The position numbers and the translations under genes are program-made. DNA of 56,130 nucleotides, from contig JAWSUE010000015.1 of NCBI GenBank assembly GCA_033549065.1, positions 1-56,130 of the forward strand. Reading direction: 5' to 3'. The first letter of the stretch is position 1; the number at the start of each line of letters is the position of its first letter. The notes beneath the pieces are model-generated. The model was given only the letters and a program-made list of their open reading frames with translations, did no database searches and was not told the origin of the DNA. Origin of the DNA: Bacillota bacterium. GTDB lineage: Bacteria; Bacillota; Dethiobacteria; DTU022. Below, piece after piece: positions 1 through 56,130 of the stretch.

Positions 1-417
1 AGGACCTGGTGCTGTAGAATCAATTATAACCTCATATGTTTGTGCAGTACCCTGAAGTGGTGTACCGGTGACCATTGCACCTAATTCTGTTGGATTTGTA
101 TCTGCCCTATCAGGAACTACTGGCCATTCTGCTACATAATCCATAAGTGTTAATGTCCGCCCATCCACTGTTGGACCTGCAGGATTATAAGTACCAGCTG
201 CATCAGTTAATCCCTCCTCGGAAATTAACATCTGAGCTGCACCGATTAAAATTCTAATATTTGACGCATGAGCCCTATTTGCAGCATTGGTTTGCACAGC
301 GCCAAATATCGGGATTGCGATTGCTACCAAAATCCCAATAATTACAACAACTACCATCAATTCAACCAGGGTAAAACCTTTTTCATTCCTGTGCATTGCC
401 TTCATCAATTTTTGCAT
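1..417 (-). CDS. type IV major prepilin, PilA-like (3' end beyond window)
   Basis: 139 codons are visible with no stop; the C-terminus runs off the left edge. The N-terminus is a classic class III prepilin signal: a short basic leader ending at Gly14, then FTLVEL, with Glu19 as the conserved +5 glutamate and a hydrophobic helix to about residue 38. PilD-type cleavage would fall between Gly14 and Phe15. The ATG at 417 was chosen because AAGGAG lies 10 nt upstream; ATGs at 405 and 396 are in frame but lack a site. It is the last visible gene of the leftward pilus locus, follows the sigma factor gene, and has its own c-di-GMP-I riboswitch and a leader of more than 130 nt after the aptamer. Major-pilin status is inferred from this separate control and the standard signal. 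Confidence 0.9.
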   Translation of the reverse strand, partial: MQKLMKAMHRNEKGFTLVELMVVVVIIGILVAIAIPIFGAVQTNAANRAHASNIRILIGAAQMLISEEGLTDAAGTYNPAGPTVDGRTLTLMDYVAEWPVVPDRADTNPTELGAMVTGTPLQGTAQTYEVIIDSTAPGP

Positions 418-553
418 CCTTATCAAACTCCTTCATTTATATATTTTTTCGGGCTGTTCTTCACAACCCTATCCACTGCGAAACCGTTTGCTCTCTATAA
501 TCGATCCCCTCCCCATTACTTATTTGACGATAATGGGTGATGTTCTTAAAAAT

Positions 554-655
554 AAATCCCGATTCGGTAGCCTGGCAGTCATGCCTTCTTAAGGTTTAGA
601 CCCATAGCTTTGCGCCGCTTCCTTTCGGAAACTTTGCCATTATCGTCAGGTTCTT
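554..655 (-). promoter_or_regulatory. c-di-GMP-I (GEMM-I) riboswitch before the prepilin gene
   Basis: Read on the minus strand, this shows the GEMM-I core: GGCAAAG, a P2 hairpin capped by GAAA, GCGCAAAGC, a P3 hairpin and the GGCTACCGA receptor segment, closed by a P1 helix. The base matching G20 of the Vc2 aptamer (the G before CAAA) is G, which favours c-di-GMP over cGAMP. Downstream, the complement of 525-537 can pair over 12 nt with the aptamer 5' strand (complement of 637-648) or form a local hairpin with the complement of 512-518. That is a plausible switch, though no U-run follows. The region 418-553 otherwise holds only this leader. Confidence 0.9.
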
Positions 656-711
656 CTTTAGACCTTATTAAGGGCTTTTCTCTTTACCCTTCATCAATAG
701 TTATACCAGGA

Positions 712-739
712 TTTATATTTTTTAGACACTTTTTGTAAA
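712..739 (-). promoter_or_regulatory. candidate promoter of the prepilin riboswitch leader
   Basis: On the minus strand TTTACA and TATAAA are spaced 16 nt apart upstream of the aptamer. The match to sigma-A is weaker than at the other riboswitch leaders here, and the predicted start lies about 50 nt before the aptamer. An alternative sigma factor may read this leader instead. Confidence 0.35.
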
Positions 740-754
740 AATATTTTAGAAATA

Positions 755-779
755 ATAAAAAAACTGCGTAATACGCAGC
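755..779 (-). terminator. intrinsic terminator after the sigma factor gene
   Basis: Minus-strand hairpin CTGCG-TATTA-CGCAG followed directly by seven T and further T-rich sequence, 33 nt past the sigma factor stop codon. It separates the sigma gene from the prepilin leader. Confidence 0.8.
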
Positions 780-811
780 TTATAATTGCCATGTTATTCC
801 AATAAAATCGA

Positions 812-1522
812 TTAAGCCATGTTGAGGCGCATTTCGTTTAACCCTTTATTCAGGACCCTGGAAACCTTACGCTGGTTAATCCCCAGTTTTTTTGCAGCCT
901 CTTCCTGGGTCATCCCTTCATAGTAAATCAATTTAATAACCTGCTGCTGAAGTTTATCCATTTTTTCCAGGGACATCTGGACCGTGATAGTGTCTTCTAT
1001 AGGTAATTTAAAACTTTCATAACGGATATGTTTTACCTTGGAAAGGTCCAATTCATCCAGGGCAATCACACCGGCCTGCATGGCCTCGACGATACCTTCC
1101 TCTGTAACGTTAACTTTTTGGGCTATTTCTCTTAAAGTTGGAATAGATTTATTCTTTTGAGCCAGTTCTTCGGTTGCATTGATCACCTTCGCCTGCAAAC
1201 CCTTCATCCATTCGGGCAATTTAAAGGGCCTTCTTTCCCGAAGTTCATGGCGGATTTCACCGATAATACAGTGTGATGCATAGGTAGAAAACATGATTCC
1301 GCGTTTATGATCATATCGGTTTAAAGCCTTAAGAAGTCCGAGATATCCAGCCTGCCGAAGATCTTCGTCGATCCGCCCGGGGCTGTAAAGAGCAGCAAAA
1401 TGCATCACCAGAGGTTCAGCGAAACTTACTGCCGCCTCTTTCCATTCTTCGTTACCGGTCCGCAGGTACATTTGAACTGCTGACTCCAGTTCTTCATTCT
1501 GTTTTTTTGTGCAAAGTGTCAT
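812..1522 (-). CDS. alternative RNA polymerase sigma-70 family factor linked to pilus genes
   Basis: 236 aa with the full sigma layout. Region 2 spans about residues 12-95 (DLRQAGYLGLLKAL; RGIMFSTYA; EIRHELRER). A region-3-like helical part spans about 105-160, and region 4 has a helix-turn-helix at about 190-232 (MTQEEAAKKLGINQRKVSRV). It resembles the sigma-B/F/G/FliA size class, without region 1. The ATG at 1522 has GGAGG upstream. It lies between pilB/the sigma-PilO chimera and the prepilin gene and has its own sigma-A promoter, c-di-GMP-I riboswitch and terminator, so its synthesis is very probably set by c-di-GMP. It is clearly paralogous to the N-terminal half of the neighbouring chimera. 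Its target promoters are unknown; the adjacent prepilin gene is an obvious candidate. Confidence 0.88.
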   Translation of the reverse strand: MTLCTKKQNEELESAVQMYLRTGNEEWKEAAVSFAEPLVMHFAALYSPGRIDEDLRQAGYLGLLKALNRYDHKRGIMFSTYASHCIIGEIRHELRERRPFKLPEWMKGLQAKVINATEELAQKNKSIPTLREIAQKVNVTEEGIVEAMQAGVIALDELDLSKVKHIRYESFKLPIEDTITVQMSLEKMDKLQQQVIKLIYYEGMTQEEAAKKLGINQRKVSRVLNKGLNEMRLNMA

Positions 1523-1542
1523 GATCGAATTCCTCCGATATA

Positions 1543-1575
1543 CAAATAAACCCCACCTGCTCCCGGAGGTGGGGT
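1543..1575 (-). terminator. riboswitch-associated terminator in the sigma factor leader
   Basis: Minus-strand hairpin with perfect 9-bp arms (ACCCCACCT at the 5' side, AGGTGGGGT at the 3' side) followed by TTATTTG, between the c-di-GMP aptamer and the sigma factor ribosome binding site. Its 5' arm contains CCACCT, which could also pair with AGGTGG in P2 of the aptamer. This suggests a terminator/antiterminator switch. Confidence 0.75.
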
Positions 1576-1596
1576 AATTTAAACTTTTATCTCACT

Positions 1597-1693
1597 CCGA
1601 ACAGGTAACTGGCTGGCATCAGTGTTTTTAACACTTCAGCCCCTTTAGTTTTGCGTCACCACCTTTCGGTGGTTTTGCCTTTATTCAGTTCAG
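1597..1693 (-). promoter_or_regulatory. c-di-GMP-I (GEMM-I) riboswitch before the sigma factor gene
   Basis: Minus-strand core: GGCAAAACC, a P2 helix CCACC/GGTGG with GAAA tetraloop, GACGCAAAA, a P3 arm with a GTGTT/AACAC stem, then CCAGTTACC. P1 is CTGAAC with GTTCGG. The position equivalent to G20 is G and the intercalating A47 is conserved. It starts a few nt after the predicted transcription start and precedes a strong terminator. A c-di-GMP aptamer controlling a sigma factor gene is unusual. Confidence 0.9.
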
Positions 1694-1700
1694 TTATTAC

Positions 1701-1729
1701 ATTATTTCACAATTAGATCAAGAAGTCAA
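1701..1729 (-). promoter_or_regulatory. sigma-A promoter of the sigma factor riboswitch leader
   Basis: Minus strand TTGACT, 17 nt spacer, AATAAT. The start is predicted near 1694, immediately before P1 of the aptamer. The sigma gene can therefore be transcribed independently of the upstream pil operon. Confidence 0.7.
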
Positions 1730-1772
1730 GTATTTTTATAAATTTTCAATTAATATTATATATTTACTATTA

Positions 1773-2834
1773 TTACGCTTTCTGGAATTGAGTCAACGCT
1801 TCAATCATGATGCTGATCCGGGCCGGTACCTGCTCATTTCGTGTAGTCCGGACCTTTTCAATAATGACATTTTCTTCGGCATTACGTAAATGATCCAGCA
1901 GTTGAAGTAGTCCCCTATAACGCCCTTCAAGCAGAATATCAAGTGGTACTTCTACCATCTCGCCGTTCTCTTCCGGCTTACCCTTACATCTTATTTCCGA
2001 AAGGCGGAGTCCGAATTCATCCGACAGTACTTCAAAATAGCGTAACACCTCCGCCTCTTCATATTCTTCAGGGAAAGCGATCTTGAAACTGTTGATCGGT
2101 ATATGGCAGTTGCGATCCATTGCATCCAGATCACCTGTGCAATCCTCAGTCGCTCTAAGGTATTCAACCTGGCTCTTGGTGAGAGCTGACTCTTCTTCTT
2201 CAATGGCCAGACTCAGCTCTCTTAAGTTGACTGAAATTAGAGAGAGGACTTTCTTTTGAATGTTACTCAGGCGATCAATCGATTTCCGGATAGTTATAAC
2301 ATCTTCAATAGGCAGTTTGAATGATTCGCGTTTCAGGCTTCGAATCGATGAAAGGTTTACATCTTTCATCGGCACACTGCCCGCCTGCATTGTTTCCAAG
2401 ATCCCCTGCTCTGCTATATTTACCTTGCCGGCTATCTCTTTTAGTGTAGGCAATGCCGCTTTTTTTTGAGCGAGCTCTTCTGTAGCGTTAATTACATCAT
2501 CCTGTAGTTTTTTCAACCAGTCGGGGATTTTAAATATATTCCGTGATCTTAGTTCCTGCCTTATTTCGTTGATAATGCAGTGTATAGCATAAGTACTGAA
2601 GAGAACTCCACGTTCCGAATCATAATTTTTCAAAGCGAGAATAAAACCTTCATTGGCAGCCCGGATTAATTTATTATCACTTTTATCATGGCTATAAATA
2701 CCGGCATAATAGGTAGCAATATCTCGTCCGATTTTCAATAGTTTTTCTTTTGATTCCGGATTTCCCTTATCAAGATATTCCTGAACAGCAGATTCAAGAT
2801 CCGGAAGGCTGTCTTTTTTATTATCTATAGCCAT
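1773..2834 (-). CDS. sigma factor regions 2-3 fused to a PilO-like domain
   Basis: 353 aa chimera. Residues 1-201 align along their length with the neighbouring sigma factor (LESAVQ.YL, NYDSERGVLFSTYA, INATEELAQK, ESFKLPIED, then IQKKVLSLIS). The match stops exactly where the helix-turn-helix of region 4 should begin. Residues 202-353 instead match the soluble part of the PilO encoded two genes upstream: VNLRELSLAIEEEESAL against MNLNELKAEIEEEEMAL, then PEE, LRYFE.L.DE, EGR and LDHL. The PilO transmembrane helix is absent, so the protein should be cytosolic. GAGGGG lies 6 nt before the ATG. It follows pilB in the operon, 49 nt after that stop. Without region 4 it cannot bind -35 elements normally. 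It may be a regulator, decoy or scaffold; its function is unknown. Confidence 0.9.
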   Translation of the reverse strand: MAIDNKKDSLPDLESAVQEYLDKGNPESKEKLLKIGRDIATYYAGIYSHDKSDNKLIRAANEGFILALKNYDSERGVLFSTYAIHCIINEIRQELRSRNIFKIPDWLKKLQDDVINATEELAQKKAALPTLKEIAGKVNIAEQGILETMQAGSVPMKDVNLSSIRSLKRESFKLPIEDVITIRKSIDRLSNIQKKVLSLISVNLRELSLAIEEEESALTKSQVEYLRATEDCTGDLDAMDRNCHIPINSFKIAFPEEYEEAEVLRYFEVLSDEFGLRLSEIRCKGKPEENGEMVEVPLDILLEGRYRGLLQLLDHLRNAEENVIIEKVRTTRNEQVPARISIMIEALTQFQKA

Positions 2835-2883
2835 TGTAAACCCCTCATTAATACTCTTTTACCTTCGGAGAGCTCCTAGTTTT

Positions 2884-4587
2884 TTAAATAAGCACCCTGA
2901 GTGCTTCTTCCATAGATGTAATACCCGTCTTTACCTTAAGAAAACCATCCTGGCGCAGGGTAATCATTCCTTCTTTAACTGCGTCCTTGGCAATCTCGCC
3001 GGAAGAACGGTTCTGCAGTGTAAGCGCTTTGATCTCGTCGCTGACAATCAACAGCTCGTATACACCAACCCGGCCTTTATAGCCGGTCTTACTGCAGCGG
3101 AGACATCCAACAGGTTTGTAAAGGATGACTTCATTTTCACCCTGTGAGAAAGGAAAGTCAGGGACTGATGTAAGCAGTTCTTTTTTACTGATCCGATATT
3201 CTTCCCGGCACAGTTTGCATAAAACCCTGACCAGGCGCTGGGCCAGAACAGCAATCACTGATGATGCGGTAAGATATGGTTCCACATCCATTTCTGTCAG
3301 GCGGGATATTGCTCCGGCAGCATCATTGGTATGTAAAGTTGATAGAACCAGATGACCGGTCAGGGCAGATTCAACAGCAATTTTTGCCGTCTCACGGTCA
3401 CGGATCTCACCGATCATTATAATGTCCGGGTCATTACGCAGAATTGAGCGCAGCCCGGATGCAAAGGTCAAACCCGCAGCCGGATTAACGTTGACCTGGT
3501 TTATCCCGTCAAGGCGGTATTCTATCGGATCTTCCACGGTGATTATATGCTTTTCTACCTGGTTCAACTCGGCCAGGGCAGCATAAAGGGTTGTTGTTTT
3601 ACCGCTGCCGGTAGGCCCTGTAACCAGAACACAACCATGCGGCGTATTGATCATCTTTCTGAAAAGTTTCAGCTTGCTTTCCGGAAAGCCAAGTTCCGAG
3701 AGTGTAATTAACTGCGCACTGCGGTCAAGTATACGCAATGTCAGCTTCTCCCCATAGGCAGTAGGCAGAGAAGCTACCCTGAAATCGATCGTTTTACGAT
3801 CAATCCGCAGAGAAATCCTGCCGTCCTGTGGAATCCGTCGGTTGGCAATATCCATATTACCCATTACCTTTATCCTGGAAACAAGTGGTGGATATAACCG
3901 GTATGGGGGATGCATCACTTCATGTAGTACCCCGTCAATGCGGAACCTGATACGCATGCTTTTTTCCAGCGGTTCAATATGAATGTCGCTGGCTCCGTCC
4001 CGGACAGCCTGGCTGAAGATCATATTAGCCAGCTGTACAGCCGGTTTCCCGACCGATACAGCCTGCACTTCCTCGTGCAATTCCGGTTTTTCATCTTCGT
4101 ACTCATCAGCTTCAAGTGTGGTGGAAGCCCGCGCAAACTGGTCTATAGCGGCCCGTAGTTCACTTCCGGGAACACAAACCGGCTTGACCTCATACCCGGT
4201 AATCAAGCGTATATCATCAATGGCCAGAATATCGTTGGGATCAAACATGGCCACGATCAGGCGATCATTTTCAAAACCGACCGGCAGGGCACGGTAACGT
4301 CTCGCTGAATCAGGGTCAATAAGGGCGGCTGCAGCGCTGTCGATCTTATTTGTTTCCAGAGAATAATACTCGACTCCCGCCCGGGCAGCCATCGCCCTGG
4401 TGACCTGCTCCTCCGTTGTAAAACCGAGCTCAATTAATGTCTGACCCAGCAGCTTCTTTTCCCCGTTACCCTTTGCCGACTCCTGGAGTTCAAGAGCTTT
4501 CTTAAGCTGTTCACGGGTAATCGAACCACTTTCAACCAGTAAGTGGCCTATTTTTTTACCGCTGCTGCTCATTTGGCTTGTTTCCAT
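2884..4587 (-). CDS. pilB: PilB-type pilus extension ATPase
   Basis: 567 aa from the ATG at 4587; a GTG at 4596 lies inside the AGAGGTG ribosome binding site and is a poorer start. The N-terminus is a GspE/MshE-N domain (about 15-150), followed by the T2SS/T4P ATPase core with Walker A GPTGSGKTTT, the Asp/His boxes, Walker B GEIRDRETA and a C-terminal four-cysteine zinc site (CKLC ... CLRC). It powers pilus extension at the cytoplasmic face of the PilC platform. Unusually, it is the last machine gene of the operon, after pilTCMNO, and is followed by the sigma-PilO chimera. Confidence 0.95.
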   Translation of the reverse strand: METSQMSSSGKKIGHLLVESGSITREQLKKALELQESAKGNGEKKLLGQTLIELGFTTEEQVTRAMAARAGVEYYSLETNKIDSAAAALIDPDSARRYRALPVGFENDRLIVAMFDPNDILAIDDIRLITGYEVKPVCVPGSELRAAIDQFARASTTLEADEYEDEKPELHEEVQAVSVGKPAVQLANMIFSQAVRDGASDIHIEPLEKSMRIRFRIDGVLHEVMHPPYRLYPPLVSRIKVMGNMDIANRRIPQDGRISLRIDRKTIDFRVASLPTAYGEKLTLRILDRSAQLITLSELGFPESKLKLFRKMINTPHGCVLVTGPTGSGKTTTLYAALAELNQVEKHIITVEDPIEYRLDGINQVNVNPAAGLTFASGLRSILRNDPDIIMIGEIRDRETAKIAVESALTGHLVLSTLHTNDAAGAISRLTEMDVEPYLTASSVIAVLAQRLVRVLCKLCREEYRISKKELLTSVPDFPFSQGENEVILYKPVGCLRCSKTGYKGRVGVYELLIVSDEIKALTLQNRSSGEIAKDAVKEGMITLRQDGFLKVKTGITSMEEALRVLI

Positions 4588-4670
4588 CCGGGACACCTCT
4601 TAGATAAATCGACCGCACAACTTGCTCATAGGCTGAACGAGCATTGCACGGTTACATAATCTTACCTATA

Positions 4671-5213
4671 TTATATACTATAAAAGGCGTTTGCGTTAAT
4701 AACAACCCTGATGTTGGGTACCTGGCCGGATACCTGGGTAATGCGGATCGTATCTACCCGCACTGCCCGGTGGCCGAGATAAAGATGATCCAGGAATCCG
4801 ATCATGTTTTGAAAACGACCCTCAACATTAACAACCATGGGCATACGCACAAATCCCTGATCGCTATTTTCAACCCGGTTGTCAAAACGGAGATCAACCA
4901 GGTCAATATCATATTCATCAGCCAGATATTCGAAATAACGCAGAATATCTTCCTGCCCGGCTTCTTCCGGAATAAGAAGTGAATAAACCCTAAGCTGTTC
5001 ACGATATAAAGGTTCATTGGCCTTGTACTGTAATCTCCGGTTTAACAGTGCCTGAGCCTGCTGCAGCGCCATTTCTTCTTCTTCAATTTCGGCTTTTAGT
5101 TCATTTAAATTCATCACCTGCAGAACGGTCATCACAATCCCTAAGATAATAGCCAGGACAACCAGGACGATCATAATTATTTCTTTTTTCGATTGTTTGA
5201 AGTTAATCGCCAT
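4671..5213 (-). CDS. pilO: PilO-like pilus alignment protein
   Basis: 180 aa: a short cytoplasmic N-terminus, one transmembrane helix (about 11-34), a coiled coil starting NLNELKAEIEEEE, and an alpha/beta ferredoxin-like domain with LRYFEYLADE, EGR and LDHL. PilO pairs with PilN in the inner complex that links PilM/PilC to the envelope parts. The ATG at 5213 has AAGGTG upstream and overlaps the pilN end by 11 nt; a longer open frame upstream is an artefact of the overlap. Its extracytoplasmic part is the closest relative in this window of the PilO-like half of the chimera at 1773-2834. Confidence 0.88.
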   Translation of the reverse strand: MAINFKQSKKEIIMIVLVVLAIILGIVMTVLQVMNLNELKAEIEEEEMALQQAQALLNRRLQYKANEPLYREQLRVYSLLIPEEAGQEDILRYFEYLADEYDIDLVDLRFDNRVENSDQGFVRMPMVVNVEGRFQNMIGFLDHLYLGHRAVRVDTIRITQVSGQVPNIRVVINANAFYSI

Positions 5214-5805
5214 TTTCTTCACCTTCCTGATCGTCATCGTCATCGATAAATGCGGGACCGGTAAGGATCTGGCTTTCAACCTGGAACTCGACAGCATCGC
5301 TTCCGTCAAATTGGGTAGCAGAAGATAACCTTAAACGGACCTGGTCAAGCTGATCAAGTTTATATAGCTGTTCCAGCATGGACGCTACACCGCTCTGGTT
5401 ATAGGCCCAGCCGCGCATGTTCAAAATACCTGAAGTATCTGAATAATTCAGTGTAAGATCAGACAACCAGGTGCCCACCAGCAAAGTATTACTTGTATCA
5501 GTAAGCAGCTTACCCCAGGGAGGAAAAGTTCCCATGGCGTTGCTAACCAAACTCACTCTGGCATTGACCTGCTGGAAAAGATCCTCATATTCCTGTAATG
5601 CTGCTGCATCTCTCTCGACCATTTCCCTCTCTACTATTAGTGAACTGAGCTGTCTCTGGGTTAAAATATTTCTGACTAAAAAAAAGGTAAATACACAGGC
5701 CGTAATCAGCAGGACCACGAATAAGATCAGAAATATTTTCCTCAGCTTTAGCTGGGCAATTTTTCTTGCTTTTATTTCAGGGGGCAGTAAGCTTACATAT
5801 TCCAC
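5203..5805 (-). CDS. pilN: PilN-like pilus assembly membrane protein
   Basis: 200 aa. It starts MEYVSLLPPEIKARK, a variant of the short PilN N-terminal motif that docks into PilM. A transmembrane helix (about 25-47), a coiled coil and a PilN/GspL-like domain with LSDLTLNYSDTSGILNMRG follow. The C-terminus is very acidic (DDDDDQEGEE). It lies 2 nt after pilM and overlaps pilO, consistent with a co-translated PilMNO module. Confidence 0.92.
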   Translation of the reverse strand: MEYVSLLPPEIKARKIAQLKLRKIFLILFVVLLITACVFTFFLVRNILTQRQLSSLIVEREMVERDAAALQEYEDLFQQVNARVSLVSNAMGTFPPWGKLLTDTSNTLLVGTWLSDLTLNYSDTSGILNMRGWAYNQSGVASMLEQLYKLDQLDQVRLRLSSATQFDGSDAVEFQVESQILTGPAFIDDDDDQEGEENGD

Positions 5806-5807
5806 TA

Positions 5808-6827
5808 TTATCCCTCCAGACCCCGGGATGCCAATCCGGCACTTAGTGTATATTCAACCACATCAAGATCATTTTTTGCCATCCGGCGTTTGGCAGGGTT
5901 AAATTCTTCAAGAGGATTAAAAATCCTGACCGGCAAATTAATATTATTTTCCAGGTAAGCGGCGATACCTTTAAGCATTGCGCCCTTCCCGCTGAGCAGT
6001 ACACCTTCCACCTGTGAAGCATCAGGTTGATCCTGATAATAGGTTATGGAAGAGCGAATTTCTCCGGCCAAACTGTTCGTCCAGTCAATTACTACATCTG
6101 ATGCACCGGTTTTTGCCAAAGTTTCACTATTAAAAACATCACTTAAAGAACTGTCAAGCTTTTCCGCAAGATCTATAATCTTGGTCATCCCCAAACGAGC
6201 CAAACGTGGTTTGCCCTGATCGGAAATAAGAATACTGTTAAGCCCGTTTGCTACATTAACCATAGCAATAGTCATTGCTTGAGCTTTTTCAGGCAGTAAA
6301 CCGATCTGCGTCATACTTGAAACATCGATGTCCAGGGGTTCAAGGTTGGCCAGTTCGAGCGCTTCCAGAAACTTGTTTAACATATCTCTACGGGCGGCAA
6401 CCAACAGTACTTCCAACGCCGGCTGTGCTTCCTCGGAAGTAATTGTTTCTCCCAAAACCAAGTAATCTAAAACAACATTATTCAGGGGTATAGGCAAGTG
6501 CTCTTCTGCCTGAAATTGCACTACATTCCTCAATTTATCCTTCGGTACTTTCGGAATAGTGATATTGCGGACTAAAACCCCCTGGTTGGATACCCCAAGA
6601 ATTACACCCCGCTCTTTAATTCCCCTCGAAGCCCATAACTCTTTAAGTGCTGATCCCACCTGTGCCGGCTCAATAACAAGGCCTTCCCGGACAGCTTCAT
6701 TCGGAAGATCGATACTGCCGATGTTGGTAAGCTTTGCCGATTTCGGTTTGCCAACCAGTTCGACAATACGGGCTGAACCGGAATCTATTTCCAGACCAAT
6801 TGCTCTTTTAGCGCTGCTTAGTTCCAT
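5808..6827 (-). CDS. pilM: PilM-like actin-fold pilus assembly ATPase
   Basis: 339 aa with the FtsA/PilM actin-like fold: GLEIDSGSARIVEL at the N-terminus as phosphate-1 loop, LRNVVQFQAEEHLPIP, and VLLSGKGAMLKGI near residue 275. It is cytoplasmic, binds the PilN N-terminal peptide and forms the ring between the ATPases and the membrane proteins. It is followed by pilN after 2 nt. Confidence 0.95.
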   Translation of the reverse strand: MELSSAKRAIGLEIDSGSARIVELVGKPKSAKLTNIGSIDLPNEAVREGLVIEPAQVGSALKELWASRGIKERGVILGVSNQGVLVRNITIPKVPKDKLRNVVQFQAEEHLPIPLNNVVLDYLVLGETITSEEAQPALEVLLVAARRDMLNKFLEALELANLEPLDIDVSSMTQIGLLPEKAQAMTIAMVNVANGLNSILISDQGKPRLARLGMTKIIDLAEKLDSSLSDVFNSETLAKTGASDVVIDWTNSLAGEIRSSITYYQDQPDASQVEGVLLSGKGAMLKGIAAYLENNINLPVRIFNPLEEFNPAKRRMAKNDLDVVEYTLSAGLASRGLEG

Positions 6828-6845
6828 AAATGAGCACTCCCAATA

Positions 6846-8051
6846 TTATGATATTTGGGTAATAGCGGTAAATATTGGCAGGTAGAGCGCAATAAGCATA
6901 CCCCCAACTACAATACCGATTACGATTAACATCAACGGTTCGATTAAAGATGTAAGACCTTTGGTCATGGTAGCTACCTCTTCTTCGAAAAACTCGGCTA
7001 CTTTATCCATCATTTCCGGTATATCGCCGGTTTCTTCACCCACTGCGATCATATGAGTTACCATGGGAGGGAAGACCCCACTTTCCTCAAGGGGATCGGC
7101 AATATTGCTGCCTTCATGAATTCTTTCCCCTGCCCTTTCAGTCGCCTCGATGATCATCGTGTGACCGGTAGCCTGGCCGGATGCATCGAGTGCCTGGACA
7201 ACCGGTATTCCGGTGGCAATCATCGTAGAAAATGTCCGTGAAAAGTTAGCAATTAATGTTTTCTGAACCAATTGTCCAAAAATCGGTAGGTTAAACTTAA
7301 TCCTGTCAAGTTTCTTCTTGCCCCTTTCACTGCGGGCATAAGCACGGGAAATTAGTATTATCAAAACTATTATTGGAAGCATAATATACCAATAGTTTGT
7401 CAGTAAATCTGAAAGCCCGATAATTATTCGTGTCGGTAAAGGTAAAACGACATCATCGGGGAAAAAACCGATGAAGATAGGAACAAGGAAAAACAGCATT
7501 CCGAACAATATAACTACGGCAAACGCTAGCACTGCTGCGGGATAGAACATCGCCGATTTTATATTATCCCTTAATTCTTTTTCCTTTTGAAGCTGGTGAG
7601 CAAGCCTGGTGAGTGATTTTTCCAGAGATCCTCCAGCTTCACCGGCGCTGATCATATTCACATAAAGCGTAGAAAATATTTTTGGATGTGCTTTAAGTGC
7701 ATCGCTGAAGCTCACTCCACCCTCAACATTGCGGGCAATATCATTGATCGCTACACTAAGCGTAGAATTGGTAACCTGCTTACTTAATGTAAACAGTGCC
7801 CTGGTCAGGGGAATTCCTGAATCGAGCATGGCTGCCATCTGGCGGCTGAACAGGCTGAGATCACCTAGCTTAACCTTGGAAGATATTTTGAAAGATCCAA
7901 AAAGGGAGGATTGCTTGATCTCCTTTATATCCATAGCCATCAAGCCCATCCCGCGCAGCCGGTTGGCTACCGCATCCTGAGCATCGGCTTCAATCTTACC
8001 GGTGACTACATCTCCGGTTTTATTGATCGCTTCATACTGAAAGGATCCCAT
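6846..8051 (-). CDS. pilC: PilC-type inner-membrane platform protein
   Basis: 401 aa from the ATG at 8051 (a TTG one codon upstream is less likely). It shows the two repeated GspF domains, each with the FSRQMAAMLDSGIPL or FSRTFSTMIATGIPV signature, and about three membrane segments (near 175-195, 215-235 and 375-395). It is the platform on which PilB and PilT act. It lies between pilT and pilM in the pilus operon. Confidence 0.95.
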   Translation of the reverse strand: MGSFQYEAINKTGDVVTGKIEADAQDAVANRLRGMGLMAMDIKEIKQSSLFGSFKISSKVKLGDLSLFSRQMAAMLDSGIPLTRALFTLSKQVTNSTLSVAINDIARNVEGGVSFSDALKAHPKIFSTLYVNMISAGEAGGSLEKSLTRLAHQLQKEKELRDNIKSAMFYPAAVLAFAVVILFGMLFFLVPIFIGFFPDDVVLPLPTRIIIGLSDLLTNYWYIMLPIIVLIILISRAYARSERGKKKLDRIKFNLPIFGQLVQKTLIANFSRTFSTMIATGIPVVQALDASGQATGHTMIIEATERAGERIHEGSNIADPLEESGVFPPMVTHMIAVGEETGDIPEMMDKVAEFFEEEVATMTKGLTSLIEPLMLIVIGIVVGGMLIALYLPIFTAITQIS

Positions 8052-8089
8052 CAATCATTCATCTCCCTGGATATTAAGCAGCGTTCTTT

Positions 8090-9184
8090 CTATTTACTAT
8101 ATACCTTATGCTGCAGCAGCCGTTCAACTTCTGTATGATCAATACATTTTTCGAGCGCTTCATGCCTGGTAATTTTACCTTTAAGACAAAGATCCGCCAG
8201 TGAATGGTCCATTGTTCTCATTCCACTGGCATAACTGGCCTGCATAACCGAGTAAAGCTGATGCTCTTTACCTTCCCGGATCATACTGCGCACTGCTGCG
8301 CTGTTCTTTAAAAATTCCATGGCCAAAACTCTGCCGTCACCGGCAACATTTGGTATCAACTGCTGTGAAAGGACTGCCTGCAGGGAACTGCTTAACTGCT
8401 GGCGCACCTGGTCCCGCTGGTGTTCGGCAAAGGCATCAACAATCCTGTTTACGGTCAGCGGCGCGGTCTGAGTATGTAATGTCGAAAAAACCAGGTGTCC
8501 GGTTTCTGCTGCGGTCAGTGCTATGCCGATGCTCTCCAGGTCGCGCATCTCACCGATCAGGATCACATCAGGGTCATGACGCAGCATATGTCTCAGTGCT
8601 ATTGGAAATGATTTTGTGTCAAATCCAACTTCCCGCTGTTTGACCGATGATTTCTTGTGTGAATGTAAAAATTCGATCGGGTCCTCAACCGTTATTATAT
8701 TTAAATGTCGTTCTTCGTTGATAATATTGATCATTGCCGCCAGGGTTGTCGATTTTCCGCTTCCGGTTGGTCCGGTAACCAGAACCAATCCACGAGGCAG
8801 GAAACATAACTCCCTTACTCCCGGCAGTACGCCCAAATCTTCGATCCGTGGTATTTCGATGGGCACAATTCTCAATGCAATCGATAGTGATCCCCGCTGG
8901 AACATTGCATTACCTCTGAAACGGGCAAAATGCGGGATCGAATATGAAAAATCAAGTTCCAGATCATTTTTTAAGGCTTCGATCTGGTGCGGCTTTACTA
9001 TCTGGGTCAGCAGTTCCTTTAAATTATCCGGTTTCAAGACAGGCATATCCATCCGGGTCATCTCCCGGTTGATCCGGAAAATCGGGGGATCACCCGGTGC
9101 AAAATGAATGTCCGAAGCCTTCATTTCACTGGCCCTTTTTAATATTTCGAGCATACTTATCGGATAACTACTATTATTACTCAT
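8090..9184 (-). CDS. pilT: PilT-type pilus retraction ATPase
   Basis: 364 aa. It has an N-terminal PAS-like domain (ASDIHFAPGDPP), Walker A GPTGSGKSTT, Asp box VEDPIE, Walker B GEMRD, His box STLHT and a C-terminal AVRSMIRE motif equivalent to AIRNLIRE, which is diagnostic of PilT retraction motors as opposed to PilB. It drives pilus retraction, hence twitching or DNA uptake. It overlaps no neighbour; the gap to the secretin-like gene is 33 nt. Confidence 0.95.
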   Translation of the reverse strand: MSNNSSYPISMLEILKRASEMKASDIHFAPGDPPIFRINREMTRMDMPVLKPDNLKELLTQIVKPHQIEALKNDLELDFSYSIPHFARFRGNAMFQRGSLSIALRIVPIEIPRIEDLGVLPGVRELCFLPRGLVLVTGPTGSGKSTTLAAMINIINEERHLNIITVEDPIEFLHSHKKSSVKQREVGFDTKSFPIALRHMLRHDPDVILIGEMRDLESIGIALTAAETGHLVFSTLHTQTAPLTVNRIVDAFAEHQRDQVRQQLSSSLQAVLSQQLIPNVAGDGRVLAMEFLKNSAAVRSMIREGKEHQLYSVMQASYASGMRTMDHSLADLCLKGKITRHEALEKCIDHTEVERLLQHKVYSK

Positions 9185-9217
9185 TTATATTATCTCCACT
9201 ACTATCTTTAATATCAT

Positions 9218-10633
9218 TTACTCCTCTTCCTCTTCTTCCTCCTCAATAATGCTAAAAACTGCTGTAAAATTACGGTTTGAGTTTATTGTAAAAGTATAAG
9301 AACTGCTCTCCGATACTAATAACCCACCTTCGAGCCAACGCTCAAACTGAAAACCTTCAGCCGGCGCAGCTGTAATGGTAACAGACGTCCCCTGTATATA
9401 AGATCCTGATCCGGTTGTTGTCCCTCCCAAAGGAGGATTTGGAGCGATAGAAACCGTGAAGTATTCTGGTTCAACTGTTGGAGGTGGGACATACTGAACA
9501 TTTTCACTGCTTTCTCTATTATCCCTGGTAAAAGTAAATGGTGAAGATGGGGTACTAGAAATTGCCGAGATCATCTGATTGACCAGCTCAATATTGGCCG
9601 GAGAACCTTCGGCAATCAGGTAGCGCACCTGATTGTCATAGTCTGCAGCAAAATCACGGGTTATTTTCATCATAATATCGTAAGGTTTGATTATTGGGTT
9701 TTCCCAATCCATGTAAATATATGGGATAGGATCGGGATGATCCCAGGTTACCCAACCCATATCAGTCCGGCCATCCCTGAAACCATCAAGTAAAATACTT
9801 AATAAATCTATCAGTGCTTCAAGTTCTTCTTCTGCCCTTGAACCTGTTGCAATAGCAACGGGCATCCTGATTTTCCGGGCTCCGCCTTCGGCAAAGGCTG
9901 CATTATCCATGATATCGAGTGCATTGATCAACTCACGTGCTTTACACAAGGCCATAGGCGTCCCCTGCATCCAGATGGAATGCTGGTTTGAGTCCACAGT
10001 TAAACTCTGCACTGAAACTCCAAGATCTGAGAGATATCCTTCCATCGCCGAAGCGGATACATAAAATAAATTAAATTTAGTCAGAAGCATCCGGGTGGCA
10101 AAATCGCTGTAAAGCCTGCTCTGCTGACCTACAATATAATTTTTGCCTACGGTTAAATAATCCAGACCTTCTTTTTGTAGAATAAGCTGGAATGTTGTTA
10201 TCGGTGAGAGGTTTCGCGTTTTGATCGTGATAGTCCTTGGCTCTTCGAGGTAAATTATGTTGACATCAAGTTTGTAGGCGAGCAATGAGAGCACATCTAA
10301 GAGGTTTGCATCACGTATATCAAGTGATATAGTTGACGAACTGGAATGAGCTGGGCGAGGTGCTTTAATGCTTTCAGATACATCTGCCCAAAGTTGATCT
10401 GATAAAACAGCTGAATCACCATCTGATGCATCTAAGGAAGCGTTAAAAGCATTGTTATTCGTTCCGGCAAGCTGCGGATTATCTTGAATGGGCAGTACGG
10501 CATCTTCAAGAAACGCGGGCTCGGCTAAAGAACAGTTTATTGTAATCGCCGCTGCCAGCAGCAGCCCGAGGGCGGCAAAGAGTATATACCGGTTAACTGT
10601 ATATTGGGATGCCTTATTTCTTTTACTTCTCAT
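9218..10633 (-). CDS. secretin-like protein without pore, with InlB-type repeat and poly-Glu tail
   Basis: 471 aa. A signal peptide or anchor (about 16-37) is followed by a STN/N0-like domain (about 101-170) and a secretin N1-like domain (about 180-242). These are the periplasmic ring modules of PilQ/GspD. The region that should form the secretin beta-barrel is absent. Instead residues 391-462 form a divergent InlB B-type/Flg_new repeat (GTSVTITAAPAEGFQFERW ... FTAVF), and the protein ends in eight Glu. The ATG overlaps the stop of the PilP-like gene (ATGA). The loss of the pore fits a monoderm envelope; the repeat may bind peptidoglycan or the S-layer. That role is inference. Confidence 0.75.
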   Translation of the reverse strand: MRSKRNKASQYTVNRYILFAALGLLLAAAITINCSLAEPAFLEDAVLPIQDNPQLAGTNNNAFNASLDASDGDSAVLSDQLWADVSESIKAPRPAHSSSSTISLDIRDANLLDVLSLLAYKLDVNIIYLEEPRTITIKTRNLSPITTFQLILQKEGLDYLTVGKNYIVGQQSRLYSDFATRMLLTKFNLFYVSASAMEGYLSDLGVSVQSLTVDSNQHSIWMQGTPMALCKARELINALDIMDNAAFAEGGARKIRMPVAIATGSRAEEELEALIDLLSILLDGFRDGRTDMGWVTWDHPDPIPYIYMDWENPIIKPYDIMMKITRDFAADYDNQVRYLIAEGSPANIELVNQMISAISSTPSSPFTFTRDNRESSENVQYVPPPTVEPEYFTVSIAPNPPLGGTTTGSGSYIQGTSVTITAAPAEGFQFERWLEGGLLVSESSSYTFTINSNRNFTAVFSIIEEEEEEEE

Positions 10634-11199
10634 GATGCATCCTCCTCATCTTCAACAGTTGGTTCGTAGAGGCCACTTATGCTTCTAGTTTCCGGAGGCT
10701 GTCCCAGATAAAGCGCCACTTCCTGACTGTGTGCTCTCAGAATTACCGAATTTCCGGTTATCTCGTTAACTGCCCATAGATCGTCAACATAATCACCGAC
10801 AGAGACTATGTAGGAAGTACCGCCTGATTCGATAATGGCCATCGCTCCACCACGGCCCCCTAATGCCGTACCGGTCAACTTCATCGGGTCAGCAAAGGGA
10901 TCGCTTATTGGTACAGCCGGTTTCCAGGCTGAGTTTTCGTCGCTGTAAGTATCATTGCTGCGGATCTGCTGGGGGAGGACTTCTGCGATATCGGCAACCT
11001 CAGGCAGTGCTGACTGTTGACTGTTATCTTCAGGAGAAGCTGCTGCTTTATCACGAAGTAGAATAAGGCTGTATACTCCACCCACTATGAGAAGAAATAA
11101 AAGAATACCTATTAAAAGATAAATAGGTTGTTGCTTAAACTTTTCGAGTATATGGGGAAAATTAAAATTCAAAACTCTTTCTCGTTCTCCCTGTTTCAT
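10630..11199 (-). CDS. PilP/GspC-like pilus assembly protein
   Basis: 189 aa: a cytoplasmic N-terminus, one transmembrane helix (about 26-48), a low-complexity linker, then DPFADPMKLTGTALGG and a small beta domain (GDYVDDLWAVNEITGNSVIL) typical of PilP/GspC homology regions that contact the secretin. It overlaps the secretin-like gene by 4 nt, matching the PilP-PilQ pairing of diderms. The start has AGAGGTG upstream. It is first in the pilP-like to pilB operon, behind a strong promoter. Confidence 0.7.
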   Translation of the reverse strand: MKQGERERVLNFNFPHILEKFKQQPIYLLIGILLFLLIVGGVYSLILLRDKAAASPEDNSQQSALPEVADIAEVLPQQIRSNDTYSDENSAWKPAVPISDPFADPMKLTGTALGGRGGAMAIIESGGTSYIVSVGDYVDDLWAVNEITGNSVILRAHSQEVALYLGQPPETRSISGLYEPTVEDEEDAS

Positions 11200-11285
11200 G
11201 CAATGACACCTCTCTATCTTTAAACTGCTATCATTGACTGATGGATATATGTTAAACCTTTTACATATAGGCTATAATTTCCCAC

Positions 11286-11315
11286 ATTATATAACTTATG
11301 CAAGTGTTTTGTCAA
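11286..11315 (-). promoter_or_regulatory. sigma-A promoter of the pilus machine operon
   Basis: Minus strand TTGACA, 18 nt spacer, TATAAT: a near-perfect housekeeping promoter. The predicted start is near 11279, giving a leader of about 80 nt with no riboswitch visible. The assembly machinery therefore appears to be expressed independently of c-di-GMP, unlike the pilins. Confidence 0.8.
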
Positions 11316-11572
11316 ATATATCTAAATATTACTACTAGTATCAGACAATTATCCCCTCCTTTTAAACCTAAAGTCAACTGATCAAGGGATATTTTAGCTT
11401 CTTTTAAATTAATTTTCTTTCACTGATATGTAAATTCCTGCTAACATAAACAAATTTCTTAATAAATTCCATCTACTTATTAAATTTCTATTTCGTTACC
11501 AACTAAATTACTAAATTCTGCCAGGTTAATAATTATATGCTAATTTTTAGTTTCTTTTACAGTATAAAGTAA
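11316..11572 (-). other. AT-rich intergenic region, no gene seen
   Basis: Very AT-rich stretch between the end of the minor pilin operon and the pilus machine promoter. I see no open reading frame, aptamer core or convincing terminator hairpin in it. Confidence 0.6.
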
Positions 11573-12190
11573 TTAATCCCTGATAGACTTTAAATACTTG
11601 ATGGTAGTTCCACCTTCGCCATTAAGTTTTATCATAGATTCATTTGGTCCGTAAGCCCTGTATAGCTCAAGATTAAGCGCCTGTACCCTGGTCATTAATA
11701 AATATAGCCCATCAACTTCTTCAACATTGATATTATCCAGATCCTCGACTGCAATAATCGAGTCCATATCAACATCAGCGCCAGTTAAAAAGATTACCAC
11801 ATCATCCGGTACATTACTGGTGAAATATATGCTATAAAGCATGTCGTCTGCTAAACTATCAGCCATAATCCTCTCATTTTCGTTTTGATCACGATAAATG
11901 ATCGAATTATCTTCTGAAAGATAAAAATACCAATATCCATTAACCATTTCTGCTTCATCAGGATTGATCTCAATCTCTTTGGCAAACCGGAGTTCTGAAG
12001 TGATAAAATCCGAAGTTATTCTCGCTGCCTGTTGAGCAATCGCCCGGCGTTCTCCGATATTAAAAGCTTGAGTGCCAAAGTTAAAAAACATATATCCAAG
12101 TGCCAGCACAACTCCCAGTAGAGCAAGAGCAATTAATAACTCTACCAGCATAAAACCATTTTGATTATTGCTTGCTACTCTTTTAACCAT
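11573..12190 (-). CDS. minor prepilin, PilW/PulJ-like
   Basis: 205 aa. The prepilin motif NG|FMLVELL has cleavage after Gly12, Glu17 at +5 and a hydrophobic helix to about residue 37. The rest is a globular pilin head without cysteines. It overlaps the end of the propeller-bearing prepilin by 16 nt, which indicates translational coupling. It belongs to the minor pilin operon controlled by the riboswitch at 15257-15351. Minor pilins prime assembly and sit at the pilus tip. Confidence 0.85.
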   Translation of the reverse strand: MVKRVASNNQNGFMLVELLIALALLGVVLALGYMFFNFGTQAFNIGERRAIAQQAARITSDFITSELRFAKEIEINPDEAEMVNGYWYFYLSEDNSIIYRDQNENERIMADSLADDMLYSIYFTSNVPDDVVIFLTGADVDMDSIIAVEDLDNINVEEVDGLYLLMTRVQALNLELYRAYGPNESMIKLNGEGGTTIKYLKSIRD

Positions 12191-13902
12191 TTTGGCGCAA
12201 CTCCTGAAATATTACTGGTAATGCCATGTCCGGTTAATAAATACCACTTCGAAATGTCACTTCCTGTACCTCTTATGATAGTCCCGTTATCGCCGACAAT
12301 AATAAAGTGAATGGTCGTGTCTACAACCTCATTTTCACCCTCGCCTGTCGTTGTTGTTACATACCCGTAGTCAATGGCTCTTAAATTTGCTGTGATCGGG
12401 CTCTCAGAATTAGTGTCAGGATTGATGGGGGTATGGGATTCCCAAGTTTGCCCATCATCAATTGAAGTAATAATAGTTCCTCCATTCCCCACAGCAATTA
12501 ATATATTATTAATACCTAAAGTTTCATCCGATTCCGATACTGAAATTACATCATTCAACTGCTGATTAAGATTACTCTCAACTATTGTTACATAGTCCCA
12601 ATCATTCAATGAACTATTATAAATAACAGCATCCCCTGATTTTTCTCCTACAGCAATCCAATCTGAACCATGATATGCAGCGCCGTGAAGATTCACCCCA
12701 GTAGGGTCTGCAATATCTTCTGTTACCCAGTCAATACCGTTTGAAGAGCTGAAAAATGCTCCATCAGTCCCAACTGTAATGAATTCATTTGCATTGTTAT
12801 CCCATTCTACGGCTTTTAAGCTCAGGCCGTCAGCTGTAATAACCACTTCACTGCTCCAATCAGTTGCATTTGTAGAGGTAACAATAAAGCCGTCATCACC
12901 AACCGCAACAAGTCTACCTCCACCATAAACAACCGAGTTCAAATTCCCATATCCGGATGTTCCGGATATAAACCTTGGAGCTTCACGTTCTCTCCAAATC
13001 CCAATTTTACCACTGCTGCTGGATCCGATAAACACGTATTCAAATCCGGTCCAGGTGGCACCTCTGAGTTCACCTGCACCGGTCATTTTATTTCTGAATT
13101 TCCATGTTTCAATAATATCGCTTGAAATTAATAGATCCTGTCCAGAACTCACTGCAAGAGCTTCTGGTAAGTCAACATACAATCGAGTACTTATTGTATA
13201 TGTTATCGTTGTTTCCGCTGATTCTTCATCCCAGGCCAAGCTAATAATATGAGGAGTATCATTTGTTTTGAGTCCTGGAGGTAATTGAAACGAAAAATCA
13301 GCACCACTTTCCCCAATCAGAATGTTGTCTTCGGCTAATATTTTAGTTACAAAAAAATTATTTTTATCATATATATAGATGCCATCTATTTCGGATATTG
13401 CAATACCTTCTAAATCGTCTTTCCCATGGATTGTAATCAATATATCCATACCATTTGCGTCTAAATTGCTCCGATACCCCTCAACTATAAGCGATGGTTC
13501 AATCTGCATCCAGGGTATATATGGAACAAAACCGCTTAACCATGCGCTGGCCTCTTTAACTGATTTTTCAACATCTGCATAATCACCTTTTACTGAAATA
13601 GTTGTGGAATTTCCTTCATCGTCTTCAAAAATAAATTCTAATGCTTCACCTGCCCATAATATCAGCGGATCTTTCTCAGCAATTGCTACTTCTATTTCAG
13701 ATTGACTTTCATACAAAGCCTCACTTTTGTCACCGGCATATTGGATACGTTCTATACTTCCTACCAGCAAGGGCGTAAAAGCAAAAACTATCATTGTTAA
13801 GATAACAATGGCAATTAGTATCTCAACCAGGGTAAATCCATATTCAGCTTTACAGGCAGCTTTAACTTGATTGAAAATCTTTTTTCGAAATAACTGACCC
13901 AT
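12175..13902 (-). CDS. prepilin fused to a C-terminal beta-propeller
   Basis: 575 aa. The N-terminal prepilin signal is G22|FTLVEILIAIVIL with Glu27 at +5. Residues about 50-275 are a mixed beta region. Residues about 278-570 carry repeated blades of the form FVAVGDDG.I.TS....W (LVAVGDDGFIVTST, FITVGTDGAFFSSS, LIAVGNGGTIITS, FIIVGDNGTIIRG), as in BNR/YCF48-type propellers. At more than three times the usual pilin length, this is probably a tip protein displaying the propeller outside the cell as an adhesin or sensor. That placement is inferred from minor pilin biology. AT-rich third positions match its neighbours. Confidence 0.85.
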   Translation of the reverse strand: MGQLFRKKIFNQVKAACKAEYGFTLVEILIAIVILTMIVFAFTPLLVGSIERIQYAGDKSEALYESQSEIEVAIAEKDPLILWAGEALEFIFEDDEGNSTTISVKGDYADVEKSVKEASAWLSGFVPYIPWMQIEPSLIVEGYRSNLDANGMDILITIHGKDDLEGIAISEIDGIYIYDKNNFFVTKILAEDNILIGESGADFSFQLPPGLKTNDTPHIISLAWDEESAETTITYTISTRLYVDLPEALAVSSGQDLLISSDIIETWKFRNKMTGAGELRGATWTGFEYVFIGSSSSGKIGIWREREAPRFISGTSGYGNLNSVVYGGGRLVAVGDDGFIVTSTNATDWSSEVVITADGLSLKAVEWDNNANEFITVGTDGAFFSSSNGIDWVTEDIADPTGVNLHGAAYHGSDWIAVGEKSGDAVIYNSSLNDWDYVTIVESNLNQQLNDVISVSESDETLGINNILIAVGNGGTIITSIDDGQTWESHTPINPDTNSESPITANLRAIDYGYVTTTTGEGENEVVDTTIHFIIVGDNGTIIRGTGSDISKWYLLTGHGITSNISGVAPKWLKE

Positions 13903-13925
13903 ATAATTAACCCTCCAGAAGGAGA

Positions 13926-15149
13926 TTATCTTACCCAGTGAACCATCAGGTATCCGCCATATAATGATCCGATATCATCCCATTTATATTTCTCGTTAAA
14001 TTCCGACTTACTGGAGCCAATGGCACTGTCGTTATTACCAGTTACATGATTGACAATCATCGAACCTTCAAATATTGCGTTACCGTTTGATATAAAAAAT
14101 GCCTCAGGACCGTAAACCAGTCCTTCAAAATATGCATCTTTGGCCTGCATAACCAATTTCGCTCCCTGATCTAGCAGAATCATGATCATCCCGTCTTCAG
14201 AAATCTGGACATCGCCCATCTTCGTCTGTATATTCGCAGTATTACGAACATAAATTCTCGCCGTGCCGCCTCCAATAACCCGAATTTTTTTAATATTGAT
14301 CTCACTGACAATCAAATTGACATCTCCATTTGAAGTATTAAAAATAAGGCCGTCACTATTCTGACCCATTTCAAAAGTATGAGCTTCAACGCTTACAATC
14401 TCCGAAGCTGAACCTTTAATCTCCAGTTGAGCATCTTTATTATTTAAAATCTCAATTTTTTGATAGGCATAAGCGGGGGTTGCCGTGATCGGGGTTTCAG
14501 TGCTACCTACATCTATAGTCAGGGTCCCGCCATCATATGATTCGGGTAGATCTGGAAATTCCGGAGGTGGAAAGTTGATAATTACATTTTCCCTGATAGT
14601 ACCCCTTGTTCCATCTACATTGGGATGACCAGCCGGCAGCGGATAATCCTCACCCTGCCAGGTTACAGTGCTCCCGGAAACGATATCACCGTTAACTGTT
14701 ACATTGTTTTGGAAATTAACTCCACCGGCTGAATAGATAACACCGTCAAAACGTTCTTCAGCTTCCAAAACGATACTTACACTGTGACTTACTCCTTCAA
14801 CGGTACCAATACCGGTTACTTCAATAATATTTCGATCCAATCGCTCAACATTTACAACTATATCACCAACATTTTTTTCGTTTACGTCAAAGCCAAGTTC
14901 GTCTGATGTTAATGTTTCTCCTATTTCGATCATTGTAATAATTTCCGGATTAATCATAATATGCCGGGCTATAGATTCTGCACCAGCTCTGGCAAGATAA
15001 TATGCCCTGGTTCGCTGTTCGTCTCGAACCGACTGGTTTAATTCACTCATACTATAGTGCCATAAAGCCGCCCCTAATAAACCAAGAACTAACAGAATTA
15101 TCAATACCAGCGGCATTGCTATTCCCTGTTCATTTATAAATAATCTCAT
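13926..15149 (-). CDS. PilX-like minor pilin with long beta-rich surface domain
   Basis: 407 aa from the ATG at 15149, chosen because AAGGTGG lies 8 nt upstream; the ATG nine codons earlier has no site. The N-terminus EQGIAMPLVLIILLVLGLLGAAL followed by YYLARAGAESIARHIM is the PilX-N/GspK-like pattern, lacking the FTLVE motif. The remaining 340 residues are beta-rich with NVTVNGDIVSG-type repeats similar to bactofilin-like or DUF7305 regions. It is first in the minor pilin operon, directly behind a c-di-GMP-I riboswitch and terminator. It is probably a tip or priming pilin; its exact role is unknown. Confidence 0.8.
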   Translation of the reverse strand: MRLFINEQGIAMPLVLIILLVLGLLGAALWHYSMSELNQSVRDEQRTRAYYLARAGAESIARHIMINPEIITMIEIGETLTSDELGFDVNEKNVGDIVVNVERLDRNIIEVTGIGTVEGVSHSVSIVLEAEERFDGVIYSAGGVNFQNNVTVNGDIVSGSTVTWQGEDYPLPAGHPNVDGTRGTIRENVIINFPPPEFPDLPESYDGGTLTIDVGSTETPITATPAYAYQKIEILNNKDAQLEIKGSASEIVSVEAHTFEMGQNSDGLIFNTSNGDVNLIVSEINIKKIRVIGGGTARIYVRNTANIQTKMGDVQISEDGMIMILLDQGAKLVMQAKDAYFEGLVYGPEAFFISNGNAIFEGSMIVNHVTGNNDSAIGSSKSEFNEKYKWDDIGSLYGGYLMVHWVR

Positions 15150-15206
15150 TTTCTTAACCACCTTCGAACCCAGCATAGTTTGCCGTTCGTGAAAATATGT
15201 TTAAAT

Positions 15207-15237
15207 ACAAAAATGATCTCCCAATACCTGAGAGACC
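15207..15237 (-). terminator. riboswitch terminator in the minor pilin leader
   Basis: Minus-strand hairpin GGTCTCTC / GGGAGATC (two wobble pairs) followed by ATTTTTGT. Its 5' arm shares GGTC with GTCGGTC, which can alternatively pair with GACCGAC in the aptamer 5' strand. This predicts exclusive aptamer-plus-terminator and antiterminator states, so c-di-GMP would repress. The direction is inference. Confidence 0.7.
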
Positions 15238-15256
15238 GACGTTTATGTATTGATTC

Positions 15257-15351
15257 TACCTGCTTCGGCAGCCAGGCTGCGTCAGCTTTTGACTGAGCGT
15301 CCCCGGCTTTGCGCCCCTGCCAAACGCAGAGTTGCCTTTGTCGGTCAGGTA
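15257..15351 (-). promoter_or_regulatory. c-di-GMP-I (GEMM-I) riboswitch before the minor pilin operon
   Basis: Minus-strand core: GACCGACAAAGGCAA, a P2 stem CTCTGC/GCAGGG with a TTT(G)-type loop replacing the usual GAAA tetraloop, GGCGCAAAGCC, a P3 arm (CAGTCAAAAGCTG), then GGCTGCCGA. P1 is TACCTG/CAGGTA. The missing GNRA cap means the tetraloop-receptor contact may be weakened. The G20 and A47 equivalents are conserved. Confidence 0.85.
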
Positions 15352-15372
15352 AACTATTCAATCTGGTAATTA

Positions 15373-15401
15373 ATTCTATATTAAATTAGATCTTATGTCA
15401 A
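15373..15401 (-). promoter_or_regulatory. sigma-A promoter of the minor pilin leader
   Basis: Minus strand TTGACA, 17 nt spacer, TAGAAT, placing the start about 15 nt before P1 of the c-di-GMP aptamer. The same promoter-to-aptamer spacing is seen at the other strong leader, at 28246. Confidence 0.8.
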
Positions 15402-15430
15402 TACCCACATTTATATAATTTTTACTAATT

Positions 15431-15937
15431 TTATTTTTCTATACTTTTATACCTTGTACTTCCAAGAACAAGATTTTCAAAACAGCGCATCAGTTTCGTC
15501 CAGATGAATTCTTTCTCGGAAATGGGCGTTACATGAATGGTGTACAAGCCAAGACGATTGCCGCCAAGGACATCTGTAAAGATCTGGTCGCCAACAACAG
15601 CTACCTCTCCAGGTTTGAGGGCCATATCTTCAATCGCCCGGCGGAAAGCCTTTCGCCGCGGCTTCACCGCATACCAGATAGCCGGAATATCGAGTTCTTT
15701 AGCCAGCTGTGCCCCCCTGTCTCTGCTGTTATTTGATACGATATAGAGCCTGAAGCCTCTTTTTTTTAAATTAATAAACCACTCAGCAAGTTTAGGGTAA
15801 ACCGACCGGTCGCTCCAGGGGACAAGTGTATTATCCATATCGGTGATAATCCCTTTTATGCCCAGCGATTTGAGGTGATCGATATCTATCTCAAATATAT
15901 TGTCCAGATGTTGGTTCGGCACCAGAAGTTCACGCAA
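15431..15937 (-). CDS. YqeG-family HAD phosphatase (subfamily IIIA)
   Basis: 168 aa, usual length for YqeG. HAD motif I is DMDNTLVPW, motif II IVSNNS, the lysine region is AVKPRRKAF and motif III is VVGDQIFTDVLGGNR. It is predicted to dephosphorylate a phosphoglycerol/phospholipid or small phosphate substrate; bacterial YqeG substrates are not settled. The start is TTG with GGAGG 7 nt upstream. It reads towards the pilus locus but is separated from it by a promoter and riboswitch, so it is probably its own unit. Confidence 0.88.
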   Translation of the reverse strand: MRELLVPNQHLDNIFEIDIDHLKSLGIKGIITDMDNTLVPWSDRSVYPKLAEWFINLKKRGFRLYIVSNNSRDRGAQLAKELDIPAIWYAVKPRRKAFRRAIEDMALKPGEVAVVGDQIFTDVLGGNRLGLYTIHVTPISEKEFIWTKLMRCFENLVLGSTRYKSIEK

Positions 15938-16085
15938 AGAAAATCCTCCCTTGATGTTATAACTCTATCATAACAGGTAATATTTTTACAGTCACCCATT
16001 AACCCTTTTAAAACAGGAATAAATCATGTATTATTATAAAAATCACCATGAACTGGAACCAGTCTAAACAGAGGAGGCATTATTG

Positions 16086-17135
16086 ATGTACAAAATCGCA
16101 GTCATCCCCGGTGACGGAACCGGCCGGGAGCAGGTAACGGAAGGATTGAAGGTTTTAAAAGCAGTGGAAGAGAAATTCGGATTCAAACTTGAAACAGTTG
16201 AATATGATCTCGGCGGAGAACGCTACATGCGTACCGGCGAAACACTGCCGGAAAGCGTGCGTGAAGAGTTGAAACAATTTGATGCTATATTTCTGGGCGC
16301 AATCGGCCATCCGGATGTAAAGCCGGGCATACTTGAACAGGGTCTGCTCCTGAAAATGCGCTTCGAGCTGGAGCTATATATCAACCTGCGCCCGGTCAAG
16401 TTATTTCCAGGAGTCTCAACTCCGATTAAAGATAAAGGTCCGGAAGATGTCGACTTTGTTGTTGTCAGGGAGAATACCGAAGGTTTATATGCCGGAGCCG
16501 GAGGGTTTTTGCGCAAAGGAACTCCCCAGGAAATCGCCACCCAGGTATCGGTCAACACCCGCTTCGGTGTCGAACGCTGCCTGCGCTATGCCTTCGATTA
16601 CAGCCAGACTAAACGCAGTGAGAAGAAACTGACTCTCTGCGGTAAAACCAACGTCCTTACCTACTCTTCAGACCTGTGGGAAAGGGCTTTTCATGAAATC
16701 GGCGCCGAATATCCCGACGTTACCCGCGACTATGCCCATGTCGACGCCATCTGCATGTGGATGGTTAAAAACCCCGAATGGTTTGATGTTATCGTTACCG
16801 ACAACATGTTCGGCGATATCATAACTGACCTGGGAGCCATGGTTCAGGGTGGAATGGGTATTGCCGCCGGCGGCAATATTCACCCCGGCAGGGTCTCCAT
16901 GTTTGAACCGATTGGAGGCAGCGCGCCGAAATATACCGGGCAGGGAGTGATTAATCCGCTGGCTTCAATCTGTGCCGGAGCCATGATGCTTGATCACCTG
17001 GATGAAACAAAGGCAGCCGAAGCAATTGAAACTGCCGTGGCTGCTGTATGCAAAGAAAAGGTTAAATCGATGAATGCCGGCCAGATGGGCTACAGCACTT
17101 CCGAGGTTGGAGACCTGGTTGTCGATTACCTGTAA
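16086..17135 (+). CDS. isopropylmalate/isocitrate dehydrogenase family enzyme (LeuB-like)
   Basis: 349 aa from the ATG at 16086, 8 nt after GAGGAGG (a TTG one codon earlier is less likely). It shows IPGDGTGRE at the N-terminus, the substrate loop LRPVKLFPG with arginines, ENTEGLYAG, the metal-binding [14 protein letters not shown] and the cofactor loop [14 protein letters not shown]. This family oxidises and decarboxylates 2-hydroxy acids such as 3-isopropylmalate with NAD. No leuA, leuC or leuD is adjacent, so the substrate could equally be homoisocitrate or tartrate. It is convergent with the PhzF-like gene, with only 3 nt between them. Confidence 0.85.
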
Positions 17136-17138
17136 AGG

Positions 17139-18026
17139 TCAAACCAGTTCACCCCTGGCGACCATAATTACTTTTCCGCCAACATTAACCGAAATCACGC
17201 CCTTTGCCTCTTCCTCCGCTTTCAGGAGGAGAAGTGAGGGGCGTCCTATTTCATAGCCCTGCTCCACCCTGATATCAATAGCAGTAGTGCCAAAGTAACG
17301 GTGCTTAACCAGATAGGCCGCTAAACAACCGTTGGCGCTTCCGGTAGCAGGGTCTTCGGCAATACCGTGATAATCATCAAACATGCGGGCATTCAGTTGA
17401 TTATCCTGTGAGTAAGTTTCGGAAGAGAATACAAGGATCGATTTTGCCTCGGCCTTGTCGATCAGTTTCAGGCAGCCCGCCCGGTCAATCCGGCAGGAGC
17501 GGACAGCATCCAGGTTTTTTAAGGGAACGATGATAAAAGGCAGACCGGTGGAGACTTCTTCGATGGGAAACCTGCTGTCAATCTGGCTCTCTGTAATATT
17601 CAGCGCGGTGGCAGTTTCGGCAGAATCAAATACCCGTCCGAACACGGGCTCAACCTGTTTCATCCATAACACATCAGGCTTTTCATCAATATAACTAAAG
17701 CTTACCGGAATTTGTCCCACCGTAAGGTTCAGTTTAACTACCTCAACTTCTCTTTTTATAACAAACTGCTGAATTATATAAGCGGTGCCAAGAGTGGGAT
17801 GTCCGGCGAAGGGTAGCTCTTCATCCAGGGAAAATATGCGAACATCATAACCACCACCTCTTTCTTCATCAGACAGAATGAAAGTTGTTTCAGAATAATT
17901 CATCTCCAAAGCAATCTTCTGCATCTCATTAGCTGAAAGTTTTTCGGCATTCCTGACAACAGCCAGCTGGTTTCCGGCATATTTCATTTCGGCAAAGACA
18001 TCAACCAGGTACAGCGGATAACTCAC
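17139..18026 (-). CDS. PhzF-family isomerase/epimerase
   Basis: 295 aa, normal for PhzF/YddE proteins. It has LVDVFAEMKYAGNQLAVV at the N-terminus, the general acid/base Glu in MNYSETTFI, GHPTLGTAY and, in the second half, GIAEDPATGSANG. The family has a diaminopimelate-epimerase-like fold; most members have no known substrate. The start is GTG with GGAGG 8 nt upstream. It is divergent from the acyl-CoA dehydrogenase operon. Confidence 0.9.
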   Translation of the reverse strand: MSYPLYLVDVFAEMKYAGNQLAVVRNAEKLSANEMQKIALEMNYSETTFILSDEERGGGYDVRIFSLDEELPFAGHPTLGTAYIIQQFVIKREVEVVKLNLTVGQIPVSFSYIDEKPDVLWMKQVEPVFGRVFDSAETATALNITESQIDSRFPIEEVSTGLPFIIVPLKNLDAVRSCRIDRAGCLKLIDKAEAKSILVFSSETYSQDNQLNARMFDDYHGIAEDPATGSANGCLAAYLVKHRYFGTTAIDIRVEQGYEIGRPSLLLLKAEEEAKGVISVNVGGKVIMVARGELV

Positions 18027-18084
18027 CTCGATCTCCTCCCTCTTTCAACTGTTTAAATGATAACTGCTGTCAACATTAAAATCA

Positions 18085-18121
18085 ATAAATGTTCCCAAAG
18101 ATTAGCAGGAGTAACATTTAT
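18085..18121. repeat. inverted repeat in the phzF / acyl-CoA dehydrogenase intergenic region
   Basis: Perfect 9-bp arms ATAAATGTT and AACATTTAT separated by 19 nt, lying between two divergent genes. It could be an operator for a regulator of either unit. No T-run follows on either strand, so it is not a normal terminator. Confidence 0.4.
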
Positions 18122-18312
18122 GTCCTCGTTTGCCTACATATGTCCTCACTCTGTTCACTTTAGCGGACACCAGTGTCAACGCTATTAGATACACATCTTT
18201 CTAAAACCCTTAATATAAAGCAGTTTTGACCTTTCCGGGCAGCGCGCTATTTGGCACAACCATTGCTACATTAATGATCAAGCGAAACACCTGATGAAGG
18301 GAGGTATAGATA

Positions 18313-19452
18313 ATGGATTTTGCACTATCTGAAAGCCAGCAGATGATCCAGCAGATGGTCCGCGATTTTGCCCAAAAAGAACTGGCCCCGATTGCTGCCG
18401 ACCTGGACCGGGAAAGCCGATTTCCCCACGATATCATCAAGAAAATGGCTGATCTGGATCTATTCGCCCTGCCTTTCAGTGAAGACTACGGTGGAACCGG
18501 AGATGGTTACCTGGCCTACGTAATTGCTGTAGAAGAGATCTCACGAGCCTGTGCATCAACCGGGATAACCTATGCCGCTCACTGCTCGATTGGAACCGGG
18601 CCGGTCTATCTTTTCGGGACTGAAGAACAAAAAGAGAAATGGGTCACACCGTGTGCCCGTGGTCAAATGCTGGCTGCTTTCGGTTTAACAGAGCCGGATG
18701 CCGGTTCTGACGCCGGAGGAACAAAGACCACGGCCGTGCTTGACAACGGAGAGTGGGTGATCAATGGCTCCAAGTGTTTTATCACCAATGCCACCCATGC
18801 CGGAGTGGTAATTATAACTGCCGTTACCGAACCGGGGCAGGGCACACGGGGAATCAGCTCATTTATTGTGCCCGGCAATACACCCGGTTTTTCGGTCACT
18901 GCTCCCTACGAAAAACTTGGCCTCAAAGCATCCGACACAGCGGAGATAGTGCTTGAGGATGTACGTATCCCCGAAGGAAACCTTCTCGGCAAACGGGGTG
19001 AAGGCTTTAAACAGTTTATGAAGGTTCTCGACGGGGGCCGAATCAGCATCGGAGCGCTCTCGGTCGGTATCGCCCAAGCCTGTCTCGATGCCTCCCTGGA
19101 ATATGCCCGGGAAAGGCGGCAGTTCGGTCAACCCATTTCCAAGTTTCAGGCCATCCAGTTCAAACTGGCTGACATGGCCATGGCCATCGAACTATCCCGG
19201 CTCGGTGTCTACAGGGCGGCCTGGCTCAAGGACCGGGGACTGCCCTTTACCAGGGAATCTGCTATTGCGAAGCTGCATGCTTCGAAGACCGCTGTTCAGG
19301 CAGCGCTGGAAGCGATTCAGATTTTTGGCGGGTACGGCTATACGAAGGAATATCCTGTGGAACGCTATCTGCGGGATGCCAAGCTGATGGAAATTGGCGA
19401 GGGTACATCGGAAATTCAGCGCCTGGTTATTGCCCGTCAGCTAGGTTGTTGA
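18313..19452 (+). CDS. acyl-CoA dehydrogenase
   Basis: 379 aa, full length for the family. It contains [18 protein letters not shown], the FAD-binding signature [10 protein letters not shown] and the C-terminal helix bundle with [15 protein letters not shown]. The catalytic glutamate follows in the motif GEGTSEIQR. It oxidises an acyl-CoA to the enoyl-CoA, passing electrons to an electron-transfer flavoprotein. It heads an operon with two thiolase-like and two DUF35 genes. GGAGG lies upstream of the ATG. The chain type cannot be told. Confidence 0.95.
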
Positions 19453-19489
19453 AAGCTATGCCAAAACTACAAGGAGGGTTTGATTCAAT

Positions 19490-20653
19490 ATGAGCAAGCG
19501 TGTGGCCATTGTGGGAATTGGTTATGCCGGCTTCCGAACTACTTCATCGGACATTTCATACCGTGAAATGATTTTTGAAGCCGCTACCAAATGTTATGAA
19601 GATGCCGGAGGGATACACCCTCATGATATTGACTCTTTTGTCGCATCTTCGGAAGATTTTATGGAAGGAATCAGTATCGCTGATGAGTATGTTCCAGACC
19701 AGCTAGGGGCAGTGCTCAAACCGGTGCAGAGCATCGCCGGAGACAGCCTTCAGGGACTGGCTTCAGCGGTGATGCAGATTAAAACCGGAAAACTTAATGT
19801 GGTCGCCACATCCGCATTTTCCAAGGTCTCCAACCTTTCGCATTATGAAAATGTTGAAGCATACGCCACCGACCCGGTTTATGTCAGGCCGTTTCAGGAG
19901 CATCCGGCTTACCTGGCCGGTCTGGAAATGAACCGTTATCTGTATGAAAGCGGGACAACCAGGGAACAATGTGCAGCCGTGGTTGTAAAAAACAAATATA
20001 ACGCACTGGATAATCCGCGTGCCGCCTATGGCGCAAAAATTTCGATCGATGACATTCTGGGTGCTCCCGACCTGAGCAGTCCGCTCGGCATCCACGACGC
20101 GAGCGGTCACCTTGATGGAGCTGTTGTTCTCCTGCTTGCTACCGAGGAGAAAGCTTTAAGGATGACAGATAAGCCGATCTGGATAAAAGGAATCGGCTGG
20201 GGCACCGACACTCCCAATCTCGACTCGCGCCTTGAAGGTTTCGGTGCAGCCATCTATGCCCGGCTGGCGGCAAAGCAGGCCTATGCCATGGCCGGCATCA
20301 CAGCGCCTTACAGCGAATTAGATATTGCCGAAGTTGACGATACCTTTTCATATAAACAGCTTCAGCACCTGGAAGCCCTGAATATCTGCGGACCCGGAGA
20401 GGCTGGCAAGCTTCTGGAACTGGGCTGTTTTGATGCAGCAGGCGACCTGCCGGTTAATATTTCCGGAGGGAGCCTTGGTGTGGGTTACCTTCACGAAGCC
20501 AACGGACTGCACCGGGTTCTGGAAACGGCGCTTCAGCTGCGCGGCGAGGCCGGAAAAAAACAGCTGCCTGATGTTGAAACCGGGCTGGCCTTTGCCTGGC
20601 GCGGTATACCGACTGCCACCGGCACTGCTGTCATCCTGGGCCGCAGGCCATAA
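19490..20653 (+). CDS. thiolase-like protein lacking the catalytic cysteine (copy 1)
   Basis: 387 aa of thiolase fold, closest in style to SCP2/archaeal thiolases that pair with DUF35. At the nucleophile position, where NNCASG-like sequence is expected, it reads SIAGDSLQGL with no Cys. The C-terminal motif is NISGGSLGVGYLHEANG, so the GHPxG histidine is also replaced. It is therefore unlikely to be a normal Claisen thiolase; it may be a retro-aldolase as in Ltp2/ChsH2 or a partner subunit. AAGGAGG lies 13 nt before the ATG. It lies between the acyl-CoA dehydrogenase and its paralogue. Confidence 0.8.
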   Translation: MSKRVAIVGIGYAGFRTTSSDISYREMIFEAATKCYEDAGGIHPHDIDSFVASSEDFMEGISIADEYVPDQLGAVLKPVQSIAGDSLQGLASAVMQIKTGKLNVVATSAFSKVSNLSHYENVEAYATDPVYVRPFQEHPAYLAGLEMNRYLYESGTTREQCAAVVVKNKYNALDNPRAAYGAKISIDDILGAPDLSSPLGIHDASGHLDGAVVLLLATEEKALRMTDKPIWIKGIGWGTDTPNLDSRLEGFGAAIYARLAAKQAYAMAGITAPYSELDIAEVDDTFSYKQLQHLEALNICGPGEAGKLLELGCFDAAGDLPVNISGGSLGVGYLHEANGLHRVLETALQLRGEAGKKQLPDVETGLAFAWRGIPTATGTAVILGRRP

Positions 20654-20679
20654 ATAATACAATTGGAGGGTTGATGAAG

Positions 20680-21837
20680 ATGAGAAAAGTTGCAATTGTT
20701 GGCGCAGGCCTGACCAAGTTTGTGCGTAGGGCTCTTGAAACACCGAAAGAGCTTTCCTATGAAGCCACCAAAACAGCCCTGGACAGCTGTGGCCTGCGGC
20801 TGGAAGATATAGATTGTGTTGCTCATGGTACCGCTCCCGATGCTTTCGACGGAATACATCAGAATGGAGAGTACATGGTTGACGGCTGCGGGGGCTGGAA
20901 TAAGCCGACCATGCGTGTCTATGTCGGTGGAGCAACAGGAGTACATGCGATAGTTCACGGCTGGCACCATGTAGCTTCCGGCATGTTCGACACCTGCCTG
21001 GTAGTCTGCGAGGAGAAGATGTCGAGCGCCATGCCGCATGCCCAGGGTTTTTTCCTGACCATTTTTGATGCGATAACCGAAAGGGCTTTACATCCGAATC
21101 TGCTCTGGATCTTTGCCCTTGAGATGAATCGTTACATGAACCGCTACGGCTATACCAAGGAAGATATGGCACTGGCAGCGGTCAATAACAAGATGAACGG
21201 ATTAAAACACCCTGCTTCGCAGTTCAGGGATGAGGTAACCGTTGAAGACGTATTAAATTCTGAAATAATGGCTTACCCGGTCAGCCGTCTTGACGTCAGC
21301 CCAGTTTCCGATGGTGCTGCCGCGGTGGTTCTGGCTGCAGAACCGGTTGCCCGGAGAATAACCGACAAACCAGTCTGGATCGAAGGGGTTGGCTGGACGC
21401 TTGATACAGCCTACTGGGCTACCAGGGACCTCTACTATCCACGTTATCTCGATACGGCGGCGAGAATGGCTTATGATATGGCCGGAATCCGCGAACCGGC
21501 CAAACAGATCAACATTGCCGAACCTTACGACCCCTTTGATTACAAGGCACTGCACCACATGGAAGGTCTGCAGCTCTCTCCCCGGGGGAAAACTGTAGAA
21601 CTGCTGCGGGATGGTCACTTTGCCCGTGACGGAAACCTGCCCATGTGCCCTTCGGGCGGTCTGCTGGGTGTGGGCAACCCGATTGCTGCTGCCGGCACAA
21701 TGAAGGTCTGTGAACTGTTCTGGCAGTTAAGGGGTGAGGCTGACGAACGCCAGGTTCCCGGAAATCCACGGCTGGGTGTTGCCCAGGCCTGGGGAGACCT
21801 GATGCAGGTCAGCTCGGTTGTTGTGGTCGGAATATAA
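20680..21837 (+). CDS. thiolase-like protein lacking catalytic Cys and His (copy 2)
   Basis: 385 aa from the ATG at 20680 (GGAGG ends 10 nt upstream; an ATG two codons earlier is possible). It is paralogous to the preceding gene: VAIVGAGLTKF, LEMNRYMNRYGYTKE, KPVWIEGVGW and YDPFDYKALHHMEGL align. The nucleophile site reads VYVGGATGVHA, with Gly in place of Cys. The usual GHP is GNP in SGGLLGVGNPIAAAG. The two copies probably form a hetero-oligomer, each with one of the two DUF35 proteins downstream. The reaction is unknown. Confidence 0.8.
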   Translation: MRKVAIVGAGLTKFVRRALETPKELSYEATKTALDSCGLRLEDIDCVAHGTAPDAFDGIHQNGEYMVDGCGGWNKPTMRVYVGGATGVHAIVHGWHHVASGMFDTCLVVCEEKMSSAMPHAQGFFLTIFDAITERALHPNLLWIFALEMNRYMNRYGYTKEDMALAAVNNKMNGLKHPASQFRDEVTVEDVLNSEIMAYPVSRLDVSPVSDGAAAVVLAAEPVARRITDKPVWIEGVGWTLDTAYWATRDLYYPRYLDTAARMAYDMAGIREPAKQINIAEPYDPFDYKALHHMEGLQLSPRGKTVELLRDGHFARDGNLPMCPSGGLLGVGNPIAAAGTMKVCELFWQLRGEADERQVPGNPRLGVAQAWGDLMQVSSVVVVGI

Positions 21838-21881
21838 CTTTCGGTTTAGATCTCACATAAAGTGAAGGAGGTAAATCGCAA

Positions 21882-22397
21882 ATGCAGGATAAAGTAAAAG
21901 TCTCCGGCGGAACCGGACTTTCGGAAGAGGATATCCGCTCGGGTAAAATATTTTTAACCGAAGACAGCCTCGATTGCGCATTCGCCTGGGATACCGGCGT
22001 GGCGATCACCCGTTATCTGAATGAGCTGAAGAAAGGAAAAATAATCGCTTCAGAATGCCGGGAATGCAGCCGGATCATGCTGCCGCCGCGGATGTTTTGC
22101 GAACTCTGCTTCAGACCAAGCGGAGATTGGGTCTATGTTCAGGATACAGGTACAGTCAATACTTTTTCTATCTGTCATGTTCACTGGGATGCCAGCAGAA
22201 TCAAGGAAGGTGAAAAACCATACCTGCCTGCAGTGATAGAAATTGACGGCGCTTCTTCGGGAATGGGAATCATGCATCTTTTGGGTGAAGTCGAGCCGGA
22301 TGCTATAAAGATCGGCATGAAGGTAAAAGCGGTCTGGAAACCTGAAGATGAAAGGACCGGCGCTATCACCGATATTAAATACTTTAAACCACTCTAA
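21882..22397 (+). CDS. DUF35 zinc-ribbon/OB-fold protein (copy 1)
   Basis: 171 aa. The N-terminal helical part is followed by a rubredoxin-like zinc ribbon (CREC ... CELC, about residues 60-78) and an OB-fold (VYVQDTGTVNTFSICH ... AIKIGMKVKAVWKPE). Proteins of this family bind and activate thiolase-fold enzymes, presumably holding the CoA substrate. The ATG has GGAGG upstream. It is followed after 12 nt by its paralogue. Confidence 0.88.
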   Translation: MQDKVKVSGGTGLSEEDIRSGKIFLTEDSLDCAFAWDTGVAITRYLNELKKGKIIASECRECSRIMLPPRMFCELCFRPSGDWVYVQDTGTVNTFSICHVHWDASRIKEGEKPYLPAVIEIDGASSGMGIMHLLGEVEPDAIKIGMKVKAVWKPEDERTGAITDIKYFKPL

Positions 22398-22409
22398 GGA
22401 GGGATGAGG

Positions 22410-22889
22410 ATGTCTCTGTTGGAACGGATCACAAGGAATATCGATACTCGCTACTGGAATCCCGGAACAGACTCCTTTCCGGTTAAAAATAGGTATACTG
22501 CCGGGGTTGCCGGTCAGCGCTTTTTTGAAGAACTAAAAAACAACGGTAAAATATATGGCACATACTGTGAAAGGTGTGGTATCACTTACGTACCGGCCCG
22601 TATATACTGTGAGCAGTGTTTTGACCGTCTTGATCACTGGGTTAATGTCGGTCTTGAAGGAACTCTCTTCTCTTTTACTGTCCTCTATAAAAAGAAAAAC
22701 GGTGAGCCAAAAGAGACCCCGGCAATCATGGCGGCAGTCAGGATAGCCGACGGGCTGTTAATTCACCGGATTGAGGGTTGTTCCACCGAAGAATTATGGA
22801 TCGGCATGCCCGTTTCTGCTGAACTCAAACCCACTGCAGAGCGCAAAGGCAGCATTGAAGACATCACCTGCTTCAAACCAAAACAATAA
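22410..22889 (+). CDS. DUF35 zinc-ribbon/OB-fold protein (copy 2)
   Basis: 159 aa from the ATG at 22410, with GGAGG 7 nt upstream; the ATG at 22404 is too close to that site. It has the zinc ribbon CERC ... CEQC (about 50-67) and an OB-fold ending LWIGMPVSAELKP. It is probably the dedicated partner of one of the two thiolase-like proteins. It is the last gene of the operon, before a strong terminator. Confidence 0.88.
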   Translation: MSLLERITRNIDTRYWNPGTDSFPVKNRYTAGVAGQRFFEELKNNGKIYGTYCERCGITYVPARIYCEQCFDRLDHWVNVGLEGTLFSFTVLYKKKNGEPKETPAIMAAVRIADGLLIHRIEGCSTEELWIGMPVSAELKPTAERKGSIEDITCFKPKQ

Positions 22890-22927
22890 GTTAATAAGTT
22901 AGTAGTCAGAGTATTTTTTAAAACATA

Positions 22928-22955
22928 AGCCCCGGGTTTTGCTCCGGGGCTTTTT
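22928..22955 (+). terminator. intrinsic terminator of the acyl-CoA operon
   Basis: Perfect 8-bp stem AGCCCCGG / CCGGGGCT with an 8-nt loop, followed by five T, 39 nt after the last stop codon. Confidence 0.92.
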
Positions 22956-22995
22956 CAATAAGTTAAAAAGATGTACTTAGAGTACTTTTTTTATG

Positions 22996-24978
22996 TTATT
23001 GCTCAGATATTTTTCCTTTTTTCTTTCTGGGGCGTCCATCGTCGTCTTCACGCATGTACCTCACTATTTTGACCAACTCGTAAATGATAATCAGGGCGCC
23101 CGGGACGAATATCAGCAGGATCAGTCCTTCCCTGGTCTGGACAAAATCCAGAAGATAACCGATATAGGGCACAGTATAAACCACCCTGCCAACAACATTT
23201 GCCGAAGGAACAGGGTTGGGATCGTTTGCGGGGTTGGCATCTCCGCGGGTAATATAGCTGTATCCGCCCTGGGTGCGTACTTCCACTACCCGGTGGGTTA
23301 CCAGTGAATCGGGGTTAACCGGACTGTGATAGGTGATTATGTCATTGGAAAAAATCTCCTGGGGTGGGGTTTCACGGACAAAGGCCAGGCTCCCCTTGTA
23401 AAATTCTGGGTTCATGCTGTCACTCATCACTATATACATTTCGTGTCCCGCTATCTGCGGGGCTCCTCCTGATATTCTGCTCTGAATCAGGAAGAATGAT
23501 AGTGTAGCCATCATCAGGAGAAGCAGGATAAAGATCAGGTTGCCAAAGATGGATAAAATTCTGGTTACTCCCCTCTTCGGGGCGCCTTTAACTTTTGTCG
23601 GTTTTTTTATCTTGTGAGGAACCGGTTCTTCGAGCACTTCTTCCGGTGGAGCAAATTGATCCAGTAAGGGTTTATTTATATCTTCATCGATGTGCAGATC
23701 TTCTTTGAGAATATCTTCCCCGAATAGAAAATCATCGGCCGATTTGCCAGGCAGGGATGATTGAATTTTTATTTCAGGCTGCTCTGCCTGTGGGACAAAT
23801 GGTTTTTCTTCCTTTAGTTCTTTATCGCCGAAAAGATCGTCAAAATACTGCTCTCCCTCTGTTTCATAATCAAATACCGGTTTATATTCTATATCCGGTG
23901 ATCCGGCATCGGGCAGCACTTTTTCGGAGCTTCCTTTTGCAGCCTTCCCATACGGCGTATCGACCATTTTTTCTCTGAATGATTCAAGAACTGAACTGTC
24001 CGGCTCCAGATCATCAACAGATTTACCGTTATCAAAAGTTGAGGCAAAAGCGCTGTTCTTGATCGGTGGCTTCGTGCCGAAAACATTATCGAATTCACTG
24101 GTGGCTGAACTGGCCGGTTCTTCAGGAGGGCTATCGTCAAACAGGCCGAAATTGAGATCTTCCTCTTTGACCGGCTCCTGAACCATTTCACCAACTGGTT
24201 CATCTTCACCCAGAAACTCTGTAGCCTTTTGTTCGCGAATCATATCCTCCGCGGTTTGTTCCTTATCTGGCACATCATCTGTTTCTCCGGTAAATGCCGG
24301 CTTGTATAGATCATCGAAGCCTGCTGTATCCAACTGTTCAAGTTCTTCTTCAAATTCAATCTCTTCAATCTCTATAACTTCCTCAATGTCTTCTCCGGCT
24401 TCTTCCTCTTTTACGGGCTCGTCAATTCCCCTGATAATTTCAGGTTCTTCTGTTTCTGCATAGTCCTGCAACTCTTCGATTTCAAGCTCCTTTTCTGCCT
24501 GGTCACTATCAGCTATAATTTCCTCAATATCGTGTCCGTAATAGTCTATCTTCTCGTATTTTTCCTCTTCTTCAAAATTTGAGTAGGGTGCCGAGATATC
24601 TACACCTGTTGATTTTTTCTTTTCCAAAATATGAACCCTGGCAATAAAGTCTTCCTTGCGGATCGGTTTAACCAGGTAGTCATCGATGGCATCTTTTTCA
24701 ATTACAGAAAATAGAGCATCAAAATGATCAGGTTCGATAAAGGCCAGAATATGGGCTCCATGGCTTTTAATTCTGAGGGTGCTTAACAGTTCAGCAGGAT
24801 CTTCATCAACCAGATCAAAATCAATTATAATCACATCCGGTTCTACTTTTCCCGCTAACTTACGAAGGGTATCAACGGAGAAGCAGCTTACAATATCTGC
24901 ATCGCTGGTTGTTTTCTCTAGCATTTTTTGAAGTTCAGCAGATGAGACAAAATTCTGATCTACCAGTAAAAGATACAT
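22996..24978 (-). CDS. receiver domain - acidic linker - type I signal peptidase fusion
   Basis: 660 aa. Residues 1-122 are a receiver-like domain: MYLLLVDQNF, IIDFD (Asp53/55) and YLVKP (Lys104). The usual acidic pair is reduced to one Asp and the Thr/Ser switch position is Ala. A Glu/Asp-rich disordered linker runs to about residue 470. A membrane helix (about 488-508) follows, then a SipW/ER-type S26B signal peptidase domain with SDSM (catalytic Ser521), THRV (His562) and RGDANP (Asp580), and a second helix (about 615-635) with a basic tail. GGGGGG lies before the ATG. It is downstream of the secreted transglutaminase. I know of no described protein with this layout. It may process a dedicated set of exported proteins under regulatory control. 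Confidence 0.85.
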   Translation of the reverse strand: MYLLLVDQNFVSSAELQKMLEKTTSDADIVSCFSVDTLRKLAGKVEPDVIIIDFDLVDEDPAELLSTLRIKSHGAHILAFIEPDHFDALFSVIEKDAIDDYLVKPIRKEDFIARVHILEKKKSTGVDISAPYSNFEEEEKYEKIDYYGHDIEEIIADSDQAEKELEIEELQDYAETEEPEIIRGIDEPVKEEEAGEDIEEVIEIEEIEFEEELEQLDTAGFDDLYKPAFTGETDDVPDKEQTAEDMIREQKATEFLGEDEPVGEMVQEPVKEEDLNFGLFDDSPPEEPASSATSEFDNVFGTKPPIKNSAFASTFDNGKSVDDLEPDSSVLESFREKMVDTPYGKAAKGSSEKVLPDAGSPDIEYKPVFDYETEGEQYFDDLFGDKELKEEKPFVPQAEQPEIKIQSSLPGKSADDFLFGEDILKEDLHIDEDINKPLLDQFAPPEEVLEEPVPHKIKKPTKVKGAPKRGVTRILSIFGNLIFILLLLMMATLSFFLIQSRISGGAPQIAGHEMYIVMSDSMNPEFYKGSLAFVRETPPQEIFSNDIITYHSPVNPDSLVTHRVVEVRTQGGYSYITRGDANPANDPNPVPSANVVGRVVYTVPYIGYLLDFVQTREGLILLIFVPGALIIIYELVKIVRYMREDDDGRPRKKKGKISEQ

Positions 24979-25098
24979 AATTTTCCCCCCTACGACTATA
25001 TGCTTTCACCTATTATAACAGAAATTATTCACAAAATTCCACCTTTACCATCTTGACCCGAAAAAATGAATAAAAGAGGCAACAAATTCTTCTATAGT

Positions 25099-25133
25099 GA
25101 AAGAGCCCCGGTAGTGGAGACCGCGGCTCTTTC
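25099..25133 (-). terminator. probable terminator stem-loop after the transglutaminase gene
   Basis: Minus-strand arms GAAAGAGCC and GGCTCTTTC (9 bp) with an inner CGGT/ACCG stem. Only a weak T-rich tail follows, so it could instead stabilise the mRNA or attenuate read-through into the signal peptidase fusion gene. Confidence 0.5.
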
Positions 25134-25139
25134 GGGGTA

Positions 25140-25181
25140 GAAAATGCATCTCTTAAAGCATTTGAAGGAGGGATGCATTTC
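25140..25181 (-). repeat. second stem-loop directly after the transglutaminase stop
   Basis: Arms GAAATGCATC and GATGCATTTTC flank a 21-nt loop, 12 nt past the stop codon. Together with the next hairpin it forms a double stem-loop between the two genes. Confidence 0.45.
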
Positions 25182-25192
25182 AAATTTGGCTT

Positions 25193-26341
25193 CTAAAGTA
25201 TGGCATTGCTCCAACTTGCGCTGAGGCTTCCTCCCGTAAAGTTAACTTTCAGCGATTGATCACCATAAGATTCAATGATATGCGATGTGTGGGGGAAGTT
25301 TCCGAAATATTTAAATGTAAGGTCCACCGGAACCCAGCCCAAACCATCGACATAAAACTCTGCCCAGCTGTGTCTTGAACCCTGCAGCGATCCTGAAGTC
25401 ATGGCTCCCCGCTGGGCACGGGCGTAACCTACAACTTCTCGGGCCTGCACGCCCAATTCACGGCTCTTGCTGATGAAGGCGAGGGCCAGGGTGCGGCAGT
25501 TTCCGCTTCCAGCCGTCTGGTTGTAGGCCTGGCGTGCTTTTTCGACAGTATCATTGGTCGAGTTGATCGAAAAGGTTCTGACGGTTATGGCAAAGTCAGC
25601 CCTGATCGTTTTGCTTTCACCGGGAGCAAGATCACCGATATTAAAGGTACTTACCCTCCCTGAGTTTGAAACAGCGCTATAGTTAACTGACGTTAATTTT
25701 GTAGTCTGATATGGTGAATTGTTCTCAAGTAACGGAACAGATACTCTTACATTGCTTGAAGTATCGCTGCCGTTATTTGTTACCCTAACTTCCATCCTGT
25801 AGGTGTAATTTCTAGAAGAACCCCAGGAGTATGTAACAGGTGAAGAAGTTACGACCGGAGCTTCTGCCTGAACGGTAATACTTGTGTCCTGACCGCTAGA
25901 AGGCATGGGAGTTGCAGCCGGAGTTTCACCTGCTGTTTCGACAGGTTGACTTTCGCTATTCTGATTACTGCCCTGGGTAACCGGGGAACTTGTTGTTTCA
26001 ACTGCTGCAGAAACTTTTACAGCGGTCTCTTCCGGTTCTTCGTCCGGGGTCAAAGCAATTTGAACTTTTGCCGGCTTGTATAGGCCCGGCTCAGTCTTTT
26101 TGGCCAGATAGATTGCTTCATACAATTCATTCTGGTCAATGCCTGATGTATTTACTTCACTACCCGCAGAATACTGCTTATCTGACTGATAAATCTGCTC
26201 GTATAAGGCAGCCTCCACTATGCTGCCGGCGAGCACTTTCTCGTTTTCCACTGTAAACACCTGGTAACCTGCTCCCAGCATTACCAATGTTACAACAAGA
26301 CAGATCAAAAAACTTTTTATCCATGCAATTTTCTTTTTCAT
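25193..26341 (-). CDS. exported transglutaminase-like protein
   Basis: 382 aa. A signal anchor at residues 9-30 is followed by a Ser/Thr/Pro-rich linker (about 105-170), an immunoglobulin-like beta domain (about 170-255, YRMEVRVTNNGSD ... SKTIRADF) and a transglutaminase/papain-like domain. The complete triad is present: Cys282 (GSGNCRTLA), His324 (SRHSWAEF) and Asp340 (VPVDLTF). It could crosslink or cleave surface proteins. Expression appears controlled by the c-di-GMP-I riboswitch and terminator immediately upstream; the terminator hairpin contains its ribosome binding site AAGGAGGG. The neighbouring signal peptidase fusion suggests export and processing are linked. Confidence 0.9.
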   Translation of the reverse strand: MKKKIAWIKSFLICLVVTLVMLGAGYQVFTVENEKVLAGSIVEAALYEQIYQSDKQYSAGSEVNTSGIDQNELYEAIYLAKKTEPGLYKPAKVQIALTPDEEPEETAVKVSAAVETTSSPVTQGSNQNSESQPVETAGETPAATPMPSSGQDTSITVQAEAPVVTSSPVTYSWGSSRNYTYRMEVRVTNNGSDTSSNVRVSVPLLENNSPYQTTKLTSVNYSAVSNSGRVSTFNIGDLAPGESKTIRADFAITVRTFSINSTNDTVEKARQAYNQTAGSGNCRTLALAFISKSRELGVQAREVVGYARAQRGAMTSGSLQGSRHSWAEFYVDGLGWVPVDLTFKYFGNFPHTSHIIESYGDQSLKVNFTGGSLSASWSNAIL

Positions 26342-26366
26342 TAAAAAGTCCCTCCTTCAGAGGGAC
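26342..26366 (-). terminator. riboswitch terminator overlapping the transglutaminase ribosome binding site
   Basis: Minus strand GTCCCTC-TGAAG-GAGGGAC followed by TTTTTA and then the ATG. The 3' arm is the Shine-Dalgarno AAGGAGGG itself, so the hairpin both terminates transcription and hides the site. The sequence TTGTCGGTC just upstream overlaps the 5' arm by GTC and is complementary to GACCGACAA in the aptamer, giving a plausible alternative state. Confidence 0.8.
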
Positions 26367-26381
26367 CGACAAAGTGAAACG

Positions 26382-26490
26382 AAAAAACCGGTTTCGGTAG
26401 CCAGGCTGTCTTAGCTCATTTACGAGCCTTAGACCCTTTTGCTTTGCGTCGCAGTCTTTCGACTGGTTTGCCATTGTCGGTCAGGTTTTT
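26382..26490 (-). promoter_or_regulatory. c-di-GMP-I (GEMM-I) riboswitch before the transglutaminase gene
   Basis: Textbook GEMM-I on the minus strand: GACCGACAATGGCAAACC, a P2 stem CAGTC/GACTG with GAAA cap, GACGCAAAGC, GGGTCTAAGGCTC, a P3 stem GCTC/GAGC, then GCCTGGCTACCGA. P1 is AAAAACC/GGTTTTT. The G20 equivalent is G. I see no convincing sigma-A promoter immediately upstream (26491-26613). Confidence 0.93.
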
Positions 26491-26613
26491 ATTATTTAAG
26501 ATTTAAAACTTTTAAGGTTACTGCTAAATTTTTGTTTCCTTTATCACTCCTTTTTATTGTTCCTATTAATATGATAACACATCGAAAACTTTTCTGCAAC
26601 GAATTAGCTATGA

Positions 26614-28101
26614 TTATGTCGCATAGAGATATACCGATATGGTAATCAGGATCATCAGGAGTGAGGCGGTTAAAATACTGCCGGTGATCTTCCTTGACCG
26701 TCCGTTTCCGGAAGGTTTATCAGTTTTTTCCAATATGATCCGCTTATCCTGCTTATCGGACTTTTTTGCTCTGAAGAAATACTCTACCCGGCCCTCCCCG
26801 CTCTTGTCGGTTTTATTACCAGTTGGTTCTGATTCGTTCGCTCCGAATATCTCCTCAAAAGTTTTGGAGTCAACTTTTTTCTGCTCAGCATGCATCCCGA
26901 ATAGCTCGGCATCTTCCAGCTTTTCCGGAGGGTTATCGAAGATGTAGAGAGCTTCTTCTCTTTTTGACTCTAAGACCTCAGGTTTTTCCTTATTTTTATT
27001 TTCAGGTTCAATAAAATCTTCTTTCAAATCTTCCGATTCGCTCTCTTCCAGCACTTGCTCATCCGAGCGGCTGTATGACCAATCATCAAAAAAGGTCTGA
27101 GAGTGACTTAAATCTTCATCTTTGGCTGCTGCTGTTTCCGGCCAACCTTCATTACTTTTCATCTCTTCCGTTTTTTCATCAGTTATCACTATATCAGTAT
27201 CTGCACTTAGTGAATGAACTATTTCCGGTTTTTCTTCAGGCTCCGGTTCTTCCACCACTTCCTCTTCAATTTCCTCTTCTACAGGAATGGTTACAATGTT
27301 GTCGCTTTCATCTGCTAAATCATCGGGATAGTCCAGGACCGGTTCATGGAAAGTTTCAAACTCGTCGACATCTTCTTCTAATTCGGATTTTTCATCATGC
27401 CCCTTCAGTTCTTCAAGATCCTCAATATCTTCCGGATCTTCCAGTTCTTCCAGTACTGCCGGAGTTTCTTCAATATTATCTTCAATCTCTCCTATAGTAA
27501 CTGAGTTGAGATCTTCATCATCATCGATATCCAGTACTTCGATTATTTCGATTTCATCTTCCACACTGAATTTTTGCCGGACGAAATAGTCATTACTTTC
27601 GTCAGAAATGTTGTAGATCTGCCCTACTTCTGCTTCTTCTTCCTCGATTTTCCTGGAAAAGGCGTCTGCCAGATCAATAAAGAGATCTTTCTGTTTAACT
27701 ACTTTTTCTGAGGTTACATTGGACTGATTATGCATTCCTTTACGCTGCAGCCCAAGCTTAACACGCAGGATTATATCCTCATGCTGAAGAGGTTTGACCA
27801 TATAATCGTCAATACCTATTTCGATTGCTTTGTAGAGTTTTGTAAAATGATCTGAATCGACAAATGCGAGGATGTAAGCCCCGGGACTAAATTTACGCAG
27901 CTTTTGAACTATGATCTCTGAATCATTGATATAGAAATCAAAGTCAATAACCACAATGTCGGGACTCAGCTTACCGGCAATGTCCAGAAGTGAATCACTG
28001 GAAGAGCATTTAAGAACTTCACAATCGATTTTGTTTCTATCCAGGAGGTTTTTAATCTCTCGTGATGAGATGTAGTTGTTTTCAACAAGTAGAAGATACA
28101 A
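26614..28101 (-). CDS. receiver-like domain with acidic linker and C-terminal membrane anchor
   Basis: 495 aa from a TTG at 28101. The longer open frame runs back through the riboswitch, and this start gives YLLLVENNYISS, matching the start of the paralogue at 22996-24978; GGTGGAG precedes it closely. Residues 1-118 are a receiver-like fold with IDFDF (Asp53/55) and YMVKP (Lys103), but the acidic pair is E-N. A strongly acidic low-complexity region (about 125-440) follows, then a basic stretch and a single C-terminal membrane helix (about 473-493). It looks like its paralogue without the peptidase domain, anchored by its tail. It has its own c-di-GMP riboswitch. Function unknown. Confidence 0.8.
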   Translation of the reverse strand: MYLLLVENNYISSREIKNLLDRNKIDCEVLKCSSSDSLLDIAGKLSPDIVVIDFDFYINDSEIIVQKLRKFSPGAYILAFVDSDHFTKLYKAIEIGIDDYMVKPLQHEDIILRVKLGLQRKGMHNQSNVTSEKVVKQKDLFIDLADAFSRKIEEEEAEVGQIYNISDESNDYFVRQKFSVEDEIEIIEVLDIDDDEDLNSVTIGEIEDNIEETPAVLEELEDPEDIEDLEELKGHDEKSELEEDVDEFETFHEPVLDYPDDLADESDNIVTIPVEEEIEEEVVEEPEPEEKPEIVHSLSADTDIVITDEKTEEMKSNEGWPETAAAKDEDLSHSQTFFDDWSYSRSDEQVLEESESEDLKEDFIEPENKNKEKPEVLESKREEALYIFDNPPEKLEDAELFGMHAEQKKVDSKTFEEIFGANESEPTGNKTDKSGEGRVEYFFRAKKSDKQDKRIILEKTDKPSGNGRSRKITGSILTASLLMILITISVYLYAT

Positions 28102-28144
28102 CTGTCTCCACCCCAGTCCGTATCCGTGATATTTTGTAAACAAA

Positions 28145-28246
28145 ATACCTGCTTCGGCTGGCCAGGCTATCATAGCTCCTCGGAGCGTTAGACCCTTTGG
28201 CTTTGCGCCCCTGCTTTTCAACAGGTTTGCCTTATCGGTCAGGTAT
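28145..28246 (-). promoter_or_regulatory. c-di-GMP-I (GEMM-I) riboswitch before the receiver-anchor gene
   Basis: Minus-strand core: GACCGATAAGGCAAACC, a P2 stem CCTG(T)/GCAGG with a GAAA-containing loop, GGCGCAAAGCC, GGGTCTAACGCTCC, a P3 stem GCTCC/GGAGC, then GCCTGGCCAGCCGA. P1 is ATACCTG/CAGGTAT. Only about 44 nt separate it from the TTG start, with no terminator seen, so control is probably at translation initiation. Confidence 0.92.
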
Positions 28247-28268
28247 AAGTTTACTCTTTCGCATTTAT

Positions 28269-28297
28269 ACTATATTTTATAATCTAAAATTTGTCAA
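28269..28297 (-). promoter_or_regulatory. sigma-A promoter of the receiver-anchor leader
   Basis: Minus strand TTGACA, 17 nt spacer, TATAGT, ending about 22 nt before the aptamer P1 helix. A consensus-quality promoter. Confidence 0.82.
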
Positions 28298-28330
28298 CAC
28301 TTTTTTTATTTAATTAAAATATTTAAACAT

Positions 28331-28576
28331 TTACGAGACAATTTGCTTCTTTTCCCAGCCCTGAGTTTCCAAACTTTCCCCTCTTTTTTCAGCCGCTTCT
28401 TTTAAAGCTTCATTGATCAGGTGTCCCAATTCCAGGGCGCTTCTAAAAACAGAACTCTTTCGGCCATCCATCCACTGGATTGTCCCCTGCATACTTGCAT
28501 TCTGCCTGTATTGAACTCTTATATAGAAAGCCAGATCCTGTTCTTTCGGTTGATTTCTAGCGGGGTTATTTTTCAT
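28331..28576 (-). CDS. small conserved protein of unknown function (copy 1)
   Basis: 81 aa with no signal peptide or membrane helix. The core FYIRVQYRQNASMQGTIQWMDGRKSSVFRSALELGHLINEAL resembles short proteins of clostridia that often carry the phrase RQNA.WQG.I.W and FRSALEL. Predicted fold: a small beta sheet plus a C-terminal helix. GGGAGGGG lies close before the ATG. It starts 2 nt after the preceding small gene, so the two are coupled. I recognise the pattern but no known function. Confidence 0.75.
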   Translation of the reverse strand: MKNNPARNQPKEQDLAFYIRVQYRQNASMQGTIQWMDGRKSSVFRSALELGHLINEALKEAAEKRGESLETQGWEKKQIVS

Positions 28577-28578
28577 CT

Positions 28579-28830
28579 TTACCCCTCCCGGATAACAGCT
28601 TTTTCGGTAAAAGATCTCAGAAGCGTGTCACTCTGTGGAAAATCTTTCTCATCCAGTTTGTTTTGCATTAGCAGAAGCATTTCCAAAAAGTCATCAAAGT
28701 AATGAACCTGCCCGCTATGGATATGTTCAATTTTGCCTCTTACCGAAAAACCCTGCCCGCTTTTTATGCGGATAATGAAGTCGGAAAAACAGCTGTTGCG
28801 TTGATTTATATATTCAGTATTTCTTTTCAT
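28579..28830 (-). CDS. small protein related to its downstream neighbour (copy 2)
   Basis: 83 aa from the ATG at 28830, about 11 nt after GAGG; the open frame extends back to 28977 but would overlap the BTAD regulator. The core DFIIRIKSGQGFSVRGKIEHIHSGQVHYFDDFLEMLLLM aligns with FYIRVQYRQNASMQGTIQWMDGRKSSVFRSALELGHLI of the next gene. It lies between the BTAD regulator and its paralogue in an apparent three-gene operon. Function unknown. Confidence 0.65.
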   Translation of the reverse strand: MKRNTEYINQRNSCFSDFIIRIKSGQGFSVRGKIEHIHSGQVHYFDDFLEMLLLMQNKLDEKDFPQSDTLLRSFTEKAVIREG

Positions 28831-28930
28831 TTCAATTGATACCTCGCTACCATAAATGCTTAGAGATTTCTTAATAATAGTATACCTGTCTTCTGTTATA
28901 ACTTTGTTACAAGTAAATTCATTGCCGAAT

Positions 28931-30178
28931 TTAGTGGGCGAAGTGAAGGTCACCTTCCAGGGGAAGCAGTGTTTCAACCTTTTTATGCAGTTTCAATCCA
29001 TTTAATGAATTTCTCTTCAAGAAATTTTTCTCTGTTCTTTCCATAACTGTGATGGCCTGTTCCTTATTCAAGCCGGGTAACAGAAGCAGAAACTGTGCTT
29101 CATTCCAACGGCATGCAATATCTCCCTTGCGCAGGGAATCGAGAATCGCTTCCTGCAGGTTGTCCATCGTATCTTTCAGCTGGTCTCCACGGGGCATGGA
29201 AAAATCAGCCCTGGTAAGAGTCATCAGGCAGAGTAAGACAGATTTGCCGCTCCGTTCACTGCGCAAGCGTTCAAGTTTATAAAAATATTTGAAAAGCTCT
29301 GCATCGCAGAGGTAAGCTCCTTTAACTACATCTTTTCCTTTCAATCCCTCTTGAATTGTTCCCAGATCGAGTTCAAAACTGCCTGATTCAAGGCCGATTA
29401 AACGGTATAAGCTTTTCATGCTATCAGAAGGTTTAACACCCATTTCCTGGTAATAGGCCGAGGTCACTTCATTGTAGTGAGACCGGGCTCTTGTCGTCAT
29501 CCCCTCTGCCAGCAGAGCTTCAATCAAACGGATGTGGATCTTATCTTCATAATAGTCTAACGCTGCAGCATGTTCACAGAGTTTGATTATCTCGCCGAAG
29601 GCACGTCTTTCTTTGAGCAGATCGGCCAGTTCAAATACAGCATTTAGAAAAAGATTATGGTAGTATGTACGGGGAGCAATAACCCATTCACTAAATGATG
29701 TTTCCGGGAGATACTCTCCCTTATAGAGATTGATTGCCGACTGATATAAAGAAATTGCCTCATCTGGGGTTTTATCGATCAAAGAATGAGCTTTTGAGAC
29801 AAGCTCCTCAAAGATATCAGTGTCAATCCAGCAGGGAATATTATCTTCCCACCGGTAACAGCCCTGGGCAAAAACAAGATTGTCTGACAGGGATTCTCCG
29901 TGATTACCCATGTTCAGGCTTTTCCTTAATCTGAACATCTGGGCACGCATAACTGTACTGGGATCCCTATATTCTCTTTCCGGCCAGATACTTTCGAGGA
30001 TTGCTTCGGGGAAAAAGGTTTTATTGCGATTTGAAAGAATAAACTTGAATAATTCCCACATTCGCTTGGAACGGTGACTGCTCGCAGAGATAACCAGATC
30101 ACCCTGGCGTATAATAAATTTACCGAGTGTGTAGATACTTGCTGGATTTTCGGAGGTAGCTTCTGCGGGTCTATTCAT
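28931..30178 (-). CDS. BTAD/SARP-like transcriptional regulator with degenerate GGDEF-like C-terminus
   Basis: 415 aa from the ATG at 30178 (GAGG 6 nt upstream; a TTG four codons earlier is unlikely). Residues about 15-100 form an OmpR/SARP winged helix (FIIRQGDLVI, STVMRAQMFRLRKSL). Residues about 115-265 form a BTAD helical repeat domain (AISLYQSAINLYKGEYLPE, AEGMTTRARSHYNEV). The C-terminal 150 residues look like a nucleotide-cyclase fold: SLRKGDIACRWNEAQFLLLLPG resembles the GGDEF region with NEAQF replacing GGDEF, so it should be inactive but might bind a nucleotide. It heads the operon with the two small proteins, next to c-di-GMP-controlled genes. Confidence 0.78.
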   Translation of the reverse strand: MNRPAEATSENPASIYTLGKFIIRQGDLVISASSHRSKRMWELFKFILSNRNKTFFPEAILESIWPEREYRDPSTVMRAQMFRLRKSLNMGNHGESLSDNLVFAQGCYRWEDNIPCWIDTDIFEELVSKAHSLIDKTPDEAISLYQSAINLYKGEYLPETSFSEWVIAPRTYYHNLFLNAVFELADLLKERRAFGEIIKLCEHAAALDYYEDKIHIRLIEALLAEGMTTRARSHYNEVTSAYYQEMGVKPSDSMKSLYRLIGLESGSFELDLGTIQEGLKGKDVVKGAYLCDAELFKYFYKLERLRSERSGKSVLLCLMTLTRADFSMPRGDQLKDTMDNLQEAILDSLRKGDIACRWNEAQFLLLLPGLNKEQAITVMERTEKNFLKRNSLNGLKLHKKVETLLPLEGDLHFAH

Positions 30179-30293
30179 GATTATCCTCAAGAATCCTTAA
30201 TAAATATACGGATATACCAACTATCGTATTAATCAGTATACTTTACCAATTATGGTTTGTCCATGCCTATATTGGAATTTTTTGCAGATAGTT

Positions 30294-31349
30294 TTACGGC
30301 AGATTTGCCTCGGCACGAGCAACATTCTGGTTATGCTCATCCAGGGTTCTCGAAAAGTAGTGTTCGCCACTGCCATCATATTTATAGTTAAAGAAGAAGT
30401 AATCGGTAGTTTCCGGGAAAAGAGTGGCCAATATAGAAGCTTCACCCGCTCCGGCAATCGGTCCGGGAGGCAACCCGGCATTCTGGTAAGTGTTATAAGG
30501 AGAAGGTATTTCTAAATCCTGAAAGGTTAGATATTCCTTAGTTTCACCGAGTATATACTGAATTGTGGCACAGGATTCCAACCGCTGGCCGATGCGAATA
30601 CGGTTATGGAATACTCCGGCAATCAAAGCCCGCTCGTGGTCTACAACTGCCTCTCTTTCAACAATTGAAGCAAGGGTCAGCGTTTCATGCATGGAAAGCC
30701 CCAACTCATTCATTCTGTTTATTAATTCATCATTGAAAATACTGTCCAATCGATGAAGCATGATGATCATAATATCTTCTTCGTCTGCATCGGTAAATAC
30801 CTCATATGTATCGGGGAATAAATATCCCTGTAGTATATAATCGATATCCGGGTTATCAATATCTTGCAGGAATGGGAACATCTCAATAATATTTTCTGAG
30901 GGTTCTTTGGCCAGGGAAAGAAATTCGTCCCCGTCAACCAGGCCGGTTTCTTCAAGTCTTCTGGCCGTTTCCTCTATAGTCAGCCCTTCGGGGATGGTAA
31001 ACCAGGTCGTTTCCGTATAAACTTCCCCACGCTGAATCCTGTCAATAATCTCTTCCAGGCTCATCGAGGGTGAAAGGTTATATCTCCCGGCCATAAAACT
31101 CTGCCCCAGGTTATTTTGGCGGACATAAAATCGAAATGCCAGCTCATTCTTGATTAGCCCTTCACGATATAATATCCCGGCAATATATTCAGTACTGGAA
31201 CCGGAAGGAATATCCACCAGATGATACTGATCTACCGCGACAGGATCAACAGGTTCAAGCAGGCCATTGTAGTAATATGAAAAACCGACCAGGCCTGCAA
31301 TCGCCAGTCCCACCAGAAGGACAATAAAGATAACCAGTTTTTTAAACAT
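30294..31349 (-). CDS. mltG: endolytic murein transglycosylase MltG
   Basis: 351 aa. An N-terminal transmembrane helix (about 5-27) is followed by a LysM-like YceG domain (HLVDIPSGSSTEYIAGILY) and the catalytic domain with Glu in ASIVEREA and the GVFHNRI ... CATIQY ... SPYNTY series. It cuts nascent peptidoglycan to end glycan strands. GGTGG precedes the ATG. It follows the DUF1292 gene in the alaS-ireB-ruvX cluster, the usual clostridial order. Confidence 0.95.
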   Translation of the reverse strand: MFKKLVIFIVLLVGLAIAGLVGFSYYYNGLLEPVDPVAVDQYHLVDIPSGSSTEYIAGILYREGLIKNELAFRFYVRQNNLGQSFMAGRYNLSPSMSLEEIIDRIQRGEVYTETTWFTIPEGLTIEETARRLEETGLVDGDEFLSLAKEPSENIIEMFPFLQDIDNPDIDYILQGYLFPDTYEVFTDADEEDIMIIMLHRLDSIFNDELINRMNELGLSMHETLTLASIVEREAVVDHERALIAGVFHNRIRIGQRLESCATIQYILGETKEYLTFQDLEIPSPYNTYQNAGLPPGPIAGAGEASILATLFPETTDYFFFNYKYDGSGEHYFSRTLDEHNQNVARAEANLP

Positions 31350-31363
31350 TTATATCCACCAAC

Positions 31364-31697
31364 CTACAAGTAGTCTTCGTCATCTTCAAGATCGTCACCA
31401 AAATCCATCTGTTGGACCCGATCCTGCCAGGTTGCTGCAACAGCGTCCCATTCGGCATCATTGTCAACTTCAATCAGGGTCTCTTCTCCCTGGTTAAATT
31501 CAACACGGAAGAATGTAAGCCTCGTCTTCCACATCGATCATCTTGTCATCTTCATCATCAAGAGTGACCACGGGGGCCATGATTAGATATTCTTTAAGAT
31601 CAATCTGGATCCGGTCGATCAGGGCAAATTCATGCTCTTTGCCATCATCATCGACCAGGATAAGCAAATCTTGTCTTTCTTCTCCATTATTACTCAT
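31364..31697 (-). pseudogene. DUF1292 protein gene interrupted by a single-base frameshift
   Basis: The start is the ATG at 31697, 6 nt after AGAGGTG (a GTG at 31706 lies within that site). The first frame reads MSNNGEERQDLLILVDDDGK ... EDEAYILPC and stops. Skipping one base of the GG at 31507-31508 continues the family sequence as AYIL-RVEFNQGEETLIEV ... AATWQD and ends at 31364 with an acidic tail. The intact protein would be about 110 aa, normal for DUF1292. This is one extra C on the coding strand: a sequencing or assembly error, a real mutation, or less likely programmed +1 shifting. It is usually next to ruvX/ireB, as here. Confidence 0.8.
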
Positions 31698-31740
31698 GTC
31701 AAACACCTCTTTATTTTAGCATGTTTACTTACTCCGGCAG

Positions 31741-32151
31741 CTAAGATCTTGAAGAAAGATATGTTTCCAGGATCAATACCGCGGCAATTTTATCTCTGAA
31801 TTTCTTTCTATTTTTCCTGCTGACTCCACCAGAGATCAATGTGCGTTCTGCTCCGGCTGAGGTCAATCGTTCATCTATCATAACGACGGGTAGACCGAGT
31901 TCATTTCGCAAAATATCTGCAAAGTTGGCTGCCTGTTCAGAAGCTGTGCCAGCTGTTCCGTTCATATTCAGCGGGTTACCGACAACAATTGTTTCCACTT
32001 CATATTTTTGGCAGATCATTTTTAATTTCTCAACCGCTTCATCTATTTTATCATAAGTAATGACATCGATCCCCTGTGCAGTTAAGCCCAGAGGATCGGT
32101 AATGGCAACACCGATACGTTTTTCACCGGGATCTAATCCAAGTATACGCAA
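31741..32151 (-). CDS. ruvX: RuvX/YqgF Holliday-junction resolvase-like RNase
   Basis: 136 aa from a TTG at 32151, 16 nt after the ireB stop; the longer frame runs back through ireB. It has RNase H-fold motifs GLDPGEKRIGVAITDP, VVGNPLNMNGTAG and IDERLTS. It acts in rRNA processing and is proposed to resolve Holliday junctions. Length and position after ireB are standard for Bacillota. Confidence 0.93.
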   Translation of the reverse strand: MRILGLDPGEKRIGVAITDPLGLTAQGIDVITYDKIDEAVEKLKMICQKYEVETIVVGNPLNMNGTAGTASEQAANFADILRNELGLPVVMIDERLTSAGAERTLISGGVSRKNRKKFRDKIAAVLILETYLSSRS

Positions 32152-32167
32152 TTCTTCATTTTCCCTG

Positions 32168-32443
32168 TTATAACTTATTTTTTTCAGCCAGTTCGAGGTA
32201 TGTTCCCATGATCTCTTCCAGGAGTTCATCCCGTTCAACCTGCCGGATCAGGCTCCTGGCATTTTGATGGCTTGTAATGTAAGCAGGGTCACCGGAAATC
32301 AGATAGCCAACAAGCTGGTTCAGGGGATTATAGCCTTTTTCCTTAAGAGCCTGATAAACAGTAGTTAACACCTTTCGCGCTTTATTGTCAACCTCTTCTC
32401 CATCGACGCGAAATAATACAGTTTCCTCATGATTGTCCTGCAT
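32168..32443 (-). CDS. IreB family regulatory phosphoprotein
   Basis: 91 aa UPF0297 protein: [41 protein letters not shown], ending in a DELLEEI helix. In enterococci IreB is phosphorylated by the Ser/Thr kinase IreK and modulates cell-wall stress tolerance. GGAGG lies 8 nt before the ATG. It lies between alaS and ruvX, its usual place. Confidence 0.95.
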
Positions 32444-32482
32444 GATCTGTTCCTCCAGGTAATAACATATTAAAAACCAGGT

Positions 32483-35101
32483 TCAGCTCAATTCTTTCCT
32501 GACCAGTTCTTCCACCATTGCAAGTGCCTCCGGCAGAGCATCGGGGTCTTTACCGCCGGCCTGGGCCATTTCCGGTTTGCCTCCACCTCCGCCACCGACT
32601 CGTCCGGCGACCTCGCGGATGATTTTGTTGGCATGGATCCCACGTTTGACCAATTCAGCAGTTACCGAACCAACCAGGATTACTTTTCCGTCTGTAACTG
32701 CACCCAAAACAACGACAACCGAATTGAGGTTATTCTTTATCTCATCCATTATCATCCGCAGCGTTTCAATGCTGTCGGCTGTAACCGCGGCGCTTAGTAC
32801 CTTTACATCATCAACTTCTTTTACAGCGGAAATCAGTCTCTTAACTTCATAAGCTGCTATTCGCTGCTTCATATCCTGGGCAATCTTCATTACCTGCCTG
32901 TATTCTGCCAAATGTTCGTTCAGTTTCTGTTCCAGCAACTTCTCCGGTATATTCAGAGCGCTTGCTACCTTGTTGAGCATTTTTTCGCGCTCCCTGGTCT
33001 GGTAGTAGGCACTCATACCAACCAACCCTTCGATTCGCCTCAAACCTGAACCGATGCTCTCTTCTGAAATTATCTTAAAGAGACCGATTTCCCCGGTTGA
33101 AGAAACATGGGTTCCTCCACAGAGTTCCCTGGTGTAATCACCGGCCGAAACCATCCTGACCGAATTCTCTTCGTATTTATCGGTAAACAGAGCTGTGGCT
33201 CCCATTTTTTTTGCTTCCTCAAGGGTCATCATGCCCACCTGGACAGCCACATTGTCCAGGATCATTCTGTTTACCTCTTCCTCAACTTTTTGCAGGTCAT
33301 CTTCGTTAAGTGCAGCGAAGTGATTAAAATCAAATCGCAGGCGATCAGGAGCAACCAGCGAGCCTGCCTGGTTTATATGATCTCCAAGAATATTGCGCAG
33401 CGCGCGGTGCAGCAAGTGTGTTGAAGTATGACTGCGGCATATGCCGCGGCGGCGGCCACCATCAACCCTGGCAGAGACCTGAACACCCGGACTTAGTGTA
33501 CCCATTTCCACAATCCCCTGGTGAATTATCTGGCCCCAGGGGGTAAATAAAGTATTCTCTACTTTTACTATACCTGTTGCAGAGGAGATTTCACCGGTAT
33601 CCCCGATCTGCCCTCCTGCCTCTGCATAGAAGGGTGTTTTATTGAGAACGACTTCCACACTTTCACCTGTAGCTACAAGATCGGTCGGTTTTCCTTTTTT
33701 AAGCATCAGTAGAATTGTAGCGTCCTGATCCAAAGTTTCATATCCTGTAAACTCTGTCTCCAGGTTTTCTGCCGGTTTATATCTTTCATTATCACCATTT
33801 CCGATCGAAGTACGGCTCGCAGCACGGGCTCTCTCCTGCTGACCCTTAAGGTTCTGTTCAAACCCGGTCCGGTCAACCTCAAAACCTTTTTCTCCAAGAA
33901 TCTCAACCGTCAGGTCAAGTGGAAAACCGTATGTATCATATAGTTTAAAAGTTAGATCTCCGGGGAGAATCTTATCCCCGTTCTCTTTAATCTTCTCCAG
34001 GTATCCGTCGAGGATTTCCATGCCCTGGGAGAGGGTATCCTGGAATTTCTGTTCTTCCAGTTTGACAATCTGCCGGATATAATCCTCCCGATCGACCAGT
34101 TCAGGATAGGAGGTTCCCATGGTTTCGACTACCAGGGATACAGCATCGGTTAAAAAGTTACCTTCTATGCCGAGCAGTTTGCCGTGCCGGACAGCCCTTC
34201 TGAGCAGACGCCGTAGAACATAACCCCGTCCTTCATTGGAAGGGATTACCCCGTCAGCAATAAGAAATGTTGTACCACGGCTGTGCTCGGTAACTATACG
34301 CAAGGGAATTTTCTGCTCACGACGTTCGGCTGCCGCAATATTTGAAAAATGTTCAAAAAGCGGTTTTACCGTATCAATATCGTAGAGAGAATGGACACCC
34401 TGCAGGGCCATCGCAACTCGCTCAAGCCCGGCACCGGTATCTATATTTTTCTGCTTCAATTCTACCAGCTCACCTGATGCCTCACGGCTGAACTGGGTGA
34501 ATACAAGGTTCCATATTTCCAGGAATCGATCGCAATCACAGCCAACGGCACATTCCGGCCGACCACATCCCGCTTCTTTGCCTAGATCGAAATATATTTC
34601 AGAGCAGGGGCCGCAGGGGCCAAGGCCGATCTCCCAAAAGTTATCTTCCTTACCCATGCGTTTGATCCGGTCGACGGGAACACCGATATTCTCGTTCCAT
34701 ATTTTAAAGGCTTCTTCATCTTCTTCATATACACTTACCCATAGTTTTTCAACCGGAAGCCTGTAACCATTCAAAACCAGGTCCCATGCCCAGGCGATCG
34801 CTTCTTCTTTAAAATAATCGCCAAAGGAAAAATTACCGAGCATTTCAAAAAAAGTTGCATGCCGCCCTGTATGGCCGACCCTGTCGATGTCGGGCGTTCG
34901 CACACATTTTTGACAGGTCGCAACCCTGGGATGCGGTGGCTTTTTCTCCCCTGTAAAAAAAGGCTTCAGTGGTGCCATACCGGCTCCGATCAGCAGCAGG
35001 GTGGGATCATTCTGGGGTATCAGTGAAAAACTCGGCATAACAAGGTGTTCCTTGGAGCTGAAATAGTCTAGAAATAGTTCACGAATTTTGCTGGACTGCA
35101 T
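32483..35101 (-). CDS. alaS: alanyl-tRNA synthetase
   Basis: 872 aa, full length. It has the class II aminoacylation domain with PSFSLIPQNDPTLLLIGAGM and GHTGRHATFFEMLGNFSFG, a tRNA-recognition region, the editing domain with zinc-binding HTSTHLLH and CGGTH, and a C-terminal DHHA1 domain ending in a glycine-rich GGRVGGGGGGKPEMAQ motif. GGAGG lies before the ATG. No T-box leader is visible in the 79 nt upstream. It is transcribed with ireB, ruvX and mltG. Confidence 0.97.
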   Translation of the reverse strand: MQSSKIRELFLDYFSSKEHLVMPSFSLIPQNDPTLLLIGAGMAPLKPFFTGEKKPPHPRVATCQKCVRTPDIDRVGHTGRHATFFEMLGNFSFGDYFKEEAIAWAWDLVLNGYRLPVEKLWVSVYEEDEEAFKIWNENIGVPVDRIKRMGKEDNFWEIGLGPCGPCSEIYFDLGKEAGCGRPECAVGCDCDRFLEIWNLVFTQFSREASGELVELKQKNIDTGAGLERVAMALQGVHSLYDIDTVKPLFEHFSNIAAAERREQKIPLRIVTEHSRGTTFLIADGVIPSNEGRGYVLRRLLRRAVRHGKLLGIEGNFLTDAVSLVVETMGTSYPELVDREDYIRQIVKLEEQKFQDTLSQGMEILDGYLEKIKENGDKILPGDLTFKLYDTYGFPLDLTVEILGEKGFEVDRTGFEQNLKGQQERARAASRTSIGNGDNERYKPAENLETEFTGYETLDQDATILLMLKKGKPTDLVATGESVEVVLNKTPFYAEAGGQIGDTGEISSATGIVKVENTLFTPWGQIIHQGIVEMGTLSPGVQVSARVDGGRRRGICRSHTSTHLLHRALRNILGDHINQAGSLVAPDRLRFDFNHFAALNEDDLQKVEEEVNRMILDNVAVQVGMMTLEEAKKMGATALFTDKYEENSVRMVSAGDYTRELCGGTHVSSTGEIGLFKIISEESIGSGLRRIEGLVGMSAYYQTREREKMLNKVASALNIPEKLLEQKLNEHLAEYRQVMKIAQDMKQRIAAYEVKRLISAVKEVDDVKVLSAAVTADSIETLRMIMDEIKNNLNSVVVVLGAVTDGKVILVGSVTAELVKRGIHANKIIREVAGRVGGGGGGKPEMAQAGGKDPDALPEALAMVEELVRKELS

Positions 35102-35180
35102 ACTTAAACCTCCGATTTGGGTTAACGCAATTATATCTGTTTTGAGGAAACAATGTCAATCAAGGAAAGGCGCTGCCGGT

Positions 35181-35819
35181 TCATCCGGAAAATTTTTTCA
35201 GGGTACCCCGGCCGCGACAGGCTGACTCAAAACCTTCAGTAAATGTGAGGTCAGATCGGCTGGGTATGCGTGCTTTAAGCAATACCTTATCGCTATATTC
35301 AGAAGCAATTATCGTGCCTCCGGAACTCTCAACAATTCGCGTAACGGCTCCCAGATCTTCATAATTGAATTCCAGGATATAATCTGATAAAGACTCTTTT
35401 CTGGTCAGATCTGACTGCTCAAGGCTAATACGGGCACAATCGCGGTAAGCCCTGGTCAGGCCACCAATGCCAAGTTTTATACCGCCGAAATAACGGGTAC
35501 CGACAATAAGAACATCGGATATATTTTTACCCTTTAAAAATTGCAGCATTGGAGCTCCGGCAGTACCAGCCGGTTCGCCATCATCGTTAGCTCTTTCTAT
35601 TAAAGTGCTCTTCATACCAATTCTGAGAGCATAGGCATGATGGGTGGCATCGGGGTATTCATCGACTACTTCCGAAAGAAGTCTTTGGGCTTCTTCTTCT
35701 GATGAACAGGGAGCGATTTTAGCTATGAACCTGGAACCCTGCACTGTAAAGCGGGAGACTTTTTTTGTCCGGGGGCTTAAATAAAAATCATCCCCAGTTA
35801 TTTCTTCACTCATTTTCAT
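35181..35819 (-). CDS. YigZ/IMPACT family protein
   Basis: About 212 aa. The N-terminal UPF0029 domain contains HHAYALRIG and DDGEPAGTAGAPML, followed by YFGGIKLGIGGLTRAYRDCA, and a C-terminal DUF1949 ferredoxin-like domain completes it. Its function in bacteria is not settled; eukaryotic IMPACT regulates Gcn2. The start is uncertain among ATGs at 35825, 35819 and 35813, all overlapping the rarA end and lacking a clear ribosome binding site, which suggests translational coupling. Confidence 0.88.
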   Translation of the reverse strand: MKMSEEITGDDFYLSPRTKKVSRFTVQGSRFIAKIAPCSSEEEAQRLLSEVVDEYPDATHHAYALRIGMKSTLIERANDDGEPAGTAGAPMLQFLKGKNISDVLIVGTRYFGGIKLGIGGLTRAYRDCARISLEQSDLTRKESLSDYILEFNYEDLGAVTRIVESSGGTIIASEYSDKVLLKARIPSRSDLTFTEGFESACRGRGTLKKFSG

Positions 35820-37155
35820 GATCATCTTTCTTAATTTTTTTAACTCTTTTGATCTGGTCAAGGTAGCAGCGTATTTCCCGTTCTTTACCCTGATCGGTAG
35901 GTGTGTAAAATCTTCTTGCTTTCAGCTGTACGGGAAGATAGTCCTGTTCTACATAATGGCCCGGATAATCATGTGGATACCTGTAACCCTCTCCATGGCC
36001 CATTCTTTTTGCTCCCCGGTAACTGCTATCTTTTAAATGTCCTGGCACCGGCTGGTTTGCTTCATTTTCAACAACCTGCAAAGCTTCATTAATTGCCAGG
36101 TAAGCAGCATTGCTCTTGGGCGCTCCGGCAAGGTAGGTTACAGCCTGGGCCAGTGGTATTCTCCCTTCTGGTAAACCGATCATCTGGATCGCATGGGCAG
36201 CAGCTACTGCCAGGGTCAGGGCTGATGGGTCGGCATTGCCAATATCCTCGGAGGCACTGATGATCAGTCGGCGGGCAATAAAGAGCGGATCCTCACCGCC
36301 CTGAAGCATCCGGGCCATCCAGTAAAGGGCAGCATCGGGATCTGAACCGCGTATCGACTTGATCAGGGCTGACGCCAGATCGTAATGGTTATCTCCCTGG
36401 CGATCGTAGGAAAGCAGGCGCTTTTGGATTGCCTCAGCAGCAGTCTCAACAGTAATTATGAGTATACCGTCTTTTTCCTCTCCAATAAGAGTGGCCATCT
36501 CCATGACACTCAACGCTGCCCGGGCATCACCATTTGCCTTGTCGGCAATATACTCAAAAACTCCGGGGGCAATCTCCAGATTAAGTTTACCCAGGCCTCT
36601 ATCAGCATCCTTTACCGCCTGGCGCAGCAGTTCGATGATAGTGTCGTTCTGTAAAGATTCAAATACAAATAGCCTGGTTCGCGACAGCAGAGGACCGTTT
36701 AAATAGAAAAAGGGGTTTTCGGTAGTTGCTCCGATAAAGATAATGGTCCCCTGCTCGACAGCTGATAGGAGTACATCCTGTTGAGCTTTGTTAAAACGGT
36801 GAATTTCATCGATAAAGAGAATTGTCCGTTTGTTGTAAAGCGCCCAGTTATCTCTTGCCGATTCGATTATTTCACGAACATCCTTCACCCCGGCTGATAC
36901 TGCATTCAACTGAACAAACTCGGCCCTGGTAGCTGTTGCTATAATTTTCGCCAGGCTTGTTTTTCCTGTCCCAGGGGGACCGTAGAATAGAAGCGATACC
37001 AGGCGATCGGTCTCAATGATTTTACGGAGGGGCTTGTTCTCTCCCAAAATATCTTCCTGTCCGGCAAACTTCTCAAGGGTCTGCGGACGCATCCGCATTG
37101 GGAGCGGTCCTTCTTCCTTTATTTTCCTATCAAGGTTGTATTTAATGAGATCCAT
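35806..37155 (-). CDS. rarA: RarA/MgsA replication-associated recombination ATPase
   Basis: 449 aa from the ATG at 37155, giving the family-typical start MDLIKYNLDRK; a TTG eight codons upstream is unlikely. It has Walker A GPPGTGKTSLAK, Walker B DEIHRFNK, sensor GATTENP and the C-terminal tetramerisation region with SSYRGAKRMGHGEGY. It acts at stalled replication forks. It follows a strong terminator after yajC, so it starts a separate unit with yigZ. Confidence 0.95.
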   Translation of the reverse strand: MDLIKYNLDRKIKEEGPLPMRMRPQTLEKFAGQEDILGENKPLRKIIETDRLVSLLFYGPPGTGKTSLAKIIATATRAEFVQLNAVSAGVKDVREIIESARDNWALYNKRTILFIDEIHRFNKAQQDVLLSAVEQGTIIFIGATTENPFFYLNGPLLSRTRLFVFESLQNDTIIELLRQAVKDADRGLGKLNLEIAPGVFEYIADKANGDARAALSVMEMATLIGEEKDGILIITVETAAEAIQKRLLSYDRQGDNHYDLASALIKSIRGSDPDAALYWMARMLQGGEDPLFIARRLIISASEDIGNADPSALTLAVAAAHAIQMIGLPEGRIPLAQAVTYLAGAPKSNAAYLAINEALQVVENEANQPVPGHLKDSSYRGAKRMGHGEGYRYPHDYPGHYVEQDYLPVQLKARRFYTPTDQGKEREIRCYLDQIKRVKKIKKDDHENE

Positions 37156-37205
37156 CGGGTTCAGCCCTGCTTTCCGCAAAGGGAATTAAATAATACTTCT
37201 CTTTA

Positions 37206-37249
37206 GAAAAACACCCCTTTTCACACCGGATCGGTGCATAAAAGGAGTG
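37206..37249 (-). terminator. intrinsic terminator after yajC
   Basis: Long minus-strand hairpin, CACTCCTTTT paired with GAAAAGGGGTG and an inner CACCG/CGGTG stem, followed by TTTTTC. It ends the queT/yebC-ruv-queA-tgt-yajC unit. Confidence 0.88.
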
Positions 37250-37274
37250 CCTCTTCAATGCTGGCCATTAATGC

Positions 37275-38698
<1,424 letters not shown>

Positions 38699-38735
38699 TT
38701 ATCTTAAGGAACCCCTACTGTCAATTAGACTTTAG

Positions 38736-39770
38736 CTAAATTATGAGCATACAGTCTCCGAAACTGAAAAATCTGTAGCATTCTTTTACCGCATCTTCGT
38801 AAGCCCTTATCACGTGGTCGCGTCCGGCAAAGGCGCTGATCAACATGAGCAGGGTAGAACGCGGCAGATGAAAATTAGTCAGCATAGCGTCAACCAGCTG
38901 AAACTTAAAACCGGGATAGATAAATAGATCGGTCCATCCTTCCGATCTTTCCAGATTCCCGTTACTATGTGCGGCGATAGTTTCAAGCACCCGGCACACC
39001 GTCGTACCGACAGCAATGATTCGCTTTCCCTTTTCACGGGTTGTCCTGATAATATTTACCGTCGAATCGTCGATTTTGTAATATTCTCTGTGCATCACAT
39101 GTTTCCTGATATCTTCGGTCTTGACTGGTTGAAAAGTACCTGGTCCGATATGCAGGGTAATAAAAGCGGTATTAACTCCCTTGAACTGGAGAGTATTAAT
39201 CATCTCTTCGGTAAAATGAAAACCGGCTGTAGGTGCAGCGGCCGAGCCATCCCTTGTGGCATAGATAGTCTGGTACTGTTCAGGATCATCAACTTCGGCT
39301 TTTATATAAGGAGGTAGCGGTACCTTGCCCAATTTCGGCAGGATAACTGATAGCGGATCAGCGGAAGGAAAGTTGATTATACGTAGTCCGTCCGGACCAA
39401 AATCTTCGATTACTGCTTCGTATCCCAGGCCAAGTTCAATCCTGACTCCCGGCTTCAATTTTCGTCCTGGTTTGACCATAGCCATCCACTTACCACTCTT
39501 AGTGGGATGAAGCAATAAAAGTTCAACAGCTATTTCTTTTTCAGCAATAATTCCGTTTAACCTGGCCGGAATAACCCGTGTGTCATTCAGGACAAGAAGA
39601 TTATCTTCTTCAAGGTATTCAGGCAGGAGTTTAAAATGGGAATGATCGATTTCACCATTATTACGGTTCAAAACAAGCATCCGGGATTGATCCCGATCTT
39701 TTAGAGGTTTCTGAGCGATTAAATCCTGGGGCAGATAATAATCATAATAACTGAGGCTGTATTTATCCAA
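38736..39770 (-). CDS. queA: S-adenosylmethionine:tRNA ribosyltransferase-isomerase
   Basis: 344 aa, typical of QueA: YDYYLPQDLIAQKPLKDRDQSRML at the start, LNDTRVIPARL, PTAGFHFTEEM, HIGPGTFQPV and TNFHLPRSTLLMLISAF at the end. It converts preQ1 in tRNA to epoxyqueuosine. The start is TTG, with AGGTG closely upstream. Lies between DUF2905 and tgt. Confidence 0.96.
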   Translation of the reverse strand: MDKYSLSYYDYYLPQDLIAQKPLKDRDQSRMLVLNRNNGEIDHSHFKLLPEYLEEDNLLVLNDTRVIPARLNGIIAEKEIAVELLLLHPTKSGKWMAMVKPGRKLKPGVRIELGLGYEAVIEDFGPDGLRIINFPSADPLSVILPKLGKVPLPPYIKAEVDDPEQYQTIYATRDGSAAAPTAGFHFTEEMINTLQFKGVNTAFITLHIGPGTFQPVKTEDIRKHVMHREYYKIDDSTVNIIRTTREKGKRIIAVGTTVCRVLETIAAHSNGNLERSEGWTDLFIYPGFKFQLVDAMLTNFHLPRSTLLMLISAFAGRDHVIRAYEDAVKECYRFFSFGDCMLII

Positions 39771-39800
39771 GAGACACCTGCTTGATTTAAAGTGGTCGTG

Positions 39801-40019
39801 CTAACGCCTGAAAATATTTAAAAGAATGGTCAAGATTATGCTGATCAAAAGCATGGTTGCCAGGGGAAAATAAAAAGTTATGTTCTCCCGCTGGATGAAG
39901 ATATCCCCCGGTAAACGACCCAGACCTAGTCTGCTCAGTAAATAGATAACCAGACCTGTAGCAACTATTATGCCGCCACCAATGATTAGCAGTTTTCCGA
40001 TGGATTCGAGATTTGACAT
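39801..40019 (-). CDS. DUF2905 small membrane protein
   Basis: 72 aa from the ATG at 40019, with AAGGTG 6 nt upstream. Two membrane helices (about 8-29 and 48-70) flank LGRLPGDIFIQRENITFYFP, the DUF2905 signature. It is very often found between ruvB and queA in Bacillota. Function unknown. Confidence 0.92.
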   Translation of the reverse strand: MSNLESIGKLLIIGGGIIVATGLVIYLLSRLGLGRLPGDIFIQRENITFYFPLATMLLISIILTILLNIFRR

Positions 40020-40088
40020 GGGTAGCACCTTGTAATTTGCATTTTATATTATCAGAAAATATAATTAACTAATGTGTCCCCAAATTAT

Positions 40089-41111
40089 TTACCAGAGTTT
40101 TTGTTGGGGATTTTCTTTGGGTTGCAGGTTAAGATACTTGTACACTTCGCCGGTGACCATACGGCCGCGGGGAGTTCGTTTCAAAAAGCCCAGCTGCATC
40201 AGGTAAGGCTCATAGACATCTTCCAGGGTTTCCGGTTCTTCGCTGATGCAGGCGGCGAGAGTGTCCAGGCCTACAGGTCCGCCTTCGTATTTGTCGATCA
40301 AGGCAGTCAAGAGTCTTCGGTCGATTTCATCAAGACCGAGATGATCGAGCTGTAGCATCTGAAGCGCTTCATCTGCCACCGGTCCGGTTATCACATTATC
40401 GGCTTTAACCTGGGCGTAGTCCCGGACCCTTTTCAGTAAACGATTGGCCACACGCGGTGTACCGCGCGATGCCCGGGCTATCGAAGCCGCTCCCTCTTTT
40501 TCTGTAGATACATTAAGAATCCCTGCTGAACGCATGATAATCTGTTCCAGTTCTTCCGGCGAGTAGAATTCAAGCCGGTCAACAACGCCAAAACGATCGC
40601 GTAGAGGTGAAGTAAGTAAACCTGCTCTGACCGTTGCACCAATCAGGGTGAAAGGCGGGAGTTCAAGGCGAAGCGATCTAGCCCCCGGACCCTTACCGAT
40701 AATAATATCTAAGGCATTGTCTTCCATGGCCGGGTAGAGAATTTCTTCGACAGAACGACTGAGGCGGTGGATTTCATCAATAAAGAGTACATCACCGTGA
40801 CCCAGGTTGGTCAAAATGGCCGCCAGGTCTCCCGGTCTTTCAATTGCAGGTCCCGAAGTTATCCTGATGTTAACCCCCATTTCAACAGCGATGATATGTG
40901 CCAGGGTGGTTTTACCCAGTCCCGGAGGGCCGTAGAGGAGAACATGGTCGAGAGCTTCATTACGGTCAAGAGCAGCCTTAATATAGATGGCCAGTTTCTC
41001 TTTGATTTTTTCCTGCCCCACATATTCATTGAGTGACCTTGGCCTTAAACCGATCTCGATCTGGGGGTCGTCTTCAGATTGTCTTTGAGCTGATACGATC
41101 CTCTCCTGCAT
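40089..41111 (-). CDS. ruvB: Holliday junction branch-migration helicase RuvB
   Basis: 340 aa. Its motifs are Walker [12 protein letters not shown], Walker B DEIHRL, sensor GATVRAG with RDRFG, and the C-terminal winged helix ending with [12 protein letters not shown]. It forms the hexameric motor driven at RuvA-bound junctions. AAGGAG precedes the ATG. It follows ruvA by 51 nt. Confidence 0.97.
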
Positions 41112-41162
41112 CTATTTCTCCTTTCGATATTAAAACTTCCAAATTAGATCTTCTAATAAAAT

Positions 41163-41768
41163 TTATTTCTGTCCCATACTTTTCAGGGCGCGTTTCAGCA
41201 GCTCTTCGCGCGAAGCTTCCTTATTTTGGTCAACTGCCCTGCTTACAGCTGCTGCAGCTTCTCCCCGGGAATAGCCCAGGGCGCACAGAGCTTCAGTTAT
41301 CTCATCATAGATAGACAACCCGGCAGCCAATTCATGATCAACAGCCAGTTCCTCCGCCGAAAGAACCTTTGGCAGTTTTTCTTTAATTTCCAGAATGAGC
41401 CTTTGGGCCGCTTTGCGTCCGATACCGGGTGCCCGGCAGAGCTGGGCAATATTTTCTTCGAGAACTGCCACGTAGAGCTGGGAAACATTAAATATTCCCA
41501 AAAGGGATAGAGCCAGACGTGGTCCGAAACCGCTCACTCCCAATATCAGGTTAAATAGTTTACGCTCTTCAACTGCCCGGAATCCATATAACAGCAGTTC
41601 ATCATCTTTAACCAGCAGCCGGGTGTAAATTGTAATTTCTTTTCCGATGAATGAATGAAGATCATCGCCGGCTGGAGGCATATCAAGTGAAAATCCGATT
41701 CCTCCGATTTCCAATACTGCTTTTCCGACTGCAGCTGCAACCAATCGGCCTGTTAAAGAATCAATCAC
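41163..41768 (-). CDS. ruvA: Holliday junction branch-migration protein RuvA
   Basis: 201 aa: an N-terminal OB-fold (IDSLTGRLV), tandem helix-hairpin-helix motifs (SGFGPRLAL, PGIGRKAAQRLILEIK) and the RuvB-binding C-terminal three-helix domain (ALCALGYSRGEA). The GTG start overlaps the ruvC stop, with GGAGG 9 nt upstream. Confidence 0.96.
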   Translation of the reverse strand: MIDSLTGRLVAAAVGKAVLEIGGIGFSLDMPPAGDDLHSFIGKEITIYTRLLVKDDELLLYGFRAVEERKLFNLILGVSGFGPRLALSLLGIFNVSQLYVAVLEENIAQLCRAPGIGRKAAQRLILEIKEKLPKVLSAEELAVDHELAAGLSIYDEITEALCALGYSRGEAAAAVSRAVDQNKEASREELLKRALKSMGQK

Positions 41769-42268
41769 TGTTGGTTTCCTCCCTTTACCGCTTCCCGCCA
41801 GCGGTGGCTCTGCAGATGACAGAGGGCTACTGCCATTGCATCCGCTTCATCGTCTACTGCTGGTATCTTCTTAAGCCTCAGCAGCATCTGAACCATTCGC
41901 TGGACCTGGTTTTTTTCTGCTTTACCATATCCGGCCACAGCCTGTTTAACCTGTAAAGGTGTATATTCATATACTGCCAGGCTGCAGCGCGCTGCAGCGA
42001 GAATAATCACCCCGCGGGCTTCACCCACCTGAAATGCTGTGCGGACATTTTTACTGAAAAATATTTTTTCAATAGCCAGCGCTACAGGTCTATGGTGATC
42101 GACCAGAGCGCAAATCTGATCGAAAATTGACTGAAGCCTCATCGATGATTCGAGGTCTTTACTGGTCCGGATACATCCTGATTCAAGGCAGTAATAATCA
42201 CTGCCTCTTTCTTCAATTATGCCGTATCCCGTTATCGCTATTCCGGGATCTATTCCGATTATTCGCAT
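41765..42268 (-). CDS. ruvC: Holliday junction resolvase RuvC
   Basis: 167 aa. The four acidic catalytic residues are visible in GIDPGIAITGYG, ALAIEKIFFSKN and DDEADAMAVAL. It cuts four-way junctions symmetrically. The ATG at 42268 is preferred over the adjacent ATG at 42271. It overlaps ruvA by 4 nt and follows yebC. Confidence 0.95.
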   Translation of the reverse strand: MRIIGIDPGIAITGYGIIEERGSDYYCLESGCIRTSKDLESSMRLQSIFDQICALVDHHRPVALAIEKIFFSKNVRTAFQVGEARGVIILAAARCSLAVYEYTPLQVKQAVAGYGKAEKNQVQRMVQMLLRLKKIPAVDDEADAMAVALCHLQSHRWREAVKGGNQQ

Positions 42269-42299
42269 CATTTCACCCTGACCTTCCTCTTACCGATGA

Positions 42300-43055
42300 T
42301 TACAGGCTGGCCATCAGTTCTTCAGGAATGTCAAAATTGGCATAAACATTCTGGACATCATCATGTTCATCGAGCGCTTCCATCAATTTTAAAATCCGGG
42401 CTGCCATATCAGCATCGGTAATATCGATAGAATTGCTGGGCAGCATGGTCACTTCAGATGAAGCAATGGCAATACCCTCGTCTTCAAGCTGCTGCTTCAC
42501 TGCTTCGAATTTCTCAATTTCGGTAATAATGCTGTATGTGCCATCCGATTCAACTTTTACATCATCGGCTCCCGCTTCAAGAGCAATGAGCATCATATCA
42601 TCTTCGTCGATGGAGAGTTCATTCTTGTCTACCACGATCAAACCTTTCCGGTTAAACATCCAGGAGACACAGCCCGACTCACCCAGACTGCCACCGTGTC
42701 GGGAAAAGATATGCCTTATTTCTGCTACGGTTCGGTTACGGTTGTCGGTCATCGCCTCCAATAATACGGCAACACCGCCTGCAGCATATCCTTCGTAATT
42801 TGACTGTTCGTAGCTGGCTCCGTCCCCGCCTCCGACGCCTTTTTGGATCGCTCGCTGAATATTATCACTGGGCATATTATTTTCCCGGGCTTTCTGCACC
42901 GCCAGCCTCAGCCGGAAATTGGCATTGATATCTTCACCGCCCTCGCGGGCCGCAACAGCTATCTCTCTGGCCAGTTTTGTAAATATCTTTCCCTTTTGTG
43001 CATCAACCCGCGCTTTGCGGTGTTTTGTATTGGCCCACTTCGAATGACCGGCCAT
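42300..43055 (-). CDS. YebC/PmpR family protein
   Basis: 251 aa from the ATG at 43055 (AGGAG 8 nt upstream), giving [27 protein letters not shown], the family hallmark. Members are described both as transcription regulators and as translation factors at polyproline stalls. It starts the ruvCAB cluster, 18 nt after queT. Confidence 0.96.
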
Positions 43056-43073
43056 CGATATCACTCCTATCTT

Positions 43074-43550
43074 TTATACGAAAATATCTCTTCTCTTTTC
43101 CAGAATCAGTAAAAGCGGTAAACCGAGTCCGTAACAGGCTACCAGCTGCCCGGCCCCGACCCATGCTGCAGTTAAGTAAAACGGTAATTCGAGCACCAGG
43201 TGCAGCACCATACCAACTACGACAGCATTTATAAGCACCGGGGGAAGGGGTACAAGGTATTTGTTGCTGATTTTAGATACCAGGTATGCCGAAATTAAAG
43301 TTGCCAGACTGCCGAAGACGATATCAAAAATCCCGTAACCGCCAAATATATTGGCTATTACACATCCTACGAATAAGCCGGGTATGGCTGCCGGCGTAAA
43401 AAAGGGCAGGACCATCAACATCTCCGCTATCCTGACCTGAATCATCCCGTAACTGATCGGTGCAAATATAAGGGTGAGCAAGGCATAGATAGCGCCGATC
43501 ATCGCTGCCCTGATCCAAAAGACTGTCTTTTTATTCCTGTAAAAGAGCAT
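43074..43550 (-). CDS. queT: QueT family queuosine precursor transporter
   Basis: 158 aa with five or six membrane helices and QVRIAEMLMVLPFFTPAAIPGLFVGCVIANIFGGYGIFDIVFGSLAT, the QueT signature of an ECF-type substrate-binding membrane subunit. It imports preQ1 or preQ0. The preQ1-I riboswitch in its leader supports the function. The downstream yebC follows after 18 nt, so read-through into ruvCAB-queA-tgt is possible. Confidence 0.92.
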   Translation of the reverse strand: MLFYRNKKTVFWIRAAMIGAIYALLTLIFAPISYGMIQVRIAEMLMVLPFFTPAAIPGLFVGCVIANIFGGYGIFDIVFGSLATLISAYLVSKISNKYLVPLPPVLINAVVVGMVLHLVLELPFYLTAAWVGAGQLVACYGLGLPLLLILEKRRDIFV

Positions 43551-43560
43551 ATAAGTTCAT

Positions 43561-43598
43561 TCCTTGTTTTTTTTATTGCAGGGTGTCTGCGACCTGCC
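43561..43598 (-). promoter_or_regulatory. preQ1-I riboswitch before queT
   Basis: Minus strand: P1 GCAGG/CCTGC, loop TCGCAGACAC and an A-rich tail AATAAAAAAAACAAGGA, the H-type pseudoknot pattern of preQ1-I. The tail contains AAGGA, the queT ribosome binding site, so ligand binding should hide it and lower translation. Confidence 0.88.
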
Positions 43599-43604
43599 TT
43601 ATCT

Positions 43605-43632
43605 ATTATACATTTAATGGTAAACAAAGCAA
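43605..43632 (-). promoter_or_regulatory. promoter of the preQ1 riboswitch leader
   Basis: Minus strand TTGCTT, 16 nt spacer, TATAAT preceded by TG, ending a few nt before the aptamer. The -10 is strong, the -35 only fair. Confidence 0.65.
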
Positions 43633-43647
43633 AGTGTTAAAGTATAA

Positions 43648-44556
43648 TCATTCCGATGAATAACTTGTCATTGCATAATCTTTAAATTTTTGAGCAGCAC
43701 TTCCCAGAACCCTGCTGTGGTGATAAACCAGGTAAAGTTGACGATGTATTTCTATGCCTTTTATCCTGTAGATATCAATACTGTTTGCTTCCAGCATATC
43801 CTGAATCGAAAGCTTGGAGAGAATTGCTATACCAAGGCCTTCCTTAACCGCCTGTTTGGTACCTTCCATGCTGTTTATATAGGTGATACCCCTGAAATCA
43901 CTCAGCTTATGACCGTGATCAGTCATTTCTTTCTCCATCAACTGCCGGGTAGCCGAACCTTTTTCCCGCATGATCAGGTGATGTCGAAACAGCTCCTTAA
44001 CAGGAACTCCATCGGGGTATATTTCATTACCGAGCAGACCTTTGCCGGTGCAGAGGACAAGTTCATCATTCACCAGGGGAATAAACGTTAACCGCTCCTC
44101 CGGTTTGACCAGGCCAACAAAACCAAGATCGTAACTGTAGTTCAGCAATCCTTCCAAAACAGCGCTGGTGTCGAGTATCGTAATGTTAAAATCAACTGAA
44201 GTTGAATCTTTGGTAAATCCTGCCAGTAAGCCGGGCAGTAAATATATACCGGGAACAGTGCTTGACCCGATATAAACCAACCCACCGGTATCTTCTCTCT
44301 GACCGGACAGCTTCATCCGGCATTCATCCTGCAAGTTAATGATCGACTGGGCGTAATCAAGAAAAATCCTGCCTGCTTCGGTCAGAACAGGCTCACGGGC
44401 CCGGGAACGATCAAGTAAAATCACACCTAATTCTTCCTCAAGCGCTTTTATTCTCACGCTGACGGAAGGCTGGCTGATAAACATTTTCTCTCCTGCTTCG
44501 GAAAAACTTTTCAGCGAAGCCACATTTATAAATGCCCTGATCTGTTCGAAGTCCAT
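43648..44556 (-). CDS. LysR-family transcriptional regulator
   Basis: 302 aa. The N-terminal winged HTH (FEQIRAFINVASLKSFSEAGEKMFISQPSVSVRIKALEEELG) and a periplasmic-binding-like effector domain are both complete. It is close in style to CysB/CbbR-type regulators. It is divergent from the YedE operon with a 225-nt shared upstream region, the usual layout of a LysR protein and its target. It therefore probably senses a sulfur or selenium metabolite; the effector is not known. Confidence 0.93.
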   Translation of the reverse strand: MDFEQIRAFINVASLKSFSEAGEKMFISQPSVSVRIKALEEELGVILLDRSRAREPVLTEAGRIFLDYAQSIINLQDECRMKLSGQREDTGGLVYIGSSTVPGIYLLPGLLAGFTKDSTSVDFNITILDTSAVLEGLLNYSYDLGFVGLVKPEERLTFIPLVNDELVLCTGKGLLGNEIYPDGVPVKELFRHHLIMREKGSATRQLMEKEMTDHGHKLSDFRGITYINSMEGTKQAVKEGLGIAILSKLSIQDMLEANSIDIYRIKGIEIHRQLYLVYHHSRVLGSAAQKFKDYAMTSYSSE

Positions 44557-44781
44557 CAGTCACAACCTTTTCCTTTTTTTACATTATACGAGTATTTTAA
44601 AGTTACGTCTATCAATTAGGGCTATAATTTCATCATGCTGATTAATGTATAAGGAAATGTGAATTCAATAACTTAATAGATGTTGCGCTTCATATAACTA
44701 ATCCATATTTAAATCAGGGTGGGCTATTTAATATAATTGGGGTGGTCTGAATATTTTATTATCATTTCAAGGAGGTTCAAA

Positions 44782-45834
44782 ATGCGCGATCGTTTATTTA
44801 TCATCATTGCCGGAGCTGTCGTAGGATTGCTGGCAGTTATTCTCGTTCTGATGGGCAATCCGGCAAACATGGGTTTCTGTATCGCCTGTTTTATCCGGGA
44901 TATAACAGGAGGATTGGGCCTGCACAGAGCTGCCGTGGTCCAGTATATCCGGCCGGAAATAATCGGTTTGATTCTTGGCGCCTTTGTTACCGCTTTTTCT
45001 GTAAAAGAGTTCAAAGCTACTGGTGGTTCCAGTCCGGTTATCCGTTTCTTTCTCGGTATGCTCATGATGGCTGGAGCCCTGATCTTTCTCGGCTGCCCCC
45101 TGCGATTGATTCTACGCCTGGCTGGCGGTGACTGGAATGCTCTCGTAGCGCTTCCGGGCTACATTCTCGGTATATGGATAGGCACTCTGTGGCTTCGCAA
45201 AGGCTACACCCTGGGCCGCAGCCAGGAACAGGCTCCTATCGGCGGTTTCGCGGCACCTTTTGTAGCTATTATTTTTCTCATTCTGCTGATTGCTGCACCG
45301 GCCTTTATCTTTTTCAGCCAGGAAGGTCCGGGATCGATGGCTGCGCCAGTTGCAATATCCCTCGGGGCCGGTTTACTGGTCGGGGTATTGGCCCAGCGGA
45401 CCAGGCTCTGCACTATGGGTGCTATCAGGGATTTAATTCTTTTTAAGGATTTTCACCTGTTCTCCGGCTTCGCCGCTATATTCGTCATTGCTTTGATCGG
45501 CAACCTGGTAACCGGTAAATTTATGCCCGGTTTTGAAGGACAACCGGTCGCTCATATGGCCAGTCTGTGGAATTTTCTAGGTATGACCGTGGTCGGATGG
45601 GCGGCAGTTCTGGCTGGTGGTTGTCCCTTTCGGCAGTTGATCCTATCCGGAGAAGGCCAGAGCGATGCTCTGATCACCGTATTCGGAATGTTTGCCGGTG
45701 CAGCTTTCATGCATAATTTCGGTTTAGCTGGAAGCCCTGCAGGTGTACCCCCGGCAGGACAGTGGATCGTATTTATCTCGCTGGCTGTTTTATTTTTTAT
45801 CAGTTTTGGAAATATAAAGTTCAAGGTCAGCTGA
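44782..45834 (+). CDS. YedE/YeeE family sulfur or selenium transport protein
   Basis: 350 aa from the ATG at 44782, with AAGGAGG 6 nt upstream; an earlier in-frame ATG at 44737 has none. About nine membrane helices form two YeeE/YedE repeats. The conserved cysteines lie in GFCIACFIRD, GCPLR, RLCTMG and GCPFRQ, the sites that relay thiosulfate or a selenium compound in this family. The downstream TusA-like, DUF3343, cysteine-desulfurase and YedF genes match the selenium-metabolism neighbourhood of YedE. No selD is in the window. Confidence 0.88.
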   Translation: MRDRLFIIIAGAVVGLLAVILVLMGNPANMGFCIACFIRDITGGLGLHRAAVVQYIRPEIIGLILGAFVTAFSVKEFKATGGSSPVIRFFLGMLMMAGALIFLGCPLRLILRLAGGDWNALVALPGYILGIWIGTLWLRKGYTLGRSQEQAPIGGFAAPFVAIIFLILLIAAPAFIFFSQEGPGSMAAPVAISLGAGLLVGVLAQRTRLCTMGAIRDLILFKDFHLFSGFAAIFVIALIGNLVTGKFMPGFEGQPVAHMASLWNFLGMTVVGWAAVLAGGCPFRQLILSGEGQSDALITVFGMFAGAAFMHNFGLAGSPAGVPPAGQWIVFISLAVLFFISFGNIKFKVS

Positions 45835-45886
45835 TAGTTTGTTTTCATGATCAGGATTAATCTTATCTTACGGGGGAGGATTGAAA

Positions 45887-46099
45887 ATGTCAGATATGGT
45901 TGACTGCCGGGGACTTTCATGTCCCGAACCAGTTATGATGACCAGGAGCGCTCTTCAGCAATCTTCAGGAGAAGTGGTTACGGTTGTGGTTAGTAACGCA
46001 GTAGCCCGGGACAATGTAAGCAGAGCAGCAAAATCAATGGGTTGGCAGGTTACTGTTGATGCCGATGGTGACGATTTCATATTAAAAATAACCAAATAG
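45887..46099 (+). CDS. TusA/SirA-like sulfur carrier protein
   Basis: 70 aa. DCRGLSCPEPV carries the persulfide-forming Cys. GGGGGAGGA precedes the ATG at 45887. It probably accepts sulfur or selenium delivered by YedE or the downstream cysteine-desulfurase-like enzyme. A second TusA domain is part of YedF in the same operon. Confidence 0.9.
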   Translation: MSDMVDCRGLSCPEPVMMTRSALQQSSGEVVTVVVSNAVARDNVSRAAKSMGWQVTVDADGDDFILKITK

Positions 46100-46119
46100 A
46101 TATAGAAAATGTAGGTAAG

Positions 46120-46197
46120 CCGGGAGCCATTAATCTTTTTGCATTGAATCAAAAACTCAGATTGATGCAAAAAGTTAATTTGGATAATGGCTCCCGG
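46120..46197 (+). repeat. large nested inverted repeat in the selenium/sulfur operon
   Basis: Outer arms CCGGGAGCCATTA / TAATGGCTCCCGG (13 bp, perfect; 46120-46132 and 46185-46197) and inner arms CTTTTTGCAT / ATGCAAAAAG (10 bp; 46135-46144 and 46165-46174). No T-run follows on either strand, so it is not a plain terminator. A TATAAT-like box lies 14 nt downstream (46212-46217), before the DUF3343 gene. It could be an operator, an mRNA processing element or a small repetitive element. Confidence 0.75.
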
Positions 46198-46246
46198 TGA
46201 AACTTTAAGGTATAATGCATAAAGATTGCTTTAAGAAGGAGATAAA

Positions 46247-46525
46247 ATGGCTTCCAACTGCTATATTACATTTCCTACAACATATTTTGCTATCCGCGCC
46301 GAGAGTTTACTTAAAAATGGGACATTTCCATTTAAAATGGTCCCCGTTCCGCGGGTGATCAGTTCCAGCTGCGGGACAGCTTTACGTTGCAGCTGTGAAG
46401 CCATATCGGAAATCAGGCAATATCTGCTTCAAAACAGCCTTGAACTGGAAGGGTTCTACAGGCTTGAGGAGTTCGGTCTTCAGACACCGACTATCGAAAA
46501 GTTAACATATAGAACCGAAAGTTGA
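46247..46525 (+). CDS. DUF3343 putative Se/S carrier-like protein
   Basis: 92 aa. CYITFPTTYFAIRAESLL at the N-terminus and a cysteine cluster SSSCGTALRCSC match the DUF3343 family, commonly found beside YedF and the cysteine-desulfurase-like gene. AAGGAGA precedes the ATG. It probably handles a persulfide or perselenide; unproven. Confidence 0.85.
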   Translation: MASNCYITFPTTYFAIRAESLLKNGTFPFKMVPVPRVISSSCGTALRCSCEAISEIRQYLLQNSLELEGFYRLEEFGLQTPTIEKLTYRTES

Positions 46526-46529
46526 GAAA

Positions 46530-47702
46530 ATGATGATTAATAATCACAACCTGTACTTTGATAATGCATCAACATCATGGCCAAAACCGGAAGCAGTATA
46601 CCGGGCAGCGGAAAATTACATGCGTAATGCTTTCGGCAACCCCGGACGTTCAGGGCATACCCGGACACTCGAATCAGACCGGTTAATCTACAATACCAGG
46701 GTGGCTATCTGCGAATTATTCAAAATTCCGGATCCCTCCAGGGTCGTCTTCGCTTTGAATGCAACTGATGCTTTAAATATTGCTATCAAGGGAATACTGG
46801 AGGCTGGAGATCACGTTTTATTCACTGCCATGGAACATAACTCGGTTTTACGACCGCTCGGTAGACTGCGAAATGAGCAGTTAATTACCACTACCATGGT
46901 TCCCTGCTCTCCCGAAGGATACCCGGATCTCAATTCCCTTGAAGCTTCATACATGAGTAATACCAGACTTTTGATCGTTAACCATGCATCCAATGTTACA
47001 GGTACAATCATCCCTCTGAAAGAAATGATTGAATCTGCGCATAAAAGAAATATACCGGTTCTCGTTGACGCAGCCCAGAGCGCAGGTACATTAAATTTAG
47101 ATGTTTCAGCCGACGATATTGATTTACTGGCTTTCACCGGACATAAAAGCCTGCTCGGACCGACTGGAACAGGCGGCTTATACGTTAAAAAGGGAATCGA
47201 ACTGAAACCACTGCGTGAGGGCGGTACGGGAAGCCAGTCTGAATCTGATCTTCACCCTGAAAGCATGCCGGAACGATTGGAAGCGGGAACACTGAATAGT
47301 TCTGGTCTTTCAGGATTGCTAGAAGGAATCAGGTTTATAGACGAAATCGGGATAGAGAAAATTAGAGATCATGAAGTTATGATCCGGTCATACATGGTTG
47401 AAAAATTAAAAAAACTTGATGGCCTGAACATCTATGGCCCTGAAGATTCCGGTTTATGCTCACCGGTGCTCAGTATAACCATCGACAATGCTGACTGTGG
47501 CGAGGTTGGTTTTATCCTCGAATCAAGCTACGGAATATTATGCCGCACTGGCCTTCACTGCGCACCGCTTGCCCACCAGGCGATCGGTACTTTTCCCGAG
47601 GGAACAATCAGGTTAAGCCCCGGATATTTTACCAGCAAAGAAGATGTGGATTATCTTGCCGGGGCACTTAAAGATATTATCAGCTTGTCTACTAAATCAT
47701 AA
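46530..47702 (+). CDS. cysteine desulfurase-like aminotransferase class V enzyme
   Basis: 390 aa PLP enzyme: YFDNASTSWPKP, the PLP lysine in FTGHKSLLGPTGTGG and the mobile-loop cysteine in CRTGLHCAPLAHQAIGT, as in NifS/CsdA-like families. It would release sulfur from cysteine or selenium from selenocysteine. It starts 4 nt after the DUF3343 stop (ATG at 46530 or 46533) with no strong ribosome binding site, indicating coupling. Confidence 0.9.
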   Translation: MMINNHNLYFDNASTSWPKPEAVYRAAENYMRNAFGNPGRSGHTRTLESDRLIYNTRVAICELFKIPDPSRVVFALNATDALNIAIKGILEAGDHVLFTAMEHNSVLRPLGRLRNEQLITTTMVPCSPEGYPDLNSLEASYMSNTRLLIVNHASNVTGTIIPLKEMIESAHKRNIPVLVDAAQSAGTLNLDVSADDIDLLAFTGHKSLLGPTGTGGLYVKKGIELKPLREGGTGSQSESDLHPESMPERLEAGTLNSSGLSGLLEGIRFIDEIGIEKIRDHEVMIRSYMVEKLKKLDGLNIYGPEDSGLCSPVLSITIDNADCGEVGFILESSYGILCRTGLHCAPLAHQAIGTFPEGTIRLSPGYFTSKEDVDYLAGALKDIISLSTKS

Positions 47703-47727
47703 GTTATTCTTAATTGGGGGTTATAAG

Positions 47728-48324
47728 ATGAAATCGATCGACTGCAGGGGACTTAATTGTCCCGAACCTGTTATTAGAACCAAAAAAGCAATCTCAGAGG
47801 AGCCTTTGAAAGGGCTAGTCGTTCTCGTTGACAATGAAACAGCCAGGGAAAATGTCCTGCGTTATGCCCGCAACCGGGGTAAAAAAGCAGACTGGCAGGA
47901 AAAATCCGGTTATTACGAAGTCACTATCCAGTCGGATCCCAACATAGATTCCAAACCGGACAAACCCGAAGATATTTTGAAAACTGATGTAAAACCGGTT
48001 CTTTTCATCGGCACAAATGAACTGGGCAGCGGCAGTACCGAACTCGGTCAGCTTTTAATGCGAAACTTCATATATACCCTTACCCAACGTGAAGAACTGC
48101 CGCAGGCTATTGTGTTCATGAATTCCGGTGTCAGGCTCAGTATAGAATCGTCACCTGTATCAGAAGAGCTAAAAGAGCTCGAAGCTAAAGGGGTAATCAT
48201 CCTGGTCTGTGGAACATGTCTGGACTATTATCAACTTAAAGAGGAGCATCGGGCCGGACAGGTCAGCAATATGTATGATATTTCCGATCTATTATTGAAT
48301 GCAGGGAAAGTAATTTCAATCTGA
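47728..48324 (+). CDS. yedF: YedF-like TusA-DsrE fusion (selenium metabolism protein)
   Basis: 198 aa from the ATG at 47728, following GGGGG; the open frame upstream overlaps the desulfurase gene. An N-terminal TusA domain (DCRGLNCPEPV, Cys10) and a C-terminal DsrE-like domain (about 85-195; VLVCGTCLDYYQL with paired Cys) are visible. YedF co-occurs with SelD and YedE in selenium-using genomes. It is last in the operon and convergent with a small membrane-protein gene 2 nt away. Confidence 0.9.
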   Translation: MKSIDCRGLNCPEPVIRTKKAISEEPLKGLVVLVDNETARENVLRYARNRGKKADWQEKSGYYEVTIQSDPNIDSKPDKPEDILKTDVKPVLFIGTNELGSGSTELGQLLMRNFIYTLTQREELPQAIVFMNSGVRLSIESSPVSEELKELEAKGVIILVCGTCLDYYQLKEEHRAGQVSNMYDISDLLLNAGKVISI

Positions 48325-48326
48325 TA

Positions 48327-48584
48327 CTAATTAAATGTTTCCATTAGAAGCTGAGAATTAAACACTCCTGATCTCAACAGGTAGATACTGACTGCAATAT
48401 TCAGCACTGCAAGTATAAGCCCCAGTCCGTTCAGGAAGATACCCGACTTTGCCATCGAGCTTCTCTCCAGCCGGTAGCTGGAAATACCCATTGAAAGACC
48501 GATACAGGCCAGAATTAGCCCAACCAGGGGGATTACCCAGCCAATCAGCATCACTATTCCTATTTTTACCGAATTTCGGGCCAT
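48327..48584 (-). CDS. small two-helix membrane protein (DUF4190-like)
   Basis: 85 aa with two hydrophobic helices (about 9-32 and 50-71) and a GISSYRL turn between them, similar to DUF4190/DUF2371-type proteins. No clear ribosome binding site precedes the ATG. Function unknown; it is isolated between the yedF stop and the DMT transporter. Confidence 0.65.
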   Translation of the reverse strand: MARNSVKIGIVMLIGWVIPLVGLILACIGLSMGISSYRLERSSMAKSGIFLNGLGLILAVLNIAVSIYLLRSGVFNSQLLMETFN

Positions 48585-48702
48585 ATCGCGATCATATCAT
48601 AGTCCTGAAATACCGGCAATTGCTCTCTCCGGACGATAATGATATATTTGTAACGGCCTGTTTTATAGTCAAGCAAATATACATTTTATCAGGAGGCATA
48701 TT

Positions 48703-49584
48703 TTGGTAACAGCACTGCTGGAAGGAAAGCTCTTAACCCGTAACAGGGCAATAATTTCCGTGGCTATTGCGGCAGCTTTCTGGAGTACAAGTGGTTTGTT
48801 CATTAAGTTGATCGATCTAAGCCCTTTAACCATAGCGGGAACACGAAGTCTGATCGCTGCTTTACTGATGATTACTCTGATCAATAAAAAACTTCGTTTC
48901 AGGTGGTCATTTCCCCAGATTGCCGGAGCGGTTGCCTATTCTGTAACGGTCATTACCTTTGTGACCGCCACCAAGCTAACCACTGCAGCAAACGCAATTC
49001 TATTACAATATACAGTACCGGTTTTTACTGCTTTATTGGGCGCCTGGCTGCTTCGTGAAGCTGTATCACGGATAGATTGGATAATTATCACTCTTGTTGT
49101 GGGTGGGATGGCTTTATTTTTCTTTGATAAACTTACTACGGGTGGTTTCTGGGGCAATGTTCTGGCTATTATCAGCGCAGGAACCTTTGCCTTTATGATT
49201 ATATTCCTCCGTATGCAAAAAAAAGAATCTCCAACTGAAACTATTATTCTCGGCAATATAATTACAGCCTTGATTTGTGCTCCATTTATTTTTCAGGATC
49301 CACCAACCGGAAGTAGTTGGTTGCCTCTTTTCTATCTCGGAATCTTTCAGCTTGGCCTGCCTTTTGTGCTATATTCGACCGCCATTAAATATGTTACAGC
49401 ATTAGACGCTGTTTTGGTCCAAACTATCGAACCGCTTCTGAACCCCATATGGGTTTTTTTAATTATTGGTGAAGCCCCGGGGAAATGGGCGATACTTGGA
49501 GGAATTGTCGTTATCTCAACTGTTACCATCCGAAACATTTTCTTCAGCAGAAAAGAAGTCAAAGAAACACCAATAGCCAGCTGA
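48703..49584 (+). CDS. DMT-superfamily (EamA) exporter
   Basis: 293 aa with ten membrane helices in two EamA repeats (AAFWSTSGLFIKLI ... LLQYTVPVFTALLGAWLLRE; LPFVLYSTAIKYVTALDAVLVQTIEPLLNPIW). It is probably an amino-acid or metabolite exporter. The start is TTG, 6 nt after AGGAGG. It is a single-gene unit. Confidence 0.92.
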   Translation: MVTALLEGKLLTRNRAIISVAIAAAFWSTSGLFIKLIDLSPLTIAGTRSLIAALLMITLINKKLRFRWSFPQIAGAVAYSVTVITFVTATKLTTAANAILLQYTVPVFTALLGAWLLREAVSRIDWIIITLVVGGMALFFFDKLTTGGFWGNVLAIISAGTFAFMIIFLRMQKKESPTETIILGNIITALICAPFIFQDPPTGSSWLPLFYLGIFQLGLPFVLYSTAIKYVTALDAVLVQTIEPLLNPIWVFLIIGEAPGKWAILGGIVVISTVTIRNIFFSRKEVKETPIAS

Positions 49585-49602
49585 TTTATGAAATTTCATA
49601 AA
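49585..49602. repeat. 18-bp perfect palindrome after the DMT gene
   Basis: TTTATGAAATTTCATAAA, beginning right after the stop codon. It may be an operator-like site or a chance AT-rich palindrome; no role can be assigned. Confidence 0.35.
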
Positions 49603-49701
49603 CCTCATATCAGAAAACTTAAAAAAGATATCTGTTAATAAATTCTAAATTAACAACTGGCTTTATTATATTTCGAAAAACATGACAGGAAAAATTAAAC
49701 T

Positions 49702-49736
49702 AAAAAGCAGAGCCAAATATCGTGGCTCTGCTTTTT
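49702..49736. terminator. bidirectional intrinsic terminator between DMT and liv genes
   Basis: Perfect 9-bp stem AGCAGAGCC / GGCTCTGCT with a 9-nt loop, flanked by five A and five T, so it works on both strands. It serves the convergent DMT and ABC transporter units. Confidence 0.92.
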
Positions 49737-49771
49737 CTGAAATCAGAATTACTAATAAAACTACTTATACA

Positions 49772-50944
49772 TTAACTTGCTGCTGCCTGCCTTTTCTCCA
49801 ATACTTTTCTTACTTGGCTGGCCGGAAGCATTGGTTCAACTTTCTCGGGAACCAGTCCATGTGGTAAGAAAAGAATGACACCCATAATGACCAGGCCCAT
49901 TAGCGTATACTCCAACCAGAGGGGATCAATTCCGACCGCGAGCAGGAAACCAAACCACTGTGAACGGAAAATTACGATCATTGTCCGCAAAATGGTCAGT
50001 AAAAATACACCTAGAAGAACCCCGACATTACTTCCGATTCCACCGAGCATCATAAATGCCCAGGGCCAGAATGTAAATGTCAACCTCGTGAAGCCGATAG
50101 CGGCAACGGAACCGGTATAAATAACATAAAGACCTCCGGCTATAGCAGCCAGGGTTGAACCGATTACAAGAACTTGGGTTCTTACTTTTACAACATCCAA
50201 TCCTGCAGCTGCAGCTGATACGTCATTATCACGAATCATGCGCATGTTTCGGCCAAAAGGAGACTTTATTAACCTTTGTATATAAACATATACGACGAAA
50301 GCAATTACGAAGATCACAATAACGGTTGTTGCAAAACGATCGCCGCCAAAAAGTCTGAATGGATCAGGCACGTGCACCGGAGTGCTACCACCTACTATTA
50401 TTTTCCAGTTATGACCGACCCACATCAAAAAGTCCCCGAATGCTAGAAGGGAAATACCGAGGTAAGCTTCCTTCAGGCGGATAGCCGGTCGTGAAATCAA
50501 CCAGCCAAGAGTTGCTCCTGAAATGCCGGCGATTACAATACATAACAGTAGAAATCCTATCGAGTAAAGCCAACTATTGGCCAAAAGTTCAGTTATCTCA
50601 GGTACAAGCCTGAAGTTAACGGTATCCGAAGCATAATTAGCACCGGATGGCATGCCCAAAAAACCGGCTACTATACGACCGGGAAGAGCGCCTACAGCAA
50701 AAGCGCCGGCAATAACTGCCGCCACACGTCCGAACTGAGAAACACCGGCATAACCAACCTCAAGGTTCAAACTCATCGTTATTATCGCGAATATAGCAAA
50801 GTCAATAAAGATTGTCCAGATAATGGAAATACCGCGGCTTTGAAGTAAAACCGCAAGAAGCACCACAATTATCGTAACTACAATAATGATATTAAGGTAA
50901 GCTGTATTTTTAAATAGTTTTTGGAAATAATTTTCGTTGGTCAT
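49772..50944 (-). CDS. livM: branched-chain amino acid-type ABC transporter permease, LivM-like
   Basis: 390 aa with about ten membrane helices and the LivM motif SPFGRNMRMIRDNDVSAAAAGLDV (the EAA-like loop contacting the ATPase), then GGIGSNVGVLLGVF. The ATG overlaps the livH-like stop. It is longer than typical LivM (about 320-360) because of an insertion at about residues 100-130 between helices. The substrate may be an amino acid, amide or urea. Confidence 0.9.
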   Translation of the reverse strand: MTNENYFQKLFKNTAYLNIIIVVTIIVVLLAVLLQSRGISIIWTIFIDFAIFAIITMSLNLEVGYAGVSQFGRVAAVIAGAFAVGALPGRIVAGFLGMPSGANYASDTVNFRLVPEITELLANSWLYSIGFLLLCIVIAGISGATLGWLISRPAIRLKEAYLGISLLAFGDFLMWVGHNWKIIVGGSTPVHVPDPFRLFGGDRFATTVIVIFVIAFVVYVYIQRLIKSPFGRNMRMIRDNDVSAAAAGLDVVKVRTQVLVIGSTLAAIAGGLYVIYTGSVAAIGFTRLTFTFWPWAFMMLGGIGSNVGVLLGVFLLTILRTMIVIFRSQWFGFLLAVGIDPLWLEYTLMGLVIMGVILFLPHGLVPEKVEPMLPASQVRKVLEKRQAAAS

Positions 50945-51876
50945 GCTCTATCACCTCTCTTCCCAACTAAAGAGCCAAGCAATTTAAGAAGCGGTATACC
51001 GGTTAAGCCCCTGGGGAATATAATCAGGGTTGCCGCCATGATGAACAGCGGAATGCCCATCCTGTATCCTAAAACCCATGCTCCAAATTGTTTAGATAGT
51101 AGATAAACACCGGCATATTCCGTCATACCGATGACAAATCCACCCAGGATACCGCCATAGATACTGCCAAGCCCACCAAGAATTGCACCGGCAAACATCA
51201 GGGGAATCGTAAACATACCCATAACCGGGGTTCCTGTCATCGCCATCGACATAAATGAACCACCAAGGCCGGCCATGGATCCGCTAATAATCCAGGATAC
51301 CAGGTAAACCCGGTCAGAGTTGATCCCTGAAGCACTGGCTAGAACGGGATTCTCAATAGTGGCGCGCATAGCCACGCCAAACTTAGTTCTGGTTAGGAAA
51401 TAGTGCAGCGCCATCAGAAAAGTAACAGCGATGACTGGTAAAATAAAGGTTGCTGCCCTCTCTCCAAATAATTCAAAATCAAAGAGGTTCATAGTCACTC
51501 TGCGGGGGAACAACCTGTAAGCATTTGTCAGGTAATCGGCGTACATTTGGATAAACGAGAGTAACACGAGGTCATAACCCAGTGTGGACATCATCAGGGT
51601 TATTTCAGCAGCCTGCCGACGTAATAAATGTTTGTTTAGCGTATAGTAACAGATTACTCCTACAATCGCTCCGATAACAAGCACTATGGGATAATATCGG
51701 TAAGGCAGGCCTCCATATAGAGTAACCCCTGTGTATGTAACATAAAAGCCGATTGTTGCCATGCTGGCAACTGCAAAGTTAAAAGTCCGTGTAGAAATAT
51801 ACAACAATGTGACACTTCCGGCCAGCAGTGCTAGGCTGCTGGCATAAATTAAACCACTAGCCATCCAAGGCGCCAT
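50941..51876 (-). CDS. livH: branched-chain amino acid-type ABC transporter permease, LivH-like
   Basis: 311 aa with eight membrane helices. Motifs include TRTKFGVAMRATIENPVLASASGINSDRVY, the EAA loop, and AGAILGGLGSIYGGILGGFVIG. It pairs with LivM to form the pore. GGGGAG lies before the ATG. It follows livF by 5 nt and overlaps livM. Confidence 0.92.
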   Translation of the reverse strand: MAPWMASGLIYASSLALLAGSVTLLYISTRTFNFAVASMATIGFYVTYTGVTLYGGLPYRYYPIVLVIGAIVGVICYYTLNKHLLRRQAAEITLMMSTLGYDLVLLSFIQMYADYLTNAYRLFPRRVTMNLFDFELFGERAATFILPVIAVTFLMALHYFLTRTKFGVAMRATIENPVLASASGINSDRVYLVSWIISGSMAGLGGSFMSMAMTGTPVMGMFTIPLMFAGAILGGLGSIYGGILGGFVIGMTEYAGVYLLSKQFGAWVLGYRMGIPLFIMAATLIIFPRGLTGIPLLKLLGSLVGKRGDRA

Positions 51877-51881
51877 CGGAT

Positions 51882-52646
51882 TTACTCACTCCCCTTCTCT
51901 AACTTCGGTGCAGCCAGTCCGCCTTCTTTGTCTGATGCAGGCTTGATTCCAAGATACATCGAGCAAAGTTCAGGTTCGTTTAGCAAGTCACTAGCCTTGC
52001 CGGTATATCTGACTTCACCGCTGACTAATAGGTAGGCTGAGTCACCAATCTCCAGCGCCCTTTTTGCCATCTGTTCCACCATCAGGATGGTGATACCCAT
52101 CTCGTCTTTCAGTCTGGCAACTTCAATCATCACTTTTTCAGCTATGATCGGTGCAAGGTCAGTACTCAACTCATCTAAAAGCATTAATTTCGGATTTTTC
52201 ATCAAGCCCATAGCTATGGCAAGCATACGCCTTTCGCCACCGCTCAGTGTTCCGGCGTGGCGGCGAATAAATTTTTTGAGTACCGGAAATATCTCGGTCA
52301 TCTCTTCAGCTTTACGCTTAACTTCATCCTTAGGCATCAAGTAACCGGCCATGTGTAGGTTGTCCATAACTGATAATTCAGCAAATACATTACCCATCTG
52401 TGGAACATAAGAAATGCCCCGTTTAGCCAGATTGTATGTAGATATGTTGTTTAATGGAGAGCCTTCCAATAATATTTCTCCGGAAAAAACAGAGGCAATA
52501 TTCATAATGCTGCAGAGCAGGGTGGTCTTTCCGGCCCCGTTTGGTCCGACCACTACGGTAAGTTCTTTTTCTGGAACTTCTATATCAAGATCAAAAAGTA
52601 CCTGCAGTTTTCCATAGCCTGAATTAAGTTTTTTAACAGTTAACAT
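51882..52646 (-). CDS. livF: ABC transporter ATPase, LivF-like
   Basis: 254 aa: Walker A GPNGAGKTTLL, signature LSGGERRMLAIAMGL, Walker B MLLDELSTDLAP and the LivF-type ENLHMAGY-like segment DNLHMAGYLMP. Supplies ATP hydrolysis with LivG. It overlaps the livG-like gene by 7 nt. Confidence 0.93.
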   Translation of the reverse strand: MLTVKKLNSGYGKLQVLFDLDIEVPEKELTVVVGPNGAGKTTLLCSIMNIASVFSGEILLEGSPLNNISTYNLAKRGISYVPQMGNVFAELSVMDNLHMAGYLMPKDEVKRKAEEMTEIFPVLKKFIRRHAGTLSGGERRMLAIAMGLMKNPKLMLLDELSTDLAPIIAEKVMIEVARLKDEMGITILMVEQMAKRALEIGDSAYLLVSGEVRYTGKASDLLNEPELCSMYLGIKPASDKEGGLAAPKLEKGSE

Positions 52647-53410
52647 TGCTCTACCCCCTTACCCAGGTAGACCTCAATAACCTTGGGATCTGTTAGTACT
52701 TTATCGGGTGTGCCTTCCGAAATGATGTTACCTAAATCCATTGCATATACATAGTCTGCAAAAGGAGCTGCAATATCAATCCGGTGCTCAACGACCAGGA
52801 AGGTAAGGTTTTCCTTTTCTTTCAACTCTGCCACATGCGAAAGGATTTCATGAGCTGATGCCGGGTCTACACCACCGATTGGCTCATCCAGGGCAATTAA
52901 TTTAGCTCCGGAAGCAAGCCCTTTTGCTACTTCAAGAAGTTTAAGCTGTGCGGCACCAAGAGCGCCGCTCGGCAGATTCCAATACTTGTCCAACCCAACC
53001 TTGGAAAGCACTTCCATCGCCCATAAAATATTTTTTTCTTCCTCTTCAACCCAACTGCGTTTTGAAGGAGCTCTAAAGGGAGCTTCACCGGAATTTCTGA
53101 TAGTTCCGAGTATATTATCAAGGACTGTCAAGCCGATAAAAGGCAGTGGGATCTGAAAACTTCTGACAAATCCTACCTTGTAGATTTCATGAGGTTTCCA
53201 CCCGGTAATATCGATATCACCAAAAAGCACCCTGCCTGATGTTGGTTTCAGGATACCGGTGCAGCAGTTGATTAGTGTGGTTTTTCCACAACCATTCGGG
53301 CCAATCAACATGGTGAACGTATTTTCTTTAACAACGATATTTACATTATTAACTGCTACTAACCCTTCAAACGCTTTTGTAACATTTTCTGTAACCAGCA
53401 TGTTACTCAC
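52640..53410 (-). CDS. livG: ABC transporter ATPase, LivG-like, with unusual signature motif
   Basis: 256 aa: Walker A GPNGCGKTTLINC, Walker B LIALDEPIGGVDP, His switch VVEHRID. The usual LSYGQQ-type signature is replaced by SGALGAAQLKLLEVAKGL, a divergence from the family consensus. The start is probably GTG at 53410, 7 nt after GGTGG; the ATG three codons later is an alternative. It follows the binding protein gene after a stable stem-loop. Confidence 0.9.
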   Translation of the reverse strand: MSNMLVTENVTKAFEGLVAVNNVNIVVKENTFTMLIGPNGCGKTTLINCCTGILKPTSGRVLFGDIDITGWKPHEIYKVGFVRSFQIPLPFIGLTVLDNILGTIRNSGEAPFRAPSKRSWVEEEEKNILWAMEVLSKVGLDKYWNLPSGALGAAQLKLLEVAKGLASGAKLIALDEPIGGVDPASAHEILSHVAELKEKENLTFLVVEHRIDIAAPFADYVYAMDLGNIISEGTPDKVLTDPKVIEVYLGKGVEQC

Positions 53411-53428
53411 TAGCTCACCACCTTAAAT

Positions 53429-53454
53429 GGGGGCCGGAGCATACCCCGACCCCC
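53429..53454 (-). terminator. stem-loop between the binding protein and transporter genes
   Basis: Very GC-rich minus-strand hairpin GGGGGTCGGGG / CTCCGGCCCCC with a four-base loop and no T-run. This kind of element commonly protects or separates the abundant binding-protein mRNA from the membrane-component genes. Confidence 0.65.
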
Positions 53455-53481
53455 GTTTGTTTATTTCAGATTATCAACAAT

Positions 53482-54756
53482 CTAGTAGACAGGAGTTTCC
53501 CAGACGATTTCTCTTGTCAGACCATCGAAATAGCCCGGAATGAACCATTCGAAGTTCTCATCAAGCATTACATAGTTGTAATCAGCAAATGCGCGATCAC
53601 CGTATTCATTCAATTCGATATATCCGCTTGCGCCGTATACTGCTGTCCATTCTTTCGTAACGTCAGGGAATATTTCTCTGACTGCTTCAGAGTCGTATCC
53701 AACCTGGTCGATACACATTGCCAGTACCCATACGATATCATAGGTGTTGTATGAGTAAGCATCAGTTTCACGTCCCAATTTTTCCTGGATGTGATCCCTG
53801 ACACGATCGAAGTTTGACTCAACTGTCAGTTCTGCAGGCTTGTTCATGGAGTTGATGAACTTAACATCGCGTGCAAACTCTGGTGCACCCTGAGTCTGGA
53901 GAAGAGCTTCGGAAAAAGCAGTTCCGTCACTGCCGATCCAGTAAATTTCCCGTAACTGCGGATATTTTGCTGCTTCAAGCATGAAAGGTACTACTTCTTC
54001 AAACCCGATTACGTTAAAGCCTATTTTTTCTAGAGGTACTCCCGATGCTACGGCTTCGGACACATAACCATCAAGAAGAGCAGCTTCAGAAGTAAAAGCT
54101 TCCTGTAGCACGTCATAACCAAGTTTATTGCTGTCTACAGCGATTCCCAGTTCTCTTGCTGATGCTTCTGCAGCAGCCTGTAGGCCATCACCCCAGGTAT
54201 CTGTGCGCCAACCGAAGATTAAGTGCTCCACACCGGCAGCCTGGGCTGCAGCTGCAATAGCCGGGCCCTGCACTTCATCAGTGGTGCAGAAACGGAATAA
54301 CCAGTCATCGGCAATAGAGAGCGCCGGTGATGTTGAAGAAGGTGAAACATAAAGGATCTGGTTTGCGTTAGCGAAAGCTAAGCACTCCTGGGCAACACCA
54401 CTGGCCTGAGGACCAGCGAAGAAATGAACACCTTCACCATACCAACTCTGCATTTTACGCAGACCAACCGGACCTTCTGTTGCGGTATCGTCAATCTCTA
54501 ACCGCAAACGCCAGTCCCTGCCTTCAGCTTCCAGCCAAGCATTGATGTCTTCAGCAGCCAGTCTTGCAACTTCAGCGCTGTTTTCACCAAATGTGCTTAA
54601 CACACCGGTTAGCGGGAATATACCGACGATAGTATGAGTAGTAAGATCTCCACTCGGTTCACCATCATCACCGCTGTCACTCGGTCCGCCACAACCGGCT
54701 ATCATCGCAGCGGCAAAAAGAACTAAAACTAGCAGTACAAAATACTTACTCTTCAA
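53482..54756 (-). CDS. ABC transporter substrate-binding lipoprotein, LivJ/amide-binding-like
   Basis: 424 aa. The signal peptide ends in the lipobox IAGC (Cys22), followed by a Gly/Ser/Asp-rich tether. The type I periplasmic binding fold contains IVGIFPLTGVLSTFGENSAEVARLAAEDIN, FAGPQASGVAQ and YVSPSSTSPALS. It captures the solute outside the cell; the ligand is not predictable. The start is TTG, 8 nt after GGGGG. It is first in the operon, about 210 nt downstream of the promoter. Confidence 0.92.
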   Translation of the reverse strand: MKSKYFVLLVLVLFAAAMIAGCGGPSDSGDDGEPSGDLTTHTIVGIFPLTGVLSTFGENSAEVARLAAEDINAWLEAEGRDWRLRLEIDDTATEGPVGLRKMQSWYGEGVHFFAGPQASGVAQECLAFANANQILYVSPSSTSPALSIADDWLFRFCTTDEVQGPAIAAAAQAAGVEHLIFGWRTDTWGDGLQAAAEASARELGIAVDSNKLGYDVLQEAFTSEAALLDGYVSEAVASGVPLEKIGFNVIGFEEVVPFMLEAAKYPQLREIYWIGSDGTAFSEALLQTQGAPEFARDVKFINSMNKPAELTVESNFDRVRDHIQEKLGRETDAYSYNTYDIVWVLAMCIDQVGYDSEAVREIFPDVTKEWTAVYGASGYIELNEYGDRAFADYNYVMLDENFEWFIPGYFDGLTREIVWETPVY

Positions 54757-54971
54757 TTTTCAAACCCCCTTAATAAATTATTAACCTTAATAAAACAAAA
54801 TAATGCCCGAATTAGTGATAATTGATGTTGCTTAAGGCTGTTCCATATATTGAAGTTTAGCTCCCCACCCCCTTAACATCTAAACATGCTGCCCAATAAC
54901 ATCCATTTCAGAGATATTTTGTTGCAGAGAACTTATTTGGGTAAAATTGCCACTTAGAAAGATGATAATAA

Positions 54972-55001
54972 ATTATAATAGTAAACCGCACCTGATGTCA
55001 A
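54972..55001 (-). promoter_or_regulatory. sigma-A promoter of the ABC transporter operon
   Basis: Minus strand TTGACA, 18 nt spacer, TATAAT. The start is predicted near 54965, leaving a leader of about 210 nt (54757-54965) in which I recognise no known riboswitch. Confidence 0.82.
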
Positions 55002-55035
55002 CCAAAAATAAGGTTTTTTTAGAATTTATCGGCAT

Positions 55036-55686
55036 TTAATGGATTAAAGAGTTCAAAAACCGATAGAACATCAAAATACTAAATATAATCAGAACTATGC
55101 CGACGAAATAATCAAAATAGCTTTCTATCCTGCCTAATTTATGGAAAGGAACGAAAGGTGATAGAAAGCTTACACCACCAAGGAAAAATACTGTAGCTGT
55201 AACGCAACCGGTTGCAAATAAGATAGATTCACTAGTTCCGGATAAAATCCCTGTTGTAATCAGAGCTCCAAAAGTACTTGACCAGAATATGATTGTCATC
55301 GGATTGAGGGCAGTTAGTTTTAAGCCGTAGGTCAAGCTGGATCCTCCTCTATTCTGTTCGTTTATACGATCAGAATTTATGATTTCCTTGTTTTTTCCTG
55401 TGTTTCGACTCCCCGCAGCTCTTCGGAAATATTTAATAGCAAAATAAGCCAGGGCAGATGCTCCGATAGCAAGCACTGCACTGTTTAAAGCTTTAATCTG
55501 CAGAAGAAGCACTATACCGGTAAAGGATAAACCAATGTAACATGCATCTATAATAGCCGCTCCTAAAACCATTTTAAAAGCTTCCCTGCTGTTTTCGGTG
55601 ATCGCTTTATGCAGTACTGCAAAAAAAACCGGTCCCAACGATAGCTGTAAAGTCATTCCCAGCAAAAATCCTTTTATGTAGCTCAT
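55036..55686 (-). CDS. LysE-family amino-acid exporter
   Basis: 216 aa with six membrane helices. It begins GFLLGMTLQLSLGPVFFAVLHKAI and has GLKLTALNPMTIIFWSSTFG, the LysE/RhtB signature with the NP motif. It probably exports an amino acid or a thiol. GAGG lies 8 nt before the ATG. It is a single-gene unit next to the rRNA operon. Confidence 0.9.
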   Translation of the reverse strand: MSYIKGFLLGMTLQLSLGPVFFAVLHKAITENSREAFKMVLGAAIIDACYIGLSFTGIVLLLQIKALNSAVLAIGASALAYFAIKYFRRAAGSRNTGKNKEIINSDRINEQNRGGSSLTYGLKLTALNPMTIIFWSSTFGALITTGILSGTSESILFATGCVTATVFFLGGVSFLSPFVPFHKLGRIESYFDYFVGIVLIIFSILMFYRFLNSLIH

Positions 55687-55772
55687 ATAGTAAGCCTCAT
55701 TTTAAACATTTATATTAATGAAGATATTTTATTGTTATCAGTATCACTTGTCTACCAATTATTTAAATACAA

Positions 55773-55813
55773 TAAGTGTACGAAAAGTGGACAGGCTTTA
55801 AAACGTACACTTA
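55773..55813. repeat. inverted repeat between lysE-like gene and 5S rRNA
   Basis: Perfect 10-bp arms TAAGTGTACG / CGTACACTTA separated by 21 nt. No T-run or gene. It could be an operator for the LysE-like gene, or a remnant of a mobile element end. Confidence 0.5.
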
Positions 55814-55839
55814 ATTTATTGGGGTGGGTGGATATAAGC

Positions 55840-55866
55840 AGGCCTCCCTGTGTTCGAGGGAGGCCT
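55840..55866 (-). terminator. probable rRNA operon terminator
   Basis: Perfect 10-bp stem AGGCCTCCCT / AGGGAGGCCT with a 7-nt loop, about 15 nt past the 5S 3' end. The following sequence is only weakly T-rich. Confidence 0.75.
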
Positions 55867-55881
55867 TTGGTGAAAATATTT

Positions 55882-55997
55882 CCTGGCGGGGACCTACTCT
55901 CCCGGGGGCTTGCGCCCCGAGTACCATCGGCGCTGGAGGGCTTAACTGCCGTGTTCGGGATGGGAACGGGTGTTGCCCCTCCGCGATGCCCACCAGA
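55882..55997 (-). rRNA. rrf: 5S ribosomal RNA
   Basis: On the minus strand: TCTGGTGGGCATCGCGGAGG at the 5' end, CCCGTTCCCATCCCGAACACGG (loop B/C region), GTTAAGCCCTCCAGCGCCGATGGTACT, and CCCGGGAGAGTAGGTCCCCGCCAGGA closing helix I. About 116 nt, normal length. It is transcribed leftwards, so 23S should lie beyond the right edge. Confidence 0.95.
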
Positions 55998-56130
55998 AAG
56001 CTGGAGGTCAGAGGTCAGAAGTCGGTGTGCCCGATAAAGATTTTTCATCCTTTTTTCTCTGGCACTCTGATATCTGACCGCTATTCCTTCAAAACTGCAT
56101 AGTGGCTCTTTTTAGATTTCGGAACAAGTC

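Follow-up and report, generated by a model that had tools for sequence, protein, structure and literature searches.

The window, by which is meant the whole 56,130-nucleotide stretch of DNA that was analysed, carries a pilus locus in which the gene next to pilB encodes a chimera of a sigma factor and the pilus alignment protein PilO. This chimera is named FUS below, and the intact sigma factor of the pilus locus is named sigma-Pil. The features of the locus are collected in Table 1. The usual order in the genomes carrying FUS is pilP-Q-T-C-M-N-O-B-FUS-sigma-pilA, and three genomes (G003, G009 and G031) hold FUS outside the pil locus. The G031 genome, which is 97% complete, contains FUS with no cognate pilB, pilO or sigma-Pil detected, and holds only a divergent second pilus-like locus. 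No sigma-Pil was found in G003 and G009, both of which are less complete MAGs. An anti-sigma gene could not be recognised among the neighbours in the pil locus. Other families of the class (L096-L109) display an intact SigF-like sigma gene between pilC and pilM within the pil operon. The intact pilus sigma is older than FUS, and a dedicated sigma inside the pil operon appears to be widespread in this Bacillota class; no paper on sigma factors within pil operons was found in the literature searched.

Some further proteins encoded on the reverse strand of the window were noted. The PilQ-like protein (9218-10633) displays a Secretin_N match, no match to the secretin pore and an InlB-repeat tail, and the product of 12175-13902 has a prepilin-type N-terminus as well as a stretch that is YCF48-like (beta-propeller). 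An N-terminal response-regulator receiver is found in the product of 22996-24978, whose C-terminus is signal-peptidase-like by eye only (Pfam reports the receiver alone), and 28931-30190 encodes a regulator of the BTAD type whose C-terminus partially matches GGDEF. Among the relatives, MORN-repeat proteins recur beside pilB (L044 5459-6820, L096 13483-14409 and L097 14063-15244), the gene of L044 being located behind its own c-di-GMP riboswitch.

Table 1. Features of the FUS locus, with positions in the window and the evidence for each assignment.
Feature	Position	Strand	Evidence
pilA, major pilin, cut off by the contig end	1..420	-	N-terminal prepilin motif, BLAST orthologues
c-di-GMP-I riboswitch before pilA	563..648	-	Rfam RF01051, 80.7 bits
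pilA promoter GTGTCTAA-N14-GGTATAAC, SigF/SigB type, probable sigma-Pil target	700..729	-	
sigma-Pil, intact pilus-locus sigma with region 4	812..1522	-	Pfam r2, r3, r4 above cut-offs
Terminator-like hairpin between riboswitch and sigma-Pil start	1551..1574	-	fold
c-di-GMP-I riboswitch before sigma-Pil	1601..1689	-	Rfam RF01051, 72.3 bits
sigma-A type promoter TTGACT-N17-AATAAT before the sigma-Pil riboswitch	1701..1729	-	read from sequence
FUS, sigma-PilO chimera, 353 aa	1773..2834	-	homology to both halves, 11 further full-length orthologues
FUS residues 203-353, soluble PilO domain (coiled coil and ferredoxin-like core)	1776..2228	-	hhalign, Foldseek
FUS residues 183-222, junction: region 4 first helix into PilO coiled coil	2169..2288	-	conservation, predicted helices
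FUS residues 1-202, sigma regions 1.2-3.2 and first helix of region 4	2229..2834	-	identity to sigma-Pil, TIGR02980, Foldseek
FUS residues 169-178, region 3.2 linker RESFKLPIED	2301..2330	-	predicted disordered, conserved
FUS residues 54-71, region 2.2 without its signature (core RNAP contact)	2622..2675	-	conservation comparison
pilB, directly upstream of FUS	2884..4596	-	
pilO, cognate PilO with membrane helix	4671..5213	-	Pfam PilO 25 bits, above cut-off
pilN, pilM, pilC, pilT, pilQ-like, pilP	5203..11199	-	gene order conserved in relatives; PilM_2 match
Further c-di-GMP-I riboswitches	15264-15346, 26393-26482, 28153-28241	-	

The N-terminal part of FUS is a sigma factor through regions 2 and 3, as the first-pass annotation had read it: residues 1-200 are 49% identical to sigma-Pil (E 4e-69) and the best NCBIfam match of this half is SigBFG TIGR02980 (E 3.8e-19). 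The Pfam Sigma70_r2 model is matched in 10 of the 12 full-length FUS proteins identified, with a homology that includes the -10/melting segment 2.3-2.4. Region 4, which binds the -35 element and the flap, is absent with the exception of its first helix (183-200); this helix is retained and continues into the PilO coiled coil, the homology to PilO starting at residue 203. A change from sigma to PilO near region 4 had been correctly noticed, but it had been placed exactly at the first helix of that region and is located after it, at about 200-203. The idea that residues 203-222 might conceal a helix-turn-helix of region 4 was considered and rejected, as the MAFFT fit to region 4 is loose, the PilO match is far better in this segment and the model displays a straight helix. 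The junction (183-222) is the most conserved segment of FUS, with a pairwise identity of 0.73.

The C-terminal part matches the extracytoplasmic domain of PilO. Residues 250-346 are 32% identical to the product of the neighbouring pilO (E 3e-15), and a profile of residues 203-353 from the 12 FUS proteins aligns in hhalign with the PilO profile of the same family over 153 columns (99.8%, E 9.7e-30) and with PilO of other families (99.2%, E 6.2e-20). Pfam PilO gives 21.4 bits on the FUS of the window, slightly below the 22-bit cut-off, and is matched at E<=0.01 by 6 of the 12 orthologues. The 'EIEEEE' coil, listed earlier as part of the likeness, is included in the homology, which is not confined to the folded core: coiled coil and ferredoxin-like core are common to FUS and PilO (PF04350, type IVa pilus alignment protein) over all 151 residues. 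The lack of a membrane helix was confirmed as well, the maximal 19-residue hydropathy being 0.6-1.2 in the 12 FUS proteins versus 3.4 in PilO; both the short cytosolic tail and the membrane helix of the PilO type are missing according to sequence and hydropathy. No match to a receiver domain (Pfam Response_reg) was found in FUS. The sigma-PilO chimera is real, and the soluble part of PilO is present in full in its residues 203-353.

Structure predictions are in agreement with this architecture. The AlphaFold model obtained with the 12 orthologues has a pLDDT of 70.8, and an input of 57 rows, made of FUS orthologues, intact sigmas and PilOs, yields a pLDDT of 82. In the latter model the values are mostly 85-97 in sigma2 and 85-98 in the PilO core, drop below 50 at residues 167-176 and accompany two predicted helices at the junction (176-187 and 191-217). 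The pTM is low (0.40) because the relative placement of the sigma and PilO parts is free. A single Foldseek query with the FUS model retrieves both sigma factors, including S. aureus SigB (8x6g) and WhiG (6pfv), and solved PilO: 2rjz and 5uvr, which are P. aeruginosa PilO, and 3jc8_Oa, from the type IVa machine model 3jc8. The rmsd of the PilO domain to 2rjz is 2.9-3.2.

Full-length FUS is present in 12 of 43 genomes of the same family, distributed over six genera (g1, g2, g12, g13, g15 and g17), so that the architecture does occur in relatives; the other 11 proteins are 50-63% identical to that of the window. In the contig search, a single FUS protein used as query matched no others, and an alignment used as query matched 11. 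FUS was found neither among 55 other genomes of the class nor among about 390 genomes of the phylum, about 440 genomes outside the family in all. The named carriers are MAGs labelled 'Syntrophomonadaceae' or 'Bacillota bacterium', and their isolate names, which include CSSed and T1Sed, suggest soda-lake sediments. In the sigma tree, the sigma halves group in a single clade (100/99) next to the family's intact sigmas, and the PilO halves form one clade (100/100) in the PilO tree. One clade for each half implies a single origin, which fits one event of duplication and fusion. Sequence, trees and conservation show such an origin, once: a duplicated copy of sigma-Pil lost region 4 and was fused with the soluble domain of PilO, likewise from a duplicate. 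Among close pairs, dN/dS amounts to 0.10-0.17 over the whole of FUS, 0.03-0.08 in the sigma half and 0.19-0.38 in the PilO half; FUS is maintained by selection.

Five c-di-GMP-I riboswitches occur within the window, all on the reverse strand, and 10 in the whole genome. FUS has its own riboswitch directly upstream in 7 of 12 genomes; in four others (the window, G029, G012 and G040) the riboswitch lies 3' of FUS and before the sigma gene, and none was found for the FUS of G035. Promoters of the sigma-A type, with a TTGAC-type -35, also precede the riboswitches of sigma and FUS in relatives. Unlike the sigma-A promoters of the FUS and sigma units, the pilA promoters read GTGTCTAAAA...GGTATAAC. 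The motif GTGTCTAA-N14-GGTATAAC was matched 9 times in 43 genomes, versus 0 for the reversed control, and the matches that were checked lie in front of genes for prepilins, secreted proteins or PilT-like proteins, in most cases separated from them by a riboswitch; the match in G003 precedes a prepilin gene, and an intervening riboswitch was not established there. The motif is present in 5 of the 10 genomes with sigma-Pil, some of which contain fragments only, versus 3 of the 33 without it (p=0.010), all of these genomes being related. It is likely, judging from these sequences, that sigma-Pil reads the SigF/SigB-type motif of pilA, the link being a correlation among related genomes. The motif is likewise a likely handle on the regulon of the pilus sigma. 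In a further relative (L045, G007:C158), a broken sigma-Pil remnant with an internal stop lies upstream of an intact pilA that has both riboswitch and promoter motif.

The sigma half was compared with the intact sigmas. Sites were called fixed when conserved at 80% or more among 27 intact sigmas; 11 of 57 such sites are changed in FUS, and 6 of the 11 fall in region 2.2, which holds 10 fixed sites (p=0.0019). Pairwise identity in this region is 0.52 in FUS versus 0.76 in intact sigmas. Region 2.2 is the main contact of sigma factors with core RNA polymerase. At position 58, Gln is shared by all 27 intact sigmas and by none of the 12 FUS, which mostly have Lys or Arg there; this Gln lies in the contact with the beta-prime clamp helices. 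Joo et al. reportedly observed in 1997 that sigma-32 binds core less tightly after one substitution in region 2.2, at the place of this Gln. The Gly at position 60 is Ala in 12/12 FUS, and Asp55 (mostly lost), Leu64, Lys66 and Arg70 are altered too. Two intact-fixed sites in region 2.4, G89 and H93, are changed as well. Pairwise identity within FUS nevertheless amounts to 0.71 in regions 2.3-2.4 and 0.65 in region 3, versus 0.73 and 0.68 within the intact sigmas of the family. Consensus conservation of the region 3.2 linker is 0.87, compared to 0.41-0.49 in other disordered stretches. This linker works inside RNA polymerase, and its conservation is therefore a hint that FUS may still enter the enzyme. 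The PilO half has invariant residues of its own, found in FUS only: R307, P337-A338-R339, E268, V269 and G275.

In summary of the sigma surface, the core-binding part of FUS is degenerate, the DNA-binding part mostly kept and region 3.2 kept. The explanation that we prefer, tentatively and without going so far as to call it probable, is that FUS is a sigma mimic which tunes the circuit of pilus sigma and c-di-GMP, following a logic similar to that of PhyR, rather than a promoter-specific sigma. FUS would be located in the cytosol because it has no membrane helix, and would be produced where sigma-A transcription meets the decision of a c-di-GMP riboswitch, in most genomes together with the pilus genes and sigma-Pil. 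It would not act as a promoter-specific sigma because it has no domain binding the -35 element and the flap and has lost the core-gripping residues of region 2.2. Elsewhere (2.3-2.4, 3.0-3.1 and 3.2) the sigma surface is kept under strong selection. FUS may occupy something that sigma-Pil uses or is held by, be it an anti-sigma, a partner protein or promoter DNA. FUS would thereby tune sigma-Pil-dependent expression, for example that of pilA, the PilO-like domain with its invariant residues being the putative pairing or control module. We infer the mimicry, the partner and the direction of the effect; overall confidence in the mechanism is moderate. The main point against a pure mimic is the conserved region 3.2 linker; the lack of a recognised anti-sigma gene at the locus and the presence of FUS without detectable sigma-Pil in G031, and in the less complete G003 and G009, also speak against it, as does the merely correlative link, among related genomes, between sigma-Pil and the pilA promoter.

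Fused or reshaped sigma proteins are already known, and three of them bear comparison with FUS. The alphaproteobacterial PhyR carries a sigma-like domain whose core and promoter regions are degenerate and titrates an anti-sigma (PMC8103513). It shares with FUS the sigma-like N-terminal half, the degenerate core-binding parts, the C-terminal control domain and the location beside the mimicked sigma (PMC8103513); it differs in being ECF-like, in having a receiver domain and in acting on a known anti-sigma, NepR, of which no counterpart was recognised at the FUS locus. In ECF41 and other sigmas that bear a fused regulatory domain at the C-terminus, a single polypeptide likewise holds both parts (PMC3426412); ECF41 is an active sigma with an extension added at that end, whereas region 4 is replaced in FUS. 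The two-subunit sigma SigO-RsoA of B. subtilis likewise has sigma2 on a protein without sigma4 (PMC8103513); the partner sigma of FUS is complete, however, and the FUS protein with sigma2-3 carries a pilus domain. With respect to its own parents, FUS shares regions 1.2-3.2 and the first helix of region 4 with the SigB/SigF/SigG-type sigma-70 factors (group 3, to which FliA/WhiG also belong), and departs from them by the missing region 4, the lost region 2.2 signature and the added PilO-like domain. It departs from PilO by the absence of the N-terminal cytosolic tail and membrane helix, by its FUS-only invariant residues, by the fusion behind a sigma and by a gene that is kept outside the pil loci in three genomes.

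One alternative to mimicry is a working, unusual sigma, which would still enter RNA polymerase by way of sigma2, sigma3 and the 3.2 finger and open promoters at the -10 element only, the PilO domain taking the place of region 4 as a dimer or a partner-binding part. In its favour, conservation in regions 2.3-2.4, in region 3 and in the disordered 3.2 linker comes close to that of intact sigmas, and the dN/dS of the sigma half is low. We nevertheless consider such a sigma unlikely, given the loss of the region 2.2 signature in 12/12 proteins, with mostly Lys or Arg at the Gln of position 58, and the changes of G89 and H93 in region 2.4.

The first-pass annotation had proposed an assembly checkpoint, in which the cytosolic PilO domain would sense pilus parts, here PilN, PilM or PilB, and pass the assembly state to transcription, a single chain holding both the sensor and the sigma part. 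The FliA-FlgM checkpoint would be its functional analogue, although FlgM is a separate, secreted anti-sigma and FUS displays no feature of secretion or of an anti-sigma. The gene order pilM-N-O-B-FUS-sigma-pilA in most carriers and the true PilO homology of the domain are in line with this idea. In type IVa pili, however, the ferredoxin-like domains of PilO and PilN meet outside the membrane, where the natural partner domain of PilO lies, and FUS has no membrane helix. The residues of the PilO half have moreover shifted to a FUS-specific set, the FUS of G031 has no cognate pilB, pilO or pilus sigma, and the FUS gene is found away from the pil locus in three genomes. Direct reporting to RNA polymerase is doubtful because the region 2.2 signature is lost in 12/12. 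The checkpoint idea is thus weakened, and we rate it as rather improbable; a possible variant, in which FUS would act on the intact paralogous sigma, is close to the preferred mimic.

A position of FUS outside transcription altogether, in which it would serve in the cytosol as an adaptor for the pilus or for a different surface machine under c-di-GMP control, would agree with the disappearance of both the core-binding signature and region 4, with a gene that comes after pilB and with the FUS genes found behind their own c-di-GMP riboswitch outside pil loci. The conservation pattern of regions 2.3-3.2 tracks that of intact sigmas, and speaks against an adaptor, which we judge improbable; so is the reuse of the sigma domains as a protein-binding module that it would involve. 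As a paralogue of sigma-Pil without region 4, encoded in the same locus, FUS might also be a competitive antagonist taking core RNA polymerase from sigma-Pil. Strong core binding would be needed for this purpose and region 2.2 is the most clearly lost constraint; the competitor is placed low, as very improbable, because the core-binding part is precisely what decayed. An assembly error, a frameshift or a decaying pseudogene might be suspected because the window lies where a contig starts and the draft genome consists of 61 contigs, but is ruled out with practically no residual doubt by the dN/dS values and the 11 further orthologues, which bring to 12 the intact full-length copies in separate MAGs, under purifying selection and in single clades.

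No description of a sigma-PilO protein was found in the literature searched, an absence that is weak evidence. The wider reading is that a sigma factor was made into a new class of cytosolic regulator, its -35-binding domain being swapped for a pilus scaffold domain and the PilO fold being reused for signalling or pairing, so that the state of a surface machine or of c-di-GMP would be fed into the pilus sigma. We regard this as possible, with more reservation than conviction. If true, FUS would be the first sigma-pilus chimera, and we know of no earlier sigma mimic of this kind in Bacillota. A conserved paralogue in which a pilus scaffold domain has been exchanged for promoter recognition would be an example of a sigma factor converted into a regulator through the replacement of a domain, and it suggests that the PilO fold is able to work away from the membrane. 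FUS makes it testable whether the loss of region 2.2 turns a sigma into a mimic, and offers a handle on the wiring of c-di-GMP, sigma factor and pilus in uncultured Bacillota.

Follow-up and report, generated by a model that had tools for sequence, protein, structure and literature searches.

A receiver domain joined through an acidic linker to a SipW-type signal peptidase, often beside a non-catalytic sister copy, in a family of Bacillota

We describe a gene that encodes, in a single uninterrupted 660-residue reading frame with an ATG start, an atypical receiver, a long acidic linker and a SipW-type signal peptidase; this fusion recurs in related genomes, often beside a twin that does not cut, an arrangement suggesting that the cell couples the maturation of surface-matrix proteins to an internal signal. 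Our preferred reading, to which we give a probability of about 0.5, is that of an active SipW-type peptidase dedicated to matrix or adhesion proteins; its cytoplasmic head would dock or switch it, probably together with the non-catalytic sister. The combination of receiver, acidic tether and SipW domain, together with the non-catalytic twin, appears to be new; no published description of a receiver–signal peptidase fusion was found in the open-access literature searched, in keeping with the sequence-only reading of this DNA, which knew of no precedent for the architecture. The peptidase family of the catalytic part and the receiver fold of the head were already known. The window, that is, the whole stretch of 56,130 nucleotides that was analysed, has the features collected in Table 1; G-numbers denote genomes and L-numbers denote loci or contigs.

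Table 1. Features of the fusion locus, with positions in the window and the evidence for each.
Feature	Position	Strand	Evidence
Receiver–acidic linker–SipW-type signal peptidase fusion, 660 aa, type B copy	22996..24978	(-)	ORF, Pfam, NCBIfam, alignment, AlphaFold2
Atypical receiver head, residues 1-122	24613..24978	(-)	Pfam, fold comparison, residue check
Disordered acidic linker, about residues 123-465	23584..24612	(-)	pLDDT, composition, motif counts against shuffles, alignment
Peptidase: membrane helix 469-503, catalytic domain, membrane helix about 616-646	23041..23574	(-)	TIGR02228, residues, model, fold match
Terminator-like hairpin 3' of the fusion gene	22927..22952	(-)	Pattern match only, near chance overall
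Conserved 29-bp promoter element GGAATTTTGTGAATAATTTCTGTTATAAT, extended -10 TGTTATAAT	25012..25040	(-)	Genome scan, shuffles, relatives
Transglutaminase-core protein, N-terminal membrane/signal segment, 382 aa	25193..26341	(-)	PF01841, 54.9 bits; conserved beside the fusion
Hairpin between aptamer and transglutaminase ATG, holding Shine-Dalgarno AGGAGGG, then TTTTT	26347..26367	(-)	Pattern search
c-di-GMP-I riboswitch aptamer upstream of the transglutaminase gene	26393..26482	(-)	RF01051, 77.4 bits
Type A copy: receiver, acidic linker, one membrane helix, no peptidase; TTG start at 28101	26614..28101	(-)	ORF, alignment, trees
c-di-GMP-I riboswitch aptamer upstream of the type A copy	28153..28241	(-)	RF01051, 67.8 bits
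Small conserved locus protein, 81 aa, no NCBIfam name	28331..28576	(-)	NCBIfam scan, locus comparison
Small conserved protein, 132 aa, related to the 81-aa protein	28579..28977	(-)	Domain scan, locus comparison
Predicted regulator: Trans_reg_C-like, BTAD and partial GGDEF	28931..30190	(-)	Domain scan; conserved upstream of SipW loci

The sequence-only reading had proposed a receiver, an acidic linker of some 350 residues and a SipW-type peptidase in one frame, with Ser521 in SDSM, His562 and Asp580 between two flanking helices, and all of these elements were recovered by the reading frame, Pfam, TIGR02228, alignment and AlphaFold2. The TIGR02228 profile of signal peptidase I matched residues 479-636 with 120.8 bits (cut-off 51.85; 124.8 bits in a further scan), and the active-site residues are Ser521 (SDSM), His562 (THR) and Asp580 (RGDAN), together with Asp586; the profile, the active-site motifs and the two flanking helices all place the catalytic part in the ER/archaeal-type signal peptidase I family (TIGR02228, S26B). 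Against the Bacillus SipW equivalog NF046067 the fusion scored 141.1 bits, below the cut-off of 190. The AlphaFold2 model consists of a complete (beta-alpha)5 receiver, a helix (469-503), a beta-rich catalytic domain and a second helix (616-646), and the human SEC11C and SEC11A chains were the top Foldseek matches for the model as a whole. The two membrane helices predict an orientation in which the active site would lie outside the cell and the head inside. The fusion is the sole TIGR02228 peptidase of the window genome, where a LepB-type peptidase is also encoded.

Within the family, the receiver–peptidase fusion was found in 17 genomes of nine genera (the window genome and 16 others), giving 21 proteins, one of them cut by a contig end. 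Outside the family there are two further cases, which bring the total to 19 genomes: a 589-aa protein of a closed, single-contig 3.56-Mb genome assigned to a different family in the same class (L109 9228-10997), and a 313-aa protein of a genome from a different class (L116 5184-6125). Most other SipW-type genes found in the sample of the phylum have reading frames that are not long enough to encode such a fusion. A Chitinophagaceae contig, L003, came up in the genome-contig scan and was set aside, as its match covers only about 58 residues, where the head ends and the linker begins. The linker itself is predicted to be disordered, with pLDDT below 50 from residue 129 to about 465, and contains 30% Asp plus Glu and 10% Lys plus Arg over 347 residues. 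Its length ranges across the fusions from about 30 residues (L048) through about 110 (L050) up to about 440, and near its C-terminal, membrane end it carries a motif, LPGKSADDFLFG (LPGxSADxFLFG), that is present in nearly all type B copies and in essentially none of the shuffled linkers.

The head, which had been expected to model as a receiver, did so: Pfam Response_reg (PF00072) matched residues 4-115 with 30.8 bits (cut-off 30.2), and VIA-align comparison of the head with solved receivers gave Z values of 11.7-13.3 and rmsd values of 2.2-2.9 over 109-119 residues, so that both profile and (beta-alpha)5 fold assign it to PF00072. It retains Asp7, Asp53, Tyr101 and Lys104, in agreement with the earlier assignment of one pocket Asp, the phospho-acceptor region and Lys104, whereas Gln8 replaces the second acid and Ile81 replaces the Thr/Ser of beta4; the head therefore lacks the complete phosphorylation site of two acids, acceptor Asp, Thr/Ser and Lys. 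Among 32 heads compared, a set that includes heads joined to a histidine kinase, to BTAD or to a bare membrane anchor, Asp53 and Lys104 were both present in 31 and the first acid in 30, whereas the Thr/Ser was seen in four and the second acid in none. Both Asp53 and Lys104 have been lost from the distant fusions L048, L109 and L116, the last two of which lie outside the set of 32. No kinase gene was found in the locus of the fusion. In other families of the order, related heads are fused to histidine kinase domains (L099, L107), and in sister families a stand-alone SipW gene adjoins a pair of genes for a HisKA_3 kinase and a NarL-type regulator (L098, L101, L102); these arrangements support a link between two-component signalling and SipW. 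From its residues, phosphorylation of the head at Asp53 is possible; that Asp53 and Lys104 are both kept speaks for a switch in the long-linker family, and the absence of the Mg-binding acid and of the Thr/Ser argues for any switch being unconventional.

The same residues bear on the main rival explanation, in which the head, a degenerate receiver blind to any signal, would be purely a scaffold and, through the acidic linker, would dimerise the peptidase or dock it to a cytoplasmic partner such as the translocon, the pilus or the division machinery, with no phosphorylation involved. We regard this as possible but somewhat unlikely. It would accommodate the lack of the second acid in 32 of 32 heads and of the Thr/Ser in 28, the presence of CpaE-type receiver heads of pilus proteins among the fold matches, and the three distant fusions, which have lost Asp53 and Lys104 and yet keep the fusion beside SipW substrates. 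However, a pure scaffold needs neither Asp53 nor Lys104, and the two are near invariant in the long-linker family despite the variability of much of the rest of the head.

The type A gene of the window stops just after the helix equivalent to the first membrane helix of the peptidase. The same truncation is found in G030 (L034) and G029 (L057), and no readable remnant of a peptidase was present 3' of the truncated gene in the three frames of the gene strand, in the window, L034 or L057. Types A and B form separate clades in the head tree (support 81/81 for A and 99/97 for B) and in the peptidase tree (100/98 and 100/96), the fusion of the window falling in B; because the separation appears in both trees, the fusion was probably duplicated into the two types early, before these genera split. 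In four genomes (G012, G028, G041 and G042) the active site of type A is intact and type B is without both the Ser and the His, these positions being occupied by Arg/Asn, Asn/Ser, Asp/Gln and Glu/Gln. Consequently, exactly one intact peptidase remains in all six of the fully covered two-copy loci (G000, G012, G028, G030, G041 and G042), whether through a truncated A or a B without Ser and His. Since these loci are few, related and phylogenetically non-independent, the one-active rule is a pattern and carries no statistical proof. The frame of the G012 type A gene is broken in the linker, inside a poly-A tract, perhaps through a sequencing error; G005 is an exception of another kind, as the only copy found there is dead (Asp/Gln). 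Between G041 and G042, dN/dS for the dead type B pair was 0.11 in the head and 0.14 in the dead peptidase domain, compared with 0.07 and 0.09 for head and peptidase of the intact type A pair. Judged by these low ratios and by the promoter core that they keep (see below), the dead type B copies are not decaying.

The repeated loss of catalysis from one copy, with selection still acting on head, linker and membrane anchor, is also what would be expected if the signal ran from outside to inside, with the peptidase or the dead or truncated copy sensing the load of precursor and the head and linker reporting it to transcription, as has been proposed for Bacillus SipW. The BTAD regulator in the locus and the fusion of the same type of head to BTAD in G041 and G042 would fit such a route, as would the regulatory function of SipW on matrix genes that is described in PMC9486643. 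Nevertheless, the truncated copies have no extracytoplasmic sensing domain and the fusion itself has no DNA-binding domain, and we think this explanation improbable.

The 29-bp promoter element lies 33 nt before the ATG of the fusion and is the sole match in the 2.39-Mb window genome at up to three mismatches, with none in shuffled sequences. It precedes the start codon of type B in 12 other genomes, in which the core TCTGTTATAAT is invariant; the dead type B copies all keep the TCTGTTATAAT core, G012 and G028 keeping only this -10 core. In most relatives the upstream part of the element reads as an imperfect dyad, AGAA..TTCT. The window belongs to a draft assembly in 61 contigs, which was the ground for suspecting that separate response regulator and sipW genes had been joined by a sequencing or assembly error. 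This idea is refuted by the conserved promoter immediately 5' of the start codon of the fused frame, together with the same domain order in 17 genomes of the family and in the single-contig 3.56-Mb genome, and the fusion is therefore real.

The two riboswitch aptamers of the locus score well above the RF01051 covariance-model gathering score of 35, and the hairpin between the first of them and the transglutaminase gene is likely, from its position and sequence, to be the expression platform. The fusion may be co-transcribed with the transglutaminase gene behind that gene's riboswitch, or be expressed from its own conserved promoter. Relatives likewise carry aptamers of the c-di-GMP-I or c-di-GMP-I-GGC class, which lie in front of type A, transglutaminase and TasA/BsaA-like genes. 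Three further c-di-GMP-I riboswitches lie on the same strand (-) of the window, at 563-648 (upstream of an N_methyl pilin gene), 1601-1689 (upstream of a sigma-70 family gene, 812-1522) and 15264-15346 (upstream of a PilX/DUF7305 gene), and adjoin type IV pilus genes (PilB-type T2SSE, 2884-4596), so that pili and a sigma factor appear to be under c-di-GMP control in this genome. Next to this sigma factor, 1773-2834(-) encodes a protein of 353 aa whose sigma-70 regions 2 and 3 closely resemble it and in which region 4 is replaced by a C-terminal part weakly matching PilO (21.4 bits, under the cut-off of 22).

Several genes recur around the fusion and its relatives. The two small proteins of the locus belong to a family of mutually related small, unnamed proteins that accompanies BTAD-SipW loci across the class (also L110, L111, L112 and L113), and in G042 (L065 9247-10770) and G041 (L066 1705-2865) the BTAD regulator bearing the same receiver head is encoded next to an unfused BTAD gene. 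In several genera the SipW/TasA loci also include a gene for a PBP2-like transpeptidase (L046 12313-13944, L048 2469-4142 and L052 6388-8037), the first of these being assigned by a domain scan and the other two by similar N-termini and position. The fusion loci of relatives also contain proteins with TIGR04088/TIGR04090 SipW-type signal peptides, TasA/BsaA/camelysin-like proteins, and DUF7507 proteins that end in an LPRTDG-like (LPxTG-like) motif and a membrane helix. Proteins above the TIGR04088/TIGR04090 cut-offs were present in 19 of 43 family genomes, whereas no protein with a SipW-type signal peptide and no BsaA-like protein was found in the window's own genome, which is 97.8% complete. 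We also considered the transglutaminase-like neighbour as a substrate; it is not an obligate one, because the gene occurs without any SipW match in four high-quality genomes (G008, G014, G015 and G031), and its N-terminus has no TIGR04088 match.

It had been suggested that the fusion ties the processing of matrix or pilus proteins to a signal. The link to the matrix stood, through the TasA/BsaA-like genes beside the fusion in relatives and the c-di-GMP riboswitches of the locus; the head as a phospho-switch fared less well, and a SipW-type substrate was not found in the window genome. The sequence-only reading did not mention the neighbouring copy without a peptidase, the dead copies of relatives, the riboswitches or the dedicated promoter. 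Several findings count against the preferred reading: the missing second acid and Thr/Ser, the loss of Asp53 and Lys104 from three distant fusions, the absence of a kinase from the locus, the missing substrate, the transglutaminase gene in genomes without a SipW match, the sole, dead copy of G005 and the relatedness of the two-copy loci.

In the preferred reading, a long, flexible acidic tether would hold the atypical receiver in the cytoplasm to a dedicated SipW-type peptidase for surface-matrix proteins, and the head, alone or paired with that of the non-catalytic sister, would decide where or when the peptidase works. Such switching could proceed by binding of a partner or by phosphorylation of Asp53, and the non-catalytic copy would be a regulatory subunit. 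The locus would thereby make the export of matrix and adhesion proteins depend both on c-di-GMP, through the riboswitches, and on a second signal, through the receiver and the dedicated promoter. More tentatively, we propose a two-subunit, signal-gated peptidase, in which an intact receiver–SipW protein and its non-catalytic partner, either a dead peptidase or a bare anchor, might pair through their heads, the release of matrix proteins from the membrane being switched post-translationally by an intracellular signal.

Cleavage of the signal peptide is usually regarded as constitutive. A conserved cytoplasmic receiver on a signal peptidase, with a twin lacking the active site retained next to it, would lead directly from intracellular signalling to the processing of exported proteins, and a two-subunit gated peptidase, if correct, would mean that signal control acts directly on signal-peptide cleavage. 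The system allows one to ask whether export processing is regulated post-translationally and why pseudo-peptidases persist.

Of the known systems, SEC11A and SEC11C give the best fold and sequence match to the catalytic domain of the fusion and share its Ser-His-Asp type; they differ in being subunits of a multi-subunit complex and in having no receiver domain. The SipW proteins of Bacillus subtilis and B. cereus (MEROPS S26B; NF046067, TIGR02228) have in common with the fusion the Ser/His/Asp catalytic domain between two membrane helices and the nearby genes for TasA/camelysin-like substrates, which here lie in the loci of relatives. A regulatory role has likewise been reported for Bacillus SipW, which is reported to be bifunctional (Terra 2012, as cited in PMC9486643 and PMC4292775). 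The fusion, by contrast, adds the receiver head and the 350-residue acidic linker, scores under the equivalog cut-off and has a non-catalytic partner copy. Atypical receivers with an output other than DNA binding, such as CpaE/TadZ heads and single-domain regulators, share the receiver fold, the incomplete phosphorylation site and the coupling to surface-structure machinery; unlike these, the head of the fusion is covalently tethered to a membrane protease. Finally, SipA of Streptococcus pyogenes (4n31) matches the fold of the fusion model, although it is a bacterial-type (LepB-like) homologue with neither receiver nor acidic linker. SipA is described as being without the catalytic residues of a signal peptidase and is nonetheless essential for pilus polymerisation, having been kept for the assembly of surface fibres, and in this retention it resembles the dead type B copies.
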